A stretch of 64,000 nt of DNA from Mesorhizobium ciceri WSM4083 (GTDB lineage Bacteria; Pseudomonadota; Alphaproteobacteria; Rhizobiales; Rhizobiaceae): contig NZ_KI912610.1 of the NCBI RefSeq assembly GCF_000519305.1, forward strand, positions 183-64,182, given 5' to 3'. A program made the position numbers and the translations under genes. Below, one piece after another: positions 1 to 64,000 of this stretch (the stretch's first letter is position 1; every line of letters starts with the position of its first letter). The notes below the pieces were generated by a model. It saw only the letters and a program-made list of their open reading frames with translations. It was not told the origin of the DNA and did not search any database.

Positions 1-230
1 AGCAGCACTTCGGGAACGAACAGGATGCCGTCGCGGAAATCCTCGCCGACGATGCGCATGCCTTCGACCAGCGCTTCCGTCAGCACTTTATAGGGCACCC
101 AGCCGCGCTCGAGCAGGATGTTGGTGCCTTCCTCGATCTCTTCCTTCAGCCCGTCATAGAGATCGTCGTGCATCTGCTGCACCAACTCGTCGTCGGAAAG
201 TTCAGAAAGGATGATCTCGTCCTCGGACAT
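1..230 (-). CDS. Methyltransferase cognate corrinoid protein (MtbC-like), N-terminal part
   Basis: The reverse strand opens with an ATG at 230 and stays open to the window edge (about 76 residues), so the gene is cut by the boundary. The visible part is an acidic helical region beginning MSEDEIILSEL, followed by a GMRIVGEDFRDG stretch and a VPEVLL stretch. This is the usual start of the four-helix cap domain that precedes the B12-binding domain in MtbC/MtmC/MttC-type corrinoid proteins. Such proteins carry cobalamin and accept a methyl group from an MttB-family enzyme. It is divergent from mttB1, which fits a methyltransferase/corrinoid pair. The DxHxxG cobalamin motif would lie outside the window. 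Confidence 0.82.
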   Translation of the reverse strand, partial: MSEDEIILSELSDDELVQQMHDDLYDGLKEEIEEGTNILLERGWVPYKVLTEALVEGMRIVGEDFRDGILFVPEVL

Positions 231-254
231 TTGTATCGAGCTCCTGCCGGCATC

Positions 255-389
255 GCGACCATGTCGCAAGGCACACATCTTCGCGTTCATACCTAACCCG
301 CTGAGGGCATGTATCCATAGCTGATTTGCGACTTCCCGCAAAAGGAAAGCGACCGTAACTCTCTTGGAATTCTTGTCGATTTTGCGACA
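255..389. promoter_or_regulatory. Divergent control region of the corrinoid and mttB1 genes, with three inverted repeats
   Basis: The 272-bp gap between the divergent starts (230 and 503) holds three short palindromes: GCGAC-N3-GTCGC (255-267), TTTGCG-N6-CGCAAA (325-342) and TGTCG-N6-CGACA (374-389). The word TTGCGAC occurs in all three (263-269 on the minus strand, 326-332 and 382-388 on the plus strand). This layout suggests repeated sites for a transcription factor controlling both genes. No convincing -35/-10 pair was found. The regulator is unknown. Confidence 0.45.
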
Positions 390-502
390 GGCGTTGGCGC
401 TGGCGGGCCGTTTCGAATAGGGTGGGTGGCTACGATCTGGCAAGAAGCGGCGAGGCAGCCGCTATGGATTCCAGACAAGAACAGTTTCAGGGAAGAACCA
501 CC

Positions 503-2077
503 ATGAGCGAACACGCGGCAGTCGATCAGGAAGCGTCAAACGCGCGACGTGGGCGCGGCGCCAGTGGCGGGGCTGCAGCCCGGCGGGCAGCACGTTCGGG
601 CGGTGGCCCGGGTACGCAGCTCACCTACATCAAACGCAAGATCAACGTTTATGAGGTGCTGGACGAGGAAGGCCTGGCGCTGATCGAGAAGAACACCGAT
701 ACGGTGCTCGAGGAGATCGGCATCATCTTCCGCGACGACGCGGAGGCGTTGCAACTGTGGAAAGAGGCCGGCGCCGACGTCAAGGGCGAGCGCGTGCACT
801 TTCCGAAGGGGCTGTGCCGTTCGCTGCTTAAGACCGCGCCGTCCGTCTACACCCAGCACGCCCGCAATTCCGAGCGTTCGGTGCAGATCGGCGGCAATGC
901 CACCGTTTTCGCGCCGGTCTACGGTCCGCCCTTCGTGCGTGACCTCGATGGCGTCAGGCGTTACGCGACGATCGAGGATTTCCAGAATTTCGTGAAGCTC
1001 GCCTATATGGCGCCGTCGATCCACCATTCGGGCGGCACGGTGTGCGAGCCGGTCGATGTGCCGGTCAACAAGCGCCACCTCGACATGATCTACAGCCACA
1101 TCAAATATTCCGACAAGCCGTTCATGGGCTCGGTGACCGCGCCGGAACGCGCCGAAGACACCGTCGCCATGGCCAAAATCGTGTTCGGCGACGATTTCGT
1201 CGAGAACAACACGGTGCTGACCAGCCTGATCAACGCCAATTCGCCGATGGTGTTCGACGAGACCATGCTCGGCGCGCTGAAAGTCTATGCGCGCCACAAC
1301 CAGGCCTGCATCGTCACGCCGTTCATCCTTGCCGGCGCGATGAGCCCGGTGACGGTGGCCGGCACGCTGACGCAGGTTCTGGCCGAAGTGCTGGCCGGCG
1401 CCTCGTTCACGCAGCTGATCCGACCGGGCGCGCCGGTGCTGTTCGGAACCTTCGCCTCGTCGATCTCGATGCAGTCGGGAGCCCCGACCTTCGGCACGCC
1501 GGAGCCGTCGCTGGTGTCTTATGGCGCCGCACAGCTGGCGCGCCGTCTCGGCCTGCCGTTCCGTACCGGCGGTTCGCTCTGCGCGTCCAAGGTTCCGGAT
1601 GCGCAGGCGGCCTATGAGAGCGCCAACACGCTGAACTCGACCATCCTGGCCGGCACCAATTTCGTGCTGCATTCGGCCGGCTGGCTCGAGGGCGGGCTGG
1701 CGTCCTGCTACGAGAAATTCATGATGGACATCGACCAGCTCGGCATGACGCAGAAATTCTCAGAGGGCGTCGATCTGTCGGAAAACGGCCAGGCGATGGA
1801 CGCCATCCGCCAGGTCGGCCCGGGCAGCCACTATCTCGGCTGCGACCACACCCAGGCCAATTTCCAGACCGCCTTCTACCGTTCCAACATCGCCGACAAC
1901 AATTCCTACGAGCAGTGGCTGGCCGAAGGCGAGAAGACAGCGCCGCAGCGCGCCAACGAGCTTGCCCGCCGCTGGCTGGAAAGCTACGAGGCGCCGCATC
2001 TCGATCCGAGCATCGACGAAGCGTTGAAGGACTTCATCGCCAAGAAGAAGGGGTCGATGCCCGACGCCTTCACTTGA
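503..2077 (+). CDS. Trimethylamine methyltransferase (MttB) family protein, non-pyrrolysine type
   Basis: This 524-residue protein belongs to the MttB superfamily, whose members transfer a methyl group from a quaternary amine to the cobalt of a partner corrinoid protein. The family core is complete: the INANSPM stretch, VTPFILAGAMSPVT, GAPVLFG, FGTPEPS and HSAGWLEGG. The gene reads through without an in-frame TAG, so it is not a pyrrolysine enzyme of the archaeal trimethylamine type. It resembles the class containing the glycine betaine methyltransferase MtgB. The ATG at 503 was chosen over one at 422 because a GGAAG lies 7 bases upstream and the extra 27 residues look non-coding. The corrinoid gene is divergent. 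A homologue lies at 22309-23886. The substrate cannot be read from sequence. Confidence 0.88.
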   Translation: MSEHAAVDQEASNARRGRGASGGAAARRAARSGGGPGTQLTYIKRKINVYEVLDEEGLALIEKNTDTVLEEIGIIFRDDAEALQLWKEAGADVKGERVHFPKGLCRSLLKTAPSVYTQHARNSERSVQIGGNATVFAPVYGPPFVRDLDGVRRYATIEDFQNFVKLAYMAPSIHHSGGTVCEPVDVPVNKRHLDMIYSHIKYSDKPFMGSVTAPERAEDTVAMAKIVFGDDFVENNTVLTSLINANSPMVFDETMLGALKVYARHNQACIVTPFILAGAMSPVTVAGTLTQVLAEVLAGASFTQLIRPGAPVLFGTFASSISMQSGAPTFGTPEPSLVSYGAAQLARRLGLPFRTGGSLCASKVPDAQAAYESANTLNSTILAGTNFVLHSAGWLEGGLASCYEKFMMDIDQLGMTQKFSEGVDLSENGQAMDAIRQVGPGSHYLGCDHTQANFQTAFYRSNIADNNSYEQWLAEGEKTAPQRANELARRWLESYEAPHLDPSIDEALKDFIAKKKGSMPDAFT

Positions 2078-2166
2078 AAGGAGCCCGAATCAGGCGGGGC
2101 TAAAGTCGCCAACATCATCCACAAGGAAGTCTGGCGGAGCGCGTTCTCCGATCCGGTCAAGAAGGA

Positions 2167-2862
2167 ATGATTGCGCCTGCCGGCAGCGTTGACGGCATTG
2201 CTGCGGCGCTCCTTGCCAACGGCCTTGTTCTTCGCGGCGGTTTCAATTTTACGCCAGGCGAAGCGCCGCCAACAGGATCGCATGGTGCGCCGGCAGCGGC
2301 CGTTCTGCTGGTGGGACAGGCGGGCGCGGCACCCTGGCCGCATTTCCTGCGCTGGCGCGAAAGCCAGCCGGAGCAAATCGCCAATCCGCTCGACACCTGG
2401 TCGCGTGAGGTGATCGGCGCGGTGGCGCAGGATTTTGGCGCACGGGCGATTTCTCCGTCGGACAAGCCCTATCTGCCGTTCCAGCAATGGGCGATGAGGG
2501 CGGAGGGACTGAAGTCGTCGCCGCTCGGCATCCTCATGCATCCGCAATACGGGCTATGGCATGCCTATCGCGGTGCGCTGCTGTTCGAGGACGAACTTCC
2601 GATTCAAGCCGGCGAAGCGGCGCCTCACCTTTGCGATAGCTGCGTCGAGAAACCTTGCCGGAAATCTTGTCCGGTCGACGCCTATTCCGCGCAAGGATTC
2701 GCTTATCAATCCTGCCTGGCGCATGTGCGGGGAGCGAGTGGCGAGCCGTGCCGCAGCGGCGGCTGCCTTGATCGCAATTCGTGCCCCTATGGCACGGAGT
2801 ATCGCTATCCGCCGGAGGTTCAGGCCTTCCACATGGCGAGCTTCGCACGAGCCACCAACTGA
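2167..2862 (+). CDS. Iron-sulfur (4Fe-4S ferredoxin-type) protein downstream of mttB1
   Basis: This is a 231-residue soluble protein. Its C-terminal third carries cysteines in a C-x2-C-x4-C-x3-CP pattern (CDSCVEKPCRKSCP), then further cysteines ending in a CPYG motif. This spacing is typical of proteins binding one or two 4Fe-4S clusters and recalls the ferredoxin part of QueG-like proteins. The N-terminal 140 residues show no motif I recognise. It follows mttB1 by 89 bases on the same strand and is probably cotranscribed. A role in reducing or reactivating the corrinoid cofactor is a reasonable inference. Its ATG overlaps the TGA of an open frame that continues in phase from the mttB1 stop. 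The only Shine-Dalgarno-like string, AAGGA, is almost touching the ATG. Confidence 0.7.
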   Translation: MIAPAGSVDGIAAALLANGLVLRGGFNFTPGEAPPTGSHGAPAAAVLLVGQAGAAPWPHFLRWRESQPEQIANPLDTWSREVIGAVAQDFGARAISPSDKPYLPFQQWAMRAEGLKSSPLGILMHPQYGLWHAYRGALLFEDELPIQAGEAAPHLCDSCVEKPCRKSCPVDAYSAQGFAYQSCLAHVRGASGEPCRSGGCLDRNSCPYGTEYRYPPEVQAFHMASFARATN

Positions 2863-2904
2863 TCCATTCCCATTGCGTGGTGCTCGTTCGCTTCGATGAG
2901 CATG

Positions 2905-2933
2905 TTGACGACAGTTAGAAGCAGGCCTATTCA
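2905..2933 (+). promoter_or_regulatory. Predicted sigma-70 promoter of the GntR gene
   Basis: A -35-like TTGACG (2905-2910) and a -10-like TATTCA (2928-2933) are separated by 17 bases. The -10 and expected start site (about 2940) lie inside the 41-bp palindrome, so a bound regulator would block initiation. Confidence 0.55.
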
Positions 2934-2964
2934 TCAAGTCATCTGATGACTTGATGAATAGGCC
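2924..2964. promoter_or_regulatory. Perfect 41-bp palindromic operator before the GntR gene
   Basis: Two perfect 20-base arms (2924-2943 and 2945-2964) are inverted around a single central T. The inner part, TCAAGTCATCTGATGACTTGA, has the dyad symmetry expected of a dimeric FadR/GntR-type regulator. The site covers the predicted -10 and the region just before the GntR coding sequence. Autoregulation is therefore the simplest reading, with the downstream MFS gene controlled from the same promoter. Confidence 0.8.
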
Positions 2965-2965
2965 G

Positions 2966-3643
2966 ATGCAACCCGCCACCAGAACCAATCTCACCGACAG
3001 CGCCACCAGCAGCCTGCGTGCCGAGATCGTCAGCGGCCGCTGGGGCGTTGGCGAACGTATTCCCAATGAGGCAGCCCTGACTGACCTTCTGTCGGTCAGC
3101 CGCGGCACGGTGCGCGAGGCGGTGCGGGTGCTGGTCTCGCAGGGATTGCTGGATACGCGCCAGGGCTCGGGAACCTATGTGCGCTCCGCCGTCGATACCT
3201 CTGCCGCGCTCGACCGGGTCAAGCGCAGCGGCCTGCGCGATCAGTGGGAGGCGCGGGCAGCGCTGGACCTCGAGGCCGCACGGCTCGCCGCCTTCCGCCA
3301 CACGCCAGCCGATCTCGAGCGGATGCGGCAACTGCTTGCCGAACGCGGCACCGTCGCGGACGGAGGAAGCGATGCCTTCATCCGGCGCGATCTCGCTTTC
3401 CACAAATCCGTCGTCGCGGCGTCCGGCAACAGGGCGATGATGGAGCTCTACGACTTCTTCACCGCTGCCATCACCGAGACCATCCATGCCACCATCGACG
3501 GCGATCTGCCCGAACCGGACCACCGGGCGCATGCGGCAATCGTCGACGCCATTGCCGCGAGCGATCCCGAGCGCGCGGTTGCCGCCGTCCGCGCCTTCAT
3601 GGCGCCGGTGCTTGCCCAACTTGAAAGACTGCTTTCGCAATGA
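2966..3643 (+). CDS. GntR-family transcriptional regulator (FadR subfamily, FCD domain)
   Basis: This is a 225-residue regulator. An N-terminal winged helix-turn-helix includes GERIPNEAALTDLL and SRGTVREAVRVL (about residues 25-55). An all-helical FCD ligand domain follows, with the FHKSVVAASGN region and late histidines (HRAHAAI) that usually bind a metal. FadR-type regulators typically respond to small organic acids. In-frame starts are TTG 2951, ATG 2954 and ATG 2966. I chose 2966 because it leaves the 41-bp palindrome outside the gene, but no good ribosome-binding site decides the matter. The stop overlaps the start of the MFS gene by four bases (ATGA), so the two are translationally coupled. 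Confidence 0.9.
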   Translation: MQPATRTNLTDSATSSLRAEIVSGRWGVGERIPNEAALTDLLSVSRGTVREAVRVLVSQGLLDTRQGSGTYVRSAVDTSAALDRVKRSGLRDQWEARAALDLEAARLAAFRHTPADLERMRQLLAERGTVADGGSDAFIRRDLAFHKSVVAASGNRAMMELYDFFTAAITETIHATIDGDLPEPDHRAHAAIVDAIAASDPERAVAAVRAFMAPVLAQLERLLSQ

Positions 3644-4944
3644 ACCAGAGTTTTCGTCAGCCTGACCCGAAGGCGCAATCCGCCGCCATCGAGGGTCTGG
3701 AACTCATCGACGCGGAAGTCGACAGCCTGCCTGTACCGCATCCGCCTGAACTGCGCAGCCGTGCCGCGCGCCTCGTGCTTGGCGCGAGCCTTGTGCTGAT
3801 CGCCTTCAGTCTGCGGCCGTTGTTTTCGAGCCTGTCGGTGCTGTTGCCCGAGGTGATGCAGGCAACCGGGCTGTCGACGACGGGCGCCAGCCTGCTGACG
3901 ACGCTGCCCGTCCTGTGCCTCGGCCTGTTCGCGCCCTTCGCACCGCGGCTTGCTCAGCGCTATGGAGCCGAGCGCACCTTGCTCGGGGCGCTCGCCTTGC
4001 TGATGCTGGGAACCGGCCTGCGCTGGTTCGGTACGGTTCCCCTGCTTTTTGTCGCGACCTTCCTGGCCGGCGCCGCCATTGCCATCGGCAATGTGCTGCT
4101 GCCAGGCCTGGTGAAGCGCGATTTCGCCGACCGGGCCGCCGTCATGACCGGGCTCTACACCATGGCGCTCTGCGCCGGCTCGGCCGCCGCCGCCGGCTTC
4201 ACGCTGCCGATCGAGCATTTTGTCACCGGTTCATGGTCCGGGGCACTTGCTGCCTGGGCGGTGCCCACACTGGTCGTGCTTTTGATCTGGATTCCGCAAG
4301 CGCTGGGCAGCCGTCGGCAGGTCAATCATCGCGGCTTTCGCGTCGTCGGTCTCTGGCGCGATCGCCTGGCCTGGCAGGTGACGCTGTTCATGGGCCTGCA
4401 GTCGGCACTTGCCTATTGCATCTTCGGCTGGCTGGCGCCGATCCTGCGCGAGCGTGGCTTCGATGCGGCCACCGCTGGCGCCATGGTTTCGGTGTCAGTG
4501 ATGGCGCAGGTCATCACCTGCCTCGCCGTGCCATCATTTGCGATGCGGCTGAAGGACCAGCGCGGCATCAATGTGGCGCTCGTTGCCACCGCGGTGATCG
4601 CGCTGCTCGGCATTCTCTTTGCTCCGACCTCGACGGTGCTGTTCTGGGCAATCCTGCAAGGCATCGGGCAGGGTGGCCTGATCGCGGCTGCCATGAGCCT
4701 GATCGTGCTGCGTTCGCCGGATTCGCATGTCGCCGCGCATCTTTCAGGCATGGCGCAAGGCGTCGGCTATGTGCTGGCGGCCTTCGGGCCGCTGCTGGTG
4801 GGCCTGATCCGCGACTGGACCGGCAGTTTTTCGGGAACGGCGTTCCTGTTCGTCGTGCTCGGTCTTGGCGTAGCCATTATGGGGCTCGGTGCCGGCCGCG
4901 CGCTGCATGTGGGTGCACGGACCGTGCGAGAAGGCGAGCAATAG
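3640..4944 (+). CDS. MFS transporter, CynX/NimT family
   Basis: This is a 434-residue membrane protein with about 12 hydrophobic segments after a 45-residue cytoplasmic N-terminus. The first segment region (LIAFSLRPLFSSLSVLLPEV) and the RYGAER loop between segments 2 and 3 match the CynX/NimT group, which includes cyanate and 2-nitroimidazole transporters. The substrate is unknown. Its ATG overlaps the GntR stop, so it is almost certainly in one operon with that regulator and probably under its control. Confidence 0.85.
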   Translation: MNQSFRQPDPKAQSAAIEGLELIDAEVDSLPVPHPPELRSRAARLVLGASLVLIAFSLRPLFSSLSVLLPEVMQATGLSTTGASLLTTLPVLCLGLFAPFAPRLAQRYGAERTLLGALALLMLGTGLRWFGTVPLLFVATFLAGAAIAIGNVLLPGLVKRDFADRAAVMTGLYTMALCAGSAAAAGFTLPIEHFVTGSWSGALAAWAVPTLVVLLIWIPQALGSRRQVNHRGFRVVGLWRDRLAWQVTLFMGLQSALAYCIFGWLAPILRERGFDAATAGAMVSVSVMAQVITCLAVPSFAMRLKDQRGINVALVATAVIALLGILFAPTSTVLFWAILQGIGQGGLIAAAMSLIVLRSPDSHVAAHLSGMAQGVGYVLAAFGPLLVGLIRDWTGSFSGTAFLFVVLGLGVAIMGLGAGRALHVGARTVREGEQ

Positions 4945-5048
4945 CGTCACGCAATCCTGCACGAAATGTTGACTGCCGGGTTCAGGGAACGCCTTGCCGT
5001 ATAGGCTTGCGCGGCTATGTATCGCGCATCAGTCGAACGGAGCGGGCG

Positions 5049-5786
5049 ATGACGAAACACGACCTTCAGATCAAGACCAGGGATGGTGTTGCCAATGCCG
5101 GGCTTTTCCGCTCGGCAAACGCGTCTCCTGCCAAGGCCGGCGTCATTCTCTATCAGGACGCCTTCGGTCCGCGGCCGGCGCTCGACAGTATGGCCGAGCG
5201 GCTGGCGAATGAAGGTTATGCGGTGCTGGTGCCGGACCTGTTCTACCGCAATGCGCCTTACGGGCCCTTCGACGCCAAGACCGCCTTCGCCGAGGAAAAG
5301 ACCAAAATCCCGCTGATGGCGCTGGTCACCGGCACGACGCAGGACATGACCATCAGCGACAGCGGTGCGTTCCTCGATGCGCTTGCTGCCGAGGGCATCA
5401 CCGGGCCGATCGGCAGCGTCGGCTATTGCATGGGCGGCGGTCGATCATTGAATGCGGCTGCAACCTATCCCGAACGGATAAAAGCGGCCGCAAGCTTCCA
5501 TGGCGGCAATCTGGCCAGCGACGCCGCCGACAGCCCGCATCGCAAGGCTGCCTCCATCAAGGCGCGCGTCTATGTCGGCATGTCGGGTGTCGACAGAAGT
5601 TTTCCGCCGGAACAGTCGGCGCGGCTGGCCGAGGCGCTTCGGGTTGCGGAAGTCGACCACGTGATCGAGAACTATGCCGGCATGGCGCATGGGTGGTGCG
5701 TGCCCGATCATAGCGTTTTCAATGCCGCGGGTGCCGAACGCCATTGGAAGCGGCTGACGACGTTGTTCGCCGAGACGCTGATCTAG
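5049..5786 (+). CDS. Dienelactone hydrolase family protein
   Basis: This is a 245-residue alpha/beta hydrolase. The nucleophile motif GYCMGG carries a cysteine where most hydrolases have serine, as in dienelactone hydrolase (carboxymethylenebutenolidase). The C-terminal AGMAHGW supplies the histidine, and the aspartate is probably in GMSGVDRSF. The start is the ATG at 5049, preceded by a GGAG-like site. The same frame happens to stay open for 1.1 kb upstream, antiparallel in meaning to nothing; that is a codon-bias shadow of the MFS gene. Members open lactone rings in aromatic catabolism, but many are general esterases. No other aromatic-pathway gene is adjacent. Confidence 0.85.
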   Translation: MTKHDLQIKTRDGVANAGLFRSANASPAKAGVILYQDAFGPRPALDSMAERLANEGYAVLVPDLFYRNAPYGPFDAKTAFAEEKTKIPLMALVTGTTQDMTISDSGAFLDALAAEGITGPIGSVGYCMGGGRSLNAAATYPERIKAAASFHGGNLASDAADSPHRKAASIKARVYVGMSGVDRSFPPEQSARLAEALRVAEVDHVIENYAGMAHGWCVPDHSVFNAAGAERHWKRLTTLFAETLI

Positions 5787-5925
5787 GTCAGCGGTCGCGC
5801 CCCTGAGCAGGACGCTACGCGTCTTTGAACCAGAACGGCAGCCGATGCGGCAAAGGGTGAGCGATGCTTGCCCTTTCGACGGCGGCAGATGTTGTTCACC
5901 TTGCCGCCGCCGGATCAGGCTGCGC

Positions 5926-6483
5926 CTAGGCGTTTGCCTTGCGAGAGGCTGCGACGACAAGCCAAATTGCGGAAAGCAGAAAGTAAAACGCGCCGAACCC
6001 GGCATAAGGGGCGATGTCCAGAATCGTCGGCGCAGCCGTGCCGAGGGATCGGCTGATCATGAAGCCGCCAGCGAGGGCCGACTGCGCACCACTCAGGATC
6101 ATCGCCCATTGTGCGCCTTGGTAGCGCCAACGCTTTAGTCCCGTGTTCAGTTGCAGCAGGCCTGAGAGGATCGCCCAAACCCCAAACACGGCCAGAACGG
6201 CATACATGCTGTTGGCGACCGCCACGATGACGGCGAGCGTCGTTATCAGGCTGACCACGACATTCAATGCCTGGGACGAGTTGGCCTTCAGGCCGCCATT
6301 TACCCTGGCGTCGACCAGATTGGCGAGGGCGTCCCATGCGGGGTAGATGACGAGCAGAAGCGCGGTGGGACCGGGTTGCCCGTTGAATAGGATGGCGGCG
6401 GCAACCCAGGCGATAGAAAATATGGCGCGTGCGAAATAATAGGATCGTAGCCATCCGGACTGGGTGAAAGATTGGTTTTGCAT
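5926..6483 (-). CDS. DUF308-like small integral membrane protein
   Basis: This is a 185-residue protein with about six hydrophobic segments, in the pattern of the HdeD/DUF308 group. Its function is not known. The ATG at 6483 follows a ribosome-binding site AAGGAA. It is divergent from a TetR regulator, and a copy of the shared operator lies over its promoter, so it is probably a repressed target of that regulator. Confidence 0.75.
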   Translation of the reverse strand: MQNQSFTQSGWLRSYYFARAIFSIAWVAAAILFNGQPGPTALLLVIYPAWDALANLVDARVNGGLKANSSQALNVVVSLITTLAVIVAVANSMYAVLAVFGVWAILSGLLQLNTGLKRWRYQGAQWAMILSGAQSALAGGFMISRSLGTAAPTILDIAPYAGFGAFYFLLSAIWLVVAASRKANA

Positions 6484-6506
6484 CGGCAGGTTTCCTTATT
6501 GCTGTC

Positions 6507-6526
6507 TACCTATCAGTAGGTAGGCA
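6507..6526. promoter_or_regulatory. TetR operator copy 1
   Basis: A 20-bp site matches operator copy 2 at 17 of 20 positions. It contains CTACCTA-TCAG-TAGGTAG (6506-6523), a perfect 7-bp inverted repeat with a 4-base spacer. It sits over the -10 of the DUF308 promoter. Confidence 0.8.
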
Positions 6527-6541
6527 AGGCCTTTGAGTCAA
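6513..6541 (-). promoter_or_regulatory. Promoter of the DUF308 gene
   Basis: On the minus strand TTGACT (6541-6536) is followed after 17 bases by TACTGA (6518-6513). The -10 lies inside the operator copy at 6507-6526, so repressor binding would block it. Confidence 0.6.
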
Positions 6542-6589
6542 CCCGATGTCCGGACACGTCCCTGTGAGAATCGGGAACGATGCACAACG

Positions 6590-6618
6590 TTGACTATTTG
6601 CCTACCAGAAGGTAGGCA
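6590..6618 (+). promoter_or_regulatory. Promoter of the tetR gene
   Basis: TTGACT (6590-6595), a 17-base spacer and TAGGCA (6613-6618) form a plausible sigma-70 promoter with a weak -10. Transcription would begin at about 6625, so the leader is very short or absent. Confidence 0.5.
6599..6618. promoter_or_regulatory. TetR operator copy 2
   Basis: TGCCTACC-AGAA-GGTAGGCA is a perfect 8-bp inverted repeat with a 4-base spacer, ending six bases before the tetR ATG. It overlaps the tetR -10 region, which supports negative autoregulation. The layout resembles NemR-type boxes (CC-N4-GG core). Confidence 0.82.
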
Positions 6619-6623
6619 GCGAT

Positions 6624-7211
6624 ATGAAATCAATGGCTTCGACTTCAGAAAAGATTCTCGATGTCGCGCAGTCTCTTATCGTCGCGGGAGGCTACAACGG
6701 GTTCAGCTATGCCGATATCTCGGCTGCCATCGGCATCAGGAAGGCGAGTATCCACCATCACTTTCCGACGAAGGCCGAGCTGGTTTCGGTGCTGGTGGAT
6801 CGTTACAGGCGGCAGGCCGAAGCGGGTTTGGAATCTCTCCGGGGAGAACTCTCAAGCCCTGCTGAACAACTGCAGTCCTATATGAACTATTGGCGGACAT
6901 GCATTCGCGATGCCTCGCCGTCCTTCTGCGTCTGCGCGATGCTCGCCGGCGAGATGCAGATGCTGCCGGAAGAGGTGGCGTCACGCGTTCGTGCCTATTT
7001 TCAAAATCTCGCGGGATGGCTTACGTCGGTGCTACGGGCTGGAATGGAGCAGGACTTGTTCCGCTTGAACAACCGGCCGGAGGAGGAGGCCCAGATGCTG
7101 ATGGCATCGGTTCACGGGGCAATGCTGTCCGCAAGGGCTTTCAGCGATCCCGGGTTGTTCACCACAATCGTCACCCCCCAGATCACCAGGCTGCTGGGAC
7201 GGGATTGTTAG
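6624..7211 (+). CDS. TetR/AcrR-family transcriptional regulator
   Basis: This is a 195-residue regulator. The N-terminal helix-turn-helix (FSYADISAAIGIRKASIHHHFPTK split across residues 25-50) is the canonical TetR DNA-binding region. The helical C-terminal domain has the SFCVCAMLAGEM cysteine-containing stretch seen in NemR/AcuR-like members, which may sense electrophiles. It is divergent from the DUF308 gene, with matched operators in front of both. An alternative ATG at 6633 would fit the predicted transcript start better. Confidence 0.9.
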   Translation: MKSMASTSEKILDVAQSLIVAGGYNGFSYADISAAIGIRKASIHHHFPTKAELVSVLVDRYRRQAEAGLESLRGELSSPAEQLQSYMNYWRTCIRDASPSFCVCAMLAGEMQMLPEEVASRVRAYFQNLAGWLTSVLRAGMEQDLFRLNNRPEEEAQMLMASVHGAMLSARAFSDPGLFTTIVTPQITRLLGRDC

Positions 7212-7292
7212 AAAACCATCGGACCAAAGTGGTACCAGGCAGCGCAAGTGGCGCGCCCCAAATGAGCCGGTCGAGCGGGAACGAGTAGCCTG

Positions 7293-8471
7293 ATGCAATC
7301 TTATGATGTCGTGATCATCGGCGCGGGTGCCGCCGGAATGATGTGCGCCGCGGAGACGGCCAAGCGCGGCCGTTCGGTGCTGATCCTCGATCATGCGGCG
7401 GCGCCTGGCGAGAAGATCCGCATCTCCGGCGGCGGCCGGTGCAATTTCACCAACATCCATGCCAGCCCGAAGAATTTTCTGTCGGACAATCCGCATTTCT
7501 GCATTTCGGCGCTCAGTCGCTACACACAGCGCGATTTCATCGCCCTCGTCGAACGCCACCGCATTGCCTATCACGAGAAGACGTTGGGGCAGCTGTTTTG
7601 CGACGGCTCGGCGCGCCAGATCATCGACATGCTGGTCTCGGAAATGCAGGGCAGGGGCGTGGAGCTGGCGCTCTCGACCAGCGTTGAGGATGTCCGCAAA
7701 ACCGTGGAGGGGTTTGCGCTCACCCTCTCCACAGGCTTGGTTACTTGCCAGTCGCTGGTCGTGGCCTGTGGCGGCAAGTCGATCCCCAAGATGGGGGCGA
7801 CCGGTTTCGGCTATGAGCTTGCCGAACGGTTCGGCCTTGCTGTTGTCGAAACGCGGCCGGCGCTGGTTCCGCTGACTTTCGACGCAAACACGCTCGAGCG
7901 GCTGGCGCCGCTGGCCGGCAACGCCGTCGACGCGGAAGTCGCCTGCGGCAAGACGCGCTTCTCCGAAGCGATGCTGTTCACGCATCGCGGCGTCAGTGGG
8001 CCGTCCATCCTGCAGATCTCGTCCTATTGGCGCGAAGGCGATGAAATCCGCATCGCCATGCTGCCGGGAGTTGACGTGGCTGACCTCATTCGGGTGGCCA
8101 AGCGAAGCAATGGACGGCAGGCGGTGCAGACGGTGCTGGCAAATCATCTGCCGAAGCGGCTGGCGCAGTCAATCGCCGAGCGCACCGGGATCGACGGTAA
8201 CCTTGCCGATCTTTCCGATGGCCAGATCAAAACCATAGCTGCCGCAGTCAATAACTGGCGCATCAAGCCTGCCGGCTCGGAGGGCTACCGCACCGCCGAA
8301 GTGACACTGGGTGGGGTCGACACCAACGGGCTGGACCAGAAGACGATGCAGGCCAAATCTGTGCCGGGCCTGTTTTTCATCGGCGAAGTCGTCGATGTCA
8401 CGGGTTGGCTGGGCGGCTATAATTTCCAGTGGGCATGGTCGTCGGGCTGGGTGGCGGGGCAGGCGGCATAG
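7293..8471 (+). CDS. BaiN/HI0933 (YhiN)-family NAD(P)/FAD-dependent oxidoreductase
   Basis: This is a 392-residue flavoprotein. An N-terminal Rossmann fold binds FAD (GAGAAGMM near residue 10, followed by a basic ISGGGRCNFTN stretch diagnostic of this family). The C-terminus closes with FFIGEVVDVTGWLGGYNFQWAW, the second FAD contact. Length matches the family norm of about 390-410. Most members have no assigned substrate; BaiN itself reduces bile acids. It stands alone after the TetR gene. Confidence 0.88.
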   Translation: MQSYDVVIIGAGAAGMMCAAETAKRGRSVLILDHAAAPGEKIRISGGGRCNFTNIHASPKNFLSDNPHFCISALSRYTQRDFIALVERHRIAYHEKTLGQLFCDGSARQIIDMLVSEMQGRGVELALSTSVEDVRKTVEGFALTLSTGLVTCQSLVVACGGKSIPKMGATGFGYELAERFGLAVVETRPALVPLTFDANTLERLAPLAGNAVDAEVACGKTRFSEAMLFTHRGVSGPSILQISSYWREGDEIRIAMLPGVDVADLIRVAKRSNGRQAVQTVLANHLPKRLAQSIAERTGIDGNLADLSDGQIKTIAAAVNNWRIKPAGSEGYRTAEVTLGGVDTNGLDQKTMQAKSVPGLFFIGEVVDVTGWLGGYNFQWAWSSGWVAGQAA

Positions 8472-8500
8472 GCCAAACGCGCCGACGAGCTTCATAGACT

Positions 8501-8908
<408 letters not shown>

Positions 8909-8949
8909 TGGGTGTCTCCTGTGCCTCGACGCGTTTCAACCGCCGCCCG

Positions 8950-9342
8950 TTACCAGCGCGCCAGCTGGGTGATCTGAACGAGGTTGCCGCAGCTGTCGTT
9001 CAACTGGGCGATGGTCGAGCCGGTCACCTCGGTCGGCGGCTTAATAAACGCGGCGCCCTTCGCCTTGATGCGCTCATAATCGCTCTTGACGTCGTCGGTG
9101 AAGAACATGACGGCGGGCTGACCCTGCTTGAAGATGGCTTCCTGATAGGCCTTGGCGGCCGGGTTGTCGTTGAGCGCGAGCTGCAGCTCGGTTCCATCAG
9201 GCTCTTCAGCCGAGGCCACGGTCAGCCAGCGATAAGGCCCATTGCTGAAATCGGCCTTTTTGGTGAAGCCCAGCACGTCGGTGTAGAAGCGCAGTGCGTT
9301 TTCCTGGTTGTCCACATACACGCTGGTCAGCTTGATCTTCAT
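8950..9342 (-). CDS. VOC (glyoxalase/bleomycin resistance) family protein
   Basis: This is a 130-residue protein of one vicinal-oxygen-chelate fold (two beta-alpha-beta-beta-beta modules). It begins KLTSVYVDNQENALRFYTDVLGF and ends GNLVQITQLARW. The ATG at 9342 has a GAGG-type site upstream; a longer open frame to 9414 lacks one. Members include dioxygenases, glyoxalases and antibiotic-binding proteins, and the substrate is not evident. It lies between two DUF1801 genes in the ArsR-led operon. Confidence 0.85.
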   Translation of the reverse strand: MKIKLTSVYVDNQENALRFYTDVLGFTKKADFSNGPYRWLTVASAEEPDGTELQLALNDNPAAKAYQEAIFKQGQPAVMFFTDDVKSDYERIKAKGAAFIKPPTEVTGSTIAQLNDSCGNLVQITQLARW

Positions 9343-9371
9343 TGCTCTTTTTCCTCTGTCATAGTCGGTCA

Positions 9372-9809
9372 TTACGGGATCCAGCCGGGCAGGGCCGCGG
9401 CCTGCTTGATCCATTCCACCATCCTCGCCTCATCGAACTGATCGTCTTCGCGGATGTCGATCCAGCGCACATCCTTGCTCTTCGCCGTGCCGCCAGGCGG
9501 AATCGGCCGCAACGACGTGCCGCTGAAGAAGGTCACTTTCAAATAGTGGGTGAAGACATGGAAACTCACGAACCAGCCCTGGCCCTCGACGCCGTAGAAG
9601 GGCGAGTTCCATCGCACGGCCTTGCGCACGTCGGGCACGTTGTGTTCGATGAGCGCGTCGAGCCGCTCGCTCAAGCCGCGCTTCCAGCCCGGCATCGCAG
9701 CCATATAGGCCTGCACCGGGGCGTCACCGTCGCCCTTGGCTATTTGCGGGTTGCCGCCCGAGAGCAGTACTGGCGCAGCCTTGGTCGACTGACCCTGTGT
9801 CTTGGCCAT
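9372..9809 (-). CDS. DUF1801 domain protein
   Basis: This is a 145-residue protein with the DUF1801 core (VPDVRKAVRWNSPFYG, then YLKVTFFSG). It is related to, but clearly different from, the DUF1801 protein at 8501-8908. Its function is unknown. It is part of the minus-strand operon that begins at 10843. Confidence 0.8.
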   Translation of the reverse strand: MAKTQGQSTKAAPVLLSGGNPQIAKGDGDAPVQAYMAAMPGWKRGLSERLDALIEHNVPDVRKAVRWNSPFYGVEGQGWFVSFHVFTHYLKVTFFSGTSLRPIPPGGTAKSKDVRWIDIREDDQFDEARMVEWIKQAAALPGWIP

Positions 9810-9821
9810 TCTGCCCCACTC

Positions 9822-10043
9822 CTATCCGCCGGCACGCGGCGCGCCGCGGCCCCTGGCGGCATAGGGCAGCACGAACATGTACAGGCCGCTGAACAGCAGC
9901 AGGAAGAGCGGCAGGAGCGGCGAGTAGACCACCCAGGCGGGGGGCTGTCCGAATGCCATGGTGGCGAAGTTGGCGATGACGGTCAGGGTAAAGATGATCG
10001 ACAGCCAGCGATGAATTTGCCGAACCCACATGTTCCAGTCCAA
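9822..10043 (-). CDS. Small two-segment membrane protein
   Basis: This is a 73-residue protein with two hydrophobic stretches (WLSIIFTLTVIANFATMAF and a second at about residues 42-60) and an arginine/glycine tail. I do not recognise a named family. It lies between the SRPBCC and DUF1801 genes on the same strand and is probably cotranscribed with them. Confidence 0.6.
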   Translation of the reverse strand: MDWNMWVRQIHRWLSIIFTLTVIANFATMAFGQPPAWVVYSPLLPLFLLLFSGLYMFVLPYAARGRGAPRAGG

Positions 10044-10097
10044 TAGTTCCTCCTGTCAAAACAGCCGACGCGGACCACCGATCCGCACCGGCGGGTT

Positions 10098-10523
10098 TCA
10101 ATCTATCCACGCCAGGACCTGACTCAGATTTGCAAAGTACTGCCGCCACCCGCTCGTCGCGCCGCGATACGCCTGCTCCTGATCCGGCCGGAAGCCGGAC
10201 TGTTCCATACGCAACCGGGTGCCCGTGCTGGTCGGTAGGAGAGTCCAGGTGACGATACTCTCAAGGCCATAGGCCTGCCACGTGTAGGACAGTGTCTTGT
10301 TCAATTCGACGGCTGTTACCTGACAGTCGACAACGATGCTCACGTCGGGTTGCGGTTCCTTTCGCAGATTGAAACGGTGGTCCACGACTGGCTTGAAGTC
10401 GTTCTTCATCAGCCATTCCTCGATCAGATGCGGTTGGGTCAGCGCGCGCCAGATTTTTTCCGGCGGATAGGGGATCTCACGTTCGACGATGACGGAGCGC
10501 GTTTCGGTCGCGATGTTGGTCAT
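10098..10523 (-). CDS. SRPBCC/AHSA1-family protein
   Basis: This is a 141-residue protein of the START-like hydrophobic-pocket fold. The family opening EIPYPPEKIWRALTQPHLIEEW is present, and the C-terminus (GWRQYFANLSQVL) is typical. Its start overlaps the stop of the ArsR gene by four bases, a common ArsR-SRPBCC pairing in proteobacteria. The ligand is unknown. Confidence 0.87.
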   Translation of the reverse strand: MTNIATETRSVIVEREIPYPPEKIWRALTQPHLIEEWLMKNDFKPVVDHRFNLRKEPQPDVSIVVDCQVTAVELNKTLSYTWQAYGLESIVTWTLLPTSTGTRLRMEQSGFRPDQEQAYRGATSGWRQYFANLSQVLAWID

Positions 10524-10843
10524 TGGTCCATTCTTTTGAGCAAGCTTTCGAGATCATCGAACCGGCTCTGCCAGAACGTGTTCATCTGGTTCGTCCAGTC
10601 GGTCAGCGGGGAAAGTGCTGCCAGCTGGGCGCTATAATGGGTCTGCCGTCCTTGATGGCGGTCGCGCACCAGCCCGGCCTGCCTGAGCACGCCGAGATGC
10701 TTCGACACCGCAGGTTGAGAGACCCCTGACTGAGCCGTCAGGGCGCCGACCGTCTGCTCGCCTTGCCGGCACAGGCGCTCGAAGATTGCCCGACGCGTCG
10801 GATCGGAGAGCGTTCTGAAGAGGACATCGTGAGCGTTCGTCAT
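10520..10843 (-). CDS. ArsR/SmtB-family transcriptional regulator
   Basis: This is a 107-residue winged helix-turn-helix repressor. It opens LFRTLSDPTRRAIFERLC and its recognition region reads GVSQPAVSKHLGVLRQAGLV. No cysteine metal site of the ELCVCDL type is present, so it is probably not an arsenic or zinc sensor. It heads the operon SRPBCC - small membrane protein - DUF1801 - VOC - DUF1801 and presumably controls it. Confidence 0.9.
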   Translation of the reverse strand: MTNAHDVLFRTLSDPTRRAIFERLCRQGEQTVGALTAQSGVSQPAVSKHLGVLRQAGLVRDRHQGRQTHYSAQLAALSPLTDWTNQMNTFWQSRFDDLESLLKRMDQ

Positions 10844-10995
10844 CTGGGATCGATAACCCTGTGGCTATTGATTGACGTATAACCGCCGAGATATGGATGT
10901 GTCAAGCGGGGTGTCGGCGGTCACGATCCGGCGGTTTCCAAAAAAATCTTTCCATTGCCCCAAGGATTAGCCATTAGCCTTCGTCCAACAGGCAA

Positions 10996-11559
10996 ATGAT
11001 GGCTATGATGCTGGATGAGAGCGAAGCCTCCGACGCCGAACTGATCGGGCGGGCGAAGGGCGGAGACAGAGGGGCCTTCAGCACACTGCTGGAAAGGCAC
11101 TATGACTTCGTCTATCGCGCCGCCTATCGCTGGTGCGGCAGGAAGGCCGATGCCGAAGACATCGCCCAGGAAGTCTGCGTCAGGCTGGGCAAGGCGATCC
11201 GCGACTATCGCGGCGGCGGCGCTTTCACGACATGGCTCTATTCCGTGACGATGAACGCCGCGCGCGACATGATGCGAAAGTCCGCCCGCGAGACTGTCAA
11301 GACCGAGGCCTATGGCGTCCATGCACTGATCTCGGGCGAGGCGTCGGTCGAACCGGAAGACCCTGCCGAAGCGCTGTGGGCAGCCGTCCGGCGATTGCCG
11401 GACAAGCAGCGCGACGCCGTGCTTTTGGTCTATGGCGAGGGTCTGAGCCATGCGGCCGCCGCCGAGGCGATGGCGATCTCGGAGACGACGGTTTCCTGGC
11501 ACATCCATGAAGCGAAGAAACGGCTGAAGACGCTGATGCGCTCGGCCGGGGAAGTGTGA
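10996..11559 (+). CDS. RNA polymerase sigma factor, ECF (sigma-70 family)
   Basis: This is a 187-residue ECF sigma factor. Region 2 (residues about 25-95) includes YDFVYRAAYRWCGRKADAEDIAQE. Region 4 has PDKQRDAVLLVYGEGLSHAAAAE followed by the DNA-binding helix-turn-helix ISETTVSWHIHEAKKRL. The start could be ATG 10996 or 11008; no strong ribosome-binding site decides it. The following vWA membrane gene starts at the sigma-factor stop, which suggests the partner acts as or with an anti-sigma system. Confidence 0.9.
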   Translation: MMAMMLDESEASDAELIGRAKGGDRGAFSTLLERHYDFVYRAAYRWCGRKADAEDIAQEVCVRLGKAIRDYRGGGAFTTWLYSVTMNAARDMMRKSARETVKTEAYGVHALISGEASVEPEDPAEALWAAVRRLPDKQRDAVLLVYGEGLSHAAAAEAMAISETTVSWHIHEAKKRLKTLMRSAGEV

Positions 11560-11561
11560 CC

Positions 11562-13676
11562 ATGGTCGACGACAACGAACTCAACAGATTGCGCGATATA
11601 GCGGCGCCGGCGCCCGCCCATGACGCCAAGGCACGTGCTTTCGAAGCCGCCCTGCGCGCCTACGATCAGGAAAATATTTCTGCCATTACCCAAGGATCGG
11701 TTGGCGGGCTTCGTCTCACAGAGCGAGCACAAAAGCTCTGGAGCGAGATCATGCAAAAGAAACTCATTGCCACGCCGGCCCTTGCTGGGCTCGTCGCCCT
11801 GCCGATCGCCGGATACGCCACCTTCCATCTGCTGAGGGAACAGCCGCCGAAATTCGGCGGCGACGAGAAAATCACCGAGACGCTGGCCGACAAGCCGGCG
11901 ACGGTGAAGCCAACGACCGCTCAGCCGAAGCCGGCTCCGACCGGGCTGGAGAAGGACAAGAAGGCCGACGCCGATGTCGAAAGCCGCGACGCGACCGATA
12001 CGCTTGTGGCGCCGGCCTCGCCGCAGAAATCCGAATCGACGGCTGCCGGCGGCGCGGCACAACAGAATGCGCTGGAGCGCGGTGTGCTGGCCGAGCCTGC
12101 GCCACCGACTCCGACAGGCGAATTCGCATTGGATGGCGCCGTAAGTGCGCCCAGCACGTCACGGGCCCGCATGCCGGCCGAGTCCAAGCTGATGGCGCCG
12201 CAGCAGCCGTCGACCTTGCCGGCCGACCAGATGCAGCCGCAACCGGAAAACCGCGACCGCATCGAGGATTTCAAGACCAATCCGGTGCATGCGGCACTCG
12301 AGGATCCGGTCTCGACTTTCTCGATCGACGTCGACACGGCCTCCTATTCCTTCGTGCGCGGCTCGCTGAAGCAGGGCACCCTGCCGCAGGCCGATACTGT
12401 TCGCGTCGAGGAGATGATCAACTACTTCCCCTATGACTGGAAGGGTCCGGAGTCGGCCTCGACACCATTCAACTCGACCGTCAGCGTCATGCCGACGCCG
12501 TGGAACACGCACACCAGGCTGATGCATGTCGCCATCAAAGGTTTTGACGTCAAGTCGACCGAGCAGCCGAAGGCCAATCTGGTCTTCCTGATCGATGTCT
12601 CGGGCTCGATGGATGAGCCGGACAAGCTGCCGCTGCTCAAATCGGCATTCCGCCTGCTGGTCAGCAAGCTGAAGGCCGACGACACCATCTCGATCGTCAC
12701 CTATGCGGGTGACGCCGGCACAGTCCTGGAGCCGACCAAGGCGTCCGAAAAGGACAAGATCCTCAGTGCTATCGACAATCTGACGCCCGGCGGCAGCACG
12801 GCCGGCGAGGCGGGCATCAAGGAAGCCTACAGGCTGGCGCAGAAATCCTTCGTCAAGGACGGCGTCAACCGGGTGATGCTCGCCACCGACGGCGACTTCA
12901 ATGTCGGTCAAAGCGACGACGACGACCTGAAGCGGCTGATCGAAAAAGAGCGCAAGACTGGTGTCTTCCTGTCGGTGTTCGGTTTCGGCCGCGGCAATTT
13001 GAACGACCAGATGATGCAGACCATCGCCCAGAACGGAAACGGCACCGCCGCCTATATCGATACGCTGGCGGAGGCTGAAAAGGTGCTGGTTGAGGATGCG
13101 TCCTCGACGCTGTTCACCATCGCCAAGGACGTCAAGATCCAGGTCGAGTTCAACCCGAACAAGGTCACGGAATATCGCCTGATCGGCTACGAGACCCGCG
13201 CCTTGAACCGCGAGGATTTCAACAATGACCGCGTCGATGCCGGCGATATCGGTTCGGGCCATTCCGTCACCGCGATTTATGAAATCACGCCCAAGGGCAG
13301 CGGTGGCGAGCAGATCGACAAGCTGCGCTATGGCCAGGCGTCGGTGGACAATGGCGGCGTCGCCAATGCGGACGAATATGCCTTCGTCAAGATCCGCTAC
13401 AAGCTGCCGAATGAGGACGTCTCGAAGCTGATCACCACGCCGGTGACCTCGGCCAACGAGATTTCGTCCTTCGACCAGGCCAGCACCGACCAGCGCTTCT
13501 CTGTCGCGGTCGCCGCCTTCGGCCAGAAGCTGCGCGACGAGGATGCGACCGCTAAGTTCGGTTACGACAAGATCATGGAGATCGCCACTGCCGCTCGAGG
13601 AGCCGACCCGTTTGGGTACAGGTCCGAGTTCCTCTCGCTTGTGCGCCTTGCCTCGGCGCTGGGCGGCAACCGGTAG
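11562..13676 (+). CDS. von Willebrand factor type A domain membrane protein (YfbK-like, DUF3520)
   Basis: This is a 704-residue protein. A 65-residue cytoplasmic N-terminus is followed by one membrane segment (TPALAGLVALPIAGY), a proline/alanine-rich linker, and a large exported part. The exported part has a vWA domain with an intact MIDAS motif DVSGSMD (about residue 345), preceded by the STFSIDVDTASYSFVR stretch of the YfbK family. The C-terminus matches DUF3520. A GTG at 11556 overlaps the sigma-factor stop and is an alternative start. The coupling suggests a membrane-linked stress circuit, with the N-terminal cytoplasmic tail as a candidate sigma contact (inference). A rho-independent terminator follows. 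Confidence 0.87.
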   Translation: MVDDNELNRLRDIAAPAPAHDAKARAFEAALRAYDQENISAITQGSVGGLRLTERAQKLWSEIMQKKLIATPALAGLVALPIAGYATFHLLREQPPKFGGDEKITETLADKPATVKPTTAQPKPAPTGLEKDKKADADVESRDATDTLVAPASPQKSESTAAGGAAQQNALERGVLAEPAPPTPTGEFALDGAVSAPSTSRARMPAESKLMAPQQPSTLPADQMQPQPENRDRIEDFKTNPVHAALEDPVSTFSIDVDTASYSFVRGSLKQGTLPQADTVRVEEMINYFPYDWKGPESASTPFNSTVSVMPTPWNTHTRLMHVAIKGFDVKSTEQPKANLVFLIDVSGSMDEPDKLPLLKSAFRLLVSKLKADDTISIVTYAGDAGTVLEPTKASEKDKILSAIDNLTPGGSTAGEAGIKEAYRLAQKSFVKDGVNRVMLATDGDFNVGQSDDDDLKRLIEKERKTGVFLSVFGFGRGNLNDQMMQTIAQNGNGTAAYIDTLAEAEKVLVEDASSTLFTIAKDVKIQVEFNPNKVTEYRLIGYETRALNREDFNNDRVDAGDIGSGHSVTAIYEITPKGSGGEQIDKLRYGQASVDNGGVANADEYAFVKIRYKLPNEDVSKLITTPVTSANEISSFDQASTDQRFSVAVAAFGQKLRDEDATAKFGYDKIMEIATAARGADPFGYRSEFLSLVRLASALGGNR

Positions 13677-13747
13677 TGGTGATGACGGCCGGTTTCTTTC
13701 AGATGGGATCGTTCTGACAGGGGAAACCGACCGTGGGCGGGTGAGGC

Positions 13748-13785
13748 AGGCCGGCGAGGGATTCATTCCCTTGCCGGCCTTTTTT
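13748..13785 (+). terminator. Rho-independent terminator of the sigma/vWA operon
   Basis: A GC-rich stem (GGCCGGCGAGGGA at 13749-13761 with TCCCTTGCCGGCC at 13767-13779, one G-U pair) and a 5-base loop are followed by six T residues. Confidence 0.9.
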
Positions 13786-13889
13786 CGGAGCATTTTTCGG
13801 GTCGTTAAATTGCGCCGCATTTCCGGTACGGGATCGCAACCCCCTCCTTGTTACACAGGACGGGTGTACTGGGCTTGAGGGAGCCGAAA

Positions 13890-14159
13890 TTGCAGATCAG
13901 GACTATCGCCAACTCGACACCGCCGGCGCGAGACGCCTCGGCGGTTTCATCGGCCCCATCATCGGAATCCAGGCGTATCGGTGACGATGTCGCGCAGGCG
14001 CGCCATACCGCCCTGTCGGCGCTGACCAACGACCGCTTCCGCATCATGCTGGAACAGATCACCGACCCCAGCTCTTCAGGCGCGCTCATGACGATGCGCG
14101 GCGACAATGTGGTCGACTTCAAGTCGGCGCAGTCGAGCTACGCCGACAACAGCGAATAA
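13890..14159 (+). CDS. Small hypothetical protein
   Basis: This is an 89-residue protein if translation begins at the TTG at 13890, which has a strong GAGGGAG site six bases upstream. It is rich in serine, alanine and arginine at the N-terminus, then has an amphipathic stretch (LTNDRFRIMLEQITDP). No family is recognised. It stands alone between a terminator and the convergent betaine-homocysteine methyltransferase gene. Coding status rests on the ribosome-binding site and reading frame only. Confidence 0.5.
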   Translation: MQIRTIANSTPPARDASAVSSAPSSESRRIGDDVAQARHTALSALTNDRFRIMLEQITDPSSSGALMTMRGDNVVDFKSAQSSYADNSE

Positions 14160-14175
14160 TCGAAAACCGATGAGG

Positions 14176-15213
14176 TCAGGCCCGGCTGCGGCGGCGCTCG
14201 CGGCGGGCTTCGCTGGTCTCGGCGGTGTTTTCCGTCGCGACCTTGTTGCGCATCGGACCAATGCGCTCAACGATCGCGGCAACCGTCGGCCGATCCGCCC
14301 TGGTGTGCGCGTCGAGCGCCTTGCGCATGGCGGCAAGGTGCAGGAACGAGGTGCCGCAGCAGCCGCCGATAATCTTGGCGCCGCCATCGACAGCGAGGCG
14401 CACATAATCGGCCATCAGTTCGGGCGTGCCGGAATAATGGATTTCGGTGCCGCGGAATTCGGGAATGCCGCAATTGCCCTTGACGATCACCGTGGCCTCC
14501 GGCTTCGCCTCCGTCATGTCGAGCAGCGAGGCCAGGATGTCGGATGCGCCGACGCCGCAATTGGCACCAACGCCGAGAGGCGCCTGCGACAGTCCGTCGG
14601 TGACGCCGTGGATATCCCTGGGCAGCAGGCCCATCATGGTGCGGCCGGCGGTGTCGAAGGAACCGGTATAGGTGTAGGGCAGGCCGACGCGGATGGCAGC
14701 CTCGGCGGCGGCGCGGATCTCGTCGGGAGCCGACATCGTCTCGATCCAGGCGACTTCGGCGCCGCCTTCCTTGAGACCCTCGATCTGCTCGACGAAAGCG
14801 TCGACCGCCTCGTCATAGGTCATGGCGCCGAGCGGCACCAGCAATTCGCCTGTCGGGCCGACCGAGCCGGCGACGATCACCTTGCGGCCGGCCTTGCCGG
14901 CGACCGCACGCGCAAGCTCGGCGGCGCGCTTGTTCAACGCGTGCACGCGATCCTGGGCATGGTGCAGCTTCAAGCGGTGACGGGTGCCGCCGAACGAGTT
15001 GGTGAGGATGATGTCGGCGCCGGCATCGACGAAATTCTGATGCAGGCTGGTGATGGTGTCGGGCGCCGTCTCGTTGAGCAGCTCTGGCGCCTCGCCCGCC
15101 TCCAGCCCCATGGCGAACAGGTTTGTGCCGGTGGCGCCATCGGCCAGCAGCACGCCCTTTTCAGCCAGCAGCGCATCGATCGGGTTGGTCGTCGTCATCG
15201 GATTGGCTTTCAT
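14176..15213 (-). CDS. bmt: Betaine-homocysteine S-methyltransferase (Bmt/BHMT family)
   Basis: This is a 345-residue cytosolic TIM-barrel enzyme of the homocysteine S-methyltransferase family. It transfers a methyl group from glycine betaine (or a related sulfonium donor) to homocysteine, giving methionine and dimethylglycine. The three zinc cysteines are present: one in GANCGVG and two in IGGCCGT. The substrate motif DGATGTN is near the N-terminus. It starts at ATG 15213, with an alternative at 15198; neither has a clear ribosome-binding site. Dimethylglycine would feed the FAD/GcvT dehydrogenases elsewhere in the window. An S-methylmethionine or DMSP donor is possible. Confidence 0.85.
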   Translation of the reverse strand: MKANPMTTTNPIDALLAEKGVLLADGATGTNLFAMGLEAGEAPELLNETAPDTITSLHQNFVDAGADIILTNSFGGTRHRLKLHHAQDRVHALNKRAAELARAVAGKAGRKVIVAGSVGPTGELLVPLGAMTYDEAVDAFVEQIEGLKEGGAEVAWIETMSAPDEIRAAAEAAIRVGLPYTYTGSFDTAGRTMMGLLPRDIHGVTDGLSQAPLGVGANCGVGASDILASLLDMTEAKPEATVIVKGNCGIPEFRGTEIHYSGTPELMADYVRLAVDGGAKIIGGCCGTSFLHLAAMRKALDAHTRADRPTVAAIVERIGPMRNKVATENTAETSEARRERRRSRA

Positions 15214-15333
15214 GTCTAGAATTCGAATAAGGATATAACGAAGTCTTTATGTGTAGTCAATGAAATAGCACTAGCGGAGTCATTCATGCAGTGCCTTGGG
15301 TCATGGGCGGCGGTGATTTCGACTGCCAAAAGC
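15214..15333 (-). promoter_or_regulatory. AT-rich leader upstream of bmt
   Basis: This 120-bp gap between the XRE regulator and bmt is notably AT-richer near the bmt start. It probably holds the bmt promoter. No clear -35/-10 pair, operator or riboswitch fold was identified. Confidence 0.35.
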
Positions 15334-16191
15334 TCAGACCGTGCCTGACGGGAATGACATGCCGGCCAGTTTGTGCGCGAAGCCCGCCGCTTCATGCGCA
15401 TTGATGTCGGCGGCCCGGATCAGATTGTCGAAATGCTGGATCAGCGTCTGGATCGGCTGGGTGGCGTTGAGCACCAGATACATGTCGCCGACATAGATGG
15501 CGGCGCGATAGGGGCCGAAGATGGTGTAAGGGATCGAATAGCGCATCCGCCCGTCATAGAGAAACAGCCGGAAGGTCGGGTAGAGGTCGTCGAGCAGCGT
15601 CGCCATGTGCAGCAACTGGGCGCGCCGGTCGGCTTCGGGGAAACGGTCCCAGACACCCAGCCCGCGGGCAAAAATCTCCAGCGTGTGGCGCGGCATGCAG
15701 ACTTCCATGTCGGTTTCCGGCCGCCTGTTGTAGTCGATGCGGTATTGCGTTTCTCCGGCTTGCGCCAGGCGGCTCTTGTTGGTGATACCGGCTTCGTAGT
15801 CGACCAGTGCTTCGGTGCGCAGGAGGTCGGGGATGCCGGCCGGCACGTAGCGGATCTTGGTGCCGGCCGCCTCCGCATGCCATTTGGCCAGCAACGTGCG
15901 GTCGAAACCGTCCGGTGCCTCTTCTATCTCCAGGCTCTCGCGGATTTCGCCGGTGAGACCCTCGTCCTGGCTGAGGCCGAGAAGCCAATCGAGCGACACT
16001 TTGAACTCGGCGGCGATGTTGAGCAGCGTTTCGGCGCGGGGCAGGCGGGTCGAGGCGCCCGACAGCAGCTGCGACAGCGCCGAGCGGTCGATGCCGACCG
16101 CGGTCGCGAAGGCCGACTGGTTGAGGTCGGAGCGTGTCAAGAGCATTTTCAGGCGTTCGCGGAAGATCGTCGACAGGTCGCGCTTGTCCAT
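15334..16191 (-). CDS. XRE-family regulator with a large C-terminal sensor domain
   Basis: This is a 285-residue regulator. An N-terminal Cro/CI helix-turn-helix (NQSAFATAVGIDRSALSQLLSG, about residues 23-45) is followed by a roughly 200-residue domain that I do not recognise by name. The latter contains aromatic-rich stretches such as GRMRYSIPYTIFGPYRAA. It lies just upstream of bmt on the same strand and divergent from a fatty acid desaturase gene, so both are candidate targets. No ligand is evident. Confidence 0.82.
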   Translation of the reverse strand: MDKRDLSTIFRERLKMLLTRSDLNQSAFATAVGIDRSALSQLLSGASTRLPRAETLLNIAAEFKVSLDWLLGLSQDEGLTGEIRESLEIEEAPDGFDRTLLAKWHAEAAGTKIRYVPAGIPDLLRTEALVDYEAGITNKSRLAQAGETQYRIDYNRRPETDMEVCMPRHTLEIFARGLGVWDRFPEADRRAQLLHMATLLDDLYPTFRLFLYDGRMRYSIPYTIFGPYRAAIYVGDMYLVLNATQPIQTLIQHFDNLIRAADINAHEAAGFAHKLAGMSFPSGTV

Positions 16192-16355
16192 GTGCGTTCT
16201 CCACCTCGATTGAGGAAAAATTTGCGCCGAATCGCTTCCAAGCGCGCCTCAGGCGTAAATGAATCCCTAACTTTGTTTACAATGTATAACATGTGCGGTT
16301 GGAAATGCGCAATCGCAACAGTTTGTGCACTTTGTCTCGTTGAGTGGAATCATTT

Positions 16356-16379
16356 CTCCTGACACTATGCTGTCAGGAG
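16356..16379. repeat. Perfect 24-bp inverted repeat before the desaturase gene
   Basis: CTCCTGACA and TGTCAGGAG (9-bp arms) flank a 6-base spacer. It lies 30-65 bases before the desaturase start, in the 217-bp divergent gap with the XRE gene. It could be an operator or a leader hairpin; there is no T-tract, so it is not a terminator. Confidence 0.65.
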
Positions 16380-16420
16380 CCAATTGGGGTTCCGGCGACT
16401 GAGGGGCAGTGGTCGATAGC

Positions 16421-17431
16421 ATGACGAGCAAGAGCATCAGGCGACACAGCGCACCGGCCATCGAGTGGCCGACCGTGGTACTCGCCTTTTTCTGCTACGC
16501 AACATGGCTCGCCACCGGTTTCCTGCTCTGGCCATCCTACCCCGTCCTGGCGCTCGCCATCCTGGCTTTGACCGCCGCATTGCAATCGTCGATCATGCAC
16601 GAAGTGCTGCACGGGCATCCGACACGCAACGCGCGGGTCAATGAAGCCTTCGTGTTTCTGCCGATCGGTCTGGTCTGGCCGTTCCGCCGCTTCAAGACAA
16701 TCCATCTGCGTCACCACGCCGACGAGCGGCTGACCGACCCGCTGGACGATCCGGAAAGCTATTATCAGGCGCTCTGGCAGCATGACGAGCTGCCGCCGAC
16801 GATGAAATTCCTGCTCAAGATCAACAACACCATGGCCGGCCGCTTCGTGCTCGGCCCGTGGCTGTCCTGCGTCGGCTTCTTCATCGACGATGCCAAGCAG
16901 GTGATCGCCGGCGACAAGCCGATCCGCAAGGCCTGGCTGCTGCATGCGATCGGCCTTGCTATCGTGCTGCCGATCGTCCAGTTCGGCTTCGGCATCCCGC
17001 TGTGGCTTTACATTCTGGTGCCGGTCTGGCTTGGCCAATCGCTGATCTCGATCCGCACTTTCGCCGAGCATCAATGGTCGGAACATCCGGAAGGCCGCAC
17101 GGTGATCGTCGAGCGCTCGCCGCTGTCGTTCCTGTTCCTCAACAACAATCTGCACTTCGTCCATCACAAGACCCCGACTGTGGCGTGGTACAAGCTGCCC
17201 AAGCTGTTTCGTGACCGCCGTGAGGAATGGCTGCGGATGAACAATGGCTATGCCTATCCCAACTATTTCGCGCTGATCAAAGCCTATGCGTTCAAGGCGA
17301 AGGAGCCGATCGTGCACCCGGTGCTGCGGCGTCAAGCCGAGCCGGGCAGGGCCTTCAAGCCGCGCATCAGGGCGCGCAGCATCAGCGGGCTCGGCAGTGC
17401 GCCGGTTCCCGCCGAGCCGCCGAAGGAATAA
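16421..17431 (+). CDS. Membrane fatty acid desaturase family protein
   Basis: This is a 336-residue integral membrane di-iron enzyme. The three histidine clusters are visible: HEVLHGH (about residue 60), HLRHH (about 90) and HFVHH (about 245), plus an extra EHQW. Hydrophobic segments flank the first two. The family includes acyl-lipid desaturases and hydroxylases. The start could be GTG 16409 or ATG 16421; a GAGGGG at 16401-16406 is too close to one and too far from the other. It is divergent from the XRE regulator, with a 24-bp inverted repeat in the leader. The lipid or other substrate is unknown. Confidence 0.86.
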   Translation: MTSKSIRRHSAPAIEWPTVVLAFFCYATWLATGFLLWPSYPVLALAILALTAALQSSIMHEVLHGHPTRNARVNEAFVFLPIGLVWPFRRFKTIHLRHHADERLTDPLDDPESYYQALWQHDELPPTMKFLLKINNTMAGRFVLGPWLSCVGFFIDDAKQVIAGDKPIRKAWLLHAIGLAIVLPIVQFGFGIPLWLYILVPVWLGQSLISIRTFAEHQWSEHPEGRTVIVERSPLSFLFLNNNLHFVHHKTPTVAWYKLPKLFRDRREEWLRMNNGYAYPNYFALIKAYAFKAKEPIVHPVLRRQAEPGRAFKPRIRARSISGLGSAPVPAEPPKE

Positions 17432-17522
17432 TTCCGGTCTACCCGGAATCCATGTCGGCCAATTCTGATTGGGCGCCGCGTTTTTGCGATCATTTCTCCA
17501 GACATGATGATTTGATATCGGC

Positions 17523-18350
17523 ATGAGTGAATTGGTTGCGGCGTTGCCGATGTATGACTGGCCCGAAATGCGCGGCGAGGTCGACGCGCAATGGATGCTG
17601 CTGCGCGACGCGTTTCGGCAAAAGGGTATCGACGCACCGCAAACCATCGTGCGGCGCAATGGAGACCTGCCGCCGGTGCCGGGCGGTATTCGTGATGCTG
17701 CCGGTGCATTGATCGCACCCGATCCAGCGACATTGCCGCCGGACGAGCTCGATTTTCACATACTGTGGCTGCACCCGGCGCTGCTGTTCGCGCAGACCTG
17801 CTGGGGGCCGATGGAACTCGGCCTGTCCAGGCATGTGCAGGTGGTTGCCCAGCCAAGCTACGACGCCTACGAAGGCGGGCAGGGCGAGCTCTATTCCAGC
17901 GCCATCGTCATGCTGGCGGATGGCGCGCCGTCGGTTGCCTCGCCCAATGATGGCAGCCCGCTGATCCCACTCGATCGGATCCGCGGCAAGCGCTTCACCT
18001 TCAACAGCCTCGATTCGATGTCGGGGTTCCTCGGTTTGACGCGCGACCTGGAGGCGATGGGCGAGAGCCTTGACCTCTTTGCCTCGCGCAGCGAAAGCGG
18101 TGGGCACCGTTCCTCGATCGTCGCAATTGCAGAGGGCAAGGCCGATATAGCGGCCATCGACTGCGAGAGCTGGGCACTGGCGCAACGCTGCGAGCCGGCG
18201 GCGAAAAAGGTGGCGGTCGTCGGCTGGACCGGACGGCGCAAAGGCCTGCCCTACATCACCGCCGCAGGGACACCGGAAAGGACGGTTGGGGCGTTGCGCG
18301 AGGCCATTGCCGGGCTAGCCGAGCAGTCTCTTATCCAAGGGGTAGGTTGA
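17523..18350 (+). CDS. PhnD/SsuA-like substrate-binding protein without a signal peptide
   Basis: This is a 275-residue protein of the periplasmic-binding fold type II, phosphate/phosphonate (PhnD) group. Family marks include the domain-crossing stretch IRGKRFTFNSLDSMSGFL and IAEGKADIAAIDC. No N-terminal signal peptide is visible (it begins MSELVAALPMYDW), so it is probably cytosolic, unlike usual ABC transporter binding proteins. No permease or ATPase is adjacent. Its last 36 bases overlap the end of the convergent DddP-like gene. A sensory or enzymatic role is possible. Confidence 0.75.
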   Translation: MSELVAALPMYDWPEMRGEVDAQWMLLRDAFRQKGIDAPQTIVRRNGDLPPVPGGIRDAAGALIAPDPATLPPDELDFHILWLHPALLFAQTCWGPMELGLSRHVQVVAQPSYDAYEGGQGELYSSAIVMLADGAPSVASPNDGSPLIPLDRIRGKRFTFNSLDSMSGFLGLTRDLEAMGESLDLFASRSESGGHRSSIVAIAEGKADIAAIDCESWALAQRCEPAAKKVAVVGWTGRRKGLPYITAAGTPERTVGALREAIAGLAEQSLIQGVG

Positions 18351-19670
18351 GAGCTGTTCGTTGCCCGTATCGGTGATCAGTATCTGTTCCTCGATCTTGA
18401 CGCCTTCGCGCCCGCCAAGCCTGCCGATATAGCTTTCCACGCACAGCACCATGCCCGGTTCCAGCACGCCGTCCGGAGTGTCCGATGTCCAGTCGCTGGC
18501 ATGCGGCAAGGTTGGGTATTCATCGGCCAGGCCGACGCCGTGATAGAGCACACCGTATCGCGTCGGGAAGCAGTCTCCCGGTGGCACGGCCGAGCGTTCG
18601 ACGAGGTCGCGAAACGAGATGCCCGGCTGCATCAGTTCGGTGTTGTGCCTGATCTGGTCAGCGGCGATGCGGAACAGGTCGCGCTGTTCATTGGTTGGCT
18701 TTGTGTCCCCACACAGCCATGTGCGCGACAGGTCGGCGCAGAACCCGTAAGGGCCGATCAGGTCGGTGTCGAAGGCGACGAGATCGCCAGCCTCGATTTT
18801 CCGCGACGAGCATTCCTGGAACCATGGATTGGTGCGCGGGCCTGACGTCAGCAGTCGCGTCTCGATCCATTCGCCGCCGCGCGCGATGTTGCCGCGGTGC
18901 AATTCCGCCCACAGCTCGTTTTCGGAAATCCCCGGCTTCAGCGCCTGTTTCATCTCGCCCATCGCCGCCTCGCAAGCGACGATGGCGCGGCGCATGGCGA
19001 GGATCTCGTCCGGTGATTTGATCAGCCGCGCGTTCTCCATCACCGCTTCGCCATTGCCGATGGAAATCCCGAGCCGCGCCAGTTCTTCGACGCCCTCCGG
19101 ATTGATATGGTCGACGGCGATGCGGCTGTTGCCGCCGCCATGCTCTTTCACCAGATCGGCGATCCCGGCGGCCCAGCGGCGAACTTTCTGCTCCGTCAGG
19201 TCGCCGCCATAAAGATACATCCACGACACCGCCGGCCGCACTTCGTCGACGACGCCGGAGTGGTCGGACAGGTGCTCGCAGGAAAAATAGTCGAACAGCA
19301 GCACCGGCCCTTCGGTGGCGACAAAGCAATGCCGCGTCGGGTTGTGCGCCACCCAAAGCTGCATGTTGGTGCTGTCGGTGGCGTAGCGGATGTTGACGGG
19401 GTCGTAGAGCAGGGCGCCGGCATAGCCGCGCCGCTTCAGCTCGGCGCGGATGCGCTCCAGCCGGTATTGACGCATGGCAGGAAGATCGGGCGCGGCAATG
19501 CCTGCCGCAGCCCATTCAGCCTCGGCCTGCGCGCCATAGCCCAGCACATGCTGGTTGAGCGAAGCCGCCTTCCGGCGGGAGGCGTCGCGGAGGGCCTCGA
19601 TCGAGCCTGGCTCGAACGGCATGATCTTGCGATGGCGGCCAAAGCTGCCCTTCGGCCCCGCGCTGCCCAT
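18315..19670 (-). CDS. dddP: DddP-type M24-family enzyme (candidate DMSP lyase)
   Basis: This is a 451-residue pita-bread-fold protein (creatinase N-terminal plus M24 domain). Stretches such as NIRYATDSTNMQLW, GGEWIETRLL and SGPRTNPWFQEC match DddP DMSP lyases as I remember them. The six metal ligands are D301, D303, D313, H377, E412 and E427. They are each shifted by exactly six from the ligands I recall for Ruegeria DddP (D295, D297, D307, H371, E406, E421), and D383 matches its catalytic D377. DddP splits DMSP into dimethyl sulfide and acrylate. Creatinase or aminopeptidase activity cannot be excluded. Its ribosome-binding site GAGG overlaps the stop region of the upstream FAD/GcvT gene. 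Confidence 0.78.
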   Translation of the reverse strand: MGSAGPKGSFGRHRKIMPFEPGSIEALRDASRRKAASLNQHVLGYGAQAEAEWAAAGIAAPDLPAMRQYRLERIRAELKRRGYAGALLYDPVNIRYATDSTNMQLWVAHNPTRHCFVATEGPVLLFDYFSCEHLSDHSGVVDEVRPAVSWMYLYGGDLTEQKVRRWAAGIADLVKEHGGGNSRIAVDHINPEGVEELARLGISIGNGEAVMENARLIKSPDEILAMRRAIVACEAAMGEMKQALKPGISENELWAELHRGNIARGGEWIETRLLTSGPRTNPWFQECSSRKIEAGDLVAFDTDLIGPYGFCADLSRTWLCGDTKPTNEQRDLFRIAADQIRHNTELMQPGISFRDLVERSAVPPGDCFPTRYGVLYHGVGLADEYPTLPHASDWTSDTPDGVLEPGMVLCVESYIGRLGGREGVKIEEQILITDTGNEQLSTYPLDKRLLG

Positions 19671-19679
19671 GGTCGAACC

Positions 19680-22250
19680 TCAGGTCCGCATCTTCTCGCC
19701 GCTCGGATCGAAGGGTGCTTCGACATTGATGCGGGCCGGGCGCCGGTGACCGAGGATCTCGATCTCGAACAGCCCGGCACTTTCGTCCTCGGCAAGCGCT
19801 GCGGGGACGTAGCCCTGCGCCATCGACTTCTGCACATAATGCGCATAGCCGCCCGACGTGACCCAGCCGACCACGCGCCAGTCACCGTCGACGATGCCAC
19901 GCACGGCGGAAGCGCCTTCGGCAGCCTTGGAGCCGCGTATTTCCTTGCCGCCCTTGTCGAAGCGCGGCGCGCCATAGCCATGCGGCTTTTCCACCGTGCC
20001 ATAGTCCTTGCTGACCTTGGCCCAGATCGGCTCGTCGCCCATGACATCGGCGTCGGCGGCATCGACGATGAAGGAAACGCGGCGCAGTTTCGGTCCTTCC
20101 GCGTGTTCCTTCGCTGCAGCCTCGCGGCCGATGAAGTCGTTCTTCTCCAGCTTGATGAAGCGGTCCATCGTGCCTTCGAACGGTCCATAGATCGGCCGCA
20201 ACTCGCGGAACCAAGTCGGAAAATTCTTTTCGAGGCGCATGGAGAGCAGAGCGCGCATGCCGAAATCGACAAGGCCGAATTCCTCGCCGGCGTCCTTGAT
20301 CGCTTTGTAAACCAGGCGCTCGTAGGCCGGCGCCATCCAGATTTCATAGCCGAGGTCGCCGGTGTAGGTGATGCGGTTGACCATGCAGGGCGCCCCGCCA
20401 ACCGCCATCTCGCGGAAATCCATGAAGCGGAAAGCTTTTGTCGAGACGTCGACATCGACCAGTTTCTGCAGCAAGTCCCGTGATTTCGGCCCGGCGATCG
20501 ACAGGCCGACCAGCGTCTGGTCGAAGCGGTGGATGCGCACCGTTCCGTCCTTCGGCAGGTGCTTCTCGAACCAGCGCATGTGGTATTTCTGCGCCGCCGA
20601 CGAGCCCCAGATCATGAAGCGGTCCTCTGCCGCCTTGGCGATGGTGAAGTCGCCGATCAGCTTGCCGAATTCGTTGAGCATCGGCGTCAGCACGATGCGG
20701 CGGGTCTTCGGCATGCGGTTGGTCATCAGCCGGTTGAGGAAATCCTCGGCCGCGGGTCCCGAGACCTCGTATTTGGCGAAGTTGGCGATCTCGGTGACGC
20801 CGACGCGCTCACGCGTGGCGCGCACTTCCTCGCCGATCGGCCCAAAATCGTTGGAGCGGTGGAAGGAGACGATATCCCTGGGTTCCTTGCCTTCAGGTGC
20901 GAACCAGAGCGGCGTCTCAAGTCCCCAGGAGTCGCCCATGACGGCGTTGTTAGCCAGCATGGTGTCGTAGAGCGGCGTCGTCTGCGCCGGGCGTGCCGCC
21001 GGCAGTTCCTCATTGGGGAAGCGGATGGAGAAGCGGCGCGAATAGTTTTCGCGCACCTTGGCGTTGGTGTAGCGCAGGCCGGCCCATTCGCCGAAGCGGG
21101 TGACATCCATGCCCCAGACGTCGAAGCCGGGGTCGCCATGGACCATCCAGTTCGATAAAGCGAGGCCGACGCCGCCGCCCTGGCTGAAGCCGGCCATCAC
21201 GGCGCAGGCGCACCAGAAATTGGTCAGGCCCTGCACCGGGCCGACCAGCGGGTTGCCGTCGAGTGCGAAGGTGAAGGGGCCGTTGATGATCTGCTTGATG
21301 CCGGCCTTCTCGATGCCAGGGAAATGCTTGAAGCCGATTTCCAGCGACGGCGCGATGCGGTCGAGGTCCGGCGGCAGCAATTCATGGCCGAAATCCCACG
21401 GCGTGTTGACCGGCGACCACGGCTTGCAGGCCTTCTCATAGGTGCCGAGCAGGATGCCGTTGCGCTCCTGGCGGGTGTAGATCTCGCCCTTGAAATCGAG
21501 AACGCCGATCATTTCGCGGCCGGTAGACTTGTTGAATTCCTCGACCTCCGGCATCGGCTCGGTCAGCAGATACATGTGCTCCATGGCCAGCACCGGCAGT
21601 TCGACGCCGACCATGCGGCCGATCTCGCGCGCCCACAGGCCGCCGCAATTGACGACATGCTCGGCCTTCACCGTGCCCTGTTCGGTGACGACGTTCCAGG
21701 TGCCGTCGACCTCCTGCGTCAGTTCCACGACGCGGTTGCGCAGCACGATCTCGGCGCCGAGTTTTTTCGCCGCCTTGGAATAGGCGATGGTGGTGCCGGA
21801 CGGGTCGAGATGGCCTTCGACCGGATCCCACATGGCGCCGACGAAATTGGTCTCGTCCATCAGCGGGAACATCGCCTTGGCCTCGGACGGCGTGATCAGT
21901 TCGGTGTCCATGCCGAGATAGCGGCCCTTGGCATGCGCTAGGCGCAGGAAGTCCATGCGCTCGGGCGTATCGGCCATCATCACGCCGCCGGTCAAATGCA
22001 GGGAGCAGGACTGGCCGGATATTTCCTCGATCTCCTTGTAGAGCTGCACCGTATAAGCCTGCAGCTTGGCGACGTTGGGGTCGCCGTTCAGCGTGTGGAA
22101 GCCGCCTGCCGCGTGCCAGGATGAGCCGGAGGTGAGCTCCGAACGCTCGATCAGCATGATGTCGGTCCAGCCGGCCTTGGCCAGGTGGTAGAGAACCGAG
22201 CAGCCGACGACGCCGCCGCCGATGACAACCGCTTTTACGTGAGATTTCAT
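19680..22250 (-). CDS. FAD-dependent dehydrogenase with GcvT folate domain (dimethylglycine/sarcosine dehydrogenase-like)
   Basis: This is an 856-residue two-part enzyme. The N-terminal DAO-type FAD domain begins AVVIGGGVVGCSVLYHL and has SSWHAAGG, whose histidine is the covalent FAD site in dimethylglycine dehydrogenase. The C-terminal half (from about residue 430) is a GcvT aminomethyltransferase domain with the GYEIW and GTMDRF stretches. Such enzymes oxidise N-methyl groups and pass the carbon to tetrahydrofolate as 5,10-methylene-THF. The ATG at 22250 was chosen over an adjacent TTG. It sits 58 bases after mttB2 and 9 before dddP in one operon. The exact substrate is uncertain. Confidence 0.85.
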   Translation of the reverse strand: MKSHVKAVVIGGGVVGCSVLYHLAKAGWTDIMLIERSELTSGSSWHAAGGFHTLNGDPNVAKLQAYTVQLYKEIEEISGQSCSLHLTGGVMMADTPERMDFLRLAHAKGRYLGMDTELITPSEAKAMFPLMDETNFVGAMWDPVEGHLDPSGTTIAYSKAAKKLGAEIVLRNRVVELTQEVDGTWNVVTEQGTVKAEHVVNCGGLWAREIGRMVGVELPVLAMEHMYLLTEPMPEVEEFNKSTGREMIGVLDFKGEIYTRQERNGILLGTYEKACKPWSPVNTPWDFGHELLPPDLDRIAPSLEIGFKHFPGIEKAGIKQIINGPFTFALDGNPLVGPVQGLTNFWCACAVMAGFSQGGGVGLALSNWMVHGDPGFDVWGMDVTRFGEWAGLRYTNAKVRENYSRRFSIRFPNEELPAARPAQTTPLYDTMLANNAVMGDSWGLETPLWFAPEGKEPRDIVSFHRSNDFGPIGEEVRATRERVGVTEIANFAKYEVSGPAAEDFLNRLMTNRMPKTRRIVLTPMLNEFGKLIGDFTIAKAAEDRFMIWGSSAAQKYHMRWFEKHLPKDGTVRIHRFDQTLVGLSIAGPKSRDLLQKLVDVDVSTKAFRFMDFREMAVGGAPCMVNRITYTGDLGYEIWMAPAYERLVYKAIKDAGEEFGLVDFGMRALLSMRLEKNFPTWFRELRPIYGPFEGTMDRFIKLEKNDFIGREAAAKEHAEGPKLRRVSFIVDAADADVMGDEPIWAKVSKDYGTVEKPHGYGAPRFDKGGKEIRGSKAAEGASAVRGIVDGDWRVVGWVTSGGYAHYVQKSMAQGYVPAALAEDESAGLFEIEILGHRRPARINVEAPFDPSGEKMRT

Positions 22251-22308
22251 CAAGATAGGTCCGTTTTTGCGTAAACTGAATCAGATGGGGTGGTCGGCGG
22301 GGAGCCGA

Positions 22309-23886
22309 TTAAAAATCGGTCGGCGCGCCGCCTTCGGACCGGCGCTTGGCGACGAAGGCGTTGAGTTCCTCGCGGATGGCCGGGTCCATGTAAGGCTCCT
22401 CATAGGACGCCAGCCGCTCTTTCCAGACCTTGTTGGCCTTTTCGAGCGCCGTCGGCGAGCCGGCTTCTGCCCAGGTCTCGTAGTTGCGCCAGTCGGAGAG
22501 GATCGGCGAGTAGAAGGCGGTCTTGTAGCGGTCCTGTGTGTGCTGGGTGCCGAAGAAATGGCCGCCGGGGCCGACCGACTGGATGGCGTCGAAGCCGAGC
22601 GCCTCTTCGGAAAGGTCGAGCGGGGTCAGGAATTCGGCCACCATCTGCAGCAGGTCGATGTCCAGGATGGTCTTCTCGTAGGAGCAGCGCAGACCGCCCT
22701 CCAGCCAGCCCGCGGCATGCATCATCAGATTGCCGCCGCCCTGGATGGCGCCCCACAGCGAGAACACGCTTTCATAGGCCGCCTGCGCGTCGACCGTGTT
22801 GGCGGCGCAGGTGTTGGAGGTGCGGTAGGGAATGTTGTAGCGGCGGGCAAGCTGGCCGCCGACGAGCTGCGCTTTCATGTATTCCGGCGTGCCGAACGCC
22901 GGCGAACCGGACTTCATGTCGACATTGGAGGTGAAGCCGCCATAGCCGACGGGTGCGCCCTTGCGCACCATCTGGGCGAAGGCGATGCCGGCAAGCGCCT
23001 CGGCGTTCTGCTGCACCAGTGCGCCGGCGATGGTGACAGGCGCCATGGCGCCCGACAGGGTGAACGGCGTCACGACGACGACCTGGCCCTTGCTCGACAT
23101 CTGGATGATGCCTTCCATCATCGGCACGTCGAGCTTGAGCGGCGAATTCGTGTTGATGATGGTGAAGACGGACGGCTCTTCCAGCATCTGCTCGTGGCTG
23201 ATGCCGCGCGCGATCCTGGCGATCTCGATGCCGTCGACATTGCGTTCCTTGCCGAGCGAATAGATGTGGAACACCTTGTCGGTGAGCACGCTGAGATCGC
23301 GGATGCATTCGAGGTGGCGGACGGACGGATGGATATCGGTCGGCTCGACCGGGTAGCCGCCCGTGCAGTTCAGGATGTTGTGCATCTGCGCGAGCTTTAA
23401 GAAATTGCGGTAGTCCTGCTGGTTGCCGGGCCGGCGGCCGCGATCGATGTCGGAGCAATTGGGCGCCGAGGCCATCATCGAGATGATCACATTGTTGCCG
23501 CCAAAGCGCACATTGTGCGCTGGATTGCGGGCATGGATGGTGAACTCCGACGGGCAGTGCGACACCAGTTCGAGGATCATGTCGCTGTCGAAGCGCACCC
23601 GCTCGCTGCCGTCGCGCACATCGGCGCCATGCGCCTTCATGATGCTGCGGGCTTCGTCATGCAGCACGTCGACGCCGATTTCCCTGAGCACGCGCAGGGA
23701 AGCGAGGTGGATCGATTCCAGCTCGTCGTCGGAGACCAGCCTGGTCGGCGCCAGTGGGTTCTTCAACTGGCGAAAAGCCGGCTGCTCGAAAGCGGCCGAG
23801 CCGCCGGCGCGCTTTCCGGCGCGGCCGCCGCGACGGGCGCGGTCAGTGGCCAATGCCGGTTCCAAGGGTTGTAGGGCGGCGGTCAT
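22309..23886 (-). CDS. Trimethylamine methyltransferase (MttB) family protein, non-pyrrolysine type, copy 2
   Basis: This is a 525-residue MttB-superfamily protein, homologous along its length to mttB1 (for example INTNSPL, VTPFTLSGAMAPVT, FGTPEYM, HAAGWLEGG). No in-frame TAG is present, so it is not pyrrolysine-dependent. The predicted reaction is transfer of a methyl group from a quaternary amine to a corrinoid protein. No corrinoid gene is adjacent here; the partial one at 1-230 may serve both. It leads an operon with the FAD/GcvT dehydrogenase and the DddP-like gene, which points to stepwise demethylation of one substrate. Sequence divergence from mttB1 suggests different substrates. Confidence 0.88.
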   Translation of the reverse strand: MTAALQPLEPALATDRARRGGRAGKRAGGSAAFEQPAFRQLKNPLAPTRLVSDDELESIHLASLRVLREIGVDVLHDEARSIMKAHGADVRDGSERVRFDSDMILELVSHCPSEFTIHARNPAHNVRFGGNNVIISMMASAPNCSDIDRGRRPGNQQDYRNFLKLAQMHNILNCTGGYPVEPTDIHPSVRHLECIRDLSVLTDKVFHIYSLGKERNVDGIEIARIARGISHEQMLEEPSVFTIINTNSPLKLDVPMMEGIIQMSSKGQVVVVTPFTLSGAMAPVTIAGALVQQNAEALAGIAFAQMVRKGAPVGYGGFTSNVDMKSGSPAFGTPEYMKAQLVGGQLARRYNIPYRTSNTCAANTVDAQAAYESVFSLWGAIQGGGNLMMHAAGWLEGGLRCSYEKTILDIDLLQMVAEFLTPLDLSEEALGFDAIQSVGPGGHFFGTQHTQDRYKTAFYSPILSDWRNYETWAEAGSPTALEKANKVWKERLASYEEPYMDPAIREELNAFVAKRRSEGGAPTDF

Positions 23887-24139
23887 GATGGTCCTCGTAG
23901 GATGCGATAGCGGGCGGCATAATGGACCGGCGGCTGTCCAGCCATTGCGGAGGCGGCGACCACTAGGGCGAGGGAAGCGACATGCCGGAACGGCAGTTGC
24001 ACGGCCACGACTTCGGCCTGATCCTGCCGCCTCGTTGGCGTAAACGGATTTCGGTGGCCGGCCCTTCCTTTCCCGGGATCGAACCGATAGCTACTCGGGC
24101 TTGCCGGCCTGATGGCCAGCAGTTCATTTGGATGGCAGC
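23887..24139. other. Intergenic region between mttB2 and the first MFS gene
   Basis: This 253-bp gap separates divergent genes, so it should hold both promoters. A short plus-strand open frame from 23982 lacks convincing coding character. A string resembling a tRNA T-arm near 24070 is not part of a full cloverleaf. None of the TTGCGAC repeats seen before mttB1 is present. Confidence 0.4.
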
Positions 24140-25315
24140 ATGGTCGCGACCGGCTCGAGCGAAGGCGAAGCAGGAACGCAATGGGCAGCGCTTGCCGGCG
24201 TCACCGCGGCACTTGCCATGTTTGGCGCCGCGCAAGGGCTGAGTTCGCCGCTGTTCACGCTCTTGATGCAGAAGCAAGGCATGTCGCCGGCGCTGATCGG
24301 CTTGTCGGCGGCGATGATGCCGCTCGGGCTGATCCTTTCGGCTTCCTTCGTGCCGGCCGCGGTGCGGCTGGTCGGTGGGCGCAACCTGGCGGTCGGCTGC
24401 TCGCTGATCGGCGCGCTCTGCTTCCTGGGTATCGGCTATCTGCAGGACTGGGTGGCTTGGTTCGTCATCCGCTTCATCATCGGCGTCGTCATCAACCCGC
24501 TCTACATCCTCGGCGAGGTGTGGGCACTGTCGCTGGCGCCGCCATCGCGGCGCGGCAGGGTGATGGGCGTGTTCAACACGCTGATGGGCGCCGGTTACGC
24601 CGCCGGACCATTCGCGCTGACCCTGCTCGGTACGTCGGGCTGGGCGCCCTTCATGGTCGGCGTCGCCGGTTTCGCGCTCTGCGCGGTGATCCTGCACGCG
24701 GTCTCGTCTAAGCTCACCGGTTTCGAGGATGACGGCCAGCCTGCCAGCGGCCTTGTCGGCTTTGCCAGGATGGCGCCTGCGCTGCTGCTTGCCGTGCTTG
24801 TCTCGGCGGCGGTGCAGCAGAGCACCTATGCGCTGGTCCCGGTCTTCGGCGCCAGCTACGGCCTGGCCGAAGCCGTTCTGGCCTCGCTGGTGATGGCGCT
24901 TTCCCTCGGAAACATCCTGCTGCAGATACCACTCGGTCTTCTGGCGGAGCGTTTTGGCGGCCGCGCCATGATTATCGTCTGCGCGCTGGCAACAACCGTT
25001 TGCGCGCTTTTGCTGCCTCTGCTGATCACAACGCCGTTGATCTGGGTCGTGCTGCTGGTGATGGGCGCGGTCGGTTACGGCGTCTACACCATGGCATTGG
25101 TCGAACTCGGCAGCCGGTTCAAGGGCTCTGTGCTGGTCGCCGGCAACGCGGCCTTTGCGCTGATGTGGGGCGCCGGTGGCATCGTCGGCCCACCTGGCGC
25201 CGGCCTGCTCATGCAAGGCATCGGCCCGCTCGGGCTGCCGGTCGTGATCGCCGGCCTCGACGCGGTGCTGGTGATGTTCGCGCTGTATCGGTCGTCCGTG
25301 CGCCGAGCTTCTTGA
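24140..25315 (+). CDS. MFS transporter (tandem copy 1)
   Basis: This is a 391-residue membrane protein with about 12 hydrophobic segments and the MFS loop motif APPSRRGRVMGVFNT. The ATG at 24140 has a GGA seven bases upstream; an in-frame TTG at 24128 is less likely. It closely resembles the next gene and probably arose by tandem duplication. It is divergent from mttB2. Uptake of a pathway substrate or export of a product is possible but unproven. Confidence 0.85.
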   Translation: MVATGSSEGEAGTQWAALAGVTAALAMFGAAQGLSSPLFTLLMQKQGMSPALIGLSAAMMPLGLILSASFVPAAVRLVGGRNLAVGCSLIGALCFLGIGYLQDWVAWFVIRFIIGVVINPLYILGEVWALSLAPPSRRGRVMGVFNTLMGAGYAAGPFALTLLGTSGWAPFMVGVAGFALCAVILHAVSSKLTGFEDDGQPASGLVGFARMAPALLLAVLVSAAVQQSTYALVPVFGASYGLAEAVLASLVMALSLGNILLQIPLGLLAERFGGRAMIIVCALATTVCALLLPLLITTPLIWVVLLVMGAVGYGVYTMALVELGSRFKGSVLVAGNAAFALMWGAGGIVGPPGAGLLMQGIGPLGLPVVIAGLDAVLVMFALYRSSVRRAS

Positions 25316-25426
25316 CGAGCCCAACCTCCTGACAGGCATTGTCCGGAGAAAGCGGTTTTCGCCTGCCAGGGGCTTACCACCACGTTGCTCAATCGCTAAT
25401 CCTGCAGCCTCGATAGCGGTGCGCAC

Positions 25427-26599
25427 ATGAATTTGGTTGAATCGAACAAGGACGAGACGATGCAATGGGCAGCGATCACCGGTGTGATCGCGACCGTCTC
25501 GGTGTTCGCCATCGCGCAAGGGTTGTCCTATCCGCTGCTGAGTTTCATCCTGCAGCGCCAGGGCGTTTCGCCAGCGATGATCGGCTTGTCGGCGGCCATG
25601 ACGCCGATCGGTTTCATCCTGTCGTCGCCATTGATCCCGGCGCTGGCGCGGCGGTTCGGGGCAGGGCGCACGGCGCTTACCTGTGCGGCCCTTTCGGCTG
25701 TCGTGCTGGCGCTGATCGGCTGGACGCAAAATGTCTATTTGTGGTTTCCCCTGCGCTTCCTGATCGGTGTGGTGACCAACCCGCTCTATGTGCTGAGCGA
25801 GATCTGGGTCATCGCGCTGGCGCCGCCGGCCCGGCGAGGGCGCGTCATGGGTGTCTATTCGACGATCATCTCGGCCGGTTTCGCGGCCGGGCCACTGTGC
25901 CTGCTTGCAGTCGGCACCGAGGGCTGGCCGCCGTTTCTGGTCGGCATTTTCGCCTTCGTGCTGTGCGGCATTTGCCTGGCTTCGGTGCTGCCGCGTTTGC
26001 CCAAGGTCGACGAGGCCGGGCATCAGGTTTCCGTCCTGGGTTTCGTGCCGCTGGCGTGGCTGCTTTTGTTTGCCGTCATAGTCGCCGCCGGCTTCGAACA
26101 GGGCGCGCTGGCGTTGCTGCCGGTCTATGGCACCCATCACGGCATCACCGAAACCCGCATGTCGGCGCTGCTGTCGGTGATGATCGCCGGCAACATCGCC
26201 ATGCAGGTGCCGCTTGGCCTTTTGGCGGAAAGGCTTTCCGCGCGCCTGGTGCGGCTTGCCTGCGTCGCGATCACGGTGCTCGGCTGCGTCCTGCTTCCGC
26301 TTCTCATCGAGTCGCCGCTCATCTGGCCGATGATCTTTATCTGGGGCGCGGTTTCCTACGGCATCTACACGATGTCGATCATCGAGCTCGGCGAACGCTT
26401 CACCGGCTCCGCACTGGTTGCCGGCAATGCGGCCTTTTCCTTGATGTGGGGCGTCGGCGGTATCGCCGTGCCGCCGCTGGCCGGCGGCGCCATGGATATT
26501 CTGGGTGCCGGCGGGCTGCCGATCACGCTTGGGCTGCTGTGCCTGGCGCTGGCCATTGCGAGCCTCGCTGGTCGGCGGAAAGCCTCAATCGTGCGCTGA
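25427..26599 (+). CDS. MFS transporter (tandem copy 2)
   Basis: This is a 390-residue, roughly 12-segment carrier. The order of conserved stretches is the same as in its neighbour (GLSAAMTPIGFILS, NPLYVLSEIW, APPARRGRVMGVYST, GERFTGSALVAGNAAFSLMWG). The two genes are 111 bases apart and together form a paralogous pair. The substrate is unknown. Confidence 0.85.
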   Translation: MNLVESNKDETMQWAAITGVIATVSVFAIAQGLSYPLLSFILQRQGVSPAMIGLSAAMTPIGFILSSPLIPALARRFGAGRTALTCAALSAVVLALIGWTQNVYLWFPLRFLIGVVTNPLYVLSEIWVIALAPPARRGRVMGVYSTIISAGFAAGPLCLLAVGTEGWPPFLVGIFAFVLCGICLASVLPRLPKVDEAGHQVSVLGFVPLAWLLLFAVIVAAGFEQGALALLPVYGTHHGITETRMSALLSVMIAGNIAMQVPLGLLAERLSARLVRLACVAITVLGCVLLPLLIESPLIWPMIFIWGAVSYGIYTMSIIELGERFTGSALVAGNAAFSLMWGVGGIAVPPLAGGAMDILGAGGLPITLGLLCLALAIASLAGRRKASIVR

Positions 26600-26666
26600 G
26601 CATAGTGAATATCGATACAGCCTGTCGGCGTTGGCTTTTCAAAGCAACGCGTTTATCGGAGACCTC

Positions 26667-28739
26667 ATGACCAAGCCTGCCACCCAGACGCCGAATTCCG
26701 CCCCCACGACCGACGATCCCTTCCTCTGGCTAGAGGATCGGACAGCCAAGCCGTCGCTCGACTGGGTGCATCGCCAGAACGAGGTCACGGTTGGCGAATT
26801 GCAGGGCGATCCATCCTATGAGGCGTCGTTCCAGACCGCGCTCGACTTGATGACGGCCGAGGACAACATCGCGGTCGGCGCGGCAAAAGCCGGCCATGTC
26901 TACAATTTCTGGCAGGACAAGACCAATGTGCTCGGCCTCTGGCGCCGCACGACCGTCGCTTCCTACAAGACCGAGAAGCCCGACTGGGAAACGATCATCG
27001 ACTTCGACCAGCTTGCGGCGAAGGAGGGGATAAAATGGGTTTTTGGCGGTGCAAGCCGGCTCTATCCGGACTTCAACCTTTGCCTGGTCTCAATGTCGCC
27101 CGATGGTGGCGACGCCAGCGAGATGCGCGAATTCGACATCGCGACCAAGTCGTTTGTCGAGGGTGGGTTTCGTGCACCCGCTTCCAAGTCGGGCTTCAAC
27201 TGGCTGGATAAGGACACCGTGATTGTTTCCGCCGCTTTCGACGAGGCCGACAAGACCGAGTCCGGCTATCCGCGAGTCATAAAGCTGTGGAAGCGCGATA
27301 CCAAGCTGGAAGACGCGACGCCGATCTTCGAGGCGCAGAAGGATGATCTCGCCGTTGGTGCCGCTGTCGAGTACGACGGTGACAGACGCTATCTGGTCCT
27401 GGCTCGAACGCTGAATTTCTTCGCCTCGCACATCTTCCTTCGGCTGCCTTCCGGCGAAAACAAACAGCTGCCGCTGCCGGATGACATGACCGATACGGCG
27501 ATCTTCAGGGATCAGCTCGTCTTCGGCGTGCGCAGCCCGTGGACGGCGCCCGACGGCACGGTTTGCAAGCCCGACGGCCTCTATTCGCTCGACCTGGCGC
27601 GCTGGGTCGAGACCGGCGCGATCGGGCCTGTCGAGACCTTGTTCGAGCCGGCATATCGCGTTTCCATCGCCGGCATTGCCCGCACGCAGGACCGGCTGTT
27701 CATCAGCCTAATGGACAATGTGCGCGGCAAGGTCATCGTCTGTGAGCGCAAGGATGGCAACTGGTCGCTGAAACCGGTGGCGCTGCCCGAAAATGGTAAT
27801 GTCGGCATCAGCCATGCCGAGCAGTTCGGCTCGAGCGTGTCCTTCTCCTTCACCGATTTCCTGACCCCGAGTTCGATCATCTGGTCTGACGACAATGGCG
27901 AGACGCTCGCTATAGTGAAGTCGCAGCCGGCGCGTTTCGATGCCTCGCCGCTGGTCTCGGAGCAGTTCGAGGCGCGCTCCAAGGACGGCACGATGATCCC
28001 TTATTTCGTCGTCAGGCGGCGCGATCAGAAGGGGCCGGTGCCGACGCTGCTTTACGGCTATGGCGGTTTCGAAGTGCCGCTGCTGCCCGGCTATGCCGGC
28101 GTGCGCGGCAGGCTGTGGCTGGAAAAGGGCAATGCCTATGTGCAGGCCTGCATCCGTGGCGGCGGCGAGTTCGGCCCGGCCTGGCATCAAGCGGCGCTCA
28201 AGGGCAATCGCCAAAACGGATTCGACGATTTCGCAGCGGTCGCGCAGGACGTCGTCAAGCGCGGCATCGCGACAGCAAGCTCGCTCGGCATCCAGGGTGG
28301 TTCGAATGGCGGCTTGCTGACCGGCGTTTCCTTGACGCAGCATCCCGAGCTTTTCGGCGCCGTCATCATCGAGGTGCCGCTGCTCGACATGCTGCGTTAC
28401 GCCGAATTGCCGCCTGGCGCCTCGTGGATGGCCGAATATGGTGATCCGTCGAAACCCGAAGACGCGAAGTGGCTTTCAGCCTACTCGCCCTACCAGCATG
28501 TTGACGCCGCTGCCGCCTATCCGCCTGTGCTGCTGACCACATCGACCGCTGACGATCGGGTCCATCCCGGCCATGCGCGCAAGATGGCCGCCCGCCTGCA
28601 GGAAGCCGGCCATGCCAGGACGCTGTTCTTCGAGGAGACCGAGGGCGGTCATGGCGGGCGTGGCGACCGCCGGCCGCAGGCGGCGCAGACGGCGATGAAA
28701 TATGTCTTCCTGCAGAGGGCGCTGGGCGGGACGGCATAA
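26667..28739 (+). CDS. Prolyl oligopeptidase family serine peptidase (S9A)
   Basis: This is a 690-residue protein. The N-terminal part forms the seven-bladed beta-propeller, starting with the family signature DDPFLWLED. The C-terminal alpha/beta-hydrolase domain has the nucleophile motif GGSNGGLL, the aspartate in TADDRVHPGHA and the histidine in GGHGG. No signal peptide is seen, so it is cytosolic. It cleaves short peptides, classically after proline. The ATG at 26667 follows a GGAG site; a longer in-frame opening from 26505 runs through the MFS gene and is not real. Confidence 0.92.
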   Translation: MTKPATQTPNSAPTTDDPFLWLEDRTAKPSLDWVHRQNEVTVGELQGDPSYEASFQTALDLMTAEDNIAVGAAKAGHVYNFWQDKTNVLGLWRRTTVASYKTEKPDWETIIDFDQLAAKEGIKWVFGGASRLYPDFNLCLVSMSPDGGDASEMREFDIATKSFVEGGFRAPASKSGFNWLDKDTVIVSAAFDEADKTESGYPRVIKLWKRDTKLEDATPIFEAQKDDLAVGAAVEYDGDRRYLVLARTLNFFASHIFLRLPSGENKQLPLPDDMTDTAIFRDQLVFGVRSPWTAPDGTVCKPDGLYSLDLARWVETGAIGPVETLFEPAYRVSIAGIARTQDRLFISLMDNVRGKVIVCERKDGNWSLKPVALPENGNVGISHAEQFGSSVSFSFTDFLTPSSIIWSDDNGETLAIVKSQPARFDASPLVSEQFEARSKDGTMIPYFVVRRRDQKGPVPTLLYGYGGFEVPLLPGYAGVRGRLWLEKGNAYVQACIRGGGEFGPAWHQAALKGNRQNGFDDFAAVAQDVVKRGIATASSLGIQGGSNGGLLTGVSLTQHPELFGAVIIEVPLLDMLRYAELPPGASWMAEYGDPSKPEDAKWLSAYSPYQHVDAAAAYPPVLLTTSTADDRVHPGHARKMAARLQEAGHARTLFFEETEGGHGGRGDRRPQAAQTAMKYVFLQRALGGTA

Positions 28740-28812
28740 CCGGCAGACCAAGCGTTGCCGGCGCAAAGGGTGGTTCACCTCGACCATCCTTTGCTCGCTC
28801 TCTTGTTTTGAC

Positions 28813-28856
28813 GCAATTCCGGACGGAAAACCGTTTCACACTTTTCCTGGAATTGC
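28813..28856. repeat. Rhizobial hairpin-forming intergenic repeat
   Basis: GCAATTCC (28813-28820) and GGAATTGC (28849-28856) are outer arms enclosing an ACGG-AAAA-CCGT hairpin and a GGAAAA/TTTTCC pair. I recognise this as one of the short palindromic elements spread between genes in Mesorhizobium genomes. It lies in the 319-bp gap 28740-29058. A 67-residue open frame across the repeat is not credible coding sequence. Confidence 0.65.
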
Positions 28857-29058
28857 TTAAGGTGCCGGCCATGGCTCTCGTCAGGATGTTGGTTGACGCA
28901 TTTGAAGCTCGCGCATTGCGGGTCGCGGTGACACCGTCACCGCGTACGCTGCGCGCCGAGCTTTTGCGGCTGTGTGCCCGCATCGGCTATTCGCCACCTC
29001 TGTGCCTCTGAAGCATTCGCCCCGGCTTGCCGGATAGAATCCAGAGGGAAGATCAGAC

Positions 29059-30438
29059 ATGACCTATCAGAATTATTCGCTGAAGCAGCTTCAGCAGATC
29101 GACGCCGCGCATCATCTGCATCCGTTCACCGACCACAAGGAAATGCGCGGGGCCGGGTCGCGCATCATCACCCATGCCAACGGCCCTTTCATCTACGATT
29201 CCGAAGGGACGGAAATCCTCGACGGCATGGCCGGGCTGTGGTGCGTCAACATCGGCTATGGCCGTGACGAGCTTGCCGAGGCCGCCTATGCCCAGATGAA
29301 GGAACTGCCTTACTACAACTCCTTCTTCAAATGCTCGACGCCGACGCCAGTGCTGCTGTCCAAGAAGCTGGCGGAGATCGCGCCGAAGCACGTCAACCAG
29401 GTGTTCTATGGCTCGTCGGGCTCGGAGGCCAACGACACGGCACTGCGTCTCGTGCGCCACTATTGGGTGCTGGAAGGCCAGCAGGAGAAGAACCGCATCA
29501 TCTCGCGCAAGATGGCCTATCACGGCTCGACCGTTGCCGGCACCTCGCTCGGCGGCATGGATGGCATGCACAAGCAGCTCAACGGAGCGGTGCCCAACAT
29601 CGTCCATGTGATGATGCCCTACGCCTATGAACTGGCGCTGCCTGGCGAGAGCGATCATGATTTCGGTCTGCGCGCGGCCGGGGCTGTCGAGGAGGCGATC
29701 CTCGAAGCCGGCGCCGACAAGGTTGCCGCGTTTATCGGCGAGCCGGTCATGGGGGCGGGCGGCGTGAAGATACCGCCGGCGAGCTATTGGCCGGAAGTGC
29801 AGCGCATCTGCCGTAAATACGATGTCCTGCTGATGCTGGACGAAGTCATCACCGGTTATGGCCGCACCGGCGAATGGTTCGCCGCCCAGACGCTCGGCAT
29901 CGAGCCCGACACGATCACCACCGCCAAGGCGCTGACATCGGGCTACCAACCGCTGTCGGCGTTGCTGGTCGGCGACCGCATCGCCTCGACGCTGGTCGAG
30001 AAGGGCGGCGAGTTCAACCATGGCTACACCTATTCCGGGCACCCGGTGGCCTGCGCCGTGGCGCTGAAGAACCTCGAGATCATCGAGCGCGAAGGGCTGG
30101 TCGACCGCGTCCGGAACGACACCGGCCCTTACTTCGCCAAGGCGTTGCAGGAGCGCATTGCCGGACATGATCTGGTCGGCGAGGTGCGTTCGATCGGACT
30201 GATGGGCGCGATCGAGATCGTCAAGGACAAGGCGACCAAGGAGCGGTTCCTTCCGGCTGGAAGTGCGGCGGTAACCGTGCGGGATTACGCCATCGCGAAT
30301 GGCATGATGCTGCGCGCCACCGGCGACACGATGATCCTGTCGCCGCCGCTGATCTGGACCCGTGATACGATCGATATGGCCTGCGACCGCATCTCGAAAG
30401 CGTTGGATCTGGCGCAAGCCGATCTTAGCAAGCGGTAG
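29059..30438 (+). CDS. Class III PLP-dependent aminotransferase (omega-amino acid:pyruvate type)
   Basis: This is a 459-residue enzyme. The PLP lysine is in TTAKALTSGYQP, the cofactor aspartate in LLMLDEVITGYGRTG, and the phosphate region in YGSSGSEAND. Length and motifs match the omega-amino-acid/taurine/putrescine:pyruvate aminotransferases that are widespread in Rhizobiales. It transfers an omega-amino group to pyruvate or another keto acid. It stands alone, followed by a strong terminator. The donor amine cannot be named from sequence. The gabD product at 61039 could process a resulting semialdehyde. Confidence 0.9.
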   Translation: MTYQNYSLKQLQQIDAAHHLHPFTDHKEMRGAGSRIITHANGPFIYDSEGTEILDGMAGLWCVNIGYGRDELAEAAYAQMKELPYYNSFFKCSTPTPVLLSKKLAEIAPKHVNQVFYGSSGSEANDTALRLVRHYWVLEGQQEKNRIISRKMAYHGSTVAGTSLGGMDGMHKQLNGAVPNIVHVMMPYAYELALPGESDHDFGLRAAGAVEEAILEAGADKVAAFIGEPVMGAGGVKIPPASYWPEVQRICRKYDVLLMLDEVITGYGRTGEWFAAQTLGIEPDTITTAKALTSGYQPLSALLVGDRIASTLVEKGGEFNHGYTYSGHPVACAVALKNLEIIEREGLVDRVRNDTGPYFAKALQERIAGHDLVGEVRSIGLMGAIEIVKDKATKERFLPAGSAAVTVRDYAIANGMMLRATGDTMILSPPLIWTRDTIDMACDRISKALDLAQADLSKR

Positions 30439-30451
30439 AACTCGACCCCTC

Positions 30452-30483
30452 GGCTGGGCGCTCTTCGGCGGGAGCGCCCAGCC
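30452..30483 (+). terminator. Terminator after the aminotransferase gene
   Basis: A perfect 12-bp stem GGCTGGGCGCTC / GAGCGCCCAGCC has an 8-base loop, 13 bases after the stop codon. The following TTGAGG is only weakly T-rich. Confidence 0.75.
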
Positions 30484-30580
30484 TTGAGGCCGTGCTGAAG
30501 CGGGGAGGGAACGAATTCCATCACAAGCGCGTAGTGTGTGGGGCAGCGGCCGATTCGGCCGCGACAAGGGGTTTGTTTCC

Positions 30581-30946
30581 ATGAGAAAGACCGGCAAGAG
30601 CCGACGGACGCAAGAAGCGGCCAGAATCGGTGGCGACCTGATGCTGGCGCCGCTGGTGGCGATGATGCGGCTGCCATTGATGGCCATGGATGGCGGGAGC
30701 AGCCAGCCATGGAGCACGGAGACGGCGCGTGCGGTCAACGAGAAGACCGCCGCTATGGCCGAAGGCGCGTTTGCGGCACAAATGTCTTTCCTGCAATCGG
30801 CATCGCGGTTCTGGCCGGAAGTCTTTTCCGGCCGCACGCCATCGCTGTTCAACGGGGTTGCGGCGGAGCGCTCGATCAGCACCGCGCTGAAGCCGGCAAG
30901 CCGTGCCGTGAAAGCGAATTTTCGGCGGCTGTCCAACAAGACCTGA
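30581..30946 (+). CDS. Hypothetical protein, possibly phasin-like
   Basis: This is a 121-residue protein starting MRKTGKSRRTQ. It has a basic N-terminus, a methionine/leucine-rich middle (LAPLVAMMRLPLMAM) and an amphipathic helical part (EKTAAMAEGAFAAQMSF) ending in a basic tail. The alternation resembles small phasin-like granule proteins, but the match is weak. An upstream opening to 30536 has no ribosome-binding site. The function is unknown. Confidence 0.6.
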   Translation: MRKTGKSRRTQEAARIGGDLMLAPLVAMMRLPLMAMDGGSSQPWSTETARAVNEKTAAMAEGAFAAQMSFLQSASRFWPEVFSGRTPSLFNGVAAERSISTALKPASRAVKANFRRLSNKT

Positions 30947-31026
30947 CCGAGGTTGCAGAACTTTGATTTTGCGCACGGACGAGCGCATGCGCTAGAATCA
31001 GTCGGTACGTTACCGATGGGGACACG

Positions 31027-31671
31027 ATGGCCGGACAACCGCTCAATCAGCCGGCTGAAATTCCAGCCGAACTCGACCGCTGGAACTGGGGCGCCTTCTT
31101 CCTCAACTGGATCTGGGGCATCGGCAACAGCACCTTCATTGCGTTGCTGGCGCTGATTCCTGTCGTCAACATCATCATGATCATCATGCTGGGCGCACGC
31201 GGCAGCCGCTGGGCCTGGCAGAACCGCGCCTGGCGCGACGCCGAACAGTTCCGCAAGACGCAGCGCAACTGGGCAATCGCCGGCCTTGCCGTCTGGGTGG
31301 TCGGGATTGGCGGCTGCGCGACGATGGTCGGCAGCATTCCCTACGTCCTGAAAGGCAGCGATGCCTATCACATGACGATGGACAGACTTCGCGCCGACGA
31401 CCGTGTCAAGGCGGCGTTGGGTGATGATGTGACCGACAGTTTCTGGGTCGGCGGCCATCTCAACGTGAATGCGAATGGGGCCGGTGACGCCCAGTTCGGC
31501 ATTCCGGTCCACGGCGCCAAGGGCAAGGGCACGGCTTATTCGACCGCTGTCCGGACAGCCGGCACATGGAGCCTGCGCCTGCTGGTCGTCAGGGTCGAGG
31601 GAGCCGATGCGCCGATCGTGCTGATCAACGAAGATCATGTCCCGATCCCGAACGCTGCAATCGGAATATAG
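31027..31671 (+). CDS. Coa1-like membrane protein
   Basis: This is a 214-residue protein with two hydrophobic regions (about residues 30-60 and 88-108), separated by a basic loop, and an exported C-terminal domain of about 100 residues. The later part (VLKGSDAYHMTMDRLRADDRVKAALGDDV) fits the cytochrome oxidase assembly factor Coa1 domain found in bacterial proteins of unknown role. Its stop codon forms the edge of the direct repeat at 31671-31692. Confidence 0.7.
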   Translation: MAGQPLNQPAEIPAELDRWNWGAFFLNWIWGIGNSTFIALLALIPVVNIIMIIMLGARGSRWAWQNRAWRDAEQFRKTQRNWAIAGLAVWVVGIGGCATMVGSIPYVLKGSDAYHMTMDRLRADDRVKAALGDDVTDSFWVGGHLNVNANGAGDAQFGIPVHGAKGKGTAYSTAVRTAGTWSLRLLVVRVEGADAPIVLINEDHVPIPNAAIGI

Positions 31672-31692
31672 CAGGGCAAAACGCAAAACCGC
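31671..31692. repeat. Direct repeat, left copy, flanking a dehydrogenase gene
   Basis: GCAGGGCAAAACGCAAAACCGC is repeated at 34349-34371 with only one extra A in the A-run. The two copies bracket the FAD/GcvT gene at 31865-34300 and nothing else. This left copy begins at the last base of the Coa1-like gene's stop codon. Confidence 0.75.
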
Positions 31693-31864
31693 AGCCTAAA
31701 CACGGGCGCGACAGCTGACAGTTCGGCCGGCTTTGTGGCCCAACAGTCGGGTGACCACTGCTGCGTTCCAGACAAGGAAATATGCTGAAAAGCCGGATGC
31801 TGTCTGACAGTATGCGCATGCGTTCATGTGGACCGGTGGCAATTTCAGACAAGGGCACGCGCAT

Positions 31865-34300
31865 ATGGTGAGTTCCTTTCGTGCGGTCGTGGTCGGTGGC
31901 GGCTGTGTGGGTGCCGGCATTCTCTACGGCCTGGCAAAGCGCGGCTGGACCGATGTGGCATTGCTGGAGCGAACGCAGCTTACGGCCGGGTCGACATGGC
32001 ATGCCGCGGGGCTCATCCCCTCTTACGCGCGCAGCCGCAATGTCGGCCGCATGATCGCCAGGTCGATCGAAATCTATGAGGGACTGGAGGCGGAGACTGG
32101 CCAGAACGTCGGCTGGCACAAATGCGGCCAGCTGCGCATTGCCAACACGCGCGACAGGCTGGACGAGTACAGAAGCTACATGGACGTTGCCGAGGTCCAG
32201 GGTGTGCGGGCCCGGATCGTATCTCCCGCGGAAGCGCGAGAGATCTGGCCGCTGCTCGACAACAACAGCATGCTGGGTGCGCTCTACCATCCCGATGACG
32301 GCCACATTGCACCGGCCGATGTCACCCAGGCCATGGCCAAGGGTGCGCGCGACCTCGGCGCGAAGATCCATCTCGATACCGAGGTCGTGGGTTTCGAGCG
32401 GATGCCGAGCGGCGAGTGGAGGGTCAAGACCTCACGCGGTGACATCGTCTGCGAACATGTCATCCTCGCAACCGGCAATTACGCACGCCAGACAGGCGCT
32501 ATGCTAGGCCTGGACATTCCCGCGATCCCGATCCTGCATCAGTACTGGATCACCGAGGCGGTTCCCGAGATTGTGGAACGCAAGCGGCTTGGTCTTCCGG
32601 AAATGCCGATCCTCAGGGACGAGGGTTACGAGGGCTATCTGCGCGAAGAAGGCGACGGGCTGATGTTCGGTCCCTATGAGCGCACCGAGCAGCTCAAGCT
32701 GTTCGCTGAAAACGGCGTCCCGGAATGGTTCGGCGCCGATCTGCTCGATGAGGATTTCGACGCCGTCTCCTGGAACTGGGAGCGCGCGACCGAACTGGTC
32801 CCCGCGCTCGGACGCGCCGGCATCAAGCGGAATGTGCGAGGACCTTTCCAGATGACCGCCGATGAACTGCCGCTGATGGGGCCGGCGTGGGGCCTGGAAA
32901 ATGTCTGGCTCGCCGAAGGCGTGCCGGGAGGCATCCTTTGGGGCGGTGCGATTGGCTACTACCTCTCCGAACGGATCGTCGAGGGTGGCAACAGCATTGA
33001 CACGGCGGAACTGGATCCCCGTCGGTTCGGCCACTATGCCAACAAGAACTGGACCCGGGCAAAGGTCAGGGAAGCGTGGGGCACCCACGCCGTACAGCAC
33101 TATCCAGGCCAGGACATGCCGGCGGCGCGACCGCAGAAGACGGCTCCGTCCTACGACCGTCTAAGCCAGCTCGGCGCGGTATGGGATGTGTTGAACGGCT
33201 GGGAGATGCCGAGCTGGTTTGCGCCGGCGGGCATCGAAGCGCGCAATGTCTACAGCTGGCGCTGGACCGCCAAAGGGAACCACGTCGCCGGGGAGGTCCA
33301 GGCTGTCCGCCAGGCCGCCGGCCTGGTCGAGATGTCTCCCATGACCAAGTTCGAAGTCAGCGGGCTGGGCGCCGAGGGCTGGCTCGACGGAATCCTGGCC
33401 AACAGACTGCCGCGTCCCGGTAGTGTCGCTCTTGCCCATCACCTGACGCCGGCCGGCGGCGTGCAGGCCGAGTATGTGGTGGCGCGGCTGCAGAGCGACC
33501 TGTTCTACCTCATATCGACGCCACGCGCCGAGCGCTGGAACCTTGACGATCTCAGCCGGCTGTTGCCGAAGGACGGCAGCCTGCATCTGCGCAACGTCAC
33601 GGAGGATCGCGGCAGCTTCACGGTGGTTGGGCCGAAGGCGCGCGACATATTGCAGCCGCTGACGGAGATCGACCTCTCCAACGAGGCCTTCCCATGGTTC
33701 AGCGTGCAGTCCGGCACTGTCGGCATGGCCAGCGACGTTCGGCTGCTGCGCGTCAACTATTCCGGCGAACTGGGATGGGAACTCTATCATCCGCTCTGCT
33801 ATCAGCGGCATTTGCTGGATGCGCTGCTGGCATCGGGAGAGGCACACGGGCTGAGGCTGGTCGGGCTTCAAGCGCTGGAATCGCTTCGTCTCGATAAATC
33901 CTACCGCGCCATGTATCGCGATATGAATCTCGAACTGTCGGCCTGGGAAAGCGGCCTCGACCGATTCGTCAGCCTCGACAAAGGGAACTTCATCGGCCGC
34001 GCGGCACTGGTCGCAAAACAGAAGCAGGTGACACGTCGGATCGCCACGTTGTCGATCGATACGGATGGTGCGAGCGCGTTCGCCTTCGAGGGCGTTTACC
34101 GCGAAGGCGAGCTCGTCGGCCACATCACCTCGGCGGGCTACTCCTACACTTTTGGTCACGACATCGCACTTGCGCTGTTGCCCCTGAACCTTGTGTCGCC
34201 CGGCACCGAGCTCGAGGTGTCCATCCTCGGCGAGCGCCGCGCGGCGAAGGTGGTCGCCGACTCGCCCTATGATCCGGAAGGCACCCGCGGGCGCATGTGA
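31865..34300 (+). CDS. FAD-dependent dehydrogenase with GcvT folate domain, copy 2
   Basis: This is an 811-residue protein of the same two-domain plan as the 19680-22250 product. The FAD domain begins AVVVGGGCVGAGILYGL and keeps the covalent-flavin histidine in GSTWHAAG. The GcvT half has NYSGELGWELYH and GLDRFVSLDKGNFIGR. Predicted to oxidise an N-methyl compound such as dimethylglycine or sarcosine and to load the carbon on tetrahydrofolate. The ATG at 31865 was preferred to an upstream in-frame start at 31826. It is flanked by a direct repeat, which may record insertion. It differs enough from copy 1 to expect another substrate. Confidence 0.84.
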   Translation: MVSSFRAVVVGGGCVGAGILYGLAKRGWTDVALLERTQLTAGSTWHAAGLIPSYARSRNVGRMIARSIEIYEGLEAETGQNVGWHKCGQLRIANTRDRLDEYRSYMDVAEVQGVRARIVSPAEAREIWPLLDNNSMLGALYHPDDGHIAPADVTQAMAKGARDLGAKIHLDTEVVGFERMPSGEWRVKTSRGDIVCEHVILATGNYARQTGAMLGLDIPAIPILHQYWITEAVPEIVERKRLGLPEMPILRDEGYEGYLREEGDGLMFGPYERTEQLKLFAENGVPEWFGADLLDEDFDAVSWNWERATELVPALGRAGIKRNVRGPFQMTADELPLMGPAWGLENVWLAEGVPGGILWGGAIGYYLSERIVEGGNSIDTAELDPRRFGHYANKNWTRAKVREAWGTHAVQHYPGQDMPAARPQKTAPSYDRLSQLGAVWDVLNGWEMPSWFAPAGIEARNVYSWRWTAKGNHVAGEVQAVRQAAGLVEMSPMTKFEVSGLGAEGWLDGILANRLPRPGSVALAHHLTPAGGVQAEYVVARLQSDLFYLISTPRAERWNLDDLSRLLPKDGSLHLRNVTEDRGSFTVVGPKARDILQPLTEIDLSNEAFPWFSVQSGTVGMASDVRLLRVNYSGELGWELYHPLCYQRHLLDALLASGEAHGLRLVGLQALESLRLDKSYRAMYRDMNLELSAWESGLDRFVSLDKGNFIGRAALVAKQKQVTRRIATLSIDTDGASAFAFEGVYREGELVGHITSAGYSYTFGHDIALALLPLNLVSPGTELEVSILGERRAAKVVADSPYDPEGTRGRM

Positions 34301-34630
34301 GGTATCCCGGAGTACAGTTTCCGGGTTTATCGATGTCTCAACCGTGCTGCAGGGCAAAACGCAAAAACCGCGCTCCATCGGGAACGCGGCTCTGCCAGAT
34401 ACGCATGGCGCTTCGCTACGCAAACACTTTGCGAAACTTGTGGCACTTGTCGAAACTTACGGGCTCCGGTACGCGAGACCTGATCCGGAGCGCCGGGCGG
34501 ATGAGATATGTCCGCCTCGCAGTCCGTTTTATAGGGACATCGTTACCGCGGAGTTATCGAGAGCTTAAGCAAATCTAAATTTGCATTTTTTCCACCGAAG
34601 GAAACCGGAAAAACCCGCCAAATCCGTGGG
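34301..34630. other. 330-bp intergenic region with right direct-repeat copy
   Basis: Apart from the repeat at 34349-34371 no gene, hairpin terminator or promoter stands out. The end near 34580 is AT-rich. A short open frame continuing to 34568 overlaps the end of the dehydrogenase gene and has no coding character. Confidence 0.4.
34349..34371. repeat. Direct repeat, right copy
   Basis: This is the second copy of the 22-bp repeat at 31671-31692, with one more A in its A-run. It lies 49 bases after the dehydrogenase stop. Confidence 0.75.
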
Positions 34631-35515
34631 TTACGCAGGGTTACCCCTGAGAAAATTAATTATGCCGGAGAAATCGACGCCGCCATGTCCCTGGGCGTTG
34701 AACAGGGCATAGAGCTGGGCTGCTTCGGCACCAAGCGGCGTTACAGCACCCGCACCTTGCGCGGCTTCCTGGGACAATTTCAGGTCTTTCAGCATCAGGG
34801 CTGCTGCAAATCCTGGGTTGTAGTCCCTGTTTGCGGGCGAAGTCGGCACCGGGCCGGGCACCGGGCAATAGGTGGTCAAGGACCAGCACTGGCCGGAGGA
34901 GGTCGAGGCGACGTCGAACAGCGCCTGATGCGACAGGCCGAGTTTTTCGGCCAGAACGAAGGCTTCGGCGACACCGATCATCGAAATGCCGAGGATCATG
35001 TTGTTACAGATCTTTGCCGCCTGGCCGGCGCCGTCGCCGCCGCAATGGACGATGCGACCGGCCATCGGCTTCAGGATCGGCTCGGCAGTTGCAAAGGCGT
35101 CATCGGAGCCTCCGGCCATGAAGGTCAGCGTGCCGGCCGCGGCGCCGCCGGTGCCGCCCGAGACGGGCGCATCGATGGACAGCAGGCCGTGTCTGGCGGC
35201 AATAGCGTGCGCCTTGCGCGCCGATTCGACATCGATAGTCGAGGAATCGATGAACAGCGCGCCCTTTTTCGCCTTGGGCGCTATGTCCTCATAGACCGAC
35301 AGCACATGCTTGCCCGCAGGTAGCATGGTGATCACCATTTCGGCATCCTTCACCGCGGCCAAGGCATTCGCCATGATCGTCACGCCATGTTCTTTGGCGA
35401 CGGTGAGGTTCTCCGGCATGAGGTCGAAACCGCTCACCGTATGCCCCGCCTTGACCAGATTGGCAGCCATTGGGTTGCCCATGTTCCCGAGGCCGATGAA
35501 GGCAATGGTGCTCAT
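34631..35515 (-). CDS. mmsB: 3-hydroxyisobutyrate dehydrogenase
   Basis: This is a 294-residue NAD-dependent enzyme of the beta-hydroxyacid dehydrogenase family. The Rossmann motif GLGNMGNPMA is at the N-terminus, the substrate stretch DAPVSGGTGGA is at about residue 120, and the catalytic lysine is in GAGQAAKICNN. It oxidises 3-hydroxyisobutyrate to methylmalonate semialdehyde in valine breakdown. The acyl-CoA dehydrogenase gene lies 23 bases upstream on the same strand, so the pair is an operon. Confidence 0.92.
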   Translation of the reverse strand: MSTIAFIGLGNMGNPMAANLVKAGHTVSGFDLMPENLTVAKEHGVTIMANALAAVKDAEMVITMLPAGKHVLSVYEDIAPKAKKGALFIDSSTIDVESARKAHAIAARHGLLSIDAPVSGGTGGAAAGTLTFMAGGSDDAFATAEPILKPMAGRIVHCGGDGAGQAAKICNNMILGISMIGVAEAFVLAEKLGLSHQALFDVASTSSGQCWSLTTYCPVPGPVPTSPANRDYNPGFAAALMLKDLKLSQEAAQGAGAVTPLGAEAAQLYALFNAQGHGGVDFSGIINFLRGNPA

Positions 35516-35538
35516 CGATTTCTCCTGAATAGTTGCCG

Positions 35539-36705
35539 TCAGCGGCCAATTAATGCCCGCGCGATGATGACGCGCATGATCTCGTTGGTGCCTTCAAGGA
35601 TCTGGTGCACCCGCAGGTCCCGCACCAGCTTCTCGATGCCGTAATCGTGCAAATAGCCGTAACCGCCGAGTAGCTGCAGTGCGTCATTGGCGACATTGAA
35701 GCCGGTGTCGGTGACGAAGCGCTTGGCCATCGCCGACCATTTGCCGGCATCCGGCGCCTTGCGGTCGAGTTTCGAGGCGGCGGCATAAAGGAAAATACGC
35801 GCCGCCTGCAGCTCGGTCTCCATGTCGGCCAGCCTGAATTGCAGCGCCTGGAACTGGTTGATCTTCGAGCCGAAGGCCTTGCGCTCGGCGGTGTAGGACA
35901 GCGCCTTGTCGAGCGCCGATTGTGCGCCGCCCAGCGAACAGGCTGCGATGTTCAGCCGGCCGCCGTCGAGCCCGGCCATGGCAATGCCGAAGCCCGCGCC
36001 TTCGCCGGACAGAAGGTTCTCCGCCGGCACCTTGCAATCCTCGAAGATGACCTGACGGGTCGACTGCATGTGCCACCCCATCTTGTGCTCGTTTGCGCCA
36101 AAGGAGAGGCCTGGTGCGTCTTTCGGCACGACGATGGTGGAAATGCCTTTCGGCCCGTCCGCGCCGGTGCGCACCATGACGGCATAGACATCGCTGTCGC
36201 CGGCGCCGGAGATGAACTGCTTGGTGCCGTTGAGGACATAGTCGTCGCCGCTCTTCACCGCACGCGTTTTCAGCGCCGCGGCGTCGGAGCCGGAGCCGGG
36301 TTCGGTCAGGCAGTAGCTCGCCAGCCATTCCATCGACGTGAGCTTCGGCAGGAAGCGCTGGCGCTGTTCGTCATTGCCGAAACGGTCGATCATCGAGGCC
36401 ACCATGTTGTGGATCGAGATGAAGGACGAAAAGGCCGGATCGGCGTGCGCCATCGCCTCGAAGATCAGCACGGCGTCGAGCCGGCCAAGTGCCGAGCCAC
36501 CGACATCGTCGCTGATATAGATGCCGCCGAGGCCGAGCGGCCCGGTCTCGCGGATCACGTCGGCCGGGAAACGCTTGTTGCGGTCCCAATCGAGCGCATT
36601 CGGCGCGACTCGGTCGGCGGCGAAGGCCTGCGCCATCTCCTGGATGGCGCGCTGCTCCTCGTTGAGTTCGAATTGGCTGGTGCTCGCATCGACCGCGGCG
36701 TCCAT
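35539..36705 (-). CDS. Acyl-CoA dehydrogenase, probable isobutyryl-CoA dehydrogenase
   Basis: This is a 388-residue flavoprotein with complete acyl-CoA dehydrogenase signatures: CLTEPGSGSDAAAL (flavin region), KQFISGAGDSDVY, the QALQF(R) region, and QLLGGYGYLHDYGIEKLVRD with RVHQILEGTNEIMR near the C-terminus. The link to mmsB indicates the valine branch, in which the enzyme oxidises isobutyryl-CoA to methacrylyl-CoA. No hydratase or hydrolase of that pathway is in the window. Confidence 0.9.
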   Translation of the reverse strand: MDAAVDASTSQFELNEEQRAIQEMAQAFAADRVAPNALDWDRNKRFPADVIRETGPLGLGGIYISDDVGGSALGRLDAVLIFEAMAHADPAFSSFISIHNMVASMIDRFGNDEQRQRFLPKLTSMEWLASYCLTEPGSGSDAAALKTRAVKSGDDYVLNGTKQFISGAGDSDVYAVMVRTGADGPKGISTIVVPKDAPGLSFGANEHKMGWHMQSTRQVIFEDCKVPAENLLSGEGAGFGIAMAGLDGGRLNIAACSLGGAQSALDKALSYTAERKAFGSKINQFQALQFRLADMETELQAARIFLYAAASKLDRKAPDAGKWSAMAKRFVTDTGFNVANDALQLLGGYGYLHDYGIEKLVRDLRVHQILEGTNEIMRVIIARALIGR

Positions 36706-36849
36706 GGCGTGCTCCCTGTGTGCTGGCCAGCTAGCTCGCTGGCCTGTTGTTTTTGGCTTTGCGCGCGCACCAATCTAGACCAATGATGCCGCCGCGCAAC
36801 CCGATCCCCTGCGGAGCGGCTGTGCACCAATGCATGTCCGGAGTGAGAT

Positions 36850-37464
36850 GTGACGACAAAGTTCGATGAACTGCTGGGACAGTTCCACGCATACCTTGCG
36901 TCCGTCGATCACGCTCTGGTGCGCGATGCCGTGGCCCGGATCGGCTGGGAGATGCCGGCCCGCACGCTGGAGCCGCACCCGCTTGCCTGCCTGCGCCATC
37001 TCGATCGTGCCGCCGAACTGGCACGGCCGGATGCCAAGCCGCTGGTGCAACTGCTTGCCGAGCGTCGCTATGATTTCCGCTGGGGGCAGACCTATGGCGA
37101 GGCGGACTTTGGAAAAGAGTTCATCGACAATTACGGCTGGCTGGAGGTGTTCGGCACCCGTGGCCACTTCGCCAATGACGAGGCCGCCGCCGGCCTGTTG
37201 ATCCTTGGACCCGATATCGTCTATCCCGACCACCATCATGTTGCGGAGGAAATCTACATTCCGCTGACCGGCGGCACCGAATGGCGCATGGGCGAGAGCG
37301 GCTTTTGCATGCGCACGGCCGGCGAGGTCGTCCACCATGCTTCCAACGTCAATCACGCCATGCGCACCGGCAAGGAGCCATTGCTGGCGCTGTACATCTG
37401 GCGCGGCGGGCCGCTGGCGCAGAAATCCGACATCACCGGAACCGTGGCGCAGGGCAGGGGCTGA
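36850..37464 (+). CDS. DMSP lyase family cupin protein (DddL/DddQ-like)
   Basis: This is a 204-residue protein with a C-terminal single-domain cupin. Metal-binding motif 1 reads [18 protein letters not shown] (H128-H130, E133/E134, Y136), and motif 2 includes [10 protein letters not shown] (H169). The pattern is that of the dimethylsulfoniopropionate lyase cupin family (DddL, DddQ, DddW). These cleave DMSP to dimethyl sulfide and acrylate, but the family also holds proteins of unknown function. The GTG start at 36850 has GGAG six bases upstream. Its stop overlaps the cobQ start (TGATG), so they are coupled. Confidence 0.78.
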
Positions 37465-38939
37465 TGGCCAAAGCGATCATGCTGCAAGGCACGGGTTCCG
37501 ACGTCGGCAAGACCGTGCTGGTCGCCGGCCTGTGCCGTGCGGCGAAGAAGCGTGGGTTGAAGGTGCGGCCGTTCAAGCCACAGAACATGTCGAACAACGC
37601 CGCCGTCGCCGACATTCCAGGTGACAACAATGCCGGCGGCGGCGAAATCGGCCGCGCGCAATGGCTGCAGGCGATCGCTTGCGGTGTCGCGCCATCGGTC
37701 CACATGAACCCGGTGCTGCTCAAGCCGCAGACCGATGTCGGCGCGCAGGTCATCGTGCAGGGCAAAATGTTCGGGGAAGCGCGGGCGCGCGACTACCAGG
37801 CGATGAAGGGCCGGCTGATGGATGCCGTGCTGGACTCCTGGGGCAAGGTCGGCGAGGGCGCCGATCTGGTCATCGTCGAGGGCGCCGGCTCGCCGGCCGA
37901 GATCAACCTGCGCAGCCGCGACATCGCCAATATGGGCTTTGCCACGCGCGCCGACGTGCCGGTGGTGCTGGTCGGCGACATCGATCGCGGCGGCGTCATC
38001 GCTTCGGTCGCCGGCACGCATCTGATCCTGCCGGAGGAGGACCGGCGGATGATCGTCGGCTATCTCATCAACAAGTTCCGTGGCGACGTTTCGCTGTTCG
38101 ACGACGGCATAAGGTCGATCGAGACATTCACGGGATGGCGCTGTTTCGGTGTCGTTCCCTGGCTGAAGGCGGCGGCACGCCTGCCTTCGGAAGATTCGGT
38201 GGTGCTTGAACGGCTGGCGTCCGGCGAAGCGCGCGCGCTGAAGGTGGCGGTGCCGATGCTTGGCCGCATCGCCAATTTCGACGATCTCGACCCGCTCAAG
38301 GCCGAACCGCAGGTCGAGGTGGTGTTCGTGCCGCCGGGAAGGCCGCTGCCCGCCGATGCCGGGCTGGTGGTCATTCCAGGTTCCAAGTCGACGATCGGCG
38401 ATCTCCTGAAATTCCGCGAGAACGGCTGGGATCGCGACTTGCTGGCCCATCGCAAGCGCGGCGGCCATGTCGTCGGCATTTGCGGTGGTTTCCAGATGCT
38501 GGGCCGTGCTGTGCGCGATCCCGACGGCATCGAGGGCAGCGTCACCGAAGCCGAAGGGCTAGGCCTGCTCGACGTCGAAACGGTGATGGAACCGGAAAAG
38601 ACGGTGCGCAATATCAGCGCCCGTTCGGTGCCGTTCGACCTGCCGCTCGAAGGCTATGAAATCCATCTCGGCCGCACCACAGGGCCGGATACGCTGAGGC
38701 CGTCGGCAATCATCAATGGCATCGAGGATGGGGCGGTGTCGGCCGACGGCAAGGTGCTGGGTACTTATATGCATGGACTGTTTGGCGCCGATGGCTTTCG
38801 CGGGAAATTCCTCGAAAGCCTCGGCATCAAGGGTGGAGGGATCGACTATCGCGCCGAGGTCGAGCGGGCGCTGGACGAGGTCGCAGCCGAGCTGGAGACC
38901 CATCTCGACTGCGACGCGATCTTTGCACTGGCGCGGTAA
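37464..38939 (+). CDS. cobQ: Cobyric acid synthase
   Basis: This is a 491-residue ATP- and glutamine-dependent amidase of cobalamin synthesis. It adds amide groups to adenosyl-cobyrinic acid a,c-diamide. The N-terminal P-loop-like GTGSDVGKT, the FKPQNMSNN stretch and the [12 protein letters not shown] motif are typical. The C-terminal glutamine amidotransferase domain has the cysteine in [10 protein letters not shown] and the histidine in GTYMHGLFG. It is the only cobalamin-synthesis gene in the window. Its start overlaps the stop of the DMSP-lyase-like gene. Confidence 0.95.
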
Positions 38940-38957
38940 TTCGGGGCACTGGTTGGC

Positions 38958-39377
38958 TCAGGCCTTCTCGCCAGCCTTCGGCCAGTAGGTGCCAAACGAC
39001 CAGACGTTGCCTTCCGGGTCGCGGCAGATGAACTCGCGGCTGCCATAGTCGCGGTTGGTCAATTCCTGGATGATCGTGGCGGCGGCCTTCCTGGCCTTGG
39101 CATAGGCGGCATCGGCATCATCGACGGCAATGTAGATCGACTTGCCGCCGCCTGAGCCGGACTCGCCGACCATCTTGCCGTAGTCGTCGTCGCGCACCGT
39201 GCCCAGCATGATCATCGAGGAGCCGAAGACCAGTTCGGCATGGTGCACGACATCGCCTTCGCCATAGCGGGCACGAACGCTGAAGCCGAAGGCTTCGCCC
39301 AGCCAGTCGATCATTCTTGCCGCGTTCTTGTAGCGCAAAGCGGGGTAAAGCCGCGGCGCTTCGGTGGTTGTGGGCAT
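38958..39377 (-). CDS. VOC-family protein (glyoxalase-like)
   Basis: This is a 139-residue vicinal-oxygen-chelate protein, with ALRYKNAARMIDWLGEAFGF at the start and RDPEGNVWSFGTYWP at the end. The middle YIAVDDADAAYAKARKAAA is typical of the group that includes bleomycin resistance-like proteins. The ATG at 39377 has an AAGGAG site. It follows an AraC-family gene on the same strand and is probably its target. Confidence 0.86.
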   Translation of the reverse strand: MPTTTEAPRLYPALRYKNAARMIDWLGEAFGFSVRARYGEGDVVHHAELVFGSSMIMLGTVRDDDYGKMVGESGSGGGKSIYIAVDDADAAYAKARKAAATIIQELTNRDYGSREFICRDPEGNVWSFGTYWPKAGEKA

Positions 39378-39449
39378 GGGAACTCCTTCAGTGGGATTGG
39401 TCGATGCCCCACTTGTCGTCGAAGGCCGTCCCAAGGTCTTGAAGAAATG

Positions 39450-40280
39450 TTACCTGATTGAAAGCGCGGTTGGCGTCTCGCCGGCGAGGTCGCGAAACTC
39501 GCGCACCAGATGGGCCTGGTCGGCATAGCCGCAATCGGCTGCGATATCGGCCCAATCGGCTGTCGGCTGTCTCGACAGGCCGAGCGCCCGGTTGAAGCGG
39601 ACGATGCGCGACAGCGTCTTGGGGCCGATGCCGATGGCGTTGGAAAAACTGCCGGCGAGATGTTTGCGGCTCCAGCCCAGCCTTTCGGCGATCGATGCAA
39701 TGCGGGTCCGGCCGCCGGATGCGATGATGCGGTCATAGGCCCAGGCGATTTCAAGCGGCGTCTCGGCGGCATTCTCAAGACGGGCGGTGACGAAGGCTTC
39801 GGCCATATCGAAACGCGTCGTCCAATCCGGCGCATTACCCAGCCGTTCACGCAGCGCCAAGCCTTGCGCGCCAAGCACGTCGCCGAGGACGACCATGCTG
39901 TCTGTCAGTTCGCTCATCGGCAGGCGGAAGAAACGGCGTGCGCCAAGCGGCGTGAAGTTGACCTGGACGCAGCAGGCACCGCCGAAGGATTCGATCACCA
40001 CCGGTCCGGCAAAGAGGCCGGCGGCGAAACTGGCGAAGCGGTCATTGTCGCCGGGCGCCTTGCCGAGGCCGATGGCGAAGGGTTCGGCGAAGCTGATGAC
40101 CAGCGGTACGGTGAGCGACGCGTATTCGACGTTGCGCAGATGGCCGGGCGCTGTTTCGCGATAGCCGCAAATGTCCGATACGATGCCCGCAAGTTGAGGG
40201 TCGGGCAGGCGCCGGCGCATCTCGAACCGCCCGGCGACAGATCGGTCCTGCTCTTGCCGGGGTTGCATCTCGACTGGCAT
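39450..40280 (-). CDS. AraC-family transcriptional regulator
   Basis: This is a 276-residue regulator. The C-terminal double helix-turn-helix (ASIAERLGWSRKHLAGSF and DIAADCGYADQAHLVREFR) is standard AraC/XylS type. The N-terminal part has the ERLGNAPDW stretch common in AraC members that adjoin VOC genes. The ATG at 40280 is preceded by AAGGA. It shares strand and order with the VOC gene 72 bases downstream. The inducer is unknown. Confidence 0.9.
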   Translation of the reverse strand: MPVEMQPRQEQDRSVAGRFEMRRRLPDPQLAGIVSDICGYRETAPGHLRNVEYASLTVPLVISFAEPFAIGLGKAPGDNDRFASFAAGLFAGPVVIESFGGACCVQVNFTPLGARRFFRLPMSELTDSMVVLGDVLGAQGLALRERLGNAPDWTTRFDMAEAFVTARLENAAETPLEIAWAYDRIIASGGRTRIASIAERLGWSRKHLAGSFSNAIGIGPKTLSRIVRFNRALGLSRQPTADWADIAADCGYADQAHLVREFRDLAGETPTALSIR

Positions 40281-40382
40281 CGGCCATCCTTCCGTAGAAA
40301 GAAATCTAGCAGACCCTTGGCCGGAATCAAAAGCGCCCGGCTTTTGGCCGGGCGCTCCTCGTCCCCACTTCAAGAGAACGTA

Positions 40383-40553
40383 TCAGGCGCCGCGCATCAA
40401 GCAGCCGCCGGCAAGCACGATGAAAGCAATAAGCACGATCCACACCGATGCGAGTGGAATGAACGCAAGAACGCCAAGCGCGGCGAGAACGCCGATGATG
40501 GCGATAACAACGGAAATGATAAAAACGATCTGCGTAGGTGCGCTAAGATTCAT
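40383..40553 (-). CDS. Small two-segment membrane protein
   Basis: This is a 56-residue, almost wholly hydrophobic protein with two membrane segments. A strong GGAGGAG ribosome-binding site lies six bases before the ATG at 40553, which is the best evidence that it is translated. No family is recognised. Confidence 0.68.
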   Translation of the reverse strand: MNLSAPTQIVFIISVVIAIIGVLAALGVLAFIPLASVWIVLIAFIVLAGGCLMRGA

Positions 40554-40605
40554 GTGTGGCTCCTCCAACATGATTCGAACAGCGGCATTCTATCAGGGCG
40601 CGTGA

Positions 40606-41391
40606 TCACACACCAATCAGGGCGCGCAGCGGGTTCGCCGGGTCGGCCAGCAGCTTCACAGCAAGCGCCAGGCATACGATCACCAGCAGCGGCTTGATCA
40701 GTTTTGCGCCGATGCGCATGGCCAGGCTGGCGCCGACGCGGGCGCCGAGGAACTGGGCAACGCCCATCATCAGGCCGATCTTCCAGTAGACGACGCCGAA
40801 GGCCGCGAAGACGATGAAGCCGCCGATGTTGGAGGCGAAGTTGAGCAGCTTGGTATGCGCCGTCGCCTTGAGCACGCCGTAGCCGGCAAGTGCCACGAAG
40901 GCCAGCATGTAGAAGGAGCCGGCGCCTGGTCCAAACAGGCCATCGTAGAAGCCGATGGCCGGCACCAGGGTCAGTCCGAACAGGAACGGCGACAGGCGCT
41001 CAGCCCGGTCGACATCGTTCATGTTGGGTTTGAACGCGAAGTAGAGCGCGATGGCGATCAGCACGATGGGCAGGGCAGCCCGCAGAATGTCACCCGGCAC
41101 GATCGTCGCCAGCAAGGCGCCGATGGCGCTTCCGACAAGGGCCAGAAGCGCCGACGGCAATTGCCGGCGCAGGTCGACATGACCCTTCGATGCATAGTGG
41201 ATGGTCGCCGAGCCCGAACCGAACATGCCTTGCAGTTTGTTGGTGGCGAGCGCCTGGACCGGCGTGAAGCCGGCAAGCAGCAGCGCCGGCACGGTGATCA
41301 GCCCGCCGCCGCCGGCAATCGAATCGACAAAGCCCGCAGCGAAGGCGGCGAAAGCGAGCATGGCAATGGTCTGGATGCTAAGGTCGATCAT
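40606..41391 (-). CDS. TSUP (TauE/SafE) family sulfite/sulfonate exporter-like protein
   Basis: This is a 261-residue protein with about eight hydrophobic segments in two repeats. The family motif AGFVDSIAGGGGLITVPALLLAG is near the N-terminus and GFYDGLFGPGAGSF opens the second half. TSUP members move sulfite, sulfonates or other organosulfur acids, or act as anion exporters. An in-frame ATG at 41421 is a possible longer start. Because other genes in the window may process DMSP, a sulfur link is possible but not demonstrated. Confidence 0.87.
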   Translation of the reverse strand: MIDLSIQTIAMLAFAAFAAGFVDSIAGGGGLITVPALLLAGFTPVQALATNKLQGMFGSGSATIHYASKGHVDLRRQLPSALLALVGSAIGALLATIVPGDILRAALPIVLIAIALYFAFKPNMNDVDRAERLSPFLFGLTLVPAIGFYDGLFGPGAGSFYMLAFVALAGYGVLKATAHTKLLNFASNIGGFIVFAAFGVVYWKIGLMMGVAQFLGARVGASLAMRIGAKLIKPLLVIVCLALAVKLLADPANPLRALIGV

Positions 41392-41539
41392 CTGAGGTAT
41401 GGAGGTGTCCGGCCGGCTCAAATATCGAGCGTTCGACCATGGCCGCCCTGTTTGCGCAAGGTCGATTCCGCGCTACCTCTATCCAAGCGCATCGCGCTTG
41501 GATTTGTATTTGTGTGGTTAACCCGGAAAGAGGCTCCTG

Positions 41540-41971
41540 ATGGCATTCGCATTGCTGGACCAGATACGTCAGATCTTCGACGGCGACCCAGGTGTGCGCA
41601 AGGTGGCGGACGATCCGGTCCTGTCGGCGGAACTGCTGATGTTGTTTCGCATGATCCTGGCCGACGGGTCTGTCAGCGAGAGTGAGATGGTTGCCTTCCG
41701 GCGCATCTGCAAGGAGGCCTTCGGCATCCAGGAAAGCAGCATCGACAGCGTCATCGAATATCTCAACGAGTTCGGCTACGAGACCAACGGTTCGCAGGCC
41801 ATCGCACTGTTCCGCGATCTCGACATCGAACGGCGCAAGCAATTGGCTCAACACATGGCGGACATCGCCAAGGCGGATTCGCAACTGGCCGAGAGCGAGG
41901 TGCGGCTGCTGCGCCGCACGCTCGACCTGCTCGACATCAGCCCGGTCGATGTAGTGAAGCCGCAGGAGTGA
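41540..41971 (+). CDS. TerB-family protein
   Basis: This is a 143-residue, all-helical, acidic protein. Stretches LFRMILADGSVSESE and HMADIAKADSQLAESE repeat the TerB-fold metal-binding pattern (aspartate/glutamate-rich helical turns). TerB domains are linked to tellurite resistance and membrane-associated stress complexes. No other ter gene is present. The 148-bp gap before it holds an AAGCGC-ATC-GCGCTT inverted repeat (about 41487). Confidence 0.75.
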   Translation: MAFALLDQIRQIFDGDPGVRKVADDPVLSAELLMLFRMILADGSVSESEMVAFRRICKEAFGIQESSIDSVIEYLNEFGYETNGSQAIALFRDLDIERRKQLAQHMADIAKADSQLAESEVRLLRRTLDLLDISPVDVVKPQE

Positions 41972-41992
41972 TTGGGCCGCCTTCTCTCCTGA

Positions 41993-43615
41993 TCAGCCTT
42001 GCTCTCGCAGCCGCTTGGCGATTGCCCGGTGCAAGTCAGGAGCGGCGGTGACAAGCGCCTTGGCAGCCTCGGACTGCGGGTGGTCGAGCACCTCGCTCGT
42101 CTTGCCGCGCTCGACGACCTTGCCGTCATGCATGACCAGCACCTCGTCCGTGATGGCGCGGGCGACGGTCAGGTCGTGGGTGATGAAGAGATAGGCGATG
42201 CCGAGCTTCTGGTTGAGCTCGGCGAACAAATCGAGGATTTGGGCGCGGATCGAGACGTCGAGCGCCGAGACCGGTTCGTCGGCGACGACCAGCTTGGGGC
42301 GGGTGATGATGGCGCGGGCGATCGACAGGCGCTGGCGCTGGCCGCCGGAAAATTCATGCGGGTATTTGTCCATGTCGCTGATGCCGAGGCCGACTTCGTG
42401 CAGCGCATGCGCCACCATTTCGCGGCGCTCGGTGCGCGTCGGCTTCTTCTCCAGCACATGCAGGGGTTCTGCGACCAGTTTTTCGACCTTCTGGCGCGGG
42501 TCGAAGGATCCGTAGGGATCCTGGAAAACGACCTGCATGTCACGTCGCGCCGGCTTCAGCTCGGCTTGGCTCTTGCCGGTGATGGCCTCGCCGCGAAACC
42601 GGATTGTGCCCGAGCTTGGCCGGTCAAGCGCCAGGATCATGCGGGCAAGCGTTGACTTGCCGCAACCGGAGCGGCCAACCAACGCCACTGACTGACCCGG
42701 CGCCATCGACAGGGACACGTCGTCGACAGCGCGGATCGTTGGCGCTCGTTTGAACGGCGAGGCGCGCCGGCCGGGGTAGTCGCGGGTCACGCCCTCGACC
42801 TGAAGCAAAGGGCGGCCCGTCTCGATGCCATGCGGCCTGGCGCGCGCCGGCACATGCATCGAGGCCTGCGCCAGCTGGCGCGTGTAGGGATGGAGCTGCT
42901 CGGACAGCGTGCGCGCCGTGTCGCCGGCCTCCATCACCTCGCCGTGGCGCAGGATGGTGATGCGGTCGGCCATCTCGGTCACTACGGCGAGGTCATGCGA
43001 GATCAGGAGCAGGCCCATGCGGCTTTCCGCGACGAGGTCGCGCAAGAGGTCGAGGATCTGCGCCTGCAGCACCACGTCGAGCGCCGTCGTCGGCTCGTCG
43101 GCGATCAGCAGCTTCGGCTTCAGCGCGCAGGCGATGGCGATGACGACGCGCTGGCGCTGGCCGCCGGACAGTTCATGCGGATAGCGCGACATAGGGAATT
43201 TCGCCGAGGGGAGGCCGACGCGGTCGAGCATTTTTCGCGCCCGGTCTTCGGCCTCGGCGCGGCTGGCCTTGGTGTGCCAGCGTATGCCTTCGGCAACCTG
43301 TTCGCCGATGGTCTTGACCGGATTGAGCGCCGTCATCGGCTCCTGGAACACCATGCCGATGTCGTCGCCGCGCAGCGCGCACATCTGGTCCTCGCTCGCC
43401 GTGAGGATGTCGATGCCGTCGAATGTGACGCGTCCGGTGGCGCGCGCGGCATGGGGCAGAAGCTGCATCACCGTCAGCGCGGTCATCGACTTGCCCGAAC
43501 CGGATTCGCCGACCAGTCCCATCACCTCGCCGGGCGCGACGGAAAGCTCCACACCCCTGAGGATCGGCGTGTCGCCGATGGTCAGCGACAGGTTCTCGAT
43601 GTCGAGCAGGCTCAT
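41993..43615 (-). CDS. Peptide/nickel ABC transporter ATPase, fused DppD-DppF type
   Basis: This is a 540-residue protein made of two ATPase domains. Each has a Walker A (GESGSGKS near residue 36; GRSGCGKS in the second half), an ABC signature (LSGGQRQR; FSGGQRQR) and a Walker B followed by ADEP. The usual two genes are therefore joined. It energises the permeases encoded immediately upstream. Its ATG overlaps the stop of the DppC-like gene by three bases. It probably imports oligopeptides or similar solutes. Confidence 0.93.
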   Translation of the reverse strand: MSLLDIENLSLTIGDTPILRGVELSVAPGEVMGLVGESGSGKSMTALTVMQLLPHAARATGRVTFDGIDILTASEDQMCALRGDDIGMVFQEPMTALNPVKTIGEQVAEGIRWHTKASRAEAEDRARKMLDRVGLPSAKFPMSRYPHELSGGQRQRVVIAIACALKPKLLIADEPTTALDVVLQAQILDLLRDLVAESRMGLLLISHDLAVVTEMADRITILRHGEVMEAGDTARTLSEQLHPYTRQLAQASMHVPARARPHGIETGRPLLQVEGVTRDYPGRRASPFKRAPTIRAVDDVSLSMAPGQSVALVGRSGCGKSTLARMILALDRPSSGTIRFRGEAITGKSQAELKPARRDMQVVFQDPYGSFDPRQKVEKLVAEPLHVLEKKPTRTERREMVAHALHEVGLGISDMDKYPHEFSGGQRQRLSIARAIITRPKLVVADEPVSALDVSIRAQILDLFAELNQKLGIAYLFITHDLTVARAITDEVLVMHDGKVVERGKTSEVLDHPQSEAAKALVTAAPDLHRAIAKRLREQG

Positions 43616-44481
43616 CGCTGCCGCCGCGATTTCGGATCGAGGATGTCGGCGATGCCGTCGCCCAGGAGGTTCAGCCCCAGCACGGCGACAACGATCGCCA
43701 TGCCCGGAAAGATCGCCATCCATGGCGCCACCACCATGCGGGTCTGCGCGTCGAACAGCATGCGGCCCCAGCTCGGCATTGGCGGTTGCGCGCCAAGGCC
43801 GAGATAGGAAAGCCCGGCCTCGGCCAGGATGCCCAGAGCGAACTGGATGGTGCCTTGCACCAGGAGCAGCGTGGCGATGTTGGGCAGCACATGCTCGATT
43901 GTGATCTGCGCGCTGCTCTTGCCGGCGGCGCGTGCGGCGAGAATGAACTCGCGCGGCCAGATCGCCAGCGCGCCGGCGCGAGCGACGCGGGCAAAGACCG
44001 GGATGTTGAAGATGCCGATGGCGATGATGGCGTTGACGGCGCCCGGCCCGAAGATGGCGGTGATCATGATCGCCGACAGCAAAGCCGGGAAGGCGAAGAC
44101 GAGGTCATTCAGACGCATCAGCGCTTCGTCGACGAGGCCGCCGCGGGCCGCGGCAAAGGCGCCGAGCGGCACGCCGACCCCCATGCCGATGCCAACCGCG
44201 ACCAGCGCCACGGCAATCGAATTGCGGGCGCCGACCATGACCATCGACAGGATGTCGCGGCCGAAATGGTCGGTGCCGAACCAGTGCGCCAGCGAGGGTG
44301 CCTGCGTCTTGTCCGATATCACCAGTTTCGTGACGTCGTAGGGCGTCCAGGCATAAGAGACTACAGCCATTGCCAGGATCATGAGTGTGATGACGAAACC
44401 GGCCACGAAGGCGGTGTTCCTGAATGCCTTGGCCAGGGTGCTGCCGAACGTCTCCTCTGAGATGTCGATGTGCAGTGTCAT
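43612..44481 (-). CDS. Peptide ABC transporter permease (DppC-like)
   Basis: This is a 289-residue protein with about six membrane segments and the DppC/OppC pattern: the HWFGTDHFGRDILSMV stretch before the second segment, and the EAA coupling loop ILAARAAGKSSAQITIEHVLPN. Start and stop each overlap the neighbouring genes by about four bases, so the whole set is one translationally coupled operon. Confidence 0.92.
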   Translation of the reverse strand: MTLHIDISEETFGSTLAKAFRNTAFVAGFVITLMILAMAVVSYAWTPYDVTKLVISDKTQAPSLAHWFGTDHFGRDILSMVMVGARNSIAVALVAVGIGMGVGVPLGAFAAARGGLVDEALMRLNDLVFAFPALLSAIMITAIFGPGAVNAIIAIGIFNIPVFARVARAGALAIWPREFILAARAAGKSSAQITIEHVLPNIATLLLVQGTIQFALGILAEAGLSYLGLGAQPPMPSWGRMLFDAQTRMVVAPWMAIFPGMAIVVAVLGLNLLGDGIADILDPKSRRQR

Positions 44482-45425
44482 TGCCGGCTTCTCAGGCGCG
44501 GATCGACCACCGCATAGGAAAGATCGACGAGAAGGTTGACGGCGATGACGGCGGCGACCAGCAGCATGACGACGCTTTCGACGACGATTAGATCGCGCTG
44601 CGTGATGGCCTGGAACACCAGCCGGCCGAGGCCGGGCAGATAAAACACATTCTCGATGATGATGGTGCCGGCAAGCAGGAAGGCGAATTGCAGGCCCAGA
44701 ATGGTCAACACCGGGATCATGGCGTTGCGCAGGGCATGCCGCCACAGCACAGCTCGGTAGGGCAGGCCCTTGGCGCGGGCGGTGCGGATATAGTCCTCGT
44801 TGAGGACCTCGATCAGCGCCGAGCGGGTGACGCGCGCCAGGATCGCGGCTTGCGGCAAGGCAAGTGCGACCGCCGGCAGCAGCAGCGATTTCAGGGCTGG
44901 CCAGACGCCGGCACTCCAGCCGGGAAAGCCGCCGGCAGGGACCAGCCGCAGCCAGACGGCGAAGACATAGATCAGCATCAGCGCAAACCAGAAATTGGGC
45001 ACGGCGACGCCAAGCTGTGCGGCGCCCATGGAAATCGTGTCACCGGCGCGTCCACGCCGGCTGGCGGAAAACAGGCCAACGGGAATGGCGATGATGGTGG
45101 AGAGGGCAAGAGCAATCAGCGCCAAGGGCAGCGAGACGGCAAGCCGCTCGCGCACCAGGTCGATGACCGGCACCGAATAGGTGTAGGAGCGGCCGAAATC
45201 GAGGCTGAGCAGACCGCCGGCCCAGTGCAGATAGCGCAAGGCCAGTGGCGCGTTGAGGCCCATCTGGTTGCGCAGCAGCTCGACCTGGTCGGCGCTGGCA
45301 TTCATGCCCAGCATCAGCCGCGCCGGATCGCCGGGCAGGATCTCCAGGACGGCGAACACCACCATGGAAGCCAGCACCAGCGTGGCGATGGCGATGGCGA
45401 GGCGTTTTAGGAGGTAGGCGGTCAT
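44478..45425 (-). CDS. Peptide ABC transporter permease (DppB-like)
   Basis: This is a 315-residue permease with six membrane segments. The N-terminus LLKRLAIAIATLVLASMVVF is typical of DppB, and the EAA loop reads YIRTARAKGLPYRAVLWRHALRN. It pairs with the DppC-like protein to form the membrane channel. It starts 13 bases after the binding-protein stop. Confidence 0.92.
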   Translation of the reverse strand: MTAYLLKRLAIAIATLVLASMVVFAVLEILPGDPARLMLGMNASADQVELLRNQMGLNAPLALRYLHWAGGLLSLDFGRSYTYSVPVIDLVRERLAVSLPLALIALALSTIIAIPVGLFSASRRGRAGDTISMGAAQLGVAVPNFWFALMLIYVFAVWLRLVPAGGFPGWSAGVWPALKSLLLPAVALALPQAAILARVTRSALIEVLNEDYIRTARAKGLPYRAVLWRHALRNAMIPVLTILGLQFAFLLAGTIIIENVFYLPGLGRLVFQAITQRDLIVVESVVMLLVAAVIAVNLLVDLSYAVVDPRLRSRQ

Positions 45426-45438
45426 GGAAAGTGGGGGA

Positions 45439-46917
45439 TCACTCGCTCCACTTCACCTTGGTCAAATCATTGGCCTGGATCGGGGCGTTTTCCCACAGCC
45501 CTTGCAGCTTGGCGTCCCAGACGCCGACCTTCGGCAATTCGTAGAGGAAGCCGACCACGGCATCGTCGGCCAGGATCTTCTGCGCTTGCCCCAGCAATTC
45601 CTTGCGCTTGGCTTCGTCGGAGGTGACGCCGAGATCGGCAATCACCTTGTCGAAGGCCGGGTTGTCGTAGTTGAAGTAATAGTCCTTGCGTGAATAGATA
45701 TCGATGTCGTTGGGCTCGGTGTGGGAGACGATCGTCAGGTCGTAGTCCTTCTTGGTGAACACCTGGTCCAGCCACTGTGCCCATTCGACTGGAATGATTT
45801 CCAGATCGATGCCGACGTCGCGAAGCTGCGAAGCGATGATCTCGCCGCCAAGCCGTGCATAGGCGGGCGGCGGCAGTTTCAGCGTCGCCTTGAAGCCGTT
45901 TTCGAGGCCTGCCTCTTTCAGCAATTCCTTGGCCTTGGCGACATCATGCGGGTAGCGGCCGGTGAGGTCGACATAATCCTTGCTGGCCGGCGACATGTGC
46001 GAGCCGATCGGCTGGCCGAGGCCGGCCGAGGCGCCGTCGATGATCGCCTTGCGGTCGAGCGCGTAGGAGATAGCCTGCCTCACCTGCAGCTTGTCGAAAG
46101 GCGGCTTCTTGTTGTTGATCGACAGGATGGTCTCACCCTCGGTCGCGCCGATCACAACCTTGAAGCGCGGGTCGTCCTTGACCTGAGCGAGGCTGTCGGC
46201 ATCGAAGAACGGGAAAGCCTGGATGTCGCCGGAAAGCAGGGCCGGTACATAGGCCGCGGCATCGGGTACGATGCGGAATTCGGCCTTGTCGAGGGACACC
46301 GGCGTGCCCCAGTAATTGTCCGATTTGACCAGCGTGATCGACGATCCCTTGGCCCAGCTCTGGAACTTGAACGGGCCGGTGCCGATCGGTTTCTCCTTGT
46401 TGGTCTCTGCCGATTCCGGCGCCACGATCACCGCGTCACCCCAGCCCATATTGTAGAGGAAGGATCCTTGCGGGTTCTTCAGCGTGACCTTGACGGTTGC
46501 CGGGTCGACCACGTCGACCGTGTCGATGGCGGCGAACAGCCCCTTTTGCGCGTTGACCGAATTTTCGGCGCGAGCTCGATCGAGCGAGAATTTCACGTCG
46601 CTGGCATCGAAGTCGGTGCCGTCATGGAATTTCACGCCGGTGTGTAGCTTGAAAGTGTAGACCTTTCCATCATCGGAAATGGTCCAGCTTTCGGCCAGAT
46701 CCGGCAGCACCTCGCCAGTGGGCCCGATGCGTGTCAGGCCCTCGAACACATTGGCGTAGAGAACCTCGTCGATCGCAGCGGCAGCACCGGCGGTCGGATC
46801 GAGATGCGGGGGTTCGAGCGGAATGCCGATGACCAGGTCGGTTCGCGCGGCAAACGCAGAGGTGCCGGCGGCCAGCAACAGCACCGCGGCCGCCAAAATG
46901 GTTTTCCACAATTTCAT
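45439..46917 (-). CDS. Peptide ABC transporter substrate-binding protein (SBP family 5)
   Basis: This is a 492-residue exported binding protein. A signal peptide covers about residues 1-24 (KTILAAAVLLLAAGTSAFA, cleaved near AARTD). The mature part has the SBP-5 signature NVFEGLTRIGPTGEVLPDLAESWTIS at its start. No lipobox cysteine is apparent. The linked M20 peptidase suggests a peptide or N-acyl amino acid as the imported solute. A 162-bp gap separates it from the peptidase gene and may hold its own promoter. Confidence 0.92.
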   Translation of the reverse strand: MKLWKTILAAAVLLLAAGTSAFAARTDLVIGIPLEPPHLDPTAGAAAAIDEVLYANVFEGLTRIGPTGEVLPDLAESWTISDDGKVYTFKLHTGVKFHDGTDFDASDVKFSLDRARAENSVNAQKGLFAAIDTVDVVDPATVKVTLKNPQGSFLYNMGWGDAVIVAPESAETNKEKPIGTGPFKFQSWAKGSSITLVKSDNYWGTPVSLDKAEFRIVPDAAAYVPALLSGDIQAFPFFDADSLAQVKDDPRFKVVIGATEGETILSINNKKPPFDKLQVRQAISYALDRKAIIDGASAGLGQPIGSHMSPASKDYVDLTGRYPHDVAKAKELLKEAGLENGFKATLKLPPPAYARLGGEIIASQLRDVGIDLEIIPVEWAQWLDQVFTKKDYDLTIVSHTEPNDIDIYSRKDYYFNYDNPAFDKVIADLGVTSDEAKRKELLGQAQKILADDAVVGFLYELPKVGVWDAKLQGLWENAPIQANDLTKVKWSE

Positions 46918-47079
46918 CGTGCAACTCCCCATGCGTTCAGACACGTGCTCGAACCCGGGCGATAGAAGCGTGATTTCGCCACGGAGTAAATTGCGTTTCG
47001 TTCTGCCCGTTGGCGTGGCCGGGAATGTTTTTGTCCTGGCGACCGCATCGACAGGTCGAAGCTTGTCGCGATGCGCACC

Positions 47080-48360
47080 TTATCCCGTGGCTGTGCCGCG
47101 CAGCAGCACGTTGAGCCCGATCGCCATCACCTTGGCCGATTCCACCATATCCGATATCCCGACCCATTCGTCCGGCCGGTGGGCGAGGTCGAGAATGCCC
47201 GGCCCATAGGCGATGCAATCATAGATATGGCCGATGCGCGCTATGTGCTTCTGGTCGTAGGTGCCGGGCGAAATGACATAGTCGGGTTCGCGGTCGAAGA
47301 TCGCCATGATGCCTTGCGCAACCGCCTTGACCACCGGGGCGTCGCGCTCGGTCATCAGCGGCAAGACTTCCATCAGGTCGCGGATTTCATAGTCGAATTT
47401 TTTCCGCTCGCGCTTTAGCCGGTCGAGGATACCGGTCACTTCGCCTTTGACGGTCTCAAGATCCTCCTCGAGGAGGAAGCGACGGTCGATGGTCAGCCGG
47501 CAGGAGTCGGGCACATTGGGCGACGGCAGGCCGGGCCGGAAATCCTCGGTCTGGCCGCCATGGATCGAATTGATGTTCATGGTCGAGCGTTTTGCCCCTT
47601 CGGGCACGACCGGCATGCGCGTCATCTTGCGGTCAAGCGCAGGGAACAGCTCGTCCTCGAAAGCCCTCAGCACGGCGCCCATGTGGCGCACGGCATTGTC
47701 GCCGAGAAACGGCATCGAGCCGTGCGCGATCTCGCCCTTGGTCTCGATCTCCGCCCACCAGACACCGCGATGACCGAGACAGATGCGGTCCTTGTTGAGC
47801 GGCTCGGGAATGATGACGTGGTCGACCCTGGGCTTCGAGAAATAGCCCAGGGTCGCCAGATGGGCGACGCCGCCGAAGCCGCCGGACTCCTCGTCGACGG
47901 TGCCGGATATTTCGATGGCGCCGGGAAAATCGGGGAAGACTTCCAGGAAGGCTTCGGCTGCGACGATCGAGGCAGCCAGGCCGCCCTTCATGTCGCAGGC
48001 GCCGCGGCCGTAGACCTTGCCGTCTTTGACGATGCCGGCAAAAGGATCGACGGTCCAGCCGTCGCCAGCTTCGACCACGTCGATATGCGAGTTGAAGTGG
48101 ACGCAGGCGCCTGACGATCTTCCGTCGAAACGGGCAACGACATTGACGCGCGGGTAGCGGTCGGTGTCGCCAGGCGTGCCTTCGGCGCGGATGAATTCGG
48201 TCTCGAAACCACTCTTCTTCAGCCGCGCGCCGAGATATTCGGCGCATGGCCGATAGGCCTCGCCGGGTGGATTGATGGTCGGAAACCGGATCAGCTCGGT
48301 AGTCAGCGCGACGACATCGTCGCGACGATCATCGATTGCCTGGAGGAGTCGCTCGTTCAT
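47080..48360 (-). CDS. M20-family metallopeptidase (ArgE/DapE/succinyl-diaminopimelate type)
   Basis: This is a 426-residue zinc-dependent hydrolase. Metal ligands are in FNSHIDVV, GRGACDMKGG and VDEESGG, with a later H in the HIARIGH region. A dimerisation domain sits in the middle. Members cleave N-acyl amino acids or dipeptides. It lies upstream of a peptide ABC transporter on the same strand, so imported substrate is probably hydrolysed by it. It is probably not the biosynthetic ArgE, since it sits with an uptake system. Confidence 0.87.
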   Translation of the reverse strand: MNERLLQAIDDRRDDVVALTTELIRFPTINPPGEAYRPCAEYLGARLKKSGFETEFIRAEGTPGDTDRYPRVNVVARFDGRSSGACVHFNSHIDVVEAGDGWTVDPFAGIVKDGKVYGRGACDMKGGLAASIVAAEAFLEVFPDFPGAIEISGTVDEESGGFGGVAHLATLGYFSKPRVDHVIIPEPLNKDRICLGHRGVWWAEIETKGEIAHGSMPFLGDNAVRHMGAVLRAFEDELFPALDRKMTRMPVVPEGAKRSTMNINSIHGGQTEDFRPGLPSPNVPDSCRLTIDRRFLLEEDLETVKGEVTGILDRLKRERKKFDYEIRDLMEVLPLMTERDAPVVKAVAQGIMAIFDREPDYVISPGTYDQKHIARIGHIYDCIAYGPGILDLAHRPDEWVGISDMVESAKVMAIGLNVLLRGTATG

Positions 48361-48582
48361 GCGCCGAGTTGAGCAGCGATCGTCTTGATTTTGCAAGCCC
48401 GTTGGTGATCGAGCCCGTGCGGCGTGTCGTTGCGGCAACTATCGCGGGAAATCGTTCAAATTCTCTGCTTTGGATTGGCGAATTGGTCAAGGAGTGTGTG
48501 TTAGCCCGTTCATCTGCCATTAAAAAGATGAAAAACAATTTGAGGGCAGACAGGTTAGGGGCAATCAAAGGGGTTTGATCGC
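48361..48582. other. Divergent gap before the L,D-transpeptidase gene
   Basis: This 222-bp gap lies between the M20 peptidase and the YkuD gene. It is AT-richer than its surroundings (near 48530) and probably contains both promoters. No operator or RNA structure was recognised. Confidence 0.35.
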
Positions 48583-49011
48583 ATGAAAAAGACAGTTCTC
48601 ATGGCAGCCGTGTTTGTTGCGATGCTGTTCGGTGCTTCGGGGCAGGGCTGGGCAGCCAGCCTCGTTGCAAATATTGACGTGTCGTCGCAGACGATGACCG
48701 TCAGATATGGCGCGTCCGTTTACCGGTGGAGCGTCTCCACCGCGCGCAAAGGTTACATCACACCGCGCGGCAGCTATCGGCCGCAACGGACGGCGCGGAT
48801 GTGGTATTCGCGCAAATACGATATGTCGCCGATGCCTCATTCGGTGTTCTTCCGCGGCGGCTATGCCATTCACGGCACCGGCGCGGTGAGGCAGCTCGGG
48901 CGCCCGGCATCGCATGGCTGTGTGCGCTTGCACCCGACCAATGCCGCCGCCTTCTATGCGATGGTTCGGCAAGCCGGTTTTGGCAACACGCGCATTGTCG
49001 TCACCAACTGA
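48583..49011 (+). CDS. L,D-transpeptidase (YkuD domain), exported
   Basis: This is a 142-residue protein. An N-terminal signal peptide (KKTVLMAAVFVAMLFGASG, cleaved about residue 24) is followed by a YkuD domain. The catalytic cysteine sits in the invariant HGTGAVRQLGRPASHGCVRL, with the histidine earlier. Such enzymes make 3-3 peptidoglycan cross-links or attach lipoproteins to the wall. It is a compact single-domain member, standing alone between the M20 and lpxXL genes. Confidence 0.92.
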   Translation: MKKTVLMAAVFVAMLFGASGQGWAASLVANIDVSSQTMTVRYGASVYRWSVSTARKGYITPRGSYRPQRTARMWYSRKYDMSPMPHSVFFRGGYAIHGTGAVRQLGRPASHGCVRLHPTNAAAFYAMVRQAGFGNTRIVVTN

Positions 49012-49072
49012 GGCGATTCAGGTTCGCTGTTATCTGCTGGCGCAGGGCTGACACCCACGCCGGCAGCTCTGC

Positions 49073-50065
49073 TTAAGCGTTTGGGACCGCTTTTGCCTGC
49101 GGGGGACGCTTTCGACGCCCGCCGCTGATCTCCCACCTTTTGTGGAACCACATCCACTGGCCGGGATCTTCTCGCACCCAGCGTTCGACGACGTCGTTGA
49201 GACGCTGGGTGGTGGCGTGGACATCGACGCTGCCGTCAGCGGTGCGCGGCAATGTCAGCTTGTCCTCGATTTCGAGCCGGAAGCGGTTGCCTGGCAGCCT
49301 GACGCAGCGCGCCGGATAGACGTCGCAGTCATAGTGGCGGGCAAGGGTGGCCAGCACCCGATTGCTCTGGCACGGACGGCCGAAGAATGTCGTCTCCAGT
49401 CCGTTGGAGAATTTCTGGTCGACAAGGATGCCGATGTTGCCGCCGTTCTCCAGGACCCCTGCCAGGGCGAATGAGGCACCGGCCATGGATGGCAGCAACG
49501 AGCCCATGGTCGAGCGGCGCGTCGAGAGGATGTAGTCGGCAAGATAGGGATTGTTGGGCGGCCGAAACAGCGCCGTGATGTTCATCCCGAAGGTCGCCGC
49601 CGCCACAGGCAGAAGTTCGAAATTGCCGAGATGGCCGGTAAAGACGATGTGCGGCTTCTCTTCGCTGGCGATTTCGACGAAGTGGTCAGCTCCCTTGACC
49701 TCGATGCGGCCGGGCTTGCTGGCTGTAGGGTCGTAGTCGAAGAGGGCGTCGAGAAAGATGTATTCCGCGGCAAGACGGGCCATGTTGCCCCACATGTCGG
49801 AGGCGATCTCCTGGATTTCGGCCTCGCTCTTTTCCGGATAGGCCTTGCGCAGATTGTCGACGGCGACCTGATGGCGTCCTACCCGGGGGCCGACCATGCG
49901 TGCGGCGCGGTCGGCGAAATTCAAAGCACTGTCGGCCGGCAGCAGGCGCAGGACCGAGATGATCATCATTGCGGCGCGCGCCACCAGCCAGTAATTGAGC
50001 TGGCGCAGTTGCCTGCCATAGCGAAATTTTAGATCCCGACGGAACTTCTTGAACACAGAGGTCAA
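49073..50065 (-). CDS. lpxXL: Very-long-chain lipid A acyltransferase
   Basis: This is a 330-residue protein of the HtrB/LpxL lauroyl acyltransferase family. The catalytic HX4E motif is in TGHLGNFELLP (about residue 143), and a hydrophobic N-terminal segment anchors it to the inner membrane. LpxXL adds the 27-hydroxyoctacosanoate (or similar) chain to lipid A. Its location at the end of acpXL-fabF2XL-fabF1XL-adh2XL identifies it. It begins four bases after the adh2XL stop. Confidence 0.93.
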   Translation of the reverse strand: MTSVFKKFRRDLKFRYGRQLRQLNYWLVARAAMMIISVLRLLPADSALNFADRAARMVGPRVGRHQVAVDNLRKAYPEKSEAEIQEIASDMWGNMARLAAEYIFLDALFDYDPTASKPGRIEVKGADHFVEIASEEKPHIVFTGHLGNFELLPVAAATFGMNITALFRPPNNPYLADYILSTRRSTMGSLLPSMAGASFALAGVLENGGNIGILVDQKFSNGLETTFFGRPCQSNRVLATLARHYDCDVYPARCVRLPGNRFRLEIEDKLTLPRTADGSVDVHATTQRLNDVVERWVREDPGQWMWFHKRWEISGGRRKRPPQAKAVPNA

Positions 50066-50069
50066 GGCT

Positions 50070-51098
50070 CTAGCCGACGCGCAGGATGATCTTGCCGAAA
50101 ACGTCGCGGCCTTCCATGCGCTTCAGCGCGGCATCTATACCGTCGAAGTCGACTTCGGTATCGATGACAGGTGCGACCTGTCCCGCTGCCATTTTCTGCA
50201 TGGCGTTGGCCATGTTTTCCATGCGGCAGCCAAACGAGCCAAGCAGTTTCAATTGCTGCTGGAACAGCTGCATGAGGTTGATCTGCGTCGACACGCCGGA
50301 AGTCGAACCGCAGGTCACCAGGCGGCCGCCGCGCTTCAGGCACAACATCGAGGCGGCGAAGGTGTCGGCGCCGACATGTTCGAAGACGACATCGACGCCC
50401 TTCTTCTTGGTCAGCTTGCGCACGACGCCCTCGAAACGGTCGTCGCGGTAGTTGATGACGTGGTCGGCGCCGAGCGCCTTGGCCTTGTCGATCTTGTCGT
50501 TGGAGCCGACCGTGGTGATGATGGTGCAGCCCATCCGCTTGGCCAGCTGGATGGCCGCCGAGCCGATGCCGGATCCGCCGGCATGGATGAGGATGGTCTC
50601 GCCGGGCTGCAGCCTGGCGTTGTCGAACAGCATGTGCTCGACGGTGCCGAAGGTGACGGGCGCCACCGCCGCGCCGATGTCGGTCACGCCGGGCGGGGCG
50701 GGGACCAGAAGGCGGGCCGGCAGGTTGATCTTTTCCTGCGCGAAGCCGTCGAGGTGGAAGCCGTGAACGCCCGAAACATGTTCACAGAGATTGTCGCGGC
50801 CTTCGCGGCAGGCTCGGCAGAGGCCGCAGGTGCGTGCGCCATAGATCGACACCAATTGTCCGGGTAGCAGGCTGGAAACGCCGGGGCCTACCGCCTCGAC
50901 CTCGCCGGAGGCTTCGGCGCCGACGACCAGAGGCAGCTTGCGCTTGGCGAAGGCCATGCCGCGCCAGCCCCAGACGTCGATATGGTTCAGCGCCACCGCC
51001 TTGATGCGCAGCGTGACTTCGCCAAGTGCCGGCGGTGGGGGAGGCGGCAGGTCCACCGTTTCAAGACGGCGGTCCTCGATAAGTTGCAATGCGCGCAT
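50070..51098 (-). CDS. adh2XL: Zinc-containing alcohol dehydrogenase of the XL cluster
   Basis: This is a 342-residue MDR-superfamily reductase. Structural-zinc cysteines lie in CGLCRACREGRDNLC (about residue 92), and the nucleotide-binding stretch HAGGSGIGSAAIQLA is at about residue 172. In this cluster the enzyme is taken to act in very-long-chain fatty acid formation, by position rather than measured reaction. The next gene upstream is fabF1XL, 37 bases away. Confidence 0.88.
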   Translation of the reverse strand: MRALQLIEDRRLETVDLPPPPPPALGEVTLRIKAVALNHIDVWGWRGMAFAKRKLPLVVGAEASGEVEAVGPGVSSLLPGQLVSIYGARTCGLCRACREGRDNLCEHVSGVHGFHLDGFAQEKINLPARLLVPAPPGVTDIGAAVAPVTFGTVEHMLFDNARLQPGETILIHAGGSGIGSAAIQLAKRMGCTIITTVGSNDKIDKAKALGADHVINYRDDRFEGVVRKLTKKKGVDVVFEHVGADTFAASMLCLKRGGRLVTCGSTSGVSTQINLMQLFQQQLKLLGSFGCRMENMANAMQKMAAGQVAPVIDTEVDFDGIDAALKRMEGRDVFGKIILRVG

Positions 51099-51134
51099 TG
51101 GGCCTGTCGGTTTCGGTCTGGCTGAAAAGGTCGC

Positions 51135-52406
51135 TTAGACCGGTTCCCGCGCCATGACAAGGCAAGTGTTCTGGCCGCCGAAGCCGAAGGAGTTCGACAG
51201 CACGGTGCGGACCTCGGCATTGCGCTTCTTGTTCGGCACCACGTCGAGCACGATCGCCGGGTCGGGATTGTCATAATTGATGGTCGGTGGAATGACGCTT
51301 TCGCGCATCGTCATCAGCGAGAACGCCGCCTCGACGGCGCCGGCCGCCGACAGCGTGTGGCCGATCATCGATTTGTTCGACGAGACCGGCATCGAGCCGA
51401 TCCGCTCGCCGAATACCGTCGACAGCGACAGATGCTCCATCTTGTCGTTTTCCGGCGTCGAGGTGCCGTGGGCGTTCACGTAGTCGATCTCGTCTTGGCT
51501 CAAGCCGGCATCGGCTAGCACAGCACGAACCGCCGCGATCGCCGGCGAAGCGTCCGGCTTCGAGCGGGTGCGGTGGAAATCGTCCGCCTTTTCGCCGCAG
51601 CCGCGCAGGATGCCAAGAATCGTGGCGCCGCGCGCGAGTGCGGTTTCCAGCGATTCCAGCACCAGCGCGCCCGAGCCCTCGGCGAGGACAAAGCCGTCGC
51701 GGTCCTTGGAGAAAGGTTTTGACGCCTTTTCGGGAATGTCGTTGTGGGTCGACAGCGCCGATAGCAGCGAAAAGCGGATCAGCGCCTCGGCGGTCGCCGA
51801 ACCGTCGGCGCCGATCGACAGCGCGCGGTCGCATTCGCCGCGGCGGATCGCCTCGACGCCGAGCTGGATGGCGGTGGCGCCGGAAGCGCAAGCGGTCGAC
51901 AGCGTGATCGGCAGCCCGCGTGTGCCGAAACGGTCGGCAAGCCGGCCGGCGATCGAGCCGAACTGCGTGGTCTCGAAAAAGTCGAGTTCTTTCAATCCGC
52001 GCGCCACCCGCAGCAGCCGTTCGCCGCCGGAGTCCAAATCATTGGAATTGTAGAGCGCGAAGCGGTCGTGCCAGTCGAGTTCGACCGGCGGTGAAGCGAG
52101 GAAGAGAGGACCACCAAAATCACCGGAATCGAGGCCGGACTCGGCCACGGCCTCACGCGCGGCGGTTTCCGCCAGTTCATAGGTGAGGTGGCTGGAGCCC
52201 TTCGAGCTCGACGGCAGGAAGTCGACCATGCCGGAGATGCGGGTGTTGAGATGATCGACCGGAAAACGGGTAATCGGGTGGATGCCCGACTTGCCCGAGG
52301 TCAGCGCCGCCCAATTATCGGCCTTGCCGACGCCAAGCGAGGTCACCACGCCGATGCCGGTGACGGCAACGATCGGCCTGCCCATATGATCGTTCAGATT
52401 GGCCAT
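51135..52406 (-). CDS. fabF1XL: Beta-ketoacyl-ACP synthase (catalytic, KS-alpha type)
   Basis: This is a 423-residue condensing enzyme with the complete triad: C173 in STACASG, histidine in NAHGTSTPEND, and histidine in NKSMIGHTLSAAGAVE. It elongates the acyl chain bound to AcpXL with malonyl units. It pairs with the degenerate homologue FabF2XL encoded 50 bases upstream, in the manner of a KS-alpha/KS-beta dimer (inference). It is part of the rhizobial very-long-chain fatty acid cluster. Confidence 0.93.
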   Translation of the reverse strand: MANLNDHMGRPIVAVTGIGVVTSLGVGKADNWAALTSGKSGIHPITRFPVDHLNTRISGMVDFLPSSSKGSSHLTYELAETAAREAVAESGLDSGDFGGPLFLASPPVELDWHDRFALYNSNDLDSGGERLLRVARGLKELDFFETTQFGSIAGRLADRFGTRGLPITLSTACASGATAIQLGVEAIRRGECDRALSIGADGSATAEALIRFSLLSALSTHNDIPEKASKPFSKDRDGFVLAEGSGALVLESLETALARGATILGILRGCGEKADDFHRTRSKPDASPAIAAVRAVLADAGLSQDEIDYVNAHGTSTPENDKMEHLSLSTVFGERIGSMPVSSNKSMIGHTLSAAGAVEAAFSLMTMRESVIPPTINYDNPDPAIVLDVVPNKKRNAEVRTVLSNSFGFGGQNTCLVMAREPV

Positions 52407-52456
52407 GCGGTAGCCCTCGATCGTCTATCGTTGCGGCATGGATCGTGACCACCGCC

Positions 52457-53647
52457 TCAGGCGGCGTTGACGAGCGCCATGCCCTCGAATTGGTGATAGC
52501 CGATCGCCGTTGCAAGGACGGTTGCGGGAACCCCTTCGAACGGCTTCTCGGCTGCGGCATCAAAAACAGGGTAGGCGGCCTTGCGATCGACGGCCAGCGC
52601 CGCCAGTGCCACAGCGAAGGGAAACTGTGCTTCCTTCATGTGTCCGGTCAGCGTCGAGAAACCGCGCGCGGCAATCGCCGGATTGGCATCGAGCGCGGCT
52701 TTCTCGGCGATGGTTGCCGTATGGGCGCCCGACGCGCCCGACAGGGCCAGCAACTTGCCGTTCGGCACTGCAGCCTGCTTGAGTAGCGCGGCGATCTGAG
52801 CGTCGAGTTCTCCCCATGGGCGCCTGGCGCGGCCGGAGACGACCGGCCCAAGCTCGGCATAAATCTTTCGTCCGCGGCTTGTCGCGTGTTCGCGCTGCTC
52901 CAGCACCAGGAAGGCACCGCCGGATCCAGTCACGACGCCGCCGCCCTCAGCGCCCTGCCTTTGCCAGACCGGCTTCCATGGGCCGCGATGCAAATAGCCA
53001 GCGAGCTCATAGCCGAGCAGCATGTCGGAATGTTCGGTCTGGAAGGCGCCGCCGACCAGGATGTGCGTCGACTGGCCGGAGCGGATGCGCGCGGCTGCTG
53101 TCTCGACGGCGGCGACACCGGCACCTTCCTCACCCATGAAGGTTCTGGATGAGCCCGTCACCTTGTGGACGATGGAGATGTTGCCGGCGAGCAGATTGGA
53201 AAGCTGGGCCAGGAACAGTGTCGGCCGCAATTCGGTGGTCAATTTCTCGTTGATCAGCACATCGCGGTCGTTGCGGCTTTCCGAAGCGGCGAGGATGGCG
53301 GCATCGACCGCCTCGTCGCGTTCGCCGCCGCCCGCGGCCACAACCATGTCCATGGTCGTGCAGAGTTCGTCATTGCCCTTGATGCCGGCGTCGTCCAGCG
53401 CCAGGCCTGCGGCATAGGTGCCGAGCCTCTGCCAGGTTTCCATCTGGCGCTGATCGCCACGCTTGGCGATCTGCAGGTTCCAGTCGATCTCAGGCAGCGG
53501 ATGGACCGTATAGGGTGCAAAGCGCGCCGCTTCGAGCATCGGTTCCAGGCCCGGCTGCGCGAGCTTCTGCCAGTGGGCGTCCGGACCTTCCCCCAGCGAG
53601 GAGACAAGGCCGATACCAGTGATGACGACGTCGCGGGGGCTGCTCAT
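52457..53647 (-). CDS. fabF2XL: Beta-ketoacyl synthase homologue lacking the catalytic triad (chain-length-factor-like)
   Basis: This is a 396-residue thiolase-fold protein. Aligned without gaps to FabF1XL, the nucleophile position is occupied by E174 (MGEEGAG in place of TACASG), and the first active histidine is replaced by glycine in the SGASGAH region. Only the second histidine (TGHMKEAQ) remains. This matches the KS-beta or chain-length factor of polyketide synthases, which pairs with a catalytic subunit and sets chain length. That role would suit a C26-C28 acyl product. It lies between acpXL and fabF1XL. Confidence 0.88.
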   Translation of the reverse strand: MSSPRDVVITGIGLVSSLGEGPDAHWQKLAQPGLEPMLEAARFAPYTVHPLPEIDWNLQIAKRGDQRQMETWQRLGTYAAGLALDDAGIKGNDELCTTMDMVVAAGGGERDEAVDAAILAASESRNDRDVLINEKLTTELRPTLFLAQLSNLLAGNISIVHKVTGSSRTFMGEEGAGVAAVETAAARIRSGQSTHILVGGAFQTEHSDMLLGYELAGYLHRGPWKPVWQRQGAEGGGVVTGSGGAFLVLEQREHATSRGRKIYAELGPVVSGRARRPWGELDAQIAALLKQAAVPNGKLLALSGASGAHTATIAEKAALDANPAIAARGFSTLTGHMKEAQFPFAVALAALAVDRKAAYPVFDAAAEKPFEGVPATVLATAIGYHQFEGMALVNAA

Positions 53648-53703
53648 GGGCGGCTTTGTGGGTCAGGCGGCAGAGCGCGTCAAGATCGCGCGTTCAACCG
53701 ACG

Positions 53704-53985
53704 TCAGGCGGTCTTGGCGGCAACCAGCGCGTCGATCTTGGCGCACAGGTTCTTCATGACGAAGTAATCGTCGGTCGAAGCCTTGCCGTCATTGACCTCC
53801 TGGGTCCACTTTTCCAGCGGCACCTTGATGCCGAATTCCTTGTCGATGGCGAAGACGATGTCGAGAAAATCGAGGCTGTCTATGCCGAGATCGTCGATCG
53901 TATGGCTCTCGGGCGTGATGGTGTCGATATCGATCTCGCTGGTGTCGGCAATGATCTTGGCGACTTTGTCGAACGTGGTGGACAA
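53704..53985 (-). CDS. acpXL: Specialised acyl carrier protein for very-long-chain fatty acid
   Basis: This is a 93-residue acidic acyl carrier protein. The phosphopantetheine serine is in GIDSLDFLD (about residue 37). Length and the [17 protein letters not shown] stretch are those of AcpXL, which carries the 27-hydroxyoctacosanoyl chain for lipid A. Translation begins at a TTG (53985), not ATG, with AAGGA upstream. It is the first gene of the cluster; a fabZXL gene usually next in other rhizobia is absent here. Confidence 0.94.
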
Positions 53986-54115
53986 GGGCTTTTCCTTCGG
54001 TTGCGGGCGGAATCTGTCCGCATCTTGTTTGGGCGCTGTCTAATCGGTTTTTTCCGGCAGGAAAAGGCCTGATACGCCGGGCGCAGATGGGTAGGGTGCC
54101 TTCGAAACGCAAGAA

Positions 54116-54141
54116 GGGCCGCCGGTTTTACCCGGCGGCCC
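54116..54141 (-). terminator. Terminator between the slipin and acpXL genes
   Basis: A perfect 10-bp stem GGGCCGCCGG / CCGGCGGCCC with a 6-base loop. Read on the minus strand it is followed by TTCTTGCGTTT, so it suits the end of the slipin transcript. Confidence 0.7.
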
Positions 54142-54171
54142 TCCTGTTGACGCCGCGTCAGCCTTTATTTC

Positions 54172-54219
54172 GATGCATGTCGTTTTCCCGAAACCGGGAC
54201 ATTTTTGGCGACATGCATC
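54172..54219. repeat. Hairpin-forming rhizobial repeat at the slipin stop codon
   Basis: GATGCATGTCG (54172-54182) and CGACATGCATC (54209-54219) are perfect 11-base arms. An inner TCCCG-AAAC-CGGGA hairpin is also present. Its right arm overlaps the slipin stop codon. I recognise it as one of the ATGCATGTCG-type palindromes common between genes in Rhizobiales. Confidence 0.7.
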
Positions 54220-55360
54220 AGCTGTCGCGGAGCTTGACCAGGTCGTTGAGCAGCCCGCCCGTTCCGTTGTGGACGGTCAGCCGCTCGACCTTGCCGGCGA
54301 TGGTCTCCAGCGCCTCGAGCTCCTTCAACCGCAGCATCACCGGGTTTTCCGCCATCACCCTGGCCGTGTTGAGGAGGGAACGCGTCGCGTTCGTCTCCTC
54401 GCGGCGACGGATGATGTTGGCCTCGGCCTGCTTTTCGGCCGACACCACCTGGTTGAGGATCTCGCGCATCTCGCCCGGCAGGATGACATCCTTGAGGGCG
54501 ATATCGCTGACCTCCACTCCGATCGCAGCCATATCGGCGCGGACCTTGCCAGCGGCTTCCTCGTCGATCGTAACCTTCTTTTCGAGGATCTGATCGAGCG
54601 TCAGCGCGCCAAGCGTCTTGCGGAAGGCGTATTGCAGGGCGCGGTAAAGGGCTTCGGAGAAGTCCTTCACCGTGCTGACCGCCTTGACCGGATCGACGAC
54701 CCGGTATTCGGCTGCGATGTTGACGCGGATCGTCACGCGATCCTTGGTCAGCACTTCCTGCCCGGCAACGTCGAGCGACTGGCGCTTGAGGTCGACGACC
54801 TTGATCTGCACCATGCGTCCGACGTTCCAGAAGCCATGCACGCCCGCCGTCAGCGTCCTGACCAGGACACCGTCGATGAACAGCAGTCCGGCCTGACCAT
54901 CGACGACCGGATGGACGGACATCAATTCCGCCTTCCGGGCCTGGCCGAGCCGGCGCATGACCGCCGCATCGATGGCGAGATCGACCGATGTGTCGATCAG
55001 CGTCACCTTCCACGGGCCGGCATCGGTCCACAGCACGAGCTTGCGATCCGGCGCCAGAACGGCGTGCAAATTGCCGTCACGCTCGATGACGGCGACATCC
55101 GTGCGCCCGGTGCGAACGACGGTGAAATGACGCGCGGCCACATCCGGGAGCTTGTCGAACAACGCCTTCTCGTATGCCGAAACGAATTCCGGGTTCTTCA
55201 GATCGTGCCGGGACACTTCAAGGCTGCCGCGCCGGTTGGCGAGCCAGTGCTCGCCCGGCAGCAGGACAGTCTTGATCTCACCCTTGTGCAGGGTGAGGGC
55301 ACGTTCGTTTTCCTTTACGAGGACGCGCTCGCGTCCAAGAACCTTGTCGAGAATGGTCAT
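54218..55360 (-). CDS. Slipin/SPFH (stomatin, prohibitin, HflK) family protein
   Basis: This is a 380-residue protein with an SPFH domain at about residues 150-290 (VVDLKRQSLDVAGQEVLTKDRVTIRVN and VSDIALKDVILPGEMREIL). A helical region follows (AEKQAEANIIRRREE) and then a short C-terminal tail. No clear N-terminal membrane segment is seen. Slipins form membrane-edge rings and are often paired with a NfeD protease, which is not adjacent here. The start ATG 55360 has AGGAG upstream. Confidence 0.85.
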   Translation of the reverse strand: MTILDKVLGRERVLVKENERALTLHKGEIKTVLLPGEHWLANRRGSLEVSRHDLKNPEFVSAYEKALFDKLPDVAARHFTVVRTGRTDVAVIERDGNLHAVLAPDRKLVLWTDAGPWKVTLIDTSVDLAIDAAVMRRLGQARKAELMSVHPVVDGQAGLLFIDGVLVRTLTAGVHGFWNVGRMVQIKVVDLKRQSLDVAGQEVLTKDRVTIRVNIAAEYRVVDPVKAVSTVKDFSEALYRALQYAFRKTLGALTLDQILEKKVTIDEEAAGKVRADMAAIGVEVSDIALKDVILPGEMREILNQVVSAEKQAEANIIRRREETNATRSLLNTARVMAENPVMLRLKELEALETIAGKVERLTVHNGTGGLLNDLVKLRDS

Positions 55361-55717
55361 TGTCTTACTCCTGTCGGGCATGGCCCCATGCGAGGCGTCA
55401 AGTCATGCGTCGATCGTTCCTTTCGTTTCTCGTTTCACGTCGTAGTCCGGGCACGAATGATCCGGGGACTGGTGGCATCAATCCGTGACGGGCCTTCGGG
55501 AGCGGATCGCGGGGCAGCGAAGCGGGCTCGGCAAGCCTTGGCCTCCCTTGCCGGCGACGCTGCGCCTTGATCGTCACCGCGGGCCTGGCCGCGAGCCGAT
55601 GGCGAAAGACGCTTGGGATGATCCGCGCCCGAGGGTTTGGGTCATCCGTCCAGTCTTTCGCATTCCAGTCCCCGGATCGTTTTCAGATAACACCTGGTAG
55701 GGTGTTGGCTTTTCAGG
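55361..55717. other. Intergenic region without a recognised gene
   Basis: This 357-bp gap lies between the slipin start and the tRNA-like pair. I see no coding frame with a good start, no terminator and no repeat. A slipin promoter is presumably present near 55380-55440. Confidence 0.4.
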
Positions 55718-55790
55718 CCAATGGAGAAGGAATCGAACCTTCGACAGTCAGATTAACAATCTGATGCTCTTCCAGCTGAGCTATCCGTGG
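55718..55790 (-). tRNA. tRNA-Asn(GTT), atypical
   Basis: On the minus strand a full 73-nt cloverleaf can be drawn. D stem GCTC/GAGC, anticodon stem TCAGA/TCTGA with loop TTGTTAA (anticodon GTT), T stem GAAGG/CCTTC with loop TTCGATT and discriminator G are sound. The acceptor stem (CCACGGA with TCCATTG) has two mismatches, at pairs 2-71 and 4-69. No CCA is encoded. Its first three bases are the CCA end of the adjacent tRNA-like gene. It could be a minor or decayed tRNA. Confidence 0.6.
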
Positions 55791-55861
55791 TGCAGATGAA
55801 GGGAATTGAACCCCCGACCTCCGGACCCAAATCCGGCGCTCTCCCGCTGAGCTACATCCGC
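55788..55861 (-). tRNA. tRNA-Pro(TGG)-like, atypical
   Basis: The acceptor stem (GCGGATG with CATCTGC) pairs, with one G-U, and discriminator A plus CCA are encoded. The D stem GCTC/GAGC and T loop TTCAATT are normal. The anticodon stem CCGGA/TCCGG is perfect, but the loop is TTTGGG, six bases rather than seven. The likely anticodon is TGG (Pro), yet the first pair is G-C where bacterial tRNA-Pro has C-G. The 3-prime CCA overlaps the next tRNA-like gene. It is likely a decayed or mobile-element-derived tRNA. Confidence 0.5.
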
Positions 55862-56091
55862 GATCCCAATCCCCAAAGCGGCGCCGTATACAGGGCGGCA
55901 AAGCCGCCTGCACGGGCGGAGGCGAAAGCTCCAACCGTTGTGCTCACTTCGGTTCTCGTGACCGGGAGCGCGCCTATAGCCCCTGCGACGGGTTGTCGCA
56001 AGCGGCATTGTCGTGGCGGATTTGCGGCTTCTTGCGGCGGTGGCATTTAGGCAACACCGCTTTCGACGTCAGCGGATCGCGCGCAGGGCGC

Positions 56092-56640
56092 TCAGAAGGT
56101 GACACGGCCGAGCACGCGCAGGCCATCGCCCTGCGGCTCCACGACCACGGCCTCGCCTTCGCGTGGCGAAACGCCGGTCAGTGCCACGATGTCTTCCAGA
56201 TGGGTGACCATGACCAGATTGTCGGAGCCGGAATAGGCGCGGATTTCCTTCAGGATCGCGTCGAGCTGTGCTGCCTTCTCGGCCGGATCGCTCTTCAGGA
56301 GATCAAGCGGCGCAAACAACTCCGGCTCGGCCTCGAAAGCGATGCGCGCGGTGTCGAGGCAGCGGCAATAGCGACTGGACAGCACGCGCTCGATCGGTGC
56401 AGCACGCGCGGCAAACAGAGCGCCGATCTTGCTCGCCTGCTGCTTGCCGCGCGCCGACAGGTTCATCTGGGTGGCGCAGCTGTCGATGTCGAAATTGGCC
56501 GGATCGGTGGTGCCGGTGACCATGGCATGGCGCAGCAGCACGACATGCCCGCCATCGCGCAGCAGCGCCCAGCCTGCATCCGTGGCGTGCGCCACGCCGG
56601 GGACAACAAGCAGGAACAACGCCAAGGCAAATCGAATCAT
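56092..56640 (-). CDS. Exported histidine phosphatase family protein
   Basis: This is a 182-residue protein with a signal peptide (about residues 1-19, IRFALALFLLVVPGVAHA). The catalytic motif is LLRHAM (histidine at about 38, with RHA in place of the commoner RHG), and the second histidine is in MVTHLEDI. The branch cannot be assigned to a substrate. It is alone on the minus strand, with the caspase-TPR gene upstream. Confidence 0.86.
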   Translation of the reverse strand: MIRFALALFLLVVPGVAHATDAGWALLRDGGHVVLLRHAMVTGTTDPANFDIDSCATQMNLSARGKQQASKIGALFAARAAPIERVLSSRYCRCLDTARIAFEAEPELFAPLDLLKSDPAEKAAQLDAILKEIRAYSGSDNLVMVTHLEDIVALTGVSPREGEAVVVEPQGDGLRVLGRVTF

Positions 56641-56743
56641 CCGCTATCCTTCTCCGGTTCCCGGCAATGGGTTCCGGTGACAGGACATATAGGGACGGTA
56701 AAGCCAGCCGAAAGACAAGGCGCGGTCGGCGGGAAGCGTAGAC

Positions 56744-59700
56744 CTACTTCTTCGCCATCTGCTTCTTCACCAGATCGATCTTCTGGTCGGTGAGCGGGAT
56801 GGGGATTGTGTAGCCGGCTTCGGTAAAGCCCTGCTTGGCATTCTCGAAGAATTCGATCGCCTTTTGATATTCGGCCTTGCCCCCGCCATAGCTGGCCCGG
56901 TTCCAGCTGACGTCACCGAGATTGTTCTGCCCGAAGGCCCATTGCAGGGGCAGGCTTTCCCTGGTGAACACCTTCAGCGTCGCCGTGAAGGCGGCCTCGG
57001 CATCACCGAGATATTTGCCGGTGCGTTCGAGATTGCCGAGGTTGAGCAGGCTCATGCCGACGCCGTTCTGGGCGTTGGCCCAGTCGATTGGCGCGGCGTC
57101 GACGGTCAGCACTTCGAGTGCTGCCCGCCGTGCGGCGATTGAATCCTGCAGGGTCTTGGGATTGGCATCGCTCATGCTCAGCCAATGCAGCGTCGAGCCG
57201 AGGCCGGCCTGGGCCAGCGCCCATTGGCGCGGGTTCGTCTCGCGCTTGTATTCGCGCAACGCATCGCGGTAGGCGGCAATGGCCTCACCGTAATGCTCCG
57301 GCCTGTCGGTCACGCCGCCCAGAAGCTGCAGCGTGTTGCCGAGATTGTAGTGGCTCATTGCCCAGTCCCGCGGAAATTTCCGTCTGACATAGACCTGCCG
57401 CGCGGCCCGGAACGCCGCCGCCGACTGCTCCAGTTTGGCCGCGTCGCGAGTGCGCTGGCCAAGCGTCTGATAGATCGAACCGAGATTGTTCTGCGCCGAC
57501 GCCCAGTCCATCGGGAAACGCTGCCGGGTAAACACCGTCAGCGCATCGTCATAGGCCGCAGCTGCCTCTTCGAGCGCGCCGGTGCCCATATCGAAGCGGG
57601 CGACACCGCTCAGCGCGTTGCCGAGGTTGAGCCGGCTGGTTGCCCACGAAACCGGGAAGGTCTCGCGGGTTCGCACCTCGAGCGCGGCCCGGAACGCGTC
57701 GGCCGCCTCGTTTATCTTCGCCTTGTCGTTGAGCTGAATGCCGAGCGACACCAGCGTGTTGCCGAGGTTGTTCTCGACCATCGCCCATTCAACCGGCGCC
57801 TTTTCGCGCGTGTATTCCTCAAGTGCCAGCCGGTAGGCGGCCTCGGCTTGCGCCAGATGTTCGCCGGCGGCCTCGCGCTCGGAAAGCGCATAGAGCGCCA
57901 GGCCGAGATTGTTCTGCGAGGCGGCCCAGTCGAGCGGCACTTTTTCGCGCGGGCGTTTCTGGAGCGTCGCGCGCATCGCTGCCACCGCCTCGTTCAGGCG
58001 CTTCGGGTCGCTCTCGCGTTCGCCGATCTTCAACAGCACATTGGCCAGATTGTTCTGCGCGGCGGCCCAGTTGAGATCGTCCTTCTCGCGCTCGAACACG
58101 ACAAGGGAGGCGCGAAAGATCTGTGCGGCCTCTTCAAGGCGCGCGGTCTCCGTCTCGCGCTCGCCGATGGTCTGCAGCACCACCGCCATGTTGTTGCGGG
58201 TGATCGCCCAGTCGAGATTCAGCTCGCCATTGGGGATGAAGTTCAGAATGGTGCGATAGGCCTCGATGGAGTGCTTTAGCGCATCGAGGTCGCCGGTGGC
58301 GTAGCCGTAGGCGTTCAACGCCTCGGCTTCCTGGTTCTTGTAGTTCCAGCGCAGCTTGTCGTCCCATTTTTCGGCCAGCGAAAACGCCTTGGCGTAGTCG
58401 CCGGCGGCCGATTTGTAGTCGAAGACCAGCCCCGAGGCATCGGCGCGCCTGGCATAGATCGCGGCGTCGGCAAGGCGCTTCTGCTTGACGAGATCCTCGG
58501 CCTCATCGACTGCATCGCTGGTCTGCTCGACCCGGCCGACCGCATCGTCGAGGAATTTGCGCGCCGTCACGATGGCGCCCTGGCCGATCGCCTTGTCGGC
58601 GGAGGCGACGAGGCGTTTGATCTCTGGATCGTCGGTGCGCAAAGCGGCGCGCTCGGACATCATCTTCTTCAGGCGCTCGGCCTGGGCATCGAGCACCTTT
58701 TGCAGGTCGGTTGGATCTTCGGGTATCTTTTCCGTGCCGAGCGCCTTCAGCACGCCATAGAGCGCGTCGAGCGGCACGCCTTCCTGCAGCGAAGCCAGTT
58801 CCACCTGCGCCCGTTTGGGGTCGGGCAGGTCGGAAATCGTCAGCAGGAGCTGGCGCCTTTCGCCTGTGATCAGCCCGTCGTCGCCGGTCGGCTCCACTGG
58901 TGCGACGCCGAAATAGAGCAGCCGGCGCAGGCTTTCATTGACCCAGGGGCGCTGCTTTGCCTTGGTGTCGAGATAGACTTCCTCGGTCACGATGCGCATG
59001 ACCGAGCCGAACTCGGTGCCCTTCATCGCCGCGAGGTGGCGCAGCAAGGCGGATGCGTAGGGGCTGTTTTCGCCGGCGGCGCCATCGAGTGCCGGGCGAC
59101 CCGGTTCGGCGGCAAAGCCGACCACCGTACCCAGGCTCGCGTCGGCCGCCGGCGCATTGCCCAGAGCCTTGGCGCCGCGCACAGGTTCCAGCCCGCCGGC
59201 ACCGATGGGCGAGGCGGAAGCGGTCGGTGAGCGCCGTACCACTGCGTCCGCGGGGAATGGATTGGTGCGGCAGGCGTCGAGCAGCATGATCGTCACCGGC
59301 ACTGTCTTTTTCAATGCCTCCATGACGGCAGATATCGGCACAAGGCTGGTGCCGGCATCCTTCAGCGACGACACGTCGGCATCGACCGGAACCAGATAGT
59401 TTTCGCCGCCGGCCTCGATGCCGTGACCGGAATAGTAGATAAAGGCGACATCGGCGCCGTCGGCATCTTCGGTGAACCGCTCCAGGTCGCGCTTCAGCTT
59501 GGTGGCGTCGCGGTCGGTGACGCTGCGCGCGTCGAAGCCAAGGTCGGTCAGCATCTTGGCCATGTCGCGGGCGTCGTTGGCGGGGTTGGGGAGGGCGGCG
59601 ATGTGCAGGTAATTCGACTGGCCGATGATCAGCGCCACGCCCTTGAGGCTTTTCGTCTCGGCAACCGCAAGCGCGGTCGCGGCAAGACAAAGCAGTGCGG

Positions 59701-59764
59701 CGGCGAAAGCCGTCAGCCATGCCCGCCGCAAACGACTAAGGTTCGAGAGTCCGACAAAGGCCAT
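56744..59764 (-). CDS. Caspase-domain (C14) protein with TPR repeats
   Basis: This is a 1006-residue exported or membrane-anchored protein. A hydrophobic N-terminal segment (about residues 15-36) is followed by a caspase-like peptidase domain with an intact dyad: H114 in YYSGHGIEAGG and C165 in LLDACRTNPF. Helical linkers and roughly ten tetratricopeptide-type repeats follow (recurring WA..QNNLG and LDWA elements, residues about 480-990). Bacterial orthocaspases with TPRs occur in stress and signalling proteins. The N-terminal extension to 59794 was left out, because ATG 59764 gives the normal start of the signal segment. Its target is unknown. Confidence 0.88.
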   Translation of the reverse strand: MAFVGLSNLSRLRRAWLTAFAAALLCLAATALAVAETKSLKGVALIIGQSNYLHIAALPNPANDARDMAKMLTDLGFDARSVTDRDATKLKRDLERFTEDADGADVAFIYYSGHGIEAGGENYLVPVDADVSSLKDAGTSLVPISAVMEALKKTVPVTIMLLDACRTNPFPADAVVRRSPTASASPIGAGGLEPVRGAKALGNAPAADASLGTVVGFAAEPGRPALDGAAGENSPYASALLRHLAAMKGTEFGSVMRIVTEEVYLDTKAKQRPWVNESLRRLLYFGVAPVEPTGDDGLITGERRQLLLTISDLPDPKRAQVELASLQEGVPLDALYGVLKALGTEKIPEDPTDLQKVLDAQAERLKKMMSERAALRTDDPEIKRLVASADKAIGQGAIVTARKFLDDAVGRVEQTSDAVDEAEDLVKQKRLADAAIYARRADASGLVFDYKSAAGDYAKAFSLAEKWDDKLRWNYKNQEAEALNAYGYATGDLDALKHSIEAYRTILNFIPNGELNLDWAITRNNMAVVLQTIGERETETARLEEAAQIFRASLVVFEREKDDLNWAAAQNNLANVLLKIGERESDPKRLNEAVAAMRATLQKRPREKVPLDWAASQNNLGLALYALSEREAAGEHLAQAEAAYRLALEEYTREKAPVEWAMVENNLGNTLVSLGIQLNDKAKINEAADAFRAALEVRTRETFPVSWATSRLNLGNALSGVARFDMGTGALEEAAAAYDDALTVFTRQRFPMDWASAQNNLGSIYQTLGQRTRDAAKLEQSAAAFRAARQVYVRRKFPRDWAMSHYNLGNTLQLLGGVTDRPEHYGEAIAAYRDALREYKRETNPRQWALAQAGLGSTLHWLSMSDANPKTLQDSIAARRAALEVLTVDAAPIDWANAQNGVGMSLLNLGNLERTGKYLGDAEAAFTATLKVFTRESLPLQWAFGQNNLGDVSWNRASYGGGKAEYQKAIEFFENAKQGFTEAGYTIPIPLTDQKIDLVKKQMAKK

Positions 59765-59894
59765 TTGTCGTTCGTGTCCGCCCTGATGATCCAAACCCTC
59801 TATAACCCTGCCAGCCGACGATGATCAAATTCAGGCGCGATTGCGTCGCGGTCGTGGCTCGCCTATCACGGGAAACTCGCCTGTCACGGTAAAA

Positions 59895-60845
59895 ATGTCT
59901 CCGCTCACCGAAACCGTCCTTTTCGTCTTCAGCCTTGTCGCGCTCGGCTATCTCGCCGGGTTTACCGGCTATTTGAAGCCAGCGAGTGGCGAGGGGATAT
60001 CGGAATTTGCCATCAACGTGGCGATGCCGCTGCTTCTGTTCCAGACGATGGTGAAGTCCGATTTCCACGGCGTGGCGCCATGGTCGCTGTGGGGCGCCTA
60101 TTTCGCCGCGGTCGCCATCACTTGGGCCGCCGGCCATCTGGTCACCACCCGTATCTTCGGCAGGGATGCCCGCGCCGGCGTCGTCGGCGGGGTTTCGTCC
60201 GCCTTTTCCAATATCGTGCTGCTCGGCGTTCCCTTCATTCTTGGCATCTTTGGCCCGAGCGGATTCGAAGTGCTGTCGCTGCTGGTCTCCGTTCATCTGC
60301 CGATCATGCTGATGGCCTCGATCGTGTTGTTCGAAGTCTTCGGCCGCGGCAGCGGCGAACCCGTGCATCCCTTGCGCGTTATCCGGAGCTTCCTCAGGCG
60401 GCTTTTCATGAATCCGTTGATCATCGGCATTCTGGCAGGCCTTGCATGGCGCATCACGGGTGCGCCGCTGCCTGATGTCGCCATGCGCCTGGTCGATGCG
60501 CTGGCCGATACGGCCGGTCCGGTGGCGCTGTTTGCCATGGGGCTCAGCCTGCGCCGCTTCGGCATTTCGGGCAATGTCAGGCCGGCGTTGGTGCTTTCGG
60601 TGCTGAAGCTGTTCCTGATGCCAGCGCTGGTCCTGGTCTTCGTCTGGCTGCTCGGCCTGCCGCCCTTGACGGCCAAGGTGGCGGTGATGGTGGCCGCGAT
60701 GCCATCCGGCGTCAATTCCTATCTGATCGCGGTGCAGTTCAACACCGGCCAGGCGTTGGCGTCGAACCAGATGACCATCGCCACGGCCTGCGCCGCCGTC
60801 ACCACCGCTTTCTGGCTGACTGTCGTCTTGCACGTTTTCGGGTAA
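59895..60845 (+). CDS. AEC-family transporter
   Basis: This is a 316-residue, roughly ten-segment membrane protein of the auxin efflux carrier family. Stretches NVAMPLLLFQTMV, SNIVLLGVPF and AAMPSGVNSYLIAVQF are standard. Members carry carboxylates such as malonate or malate. The ATG at 59895 has only a weak ribosome-binding site. No partner gene is adjacent. Confidence 0.88.
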   Translation: MSPLTETVLFVFSLVALGYLAGFTGYLKPASGEGISEFAINVAMPLLLFQTMVKSDFHGVAPWSLWGAYFAAVAITWAAGHLVTTRIFGRDARAGVVGGVSSAFSNIVLLGVPFILGIFGPSGFEVLSLLVSVHLPIMLMASIVLFEVFGRGSGEPVHPLRVIRSFLRRLFMNPLIIGILAGLAWRITGAPLPDVAMRLVDALADTAGPVALFAMGLSLRRFGISGNVRPALVLSVLKLFLMPALVLVFVWLLGLPPLTAKVAVMVAAMPSGVNSYLIAVQFNTGQALASNQMTIATACAAVTTAFWLTVVLHVFG

Positions 60846-61038
60846 GGCATCGGAGCTAAGGACGTCAGCTTGCTCTCGTCTCGCTGTGGCCCAAGCCCTA
60901 TATGCCATCTTGCGATTGCTTGCGGGCCTTGCCCTCGGTAAAGAGCAGTGGCTCCGGCGTGCCGGCTTCAGTCCATGGCGCACGCTCATCGAAGATTTCA
61001 CAGACCGGCCCGTCAGGGCGCTGAACGGAGGATAGACC

Positions 61039-62496
61039 ATGCTTCAGAAAACCAGCCATTTCATGCGGCAGGCCAATCTCATCAACGGCGAATGGGTGCA
61101 GGCCGACAGCGGCCAGACGGTCGACGTCAACAACCCGGCCACCGGTCTCAAGATCGGCACCGTGCCGAAGTCGGGCAAGGCCGAGACCCGCCGCGCCATC
61201 GAAGCCGCCGCGGAAGCTTTCAAGACCTGGCGCAAGACGACCGCGCTCGAGCGCTCGAAGCTGCTGCGCAAGCTGCACGACGCGATGATGGACAACCAGG
61301 ACGTACTGGCCGAACTGCTGACCATCGAACAGGGCAAGTCGCTGTTCGAATCGAAGGGCGAGATCGGCTCCGCCGCGGCCTACATATTGTGGTTCGCCGA
61401 GGAAGGCCGCCGCACCTATGGCGACGTCGTGCCCTCGCCGTGGGCGGATCGCCGTATCCTGGTGACCAAGGAGCCGGTCGGCGTCATCGCCGCCATCACG
61501 CCGTGGAATTTCCCGTCCTCGATGCTGGCCCGCAAGCTCGGCCCGGCGCTCGCCGCCGGCTGCACCGCCGTGGTCAAGCCTGCATCGCAGACACCGTACT
61601 CGGGTCTCGCCTGGGGCGCGCTTGCCGAGGAAGTCGGTTTCCCCAAGGGCGTCGTCAACATTCTGACCGGTTCGGCCAGCGAGATCGGTGACGAAATCTG
61701 CGCCAATCCGCTGGTATCCAAGATCACCTTCACCGGCTCGACCGAGGTCGGCAAGCTTCTCATCCAGAAATCGTCGGTCACCGTCAAGAAGGTGTCGATG
61801 GAGCTCGGCGGCAACGCGCCGTTCATCGTTTTCGACGACGCCGACCTCGAGCGTGCCGTCGCCGGCGCCATCACCGCCAAGTATCGCAATTCCGGCCAGA
61901 CCTGCGTTTGCACCAACCGCTTCCTTGTCCAGGCTGGTGTCTATGACAAGTTCGTCGAGAAGCTTGCTGCCGCCAGCAACGGGCTGAAGGTCGGCTCCGG
62001 CCTCGAGGACGGCGTGCAGCAGGGGCCGCTGATCGACGAGAAGGCGGTCGAGAAGGTCGAGGAATTGATCGCCGACGCCACATCCAAGGGTGGCAAGATC
62101 GTCGCCGGTGGCAAGCGCCATGCGCTCGGCGGTTCGTTCTTCCAGCCGACGGTCATCGCCAACGCGACACCCAAGATGCGCTTCATGAAGGAAGAGATAT
62201 TTGGCCCGGTCGCACCGGTGTTCAAGTTCGAGACCGAAGAGGAAGCCGTCGCCCTCGCCAACGACACCGAATTCGGCCTCGCCTGCTACTTCTACACCGG
62301 CGATCTCGGCCGCGCCTTCCGTGTGATGGAAGGGCTGAAATACGGCATGGTTGGCGTCAATGAAGGCCTCATCACCACGCCGGAAGCGCCGTTCGGTGGC
62401 GTCAAGGAATCCGGCCTTGGAAAGGAAGGCGGACATCAGGGCATCGAGGATTACCTCGACACCAAATATGTCTGCATCGGCGGCCTCGGCCTCTGA
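61039..62496 (+). CDS. gabD: NAD(P)-dependent succinate-semialdehyde dehydrogenase
   Basis: This is a 485-residue aldehyde dehydrogenase. The catalytic glutamate is in MELGGNAPF and the cysteine in GQTCVCTNR. The N-terminus LINGEWVQADSGQTVDVNNPATG and full length match the GabD group, which oxidises succinate semialdehyde to succinate (4-aminobutyrate pathway). A strong hairpin follows the stop. No GABA transaminase gene is adjacent, although the class III aminotransferase is elsewhere in the window. Confidence 0.92.
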   Translation: MLQKTSHFMRQANLINGEWVQADSGQTVDVNNPATGLKIGTVPKSGKAETRRAIEAAAEAFKTWRKTTALERSKLLRKLHDAMMDNQDVLAELLTIEQGKSLFESKGEIGSAAAYILWFAEEGRRTYGDVVPSPWADRRILVTKEPVGVIAAITPWNFPSSMLARKLGPALAAGCTAVVKPASQTPYSGLAWGALAEEVGFPKGVVNILTGSASEIGDEICANPLVSKITFTGSTEVGKLLIQKSSVTVKKVSMELGGNAPFIVFDDADLERAVAGAITAKYRNSGQTCVCTNRFLVQAGVYDKFVEKLAAASNGLKVGSGLEDGVQQGPLIDEKAVEKVEELIADATSKGGKIVAGGKRHALGGSFFQPTVIANATPKMRFMKEEIFGPVAPVFKFETEEEAVALANDTEFGLACYFYTGDLGRAFRVMEGLKYGMVGVNEGLITTPEAPFGGVKESGLGKEGGHQGIEDYLDTKYVCIGGLGL

Positions 62497-62508
62497 TAGG
62501 CTATTCCT

Positions 62509-62539
62509 GAGATGGGGAGGCCAATGGCCTGCCCATCTC
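62509..62539 (+). terminator. Hairpin after gabD
   Basis: GAGATGGGGAGGCC (62509-62522) pairs with GGCCTGCCCATCTC (62526-62539), with a single mismatch and a 3-base loop. No T-tract follows, so it may be a pause or transcript-end hairpin rather than a classical terminator. Confidence 0.55.
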
Positions 62540-62588
62540 TCATGGGAAAACCAGCCGAAGTCTTCTGGATCAACTGGCATTTACGGGC

Positions 62589-63611
62589 ATGGCGATGAAG
62601 GACGGCGAGGTTTTCGGCACGACGCAGGCTGGCGAGCAGGTGCGTCGCTTCACGATCAGGGGCGGCGGCATCACCGCCAACATCATCGGTCTGGGCGCGA
62701 TCATCCAGGATCTGCGCCTGACCGGGCACGATGCGCCGCTGGTGCTCGGCTATGACAGTCTGGAAGGCTACGAGACGGATACGGCCTTCTTCGGTGCGGT
62801 CGTCGGCCGCTATGCCAACCGCATCCGCGACGGCCGCTTCACCATTGGCGGCAGCCGCTACCAGACCGAGCAAAACTTCCTCGACAAGCATACGCTGCAT
62901 GGCGGTTCGCAAGGTTACTCCCGCCGGCCGTGGACGGTTTCCTTGCATGGCAGGGATTTCGTCACGCTGACGCTGCATGATCCCGACGGCACGATGGGCT
63001 TTCCCGGCGCGCTCGATGTCACCTGCACCTACCGGCTGAAGATCCCCGGCACGCTCAGCGTCGAGCTGACGGCCACCTGTGAGGAGCCGACGCTGTGCAA
63101 TCTCACCCAGCATTCCTATTTCAACCTGGACGATGGCGGCGCCGGCGACATTCTCGACCACAGGATGATGCTGAATGCCGGCGCCTACCTGCCGGTCGAT
63201 GGCGACATGATCCCGACCGGGGTGGTCAAGCCGGTTGACGGCACGCCGTTCGATTTCCGCCAGGCGCGGCCGCTGCGCATGGAGACCGAGGGTGAACAAC
63301 TGCCCTACGACCAGAATTTCTGCCTTGCTTCGGCACGCGGGCCGCTCAAGCAGGCGGCATGGGCGCAAGGCGCCAGTTCCGGTGTCGAGATGGAGGTCTG
63401 GACCACCGAGCCCGGCGTCCAGCTCTATACCGGCCAGTATGTGACGCCGCGGACCGGGCTGGAAGGGCGGAACTACAAGGCCTTTTGCGGTTTCTGCCTC
63501 GAGCCGCAGATTTGGCCGGATGCGCCGAACCGGCCCTATTTCCCGCAGGCGACGCTGTGGCCGGGCGCGATCTACCACCACGTCACGGAATACAGATTCC
63601 GGTTACCTTAG
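62589..63611 (+). CDS. galM: Aldose 1-epimerase (mutarotase)
   Basis: This is a 340-residue beta-sandwich enzyme. The motif GAVVGRYANRI is at about residue 75, the catalytic histidine is in LTQHSYFNLDDG (about 178), and the late glutamate is in GFCLEPQ. It interconverts alpha and beta anomers of sugars. Its last four bases overlap the convergent sugar-kinase gene. Confidence 0.92.
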   Translation: MAMKDGEVFGTTQAGEQVRRFTIRGGGITANIIGLGAIIQDLRLTGHDAPLVLGYDSLEGYETDTAFFGAVVGRYANRIRDGRFTIGGSRYQTEQNFLDKHTLHGGSQGYSRRPWTVSLHGRDFVTLTLHDPDGTMGFPGALDVTCTYRLKIPGTLSVELTATCEEPTLCNLTQHSYFNLDDGGAGDILDHRMMLNAGAYLPVDGDMIPTGVVKPVDGTPFDFRQARPLRMETEGEQLPYDQNFCLASARGPLKQAAWAQGASSGVEMEVWTTEPGVQLYTGQYVTPRTGLEGRNYKAFCGFCLEPQIWPDAPNRPYFPQATLWPGAIYHHVTEYRFRLP

Positions 63612-64000
63612 CCTTCGAAAGCCGCCCGCAGCGTCTCGAACGGCGCCAGTGCGCCACGTACCTGCACCACGGCGGCGGCGACACGATGGGCACGGCGCGT
63701 GGCTTCCAGCGGACCGTGGCCAGCAAGTCGAGCCGCAAGATAGCCGCCGTTGAAGGAATCGCCGGCGCCCGTCGTATCGACGGGAGTGGCGACATGGATC
63801 GCAGGGACTTCGCGTAATGTTTCTCGTTGGGCAATCAGCGCCGGCGCTTCGCCGTTCTTGACGACGACCTCGCCAATCAATTGCCCGAGCCGCTCCGCGG
63901 TCGCTTGCGGCGTTGTATCGCCGAACAGCATCTGCTCGTCGGGGAAAGTCGGCAATGCGATGTCGGTGACGGCAAGGGCTTCGACGATCGCTGCCTGCGC
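63608..64000 (-). CDS. PfkB-family carbohydrate kinase (2-keto-3-deoxygluconate kinase-like), C-terminal part
   Basis: The frame is open from the window edge to the stop at 63608 (131 codons). The ATP/anion-hole motif DTTGAGDSFNGGYLAARLAG is typical of ribokinase/PfkB enzymes, and FPDEQMLFGD resembles 2-dehydro-3-deoxygluconate kinases. The catalytic aspartate is in the GAGD motif. The N-terminal sugar-binding half lies outside the window. It overlaps galM tail-to-tail by four bases. Confidence 0.85.
   Translation of the reverse strand, partial: AQAAIVEALAVTDIALPTFPDEQMLFGDTTPQATAERLGQLIGEVVVKNGEAPALIAQRETLREVPAIHVATPVDTTGAGDSFNGGYLAARLAGHGPLEATRRAHRVAAAVVQVRGALAPFETLRAAFEG

Follow-up and report, generated by a model that had tools for sequence, protein, structure and literature searches.

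Does the DddP-like protein of the M24 fold encoded in an mttB operon of Mesorhizobium ciceri WSM4083 cleave DMSP, or does it serve in the catabolism of another onium compound? The question concerns a window of 64,000 nucleotides (the whole stretch of DNA analyzed), in which the gene stands third, as the initial annotation had stated, after those for an MttB-family methyltransferase and an FAD/GcvT dehydrogenase. All three are read from the minus strand, which the initial annotation did not state, with gaps of 55 bp between the MttB and FAD/GcvT genes and 9 bp between the latter and the M24 gene (Table 1). The M24 cluster thus holds together an MttB-family methyltransferase and an amine dehydrogenase of the folate-linked type. 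Among the best solved relatives of the former, 9yce is titled glycine betaine methyltransferase.

Table 1. Features of the M24 cluster and of other genes considered in the window
Product	Coordinates	Strand	Evidence or remark
Second MttB-family methyltransferase of the window	422..2077	+	
Betaine--homocysteine methyltransferase family protein	14176..15213	-	PRK07534, 561 bits (cut-off 338)
HTH_3 (XRE-type) regulator	15334..16191	-	Divergent from the desaturase gene
Fatty-acid-desaturase-family protein	16409..17431	+	In 25/29 close orthologue loci
PhnD-like substrate-binding-domain protein	17523..18350	+	Convergent; 36 bp overlap with the 3' end of the M24 gene
DddP-like M24-fold metalloenzyme, 451 aa	18315..19670	-	Profile, phmmer, residue and fold evidence
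FAD-dependent DAO + GCV_T protein, 857 aa	19680..22253	-	Best solved relatives: mammalian dimethylglycine dehydrogenases 5l46/4pab/4p9s
MttB-family methyltransferase, 525 aa, without in-frame stop	22309..23886	-	Best solved relatives: 4yyc, 2qne, 9yce

Active site and predicted fold of the M24 protein

In the alignment, D301, D303, D313, H377, E412 and E427 of the M24 protein correspond to all six metal ligands of DddP. These are D295, D297, D307, H371, E406 and E421 in RdDddP (PMC4108388), and the shift is exactly +6 in each case. The same shift relates D383 to the catalytic aspartate of RlDddP, D377. The constant offset of six that the initial annotation had given for these seven residues was therefore borne out by alignment to RdDddP and RlDddP. 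The substrate tyrosine Y366 of RlDddP is kept as Y372; the titles of PDB entries 4S00 and 4S01 name the RlDddP variants Y366A and D377N. W106 aligns to a tryptophan of RlDddP that is likewise kept, and which we take to be residue 95, with a role in the onium site.

Homology to DddP, also claimed at the outset, is confirmed by phmmer, in which 4RZY matches at E 1e-113 and 4B28, the RdDddP of Roseobacter denitrificans, at 5e-108 (42-45% identity for the two proteins). The next solved M24 enzyme reaches only E 7e-17 with the same query. At the level of sequence the likeness is far above chance, and a chance agreement of the residues is ruled out by the E value of 1e-113. A comparison of the predicted structure with DddP, suggested in the initial annotation, gave a concordant result. 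The AlphaFold2 model (pLDDT 85.5) has a DddP-type N-domain and a pita-bread fold; the best four Foldseek matches are all DddP entries, with a TM of 0.87 and an rmsd of 1.7-1.8 to the RlDddP entries 4S01, 4S00 and 4RZY (0.86-0.87 when RdDddP is included).

When the nine active-site residues were compared among 92 aligned homologues, they were identical in 87, the exceptions being L002, L009, L160, L161 and L171. Hence, this set of residues has no power to single out the M24 protein of the window. The W/Y/D signature was also discarded as proof of DMSP activity, as it is common to the same 87 rows, including those of R. phaseoli that lie in betaine clusters.

Position of the M24 protein in the DddP tree

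On the DddP equivalog model of NCBIfam (NF043017), the M24 protein scores 479.9 bits, below the cut-off of 600. Proteins of Paracoccus yeei (849.8 bits), Oceanimonas (629.5), Oceanisphaera (626.5) and Pseudomonas shirazensis (614.2) score above it.

Phylogenetic analysis involved three sets of proteins. The first tree contained 97 rows, with one protein per locus, and included 6 of the 29 Mesorhizobium-type loci plus the window. A more careful tree and the AU tests used 83 of these rows, omitting 14 that were long-branched or near-duplicates. A third tree incorporated rows of the genus Oceanimonas and had 92 rows, after dropping 17 of the 97 and the candidate L162 and adding 12 (L160, L161 and L163-L172). 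Two row pairs of the M clade stem from identical copies of the same contig. The M24 protein (P0001, from which its clade takes its name) lies outside the clade of the crystal-structure DddPs: support was 100/100 for the strict DddP clade and 99/96 for the P0001 clade, and AU tests gave p values of 3.2e-4 for grouping P0001 with Roseobacter-type DddP and 2e-33 for grouping it with Oceanimonas. Membership in strict DddP was thus rejected on both the model cut-off and the tree.

The two clades also differ in fixed residues. R228 and S288 are found in 20/20 rows each of the P0001 clade, versus C and G in 37/37 rows each of strict DddP. Eleven separating positions were found and four were used, which read W166/R228/S288/Q339 in the M24 protein and its clade and F/C/G/H in strict DddP, RlDddP and RdDddP included. 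These four positions offer a simple first filter for metagenomes, though intermediates with mixed forms exist.

A placement outside the DddP clade had been regarded in the initial annotation as telling against its reading. Such a placement was indeed found with respect to the crystal-structure DddPs; however, the test is weakened because a lineage with demonstrated DMSP lyase activity probably lies outside that clade too. The DddP of the scallop symbiont HWgs001 has demonstrated activity and is nearest to DddP2 of O. doudoroffii, likewise a DMSP lyase (PMC10989825). Its residues D263, D275, H339 and E390 have spacings of 12, 64 and 51, matched among the 92 rows only by L008, L169 and L172, all three placed outside the strict DddP clade; the comparison uses printed residue numbers, among which E385 misfits. 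L172 and L169 are therefore presumed to be of the DddP2 type. They have the same nine active-site residues and about 50% identity to P0001, but belong to another clade, and their H-to-E spacing is one residue longer. The P0001 clade thus seems to have the crystal-structure DddPs on one side and the DddP2/HWgs001 type on the other. This bracketing is tentative, as the root depends on a single outgroup, the own paralogue L002, which has a long branch. Given an active site common to 87/92 rows and a second DMSP-lyase lineage that seems to lie on the other side, DMSP cleavage by the M24 protein is possible. Fungal FgDddP confers DMS production although it shares only 32% identity with RdDddP (PMC4108388), a case that advises caution in reading function from clades.

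Conservation of the neighborhood

The order MttB, FAD/GcvT, M24 on the same strand is kept in 29/29 close orthologue loci, and the PhnD-like gene is also present in all of them. The gap between the FAD/GcvT and M24 genes exceeds 300 bp in 14 of the 29; in the two of these loci that were inspected, it contains unrelated-looking ORFs. Among loci whose flanks each spanned 5 kb or more, an MttB gene was nearby in 15/15 of the P0001 clade versus 2/17 of strict DddP (Fisher 2e-7, a value that ignores kinship). For any flank length, the counts were 16/20 and 3/35. The M24 protein is thus, as judged from sequence and gene order, a member of a separate, MttB-linked clade and not a strict DddP.

Several other clades of relatives adjoin Rieske N-demethylase-like, DAO, betaine ABC or BCCT genes, and many strict DddP loci are devoid of any of the marker genes. 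Rieske, BCCT and DAO neighborhoods are also found around genes that appear to be of the DddP2 type, so a betaine-like neighborhood is compatible with DMSP cleavage.

Distribution on land

The initial annotation considered such a setting unusual outside marine bacteria. The counts refute rarity on land: 178 plasmid records match the M24 protein at 1e-50 (86 from Rhizobium and 66 from Sinorhizobium), 50/297 sampled genomes of the order match it at 1e-60, and 57/61 genomes of the genus Mesorhizobium hold a match in its score band. In 4/61 genomes of the genus, this score type coexists with a DddP that exceeds the cut-off; hence, the two types need not be interchangeable. The presence of Mesorhizobium DddP in metagenome counts was already known: a 2020 paper presents Mesorhizobium as a prominent DddP carrier and tallies "Mesorhizobium DddP" as DMSP lyase (PMC7039863).

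Proposed function and alternatives

The favored, though tentative, interpretation, to which we give a probability of roughly 45%, is that the M24 protein may be a DddP-type metal-dependent onium lyase of quaternary-amine catabolism, with a natural substrate likelier to be a nitrogen betaine than DMSP. The suggestion of the initial annotation that it acts on a related betaine or sulfonium is thus upheld as a hypothesis. A nitrogen onium compound would be the most likely substrate because the gene is encoded with MttB and a dimethylglycine-dehydrogenase-like enzyme. On the model of RlDddP, the six ligands would hold a metal pair that grips the substrate carboxylate, and W106 and Y372 would grip the onium group. 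D383 would then take the proton adjoining the carboxylate, upon which the beta carbon would lose its positively charged group to leave an acrylate-type product. A candidate substrate is beta-alanine betaine, which would yield trimethylamine and acrylate; the freed methylated amine would afterwards be demethylated to corrinoid and folate. DMSP cleavage may persist as a side activity.

Certain chemical considerations apply to this proposal. Alpha-betaines such as glycine betaine and proline betaine have no beta leaving group, and lyase chemistry is thus unsuited to the commonest betaines; in addition, amines are worse leaving groups than sulfonium. Ergothionase, the only betaine trimethylamine-lyase known to us, has another fold. 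No corrinoid protein was identified among the scanned ORFs of the window. In the open-access literature we found nothing joining DddP, rhizobia and mttB, nothing on hydroxyproline betaine clusters and nothing on a beta-alanine betaine lyase giving acrylate and trimethylamine; the available portions of PMC3338564 and PMC6309047 contain no test of the P0001 clade.

An extension of the nitrogen-betaine proposal, which we regard as a doubtful speculation, is that the DddP fold was at root part of nitrogen-betaine catabolism. The Mesorhizobium enzyme would then be a metal-dependent N-onium carboxylate beta-lyase, DMSP cleavage would be derived or a side reaction, and some of the 'dddP' genes counted in sediment and soil would be unrelated to DMSP. 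In several clades, DddP-fold genes are accompanied by those for a first-step demethylase of onium compounds (a Rieske enzyme or the corrinoid-type MttB), for an oxidase or dehydrogenase of amines and for a transporter of betaines. The Km of DddP for DMSP is 14-17 mM, and the proposal bears on the old puzzle of millimolar DMSP-lyase Km values by pointing to a possible other ancestral substrate.

Alternatively, though we consider it unlikely, the protein may be a genuine DMSP (or DMSOP) lyase. Cleavage would be ancestral to the W/Y/D family, the DMSP would derive from plants or sediment, and the MttB neighbors would serve co-imported methylated osmolytes. Mesorhizobium genes are tallied as dddP in PMC7039863, and every catalytic residue is conserved, but the DddP model of NCBIfam gives 480 of 600 bits. 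The P0001 clade seemingly stands between two lineages with demonstrated activity; yet it is a separate clade with its own R228 and S288. An AcuI/YhdH-type reductase is encoded elsewhere in the genome (447 bits, cut-off 297), whereas an NCBIfam scan of 20 ORFs of the window gave no match to a DMSP-family model above cut-off. The gene is also present in 57/61 genomes of a soil and legume genus for which, to our knowledge, DMSP is no staple. In addition, R. leguminosarum served as a host unable to catabolize DMSOP (PMC10686828); many R. leguminosarum plasmids carry a DddP2-side homologue, but that host strain may lack the gene. Were DMSP cleaved by the Mesorhizobium clade, land bacteria would have a DMS-making capacity through a gene that is nearly universal in a soil genus. 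If the clade acts on a nitrogen betaine, 'dddP' counts overstate DMSP cleavage.

Somewhat less probable still is a general M24 hydrolase, akin to creatinase, ectoine hydrolase or a peptidase, that would cleave a C-N bond in a methylated amide or amidine, or in an N-methyl amino acid derivative, and pass the product to the dimethylglycine-dehydrogenase-like enzyme. Creatinase (1chm, 1kp0) and the ectoine hydrolase DoeA (6twk) share the M24 fold, with 18-20% identity and a TMq of 0.64-0.69. However, prolidases, creatinases and DoeA are structurally further off than DddP (TMq 0.60-0.69 among the best 50 Foldseek matches), creatinase is absent from the 34 phmmer matches up to 1e-5, and two DoeA models score under their cut-offs (55.2 bits against 575 and 21.7 against 613). 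An enzyme that provides the FAD/GcvT partner with sarcosine or dimethylglycine would fit the operon, and public records title homologues 'Xaa-Pro peptidase family protein'. Nevertheless, all six DddP ligands are intact, D383 occupies, by the assignment of the DddP literature, one of the two substrate-binding His positions of M24 peptidases, and RlDddP has no measurable Val-Pro activity (PMC5395565). A plain peptidase identity was rejected on the Asp at the catalytic position and a fold much nearer to DddP.

A betaine epimerase or isomerase, in which D383 and the metal pair would remove and return the alpha proton and so ready the right isomer for demethylation, is very improbable: its half-reaction equals that of the lyase, and rhizobial DddP2-side homologues adjoin 4-hydroxyproline epimerase, Rieske oxygenase and betaine ABC genes, but such clusters already contain an annotated epimerase, no second acid/base was identified in the M24 protein, and we know of no epimerase precedent in the M24 fold.

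Other genes of the window

Weak matches to DMSP-related models were seen for the FAD/GcvT protein (DmdA, 65.9 of 410 bits) and for 35539-36705 (acryloyl-CoA reductase AcrC, 378.6 of 640 bits). The valine-degradation-like genes at 34631-36705 were considered as an acrylate route and set aside: the fit is loose, they lie about 15 kb off, and they are rarely beside M24 in other loci.

The MtgBCD/E system for glycine betaine demethylation in Ruegeria pomeroyi (PMC12478193) has in common with this region an MttB-family protein, a homologue of the BHMT-like MtgE and dimethylglycine demethylation steps. The terms M24 and desaturase do not occur in the main text of that paper, whereas the Mesorhizobium operon has the former and a desaturase-family gene alongside. 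By analogy, the betaine--homocysteine methyltransferase family protein is likely the counterpart of MtgE, which belongs to the split methionine synthase of Ruegeria. The HTH_3 protein is a possible regulator. As genome background, six MttB-family genes are found in 6.85 Mb.

The M24 protein has the active-site residues and the predicted fold of DddP

By sequence search, the solved structures closest to the M24 protein are RlDddP (4RZY, E 1e-113) and RdDddP (4B28, E 5e-108); the next, a proline dipeptidase, is far weaker (7e-17). The seven residues named in the initial annotation (D301, D303, D313, H377, D383, E412 and E427) are each in place, and the +6 offset holds against both the RdDddP ligand numbers (PMC4108388) and D377 of RlDddP. 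Y372 is the counterpart of Tyr366. When the fold was modelled (AlphaFold2, 20-row alignment, mean pLDDT 85.5), the best four Foldseek matches of the predicted structure were the four DddP structures (TM 0.86-0.87, rmsd 1.7-1.8), with prolidases, creatinase and ectoine hydrolase ranking below them (TMq 0.60-0.69, among the best 50 rows). The presence of a DddP homologue with an intact site is confirmed; its fold, mechanism type and family are already known. Because all nine active-site residues (six metal ligands, D383, Y372 and W106) are common to 87 of 92 aligned rows, this set marks neither DMSP cleavage nor the clade of the M24 protein (P0001).

Altered sites were also seen. A second DddP-like paralogue (own genome C1:1579971-1581131; row L002:1351-2682; 42% identity) lacks the catalytic Asp and the Trp, with Gly and Tyr at these positions. 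Its neighbours, named by ORF reading, are a GlxA-type regulator on one side and an isochorismatase-like gene on the other. Among 61 genomes of the genus, many yield a match with a similar score (about 305-318 bits). A natural homologue on a plasmid of Ensifer adhaerens Corn53 (L009:9947-11158) retains the metal ligands but has Tyr instead of the Trp, and Asn instead of both the Tyr and the catalytic Asp.

An MttB-linked clade separate from strict DddP

In a maximum-likelihood tree of 83 rows, the 33 strict DddP rows (RlDddP, RdDddP, Oceanimonas, Pseudomonas and some from the window's genus) formed one group with support 100/100, and the 19 rows of the P0001 clade (Mesorhizobium, Aminobacter, Roseibium, Kiloniella and others) formed their own (99/96). 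Forcing the P0001 clade together with Roseobacter-type DddP cost 157 log units (AU p 3.2e-4), and with Oceanimonas 226 log units (p 2e-33), p values that are somewhat flattering as the groups were chosen on an earlier tree. Eleven residue positions separate the two clades, and four were used: W166, R228, S288 and Q339 in the M24 protein versus F, C, G and H in strict DddP. R228 and S288 are found in 20/20 P0001-clade rows against C and G in 37/37 strict rows; W166 in 20/20 against F in 36/37; and Q339 in 19/20 against H in 34/37. Rows outside both clades show mixed residues (W-C-S-Q in homologue L102, for example).

Of the 20 P0001-clade rows, 16 have an MttB-family gene no more than 10 kb away, as do 7 of 11 rows of the neighbouring 'M' clade (two identical pairs included) and 3 of 35 loci of strict DddP; flanks are short at many of the loci counted. 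Where each flank is 5 kb or longer, the link is present in 15/15 of the P0001 clade versus 2/17 of strict DddP (Fisher 2.4e-7, kinship ignored). In searches of an open-access library we found no paper that treats this MttB-linked clade as one group marked by fixed diagnostic residues and by a conserved operon. One of the three linked strict loci, L144 (genome G314, of the window's genus), has a strict-type DddP gene near corrinoid-protein-like and MttB-like genes.

A conserved operon, and a gene that is ordinary on land

The M24 gene is indeed third in a same-strand operon, after MttB and FAD/GcvT genes.

Features of the M24 locus and of the rest of the window
Feature	Position	Strand	Basis or remark
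M24 DddP-like protein, 451 aa	18315-19670	-	ORF and DddP similarity
DAO/GCV_T (FAD/GcvT) protein, 857 aa	9 bp upstream of M24 gene	-	best solved relatives mammalian dimethylglycine dehydrogenases, 561 bits
MttB-family methyltransferase	55 bp before DAO/GCV_T gene	-	PF06253, 660.7 bits
PhnD-like protein	17523-18350	+	convergent with M24 gene
Fatty-acid-desaturase-family protein	16409-17431	+	convergent with M24 gene
Protein with Cys-rich, ferredoxin-like C-terminal part	2167-2862	+	directly downstream of mttB1
Class III aminotransferase	29059-30438	+	
Second FAD/GcvT protein	31826-34300	+	
3-Hydroxyisobutyrate and acyl-CoA dehydrogenase genes	34631-36705	-	

The structures nearest to the operon MttB, one of six MttB-family genes in the genome, are 4yyc, 2qne and 9yce, of which 9yce bears the name glycine betaine methyltransferase. 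Beyond the desaturase gene, the order continues with an HTH regulator, followed by a BHMT-type protein; in Ruegeria, the BHMT-like MtgE belongs to a split methionine synthase that is linked to the demethylation of glycine betaine (PMC12478193). No corrinoid protein was identified among the window ORFs scanned. The protein downstream of mttB1, the other MttB-family gene of the window, is possibly, at a guess, a corrinoid-reactivation partner. PhnD-like and desaturase-family genes also occur in Roseibium, Kiloniella and Ahrensia loci; that the desaturase might be an oxygen-dependent N-demethylase partner is likewise a guess.

A locus survey gave at least 594 pattern matches; of those listed, 586 were confirmed relatives and 80 were kept. 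Among the matches listed, the best loci in the genome collection were from Mesorhizobium (93-96% identity), and all 29 loci kept from the Mesorhizobium/Aminobacter/Rhizobiaceae group had the same-strand order MttB, FAD/GcvT, M24 as well as a PhnD-like gene, with desaturase and BHMT genes in 25/29 each. The gap between FAD/GcvT and M24 is below 300 bp in 15/29 and longer in 14/29; two long-gap loci that were inspected contain unrelated-looking ORFs in between.

With the NCBIfam DddP model, 59 of the 61 genomes of the genus gave a match of E 1e-60 or stronger. Matches at 461-486 bits were found in 57/61 (sorted by score, sequence-checked for eight), the M24 protein itself scoring 479.6 bits; five genomes exceeded the 600-bit cut-off, and four of these hold both types. 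In a sample of 297 genomes from the whole order, 50 had a match at E 1e-60, and 178 plasmid records matched at 1e-50, 152 of them from Rhizobium or Sinorhizobium. The gene is therefore ordinary on land, and the earlier premise that it is unusual outside marine bacteria is not supported. A metagenome paper of 2020 already describes Pseudomonas and Mesorhizobium as genera in which DddP was prominent in sediments of the Bohai Sea and the Yellow Sea (PMC7039863), and the accessible part of that paper reports no assay of these proteins.

Possible substrates

As described in PMC5395565, the DMSP carboxylate binds to an iron ion of DddP, the sulfur is held by a Trp and a Tyr, and loss of the alpha proton to an Asp leads to breakage of the C-S bond. 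As these working parts have counterparts in the M24 protein, our best guess is that it would remove an alpha proton and expel a beta onium group. The protein families of the operon suggest that the cell handles a methylated nitrogen compound. Because DddP-like chemistry is here joined with such an operon, we tentatively propose, with a probability of about 0.45, that the M24 protein is a lyase of an N-onium carboxylate in the broad sense. Beta-alanine betaine would be the simplest compound fitting both chemistry and operon, a far more doubtful proposal alongside which we note an AcuI/YhdH-type reductase in the genome.

Alternatively, the protein may cleave DMSP. When present in E. coli, the DddP of the scallop symbiont HWgs001 produces DMS from DMSP; among named proteins it is closest to O. 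doudoroffii DddP2 (55%), and its residues are printed as D263, D265, D275, H339 and E390 (PMC10989825). The resulting spacings of 12, 64 and 51 (a printed E385 misfits and was taken as E375) occur in only 3/92 rows: L008 (Pseudomonas sp. MPC6) and L172 and L169 (genomes from the genus search around Oceanimonas sp. CHS3-5), which fall outside the strict DddP clade. If these rows are of the HWgs001 type, DMSP lyase activity would exist outside strict DddP, and the P0001 clade would lie between two DMSP-cleaving lineages in a tree whose root rests on one long-branched paralogue. Phylogeny takes the M24 protein out of the strict clade, which by the initial annotation's own criterion counts against it, but a DMSP-lyase lineage probably lies outside that clade as well.

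Onium-demethylation genes lie beside members of several clades, not at every locus. In the P0001 neighbourhood these are MttB and FAD/GcvT. In Oceanimonas, Denitromonas and Pseudomonas MPC6 the neighbours are a GbcA-like Rieske gene that scores below its cut-off, together with genes for DAO, aldehyde dehydrogenase, an EutQ-like cupin and BCCT. R. phaseoli and R. leguminosarum likewise have a Rieske gene, here accompanied by FAD oxidoreductase, 4-hydroxyproline epimerase and betaine ABC genes, and L172 and L169 have Rieske, BCCT, LysR and DAO genes beside them. Many strict DddP loci have no marker gene. R. leguminosarum, being unable to catabolise DMSOP, has served as a host (PMC10686828), although many plasmids of this species bear a homologue of this kind (77 matching plasmid records, 76 of them from Rhizobium), which the host strain may or may not share.

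On a Pseudomonas sp. MPC6 plasmid typed as conjugative (L152; NZ_CP034782 150000-199000), a Rieske/DAO/EutQ/DddP-like cluster adjoins a second set made of CoA-transferase, BCCT, iron alcohol dehydrogenase and methylmalonate-semialdehyde dehydrogenase genes. The CoA-transferase/BCCT set resembles a dddD cluster.
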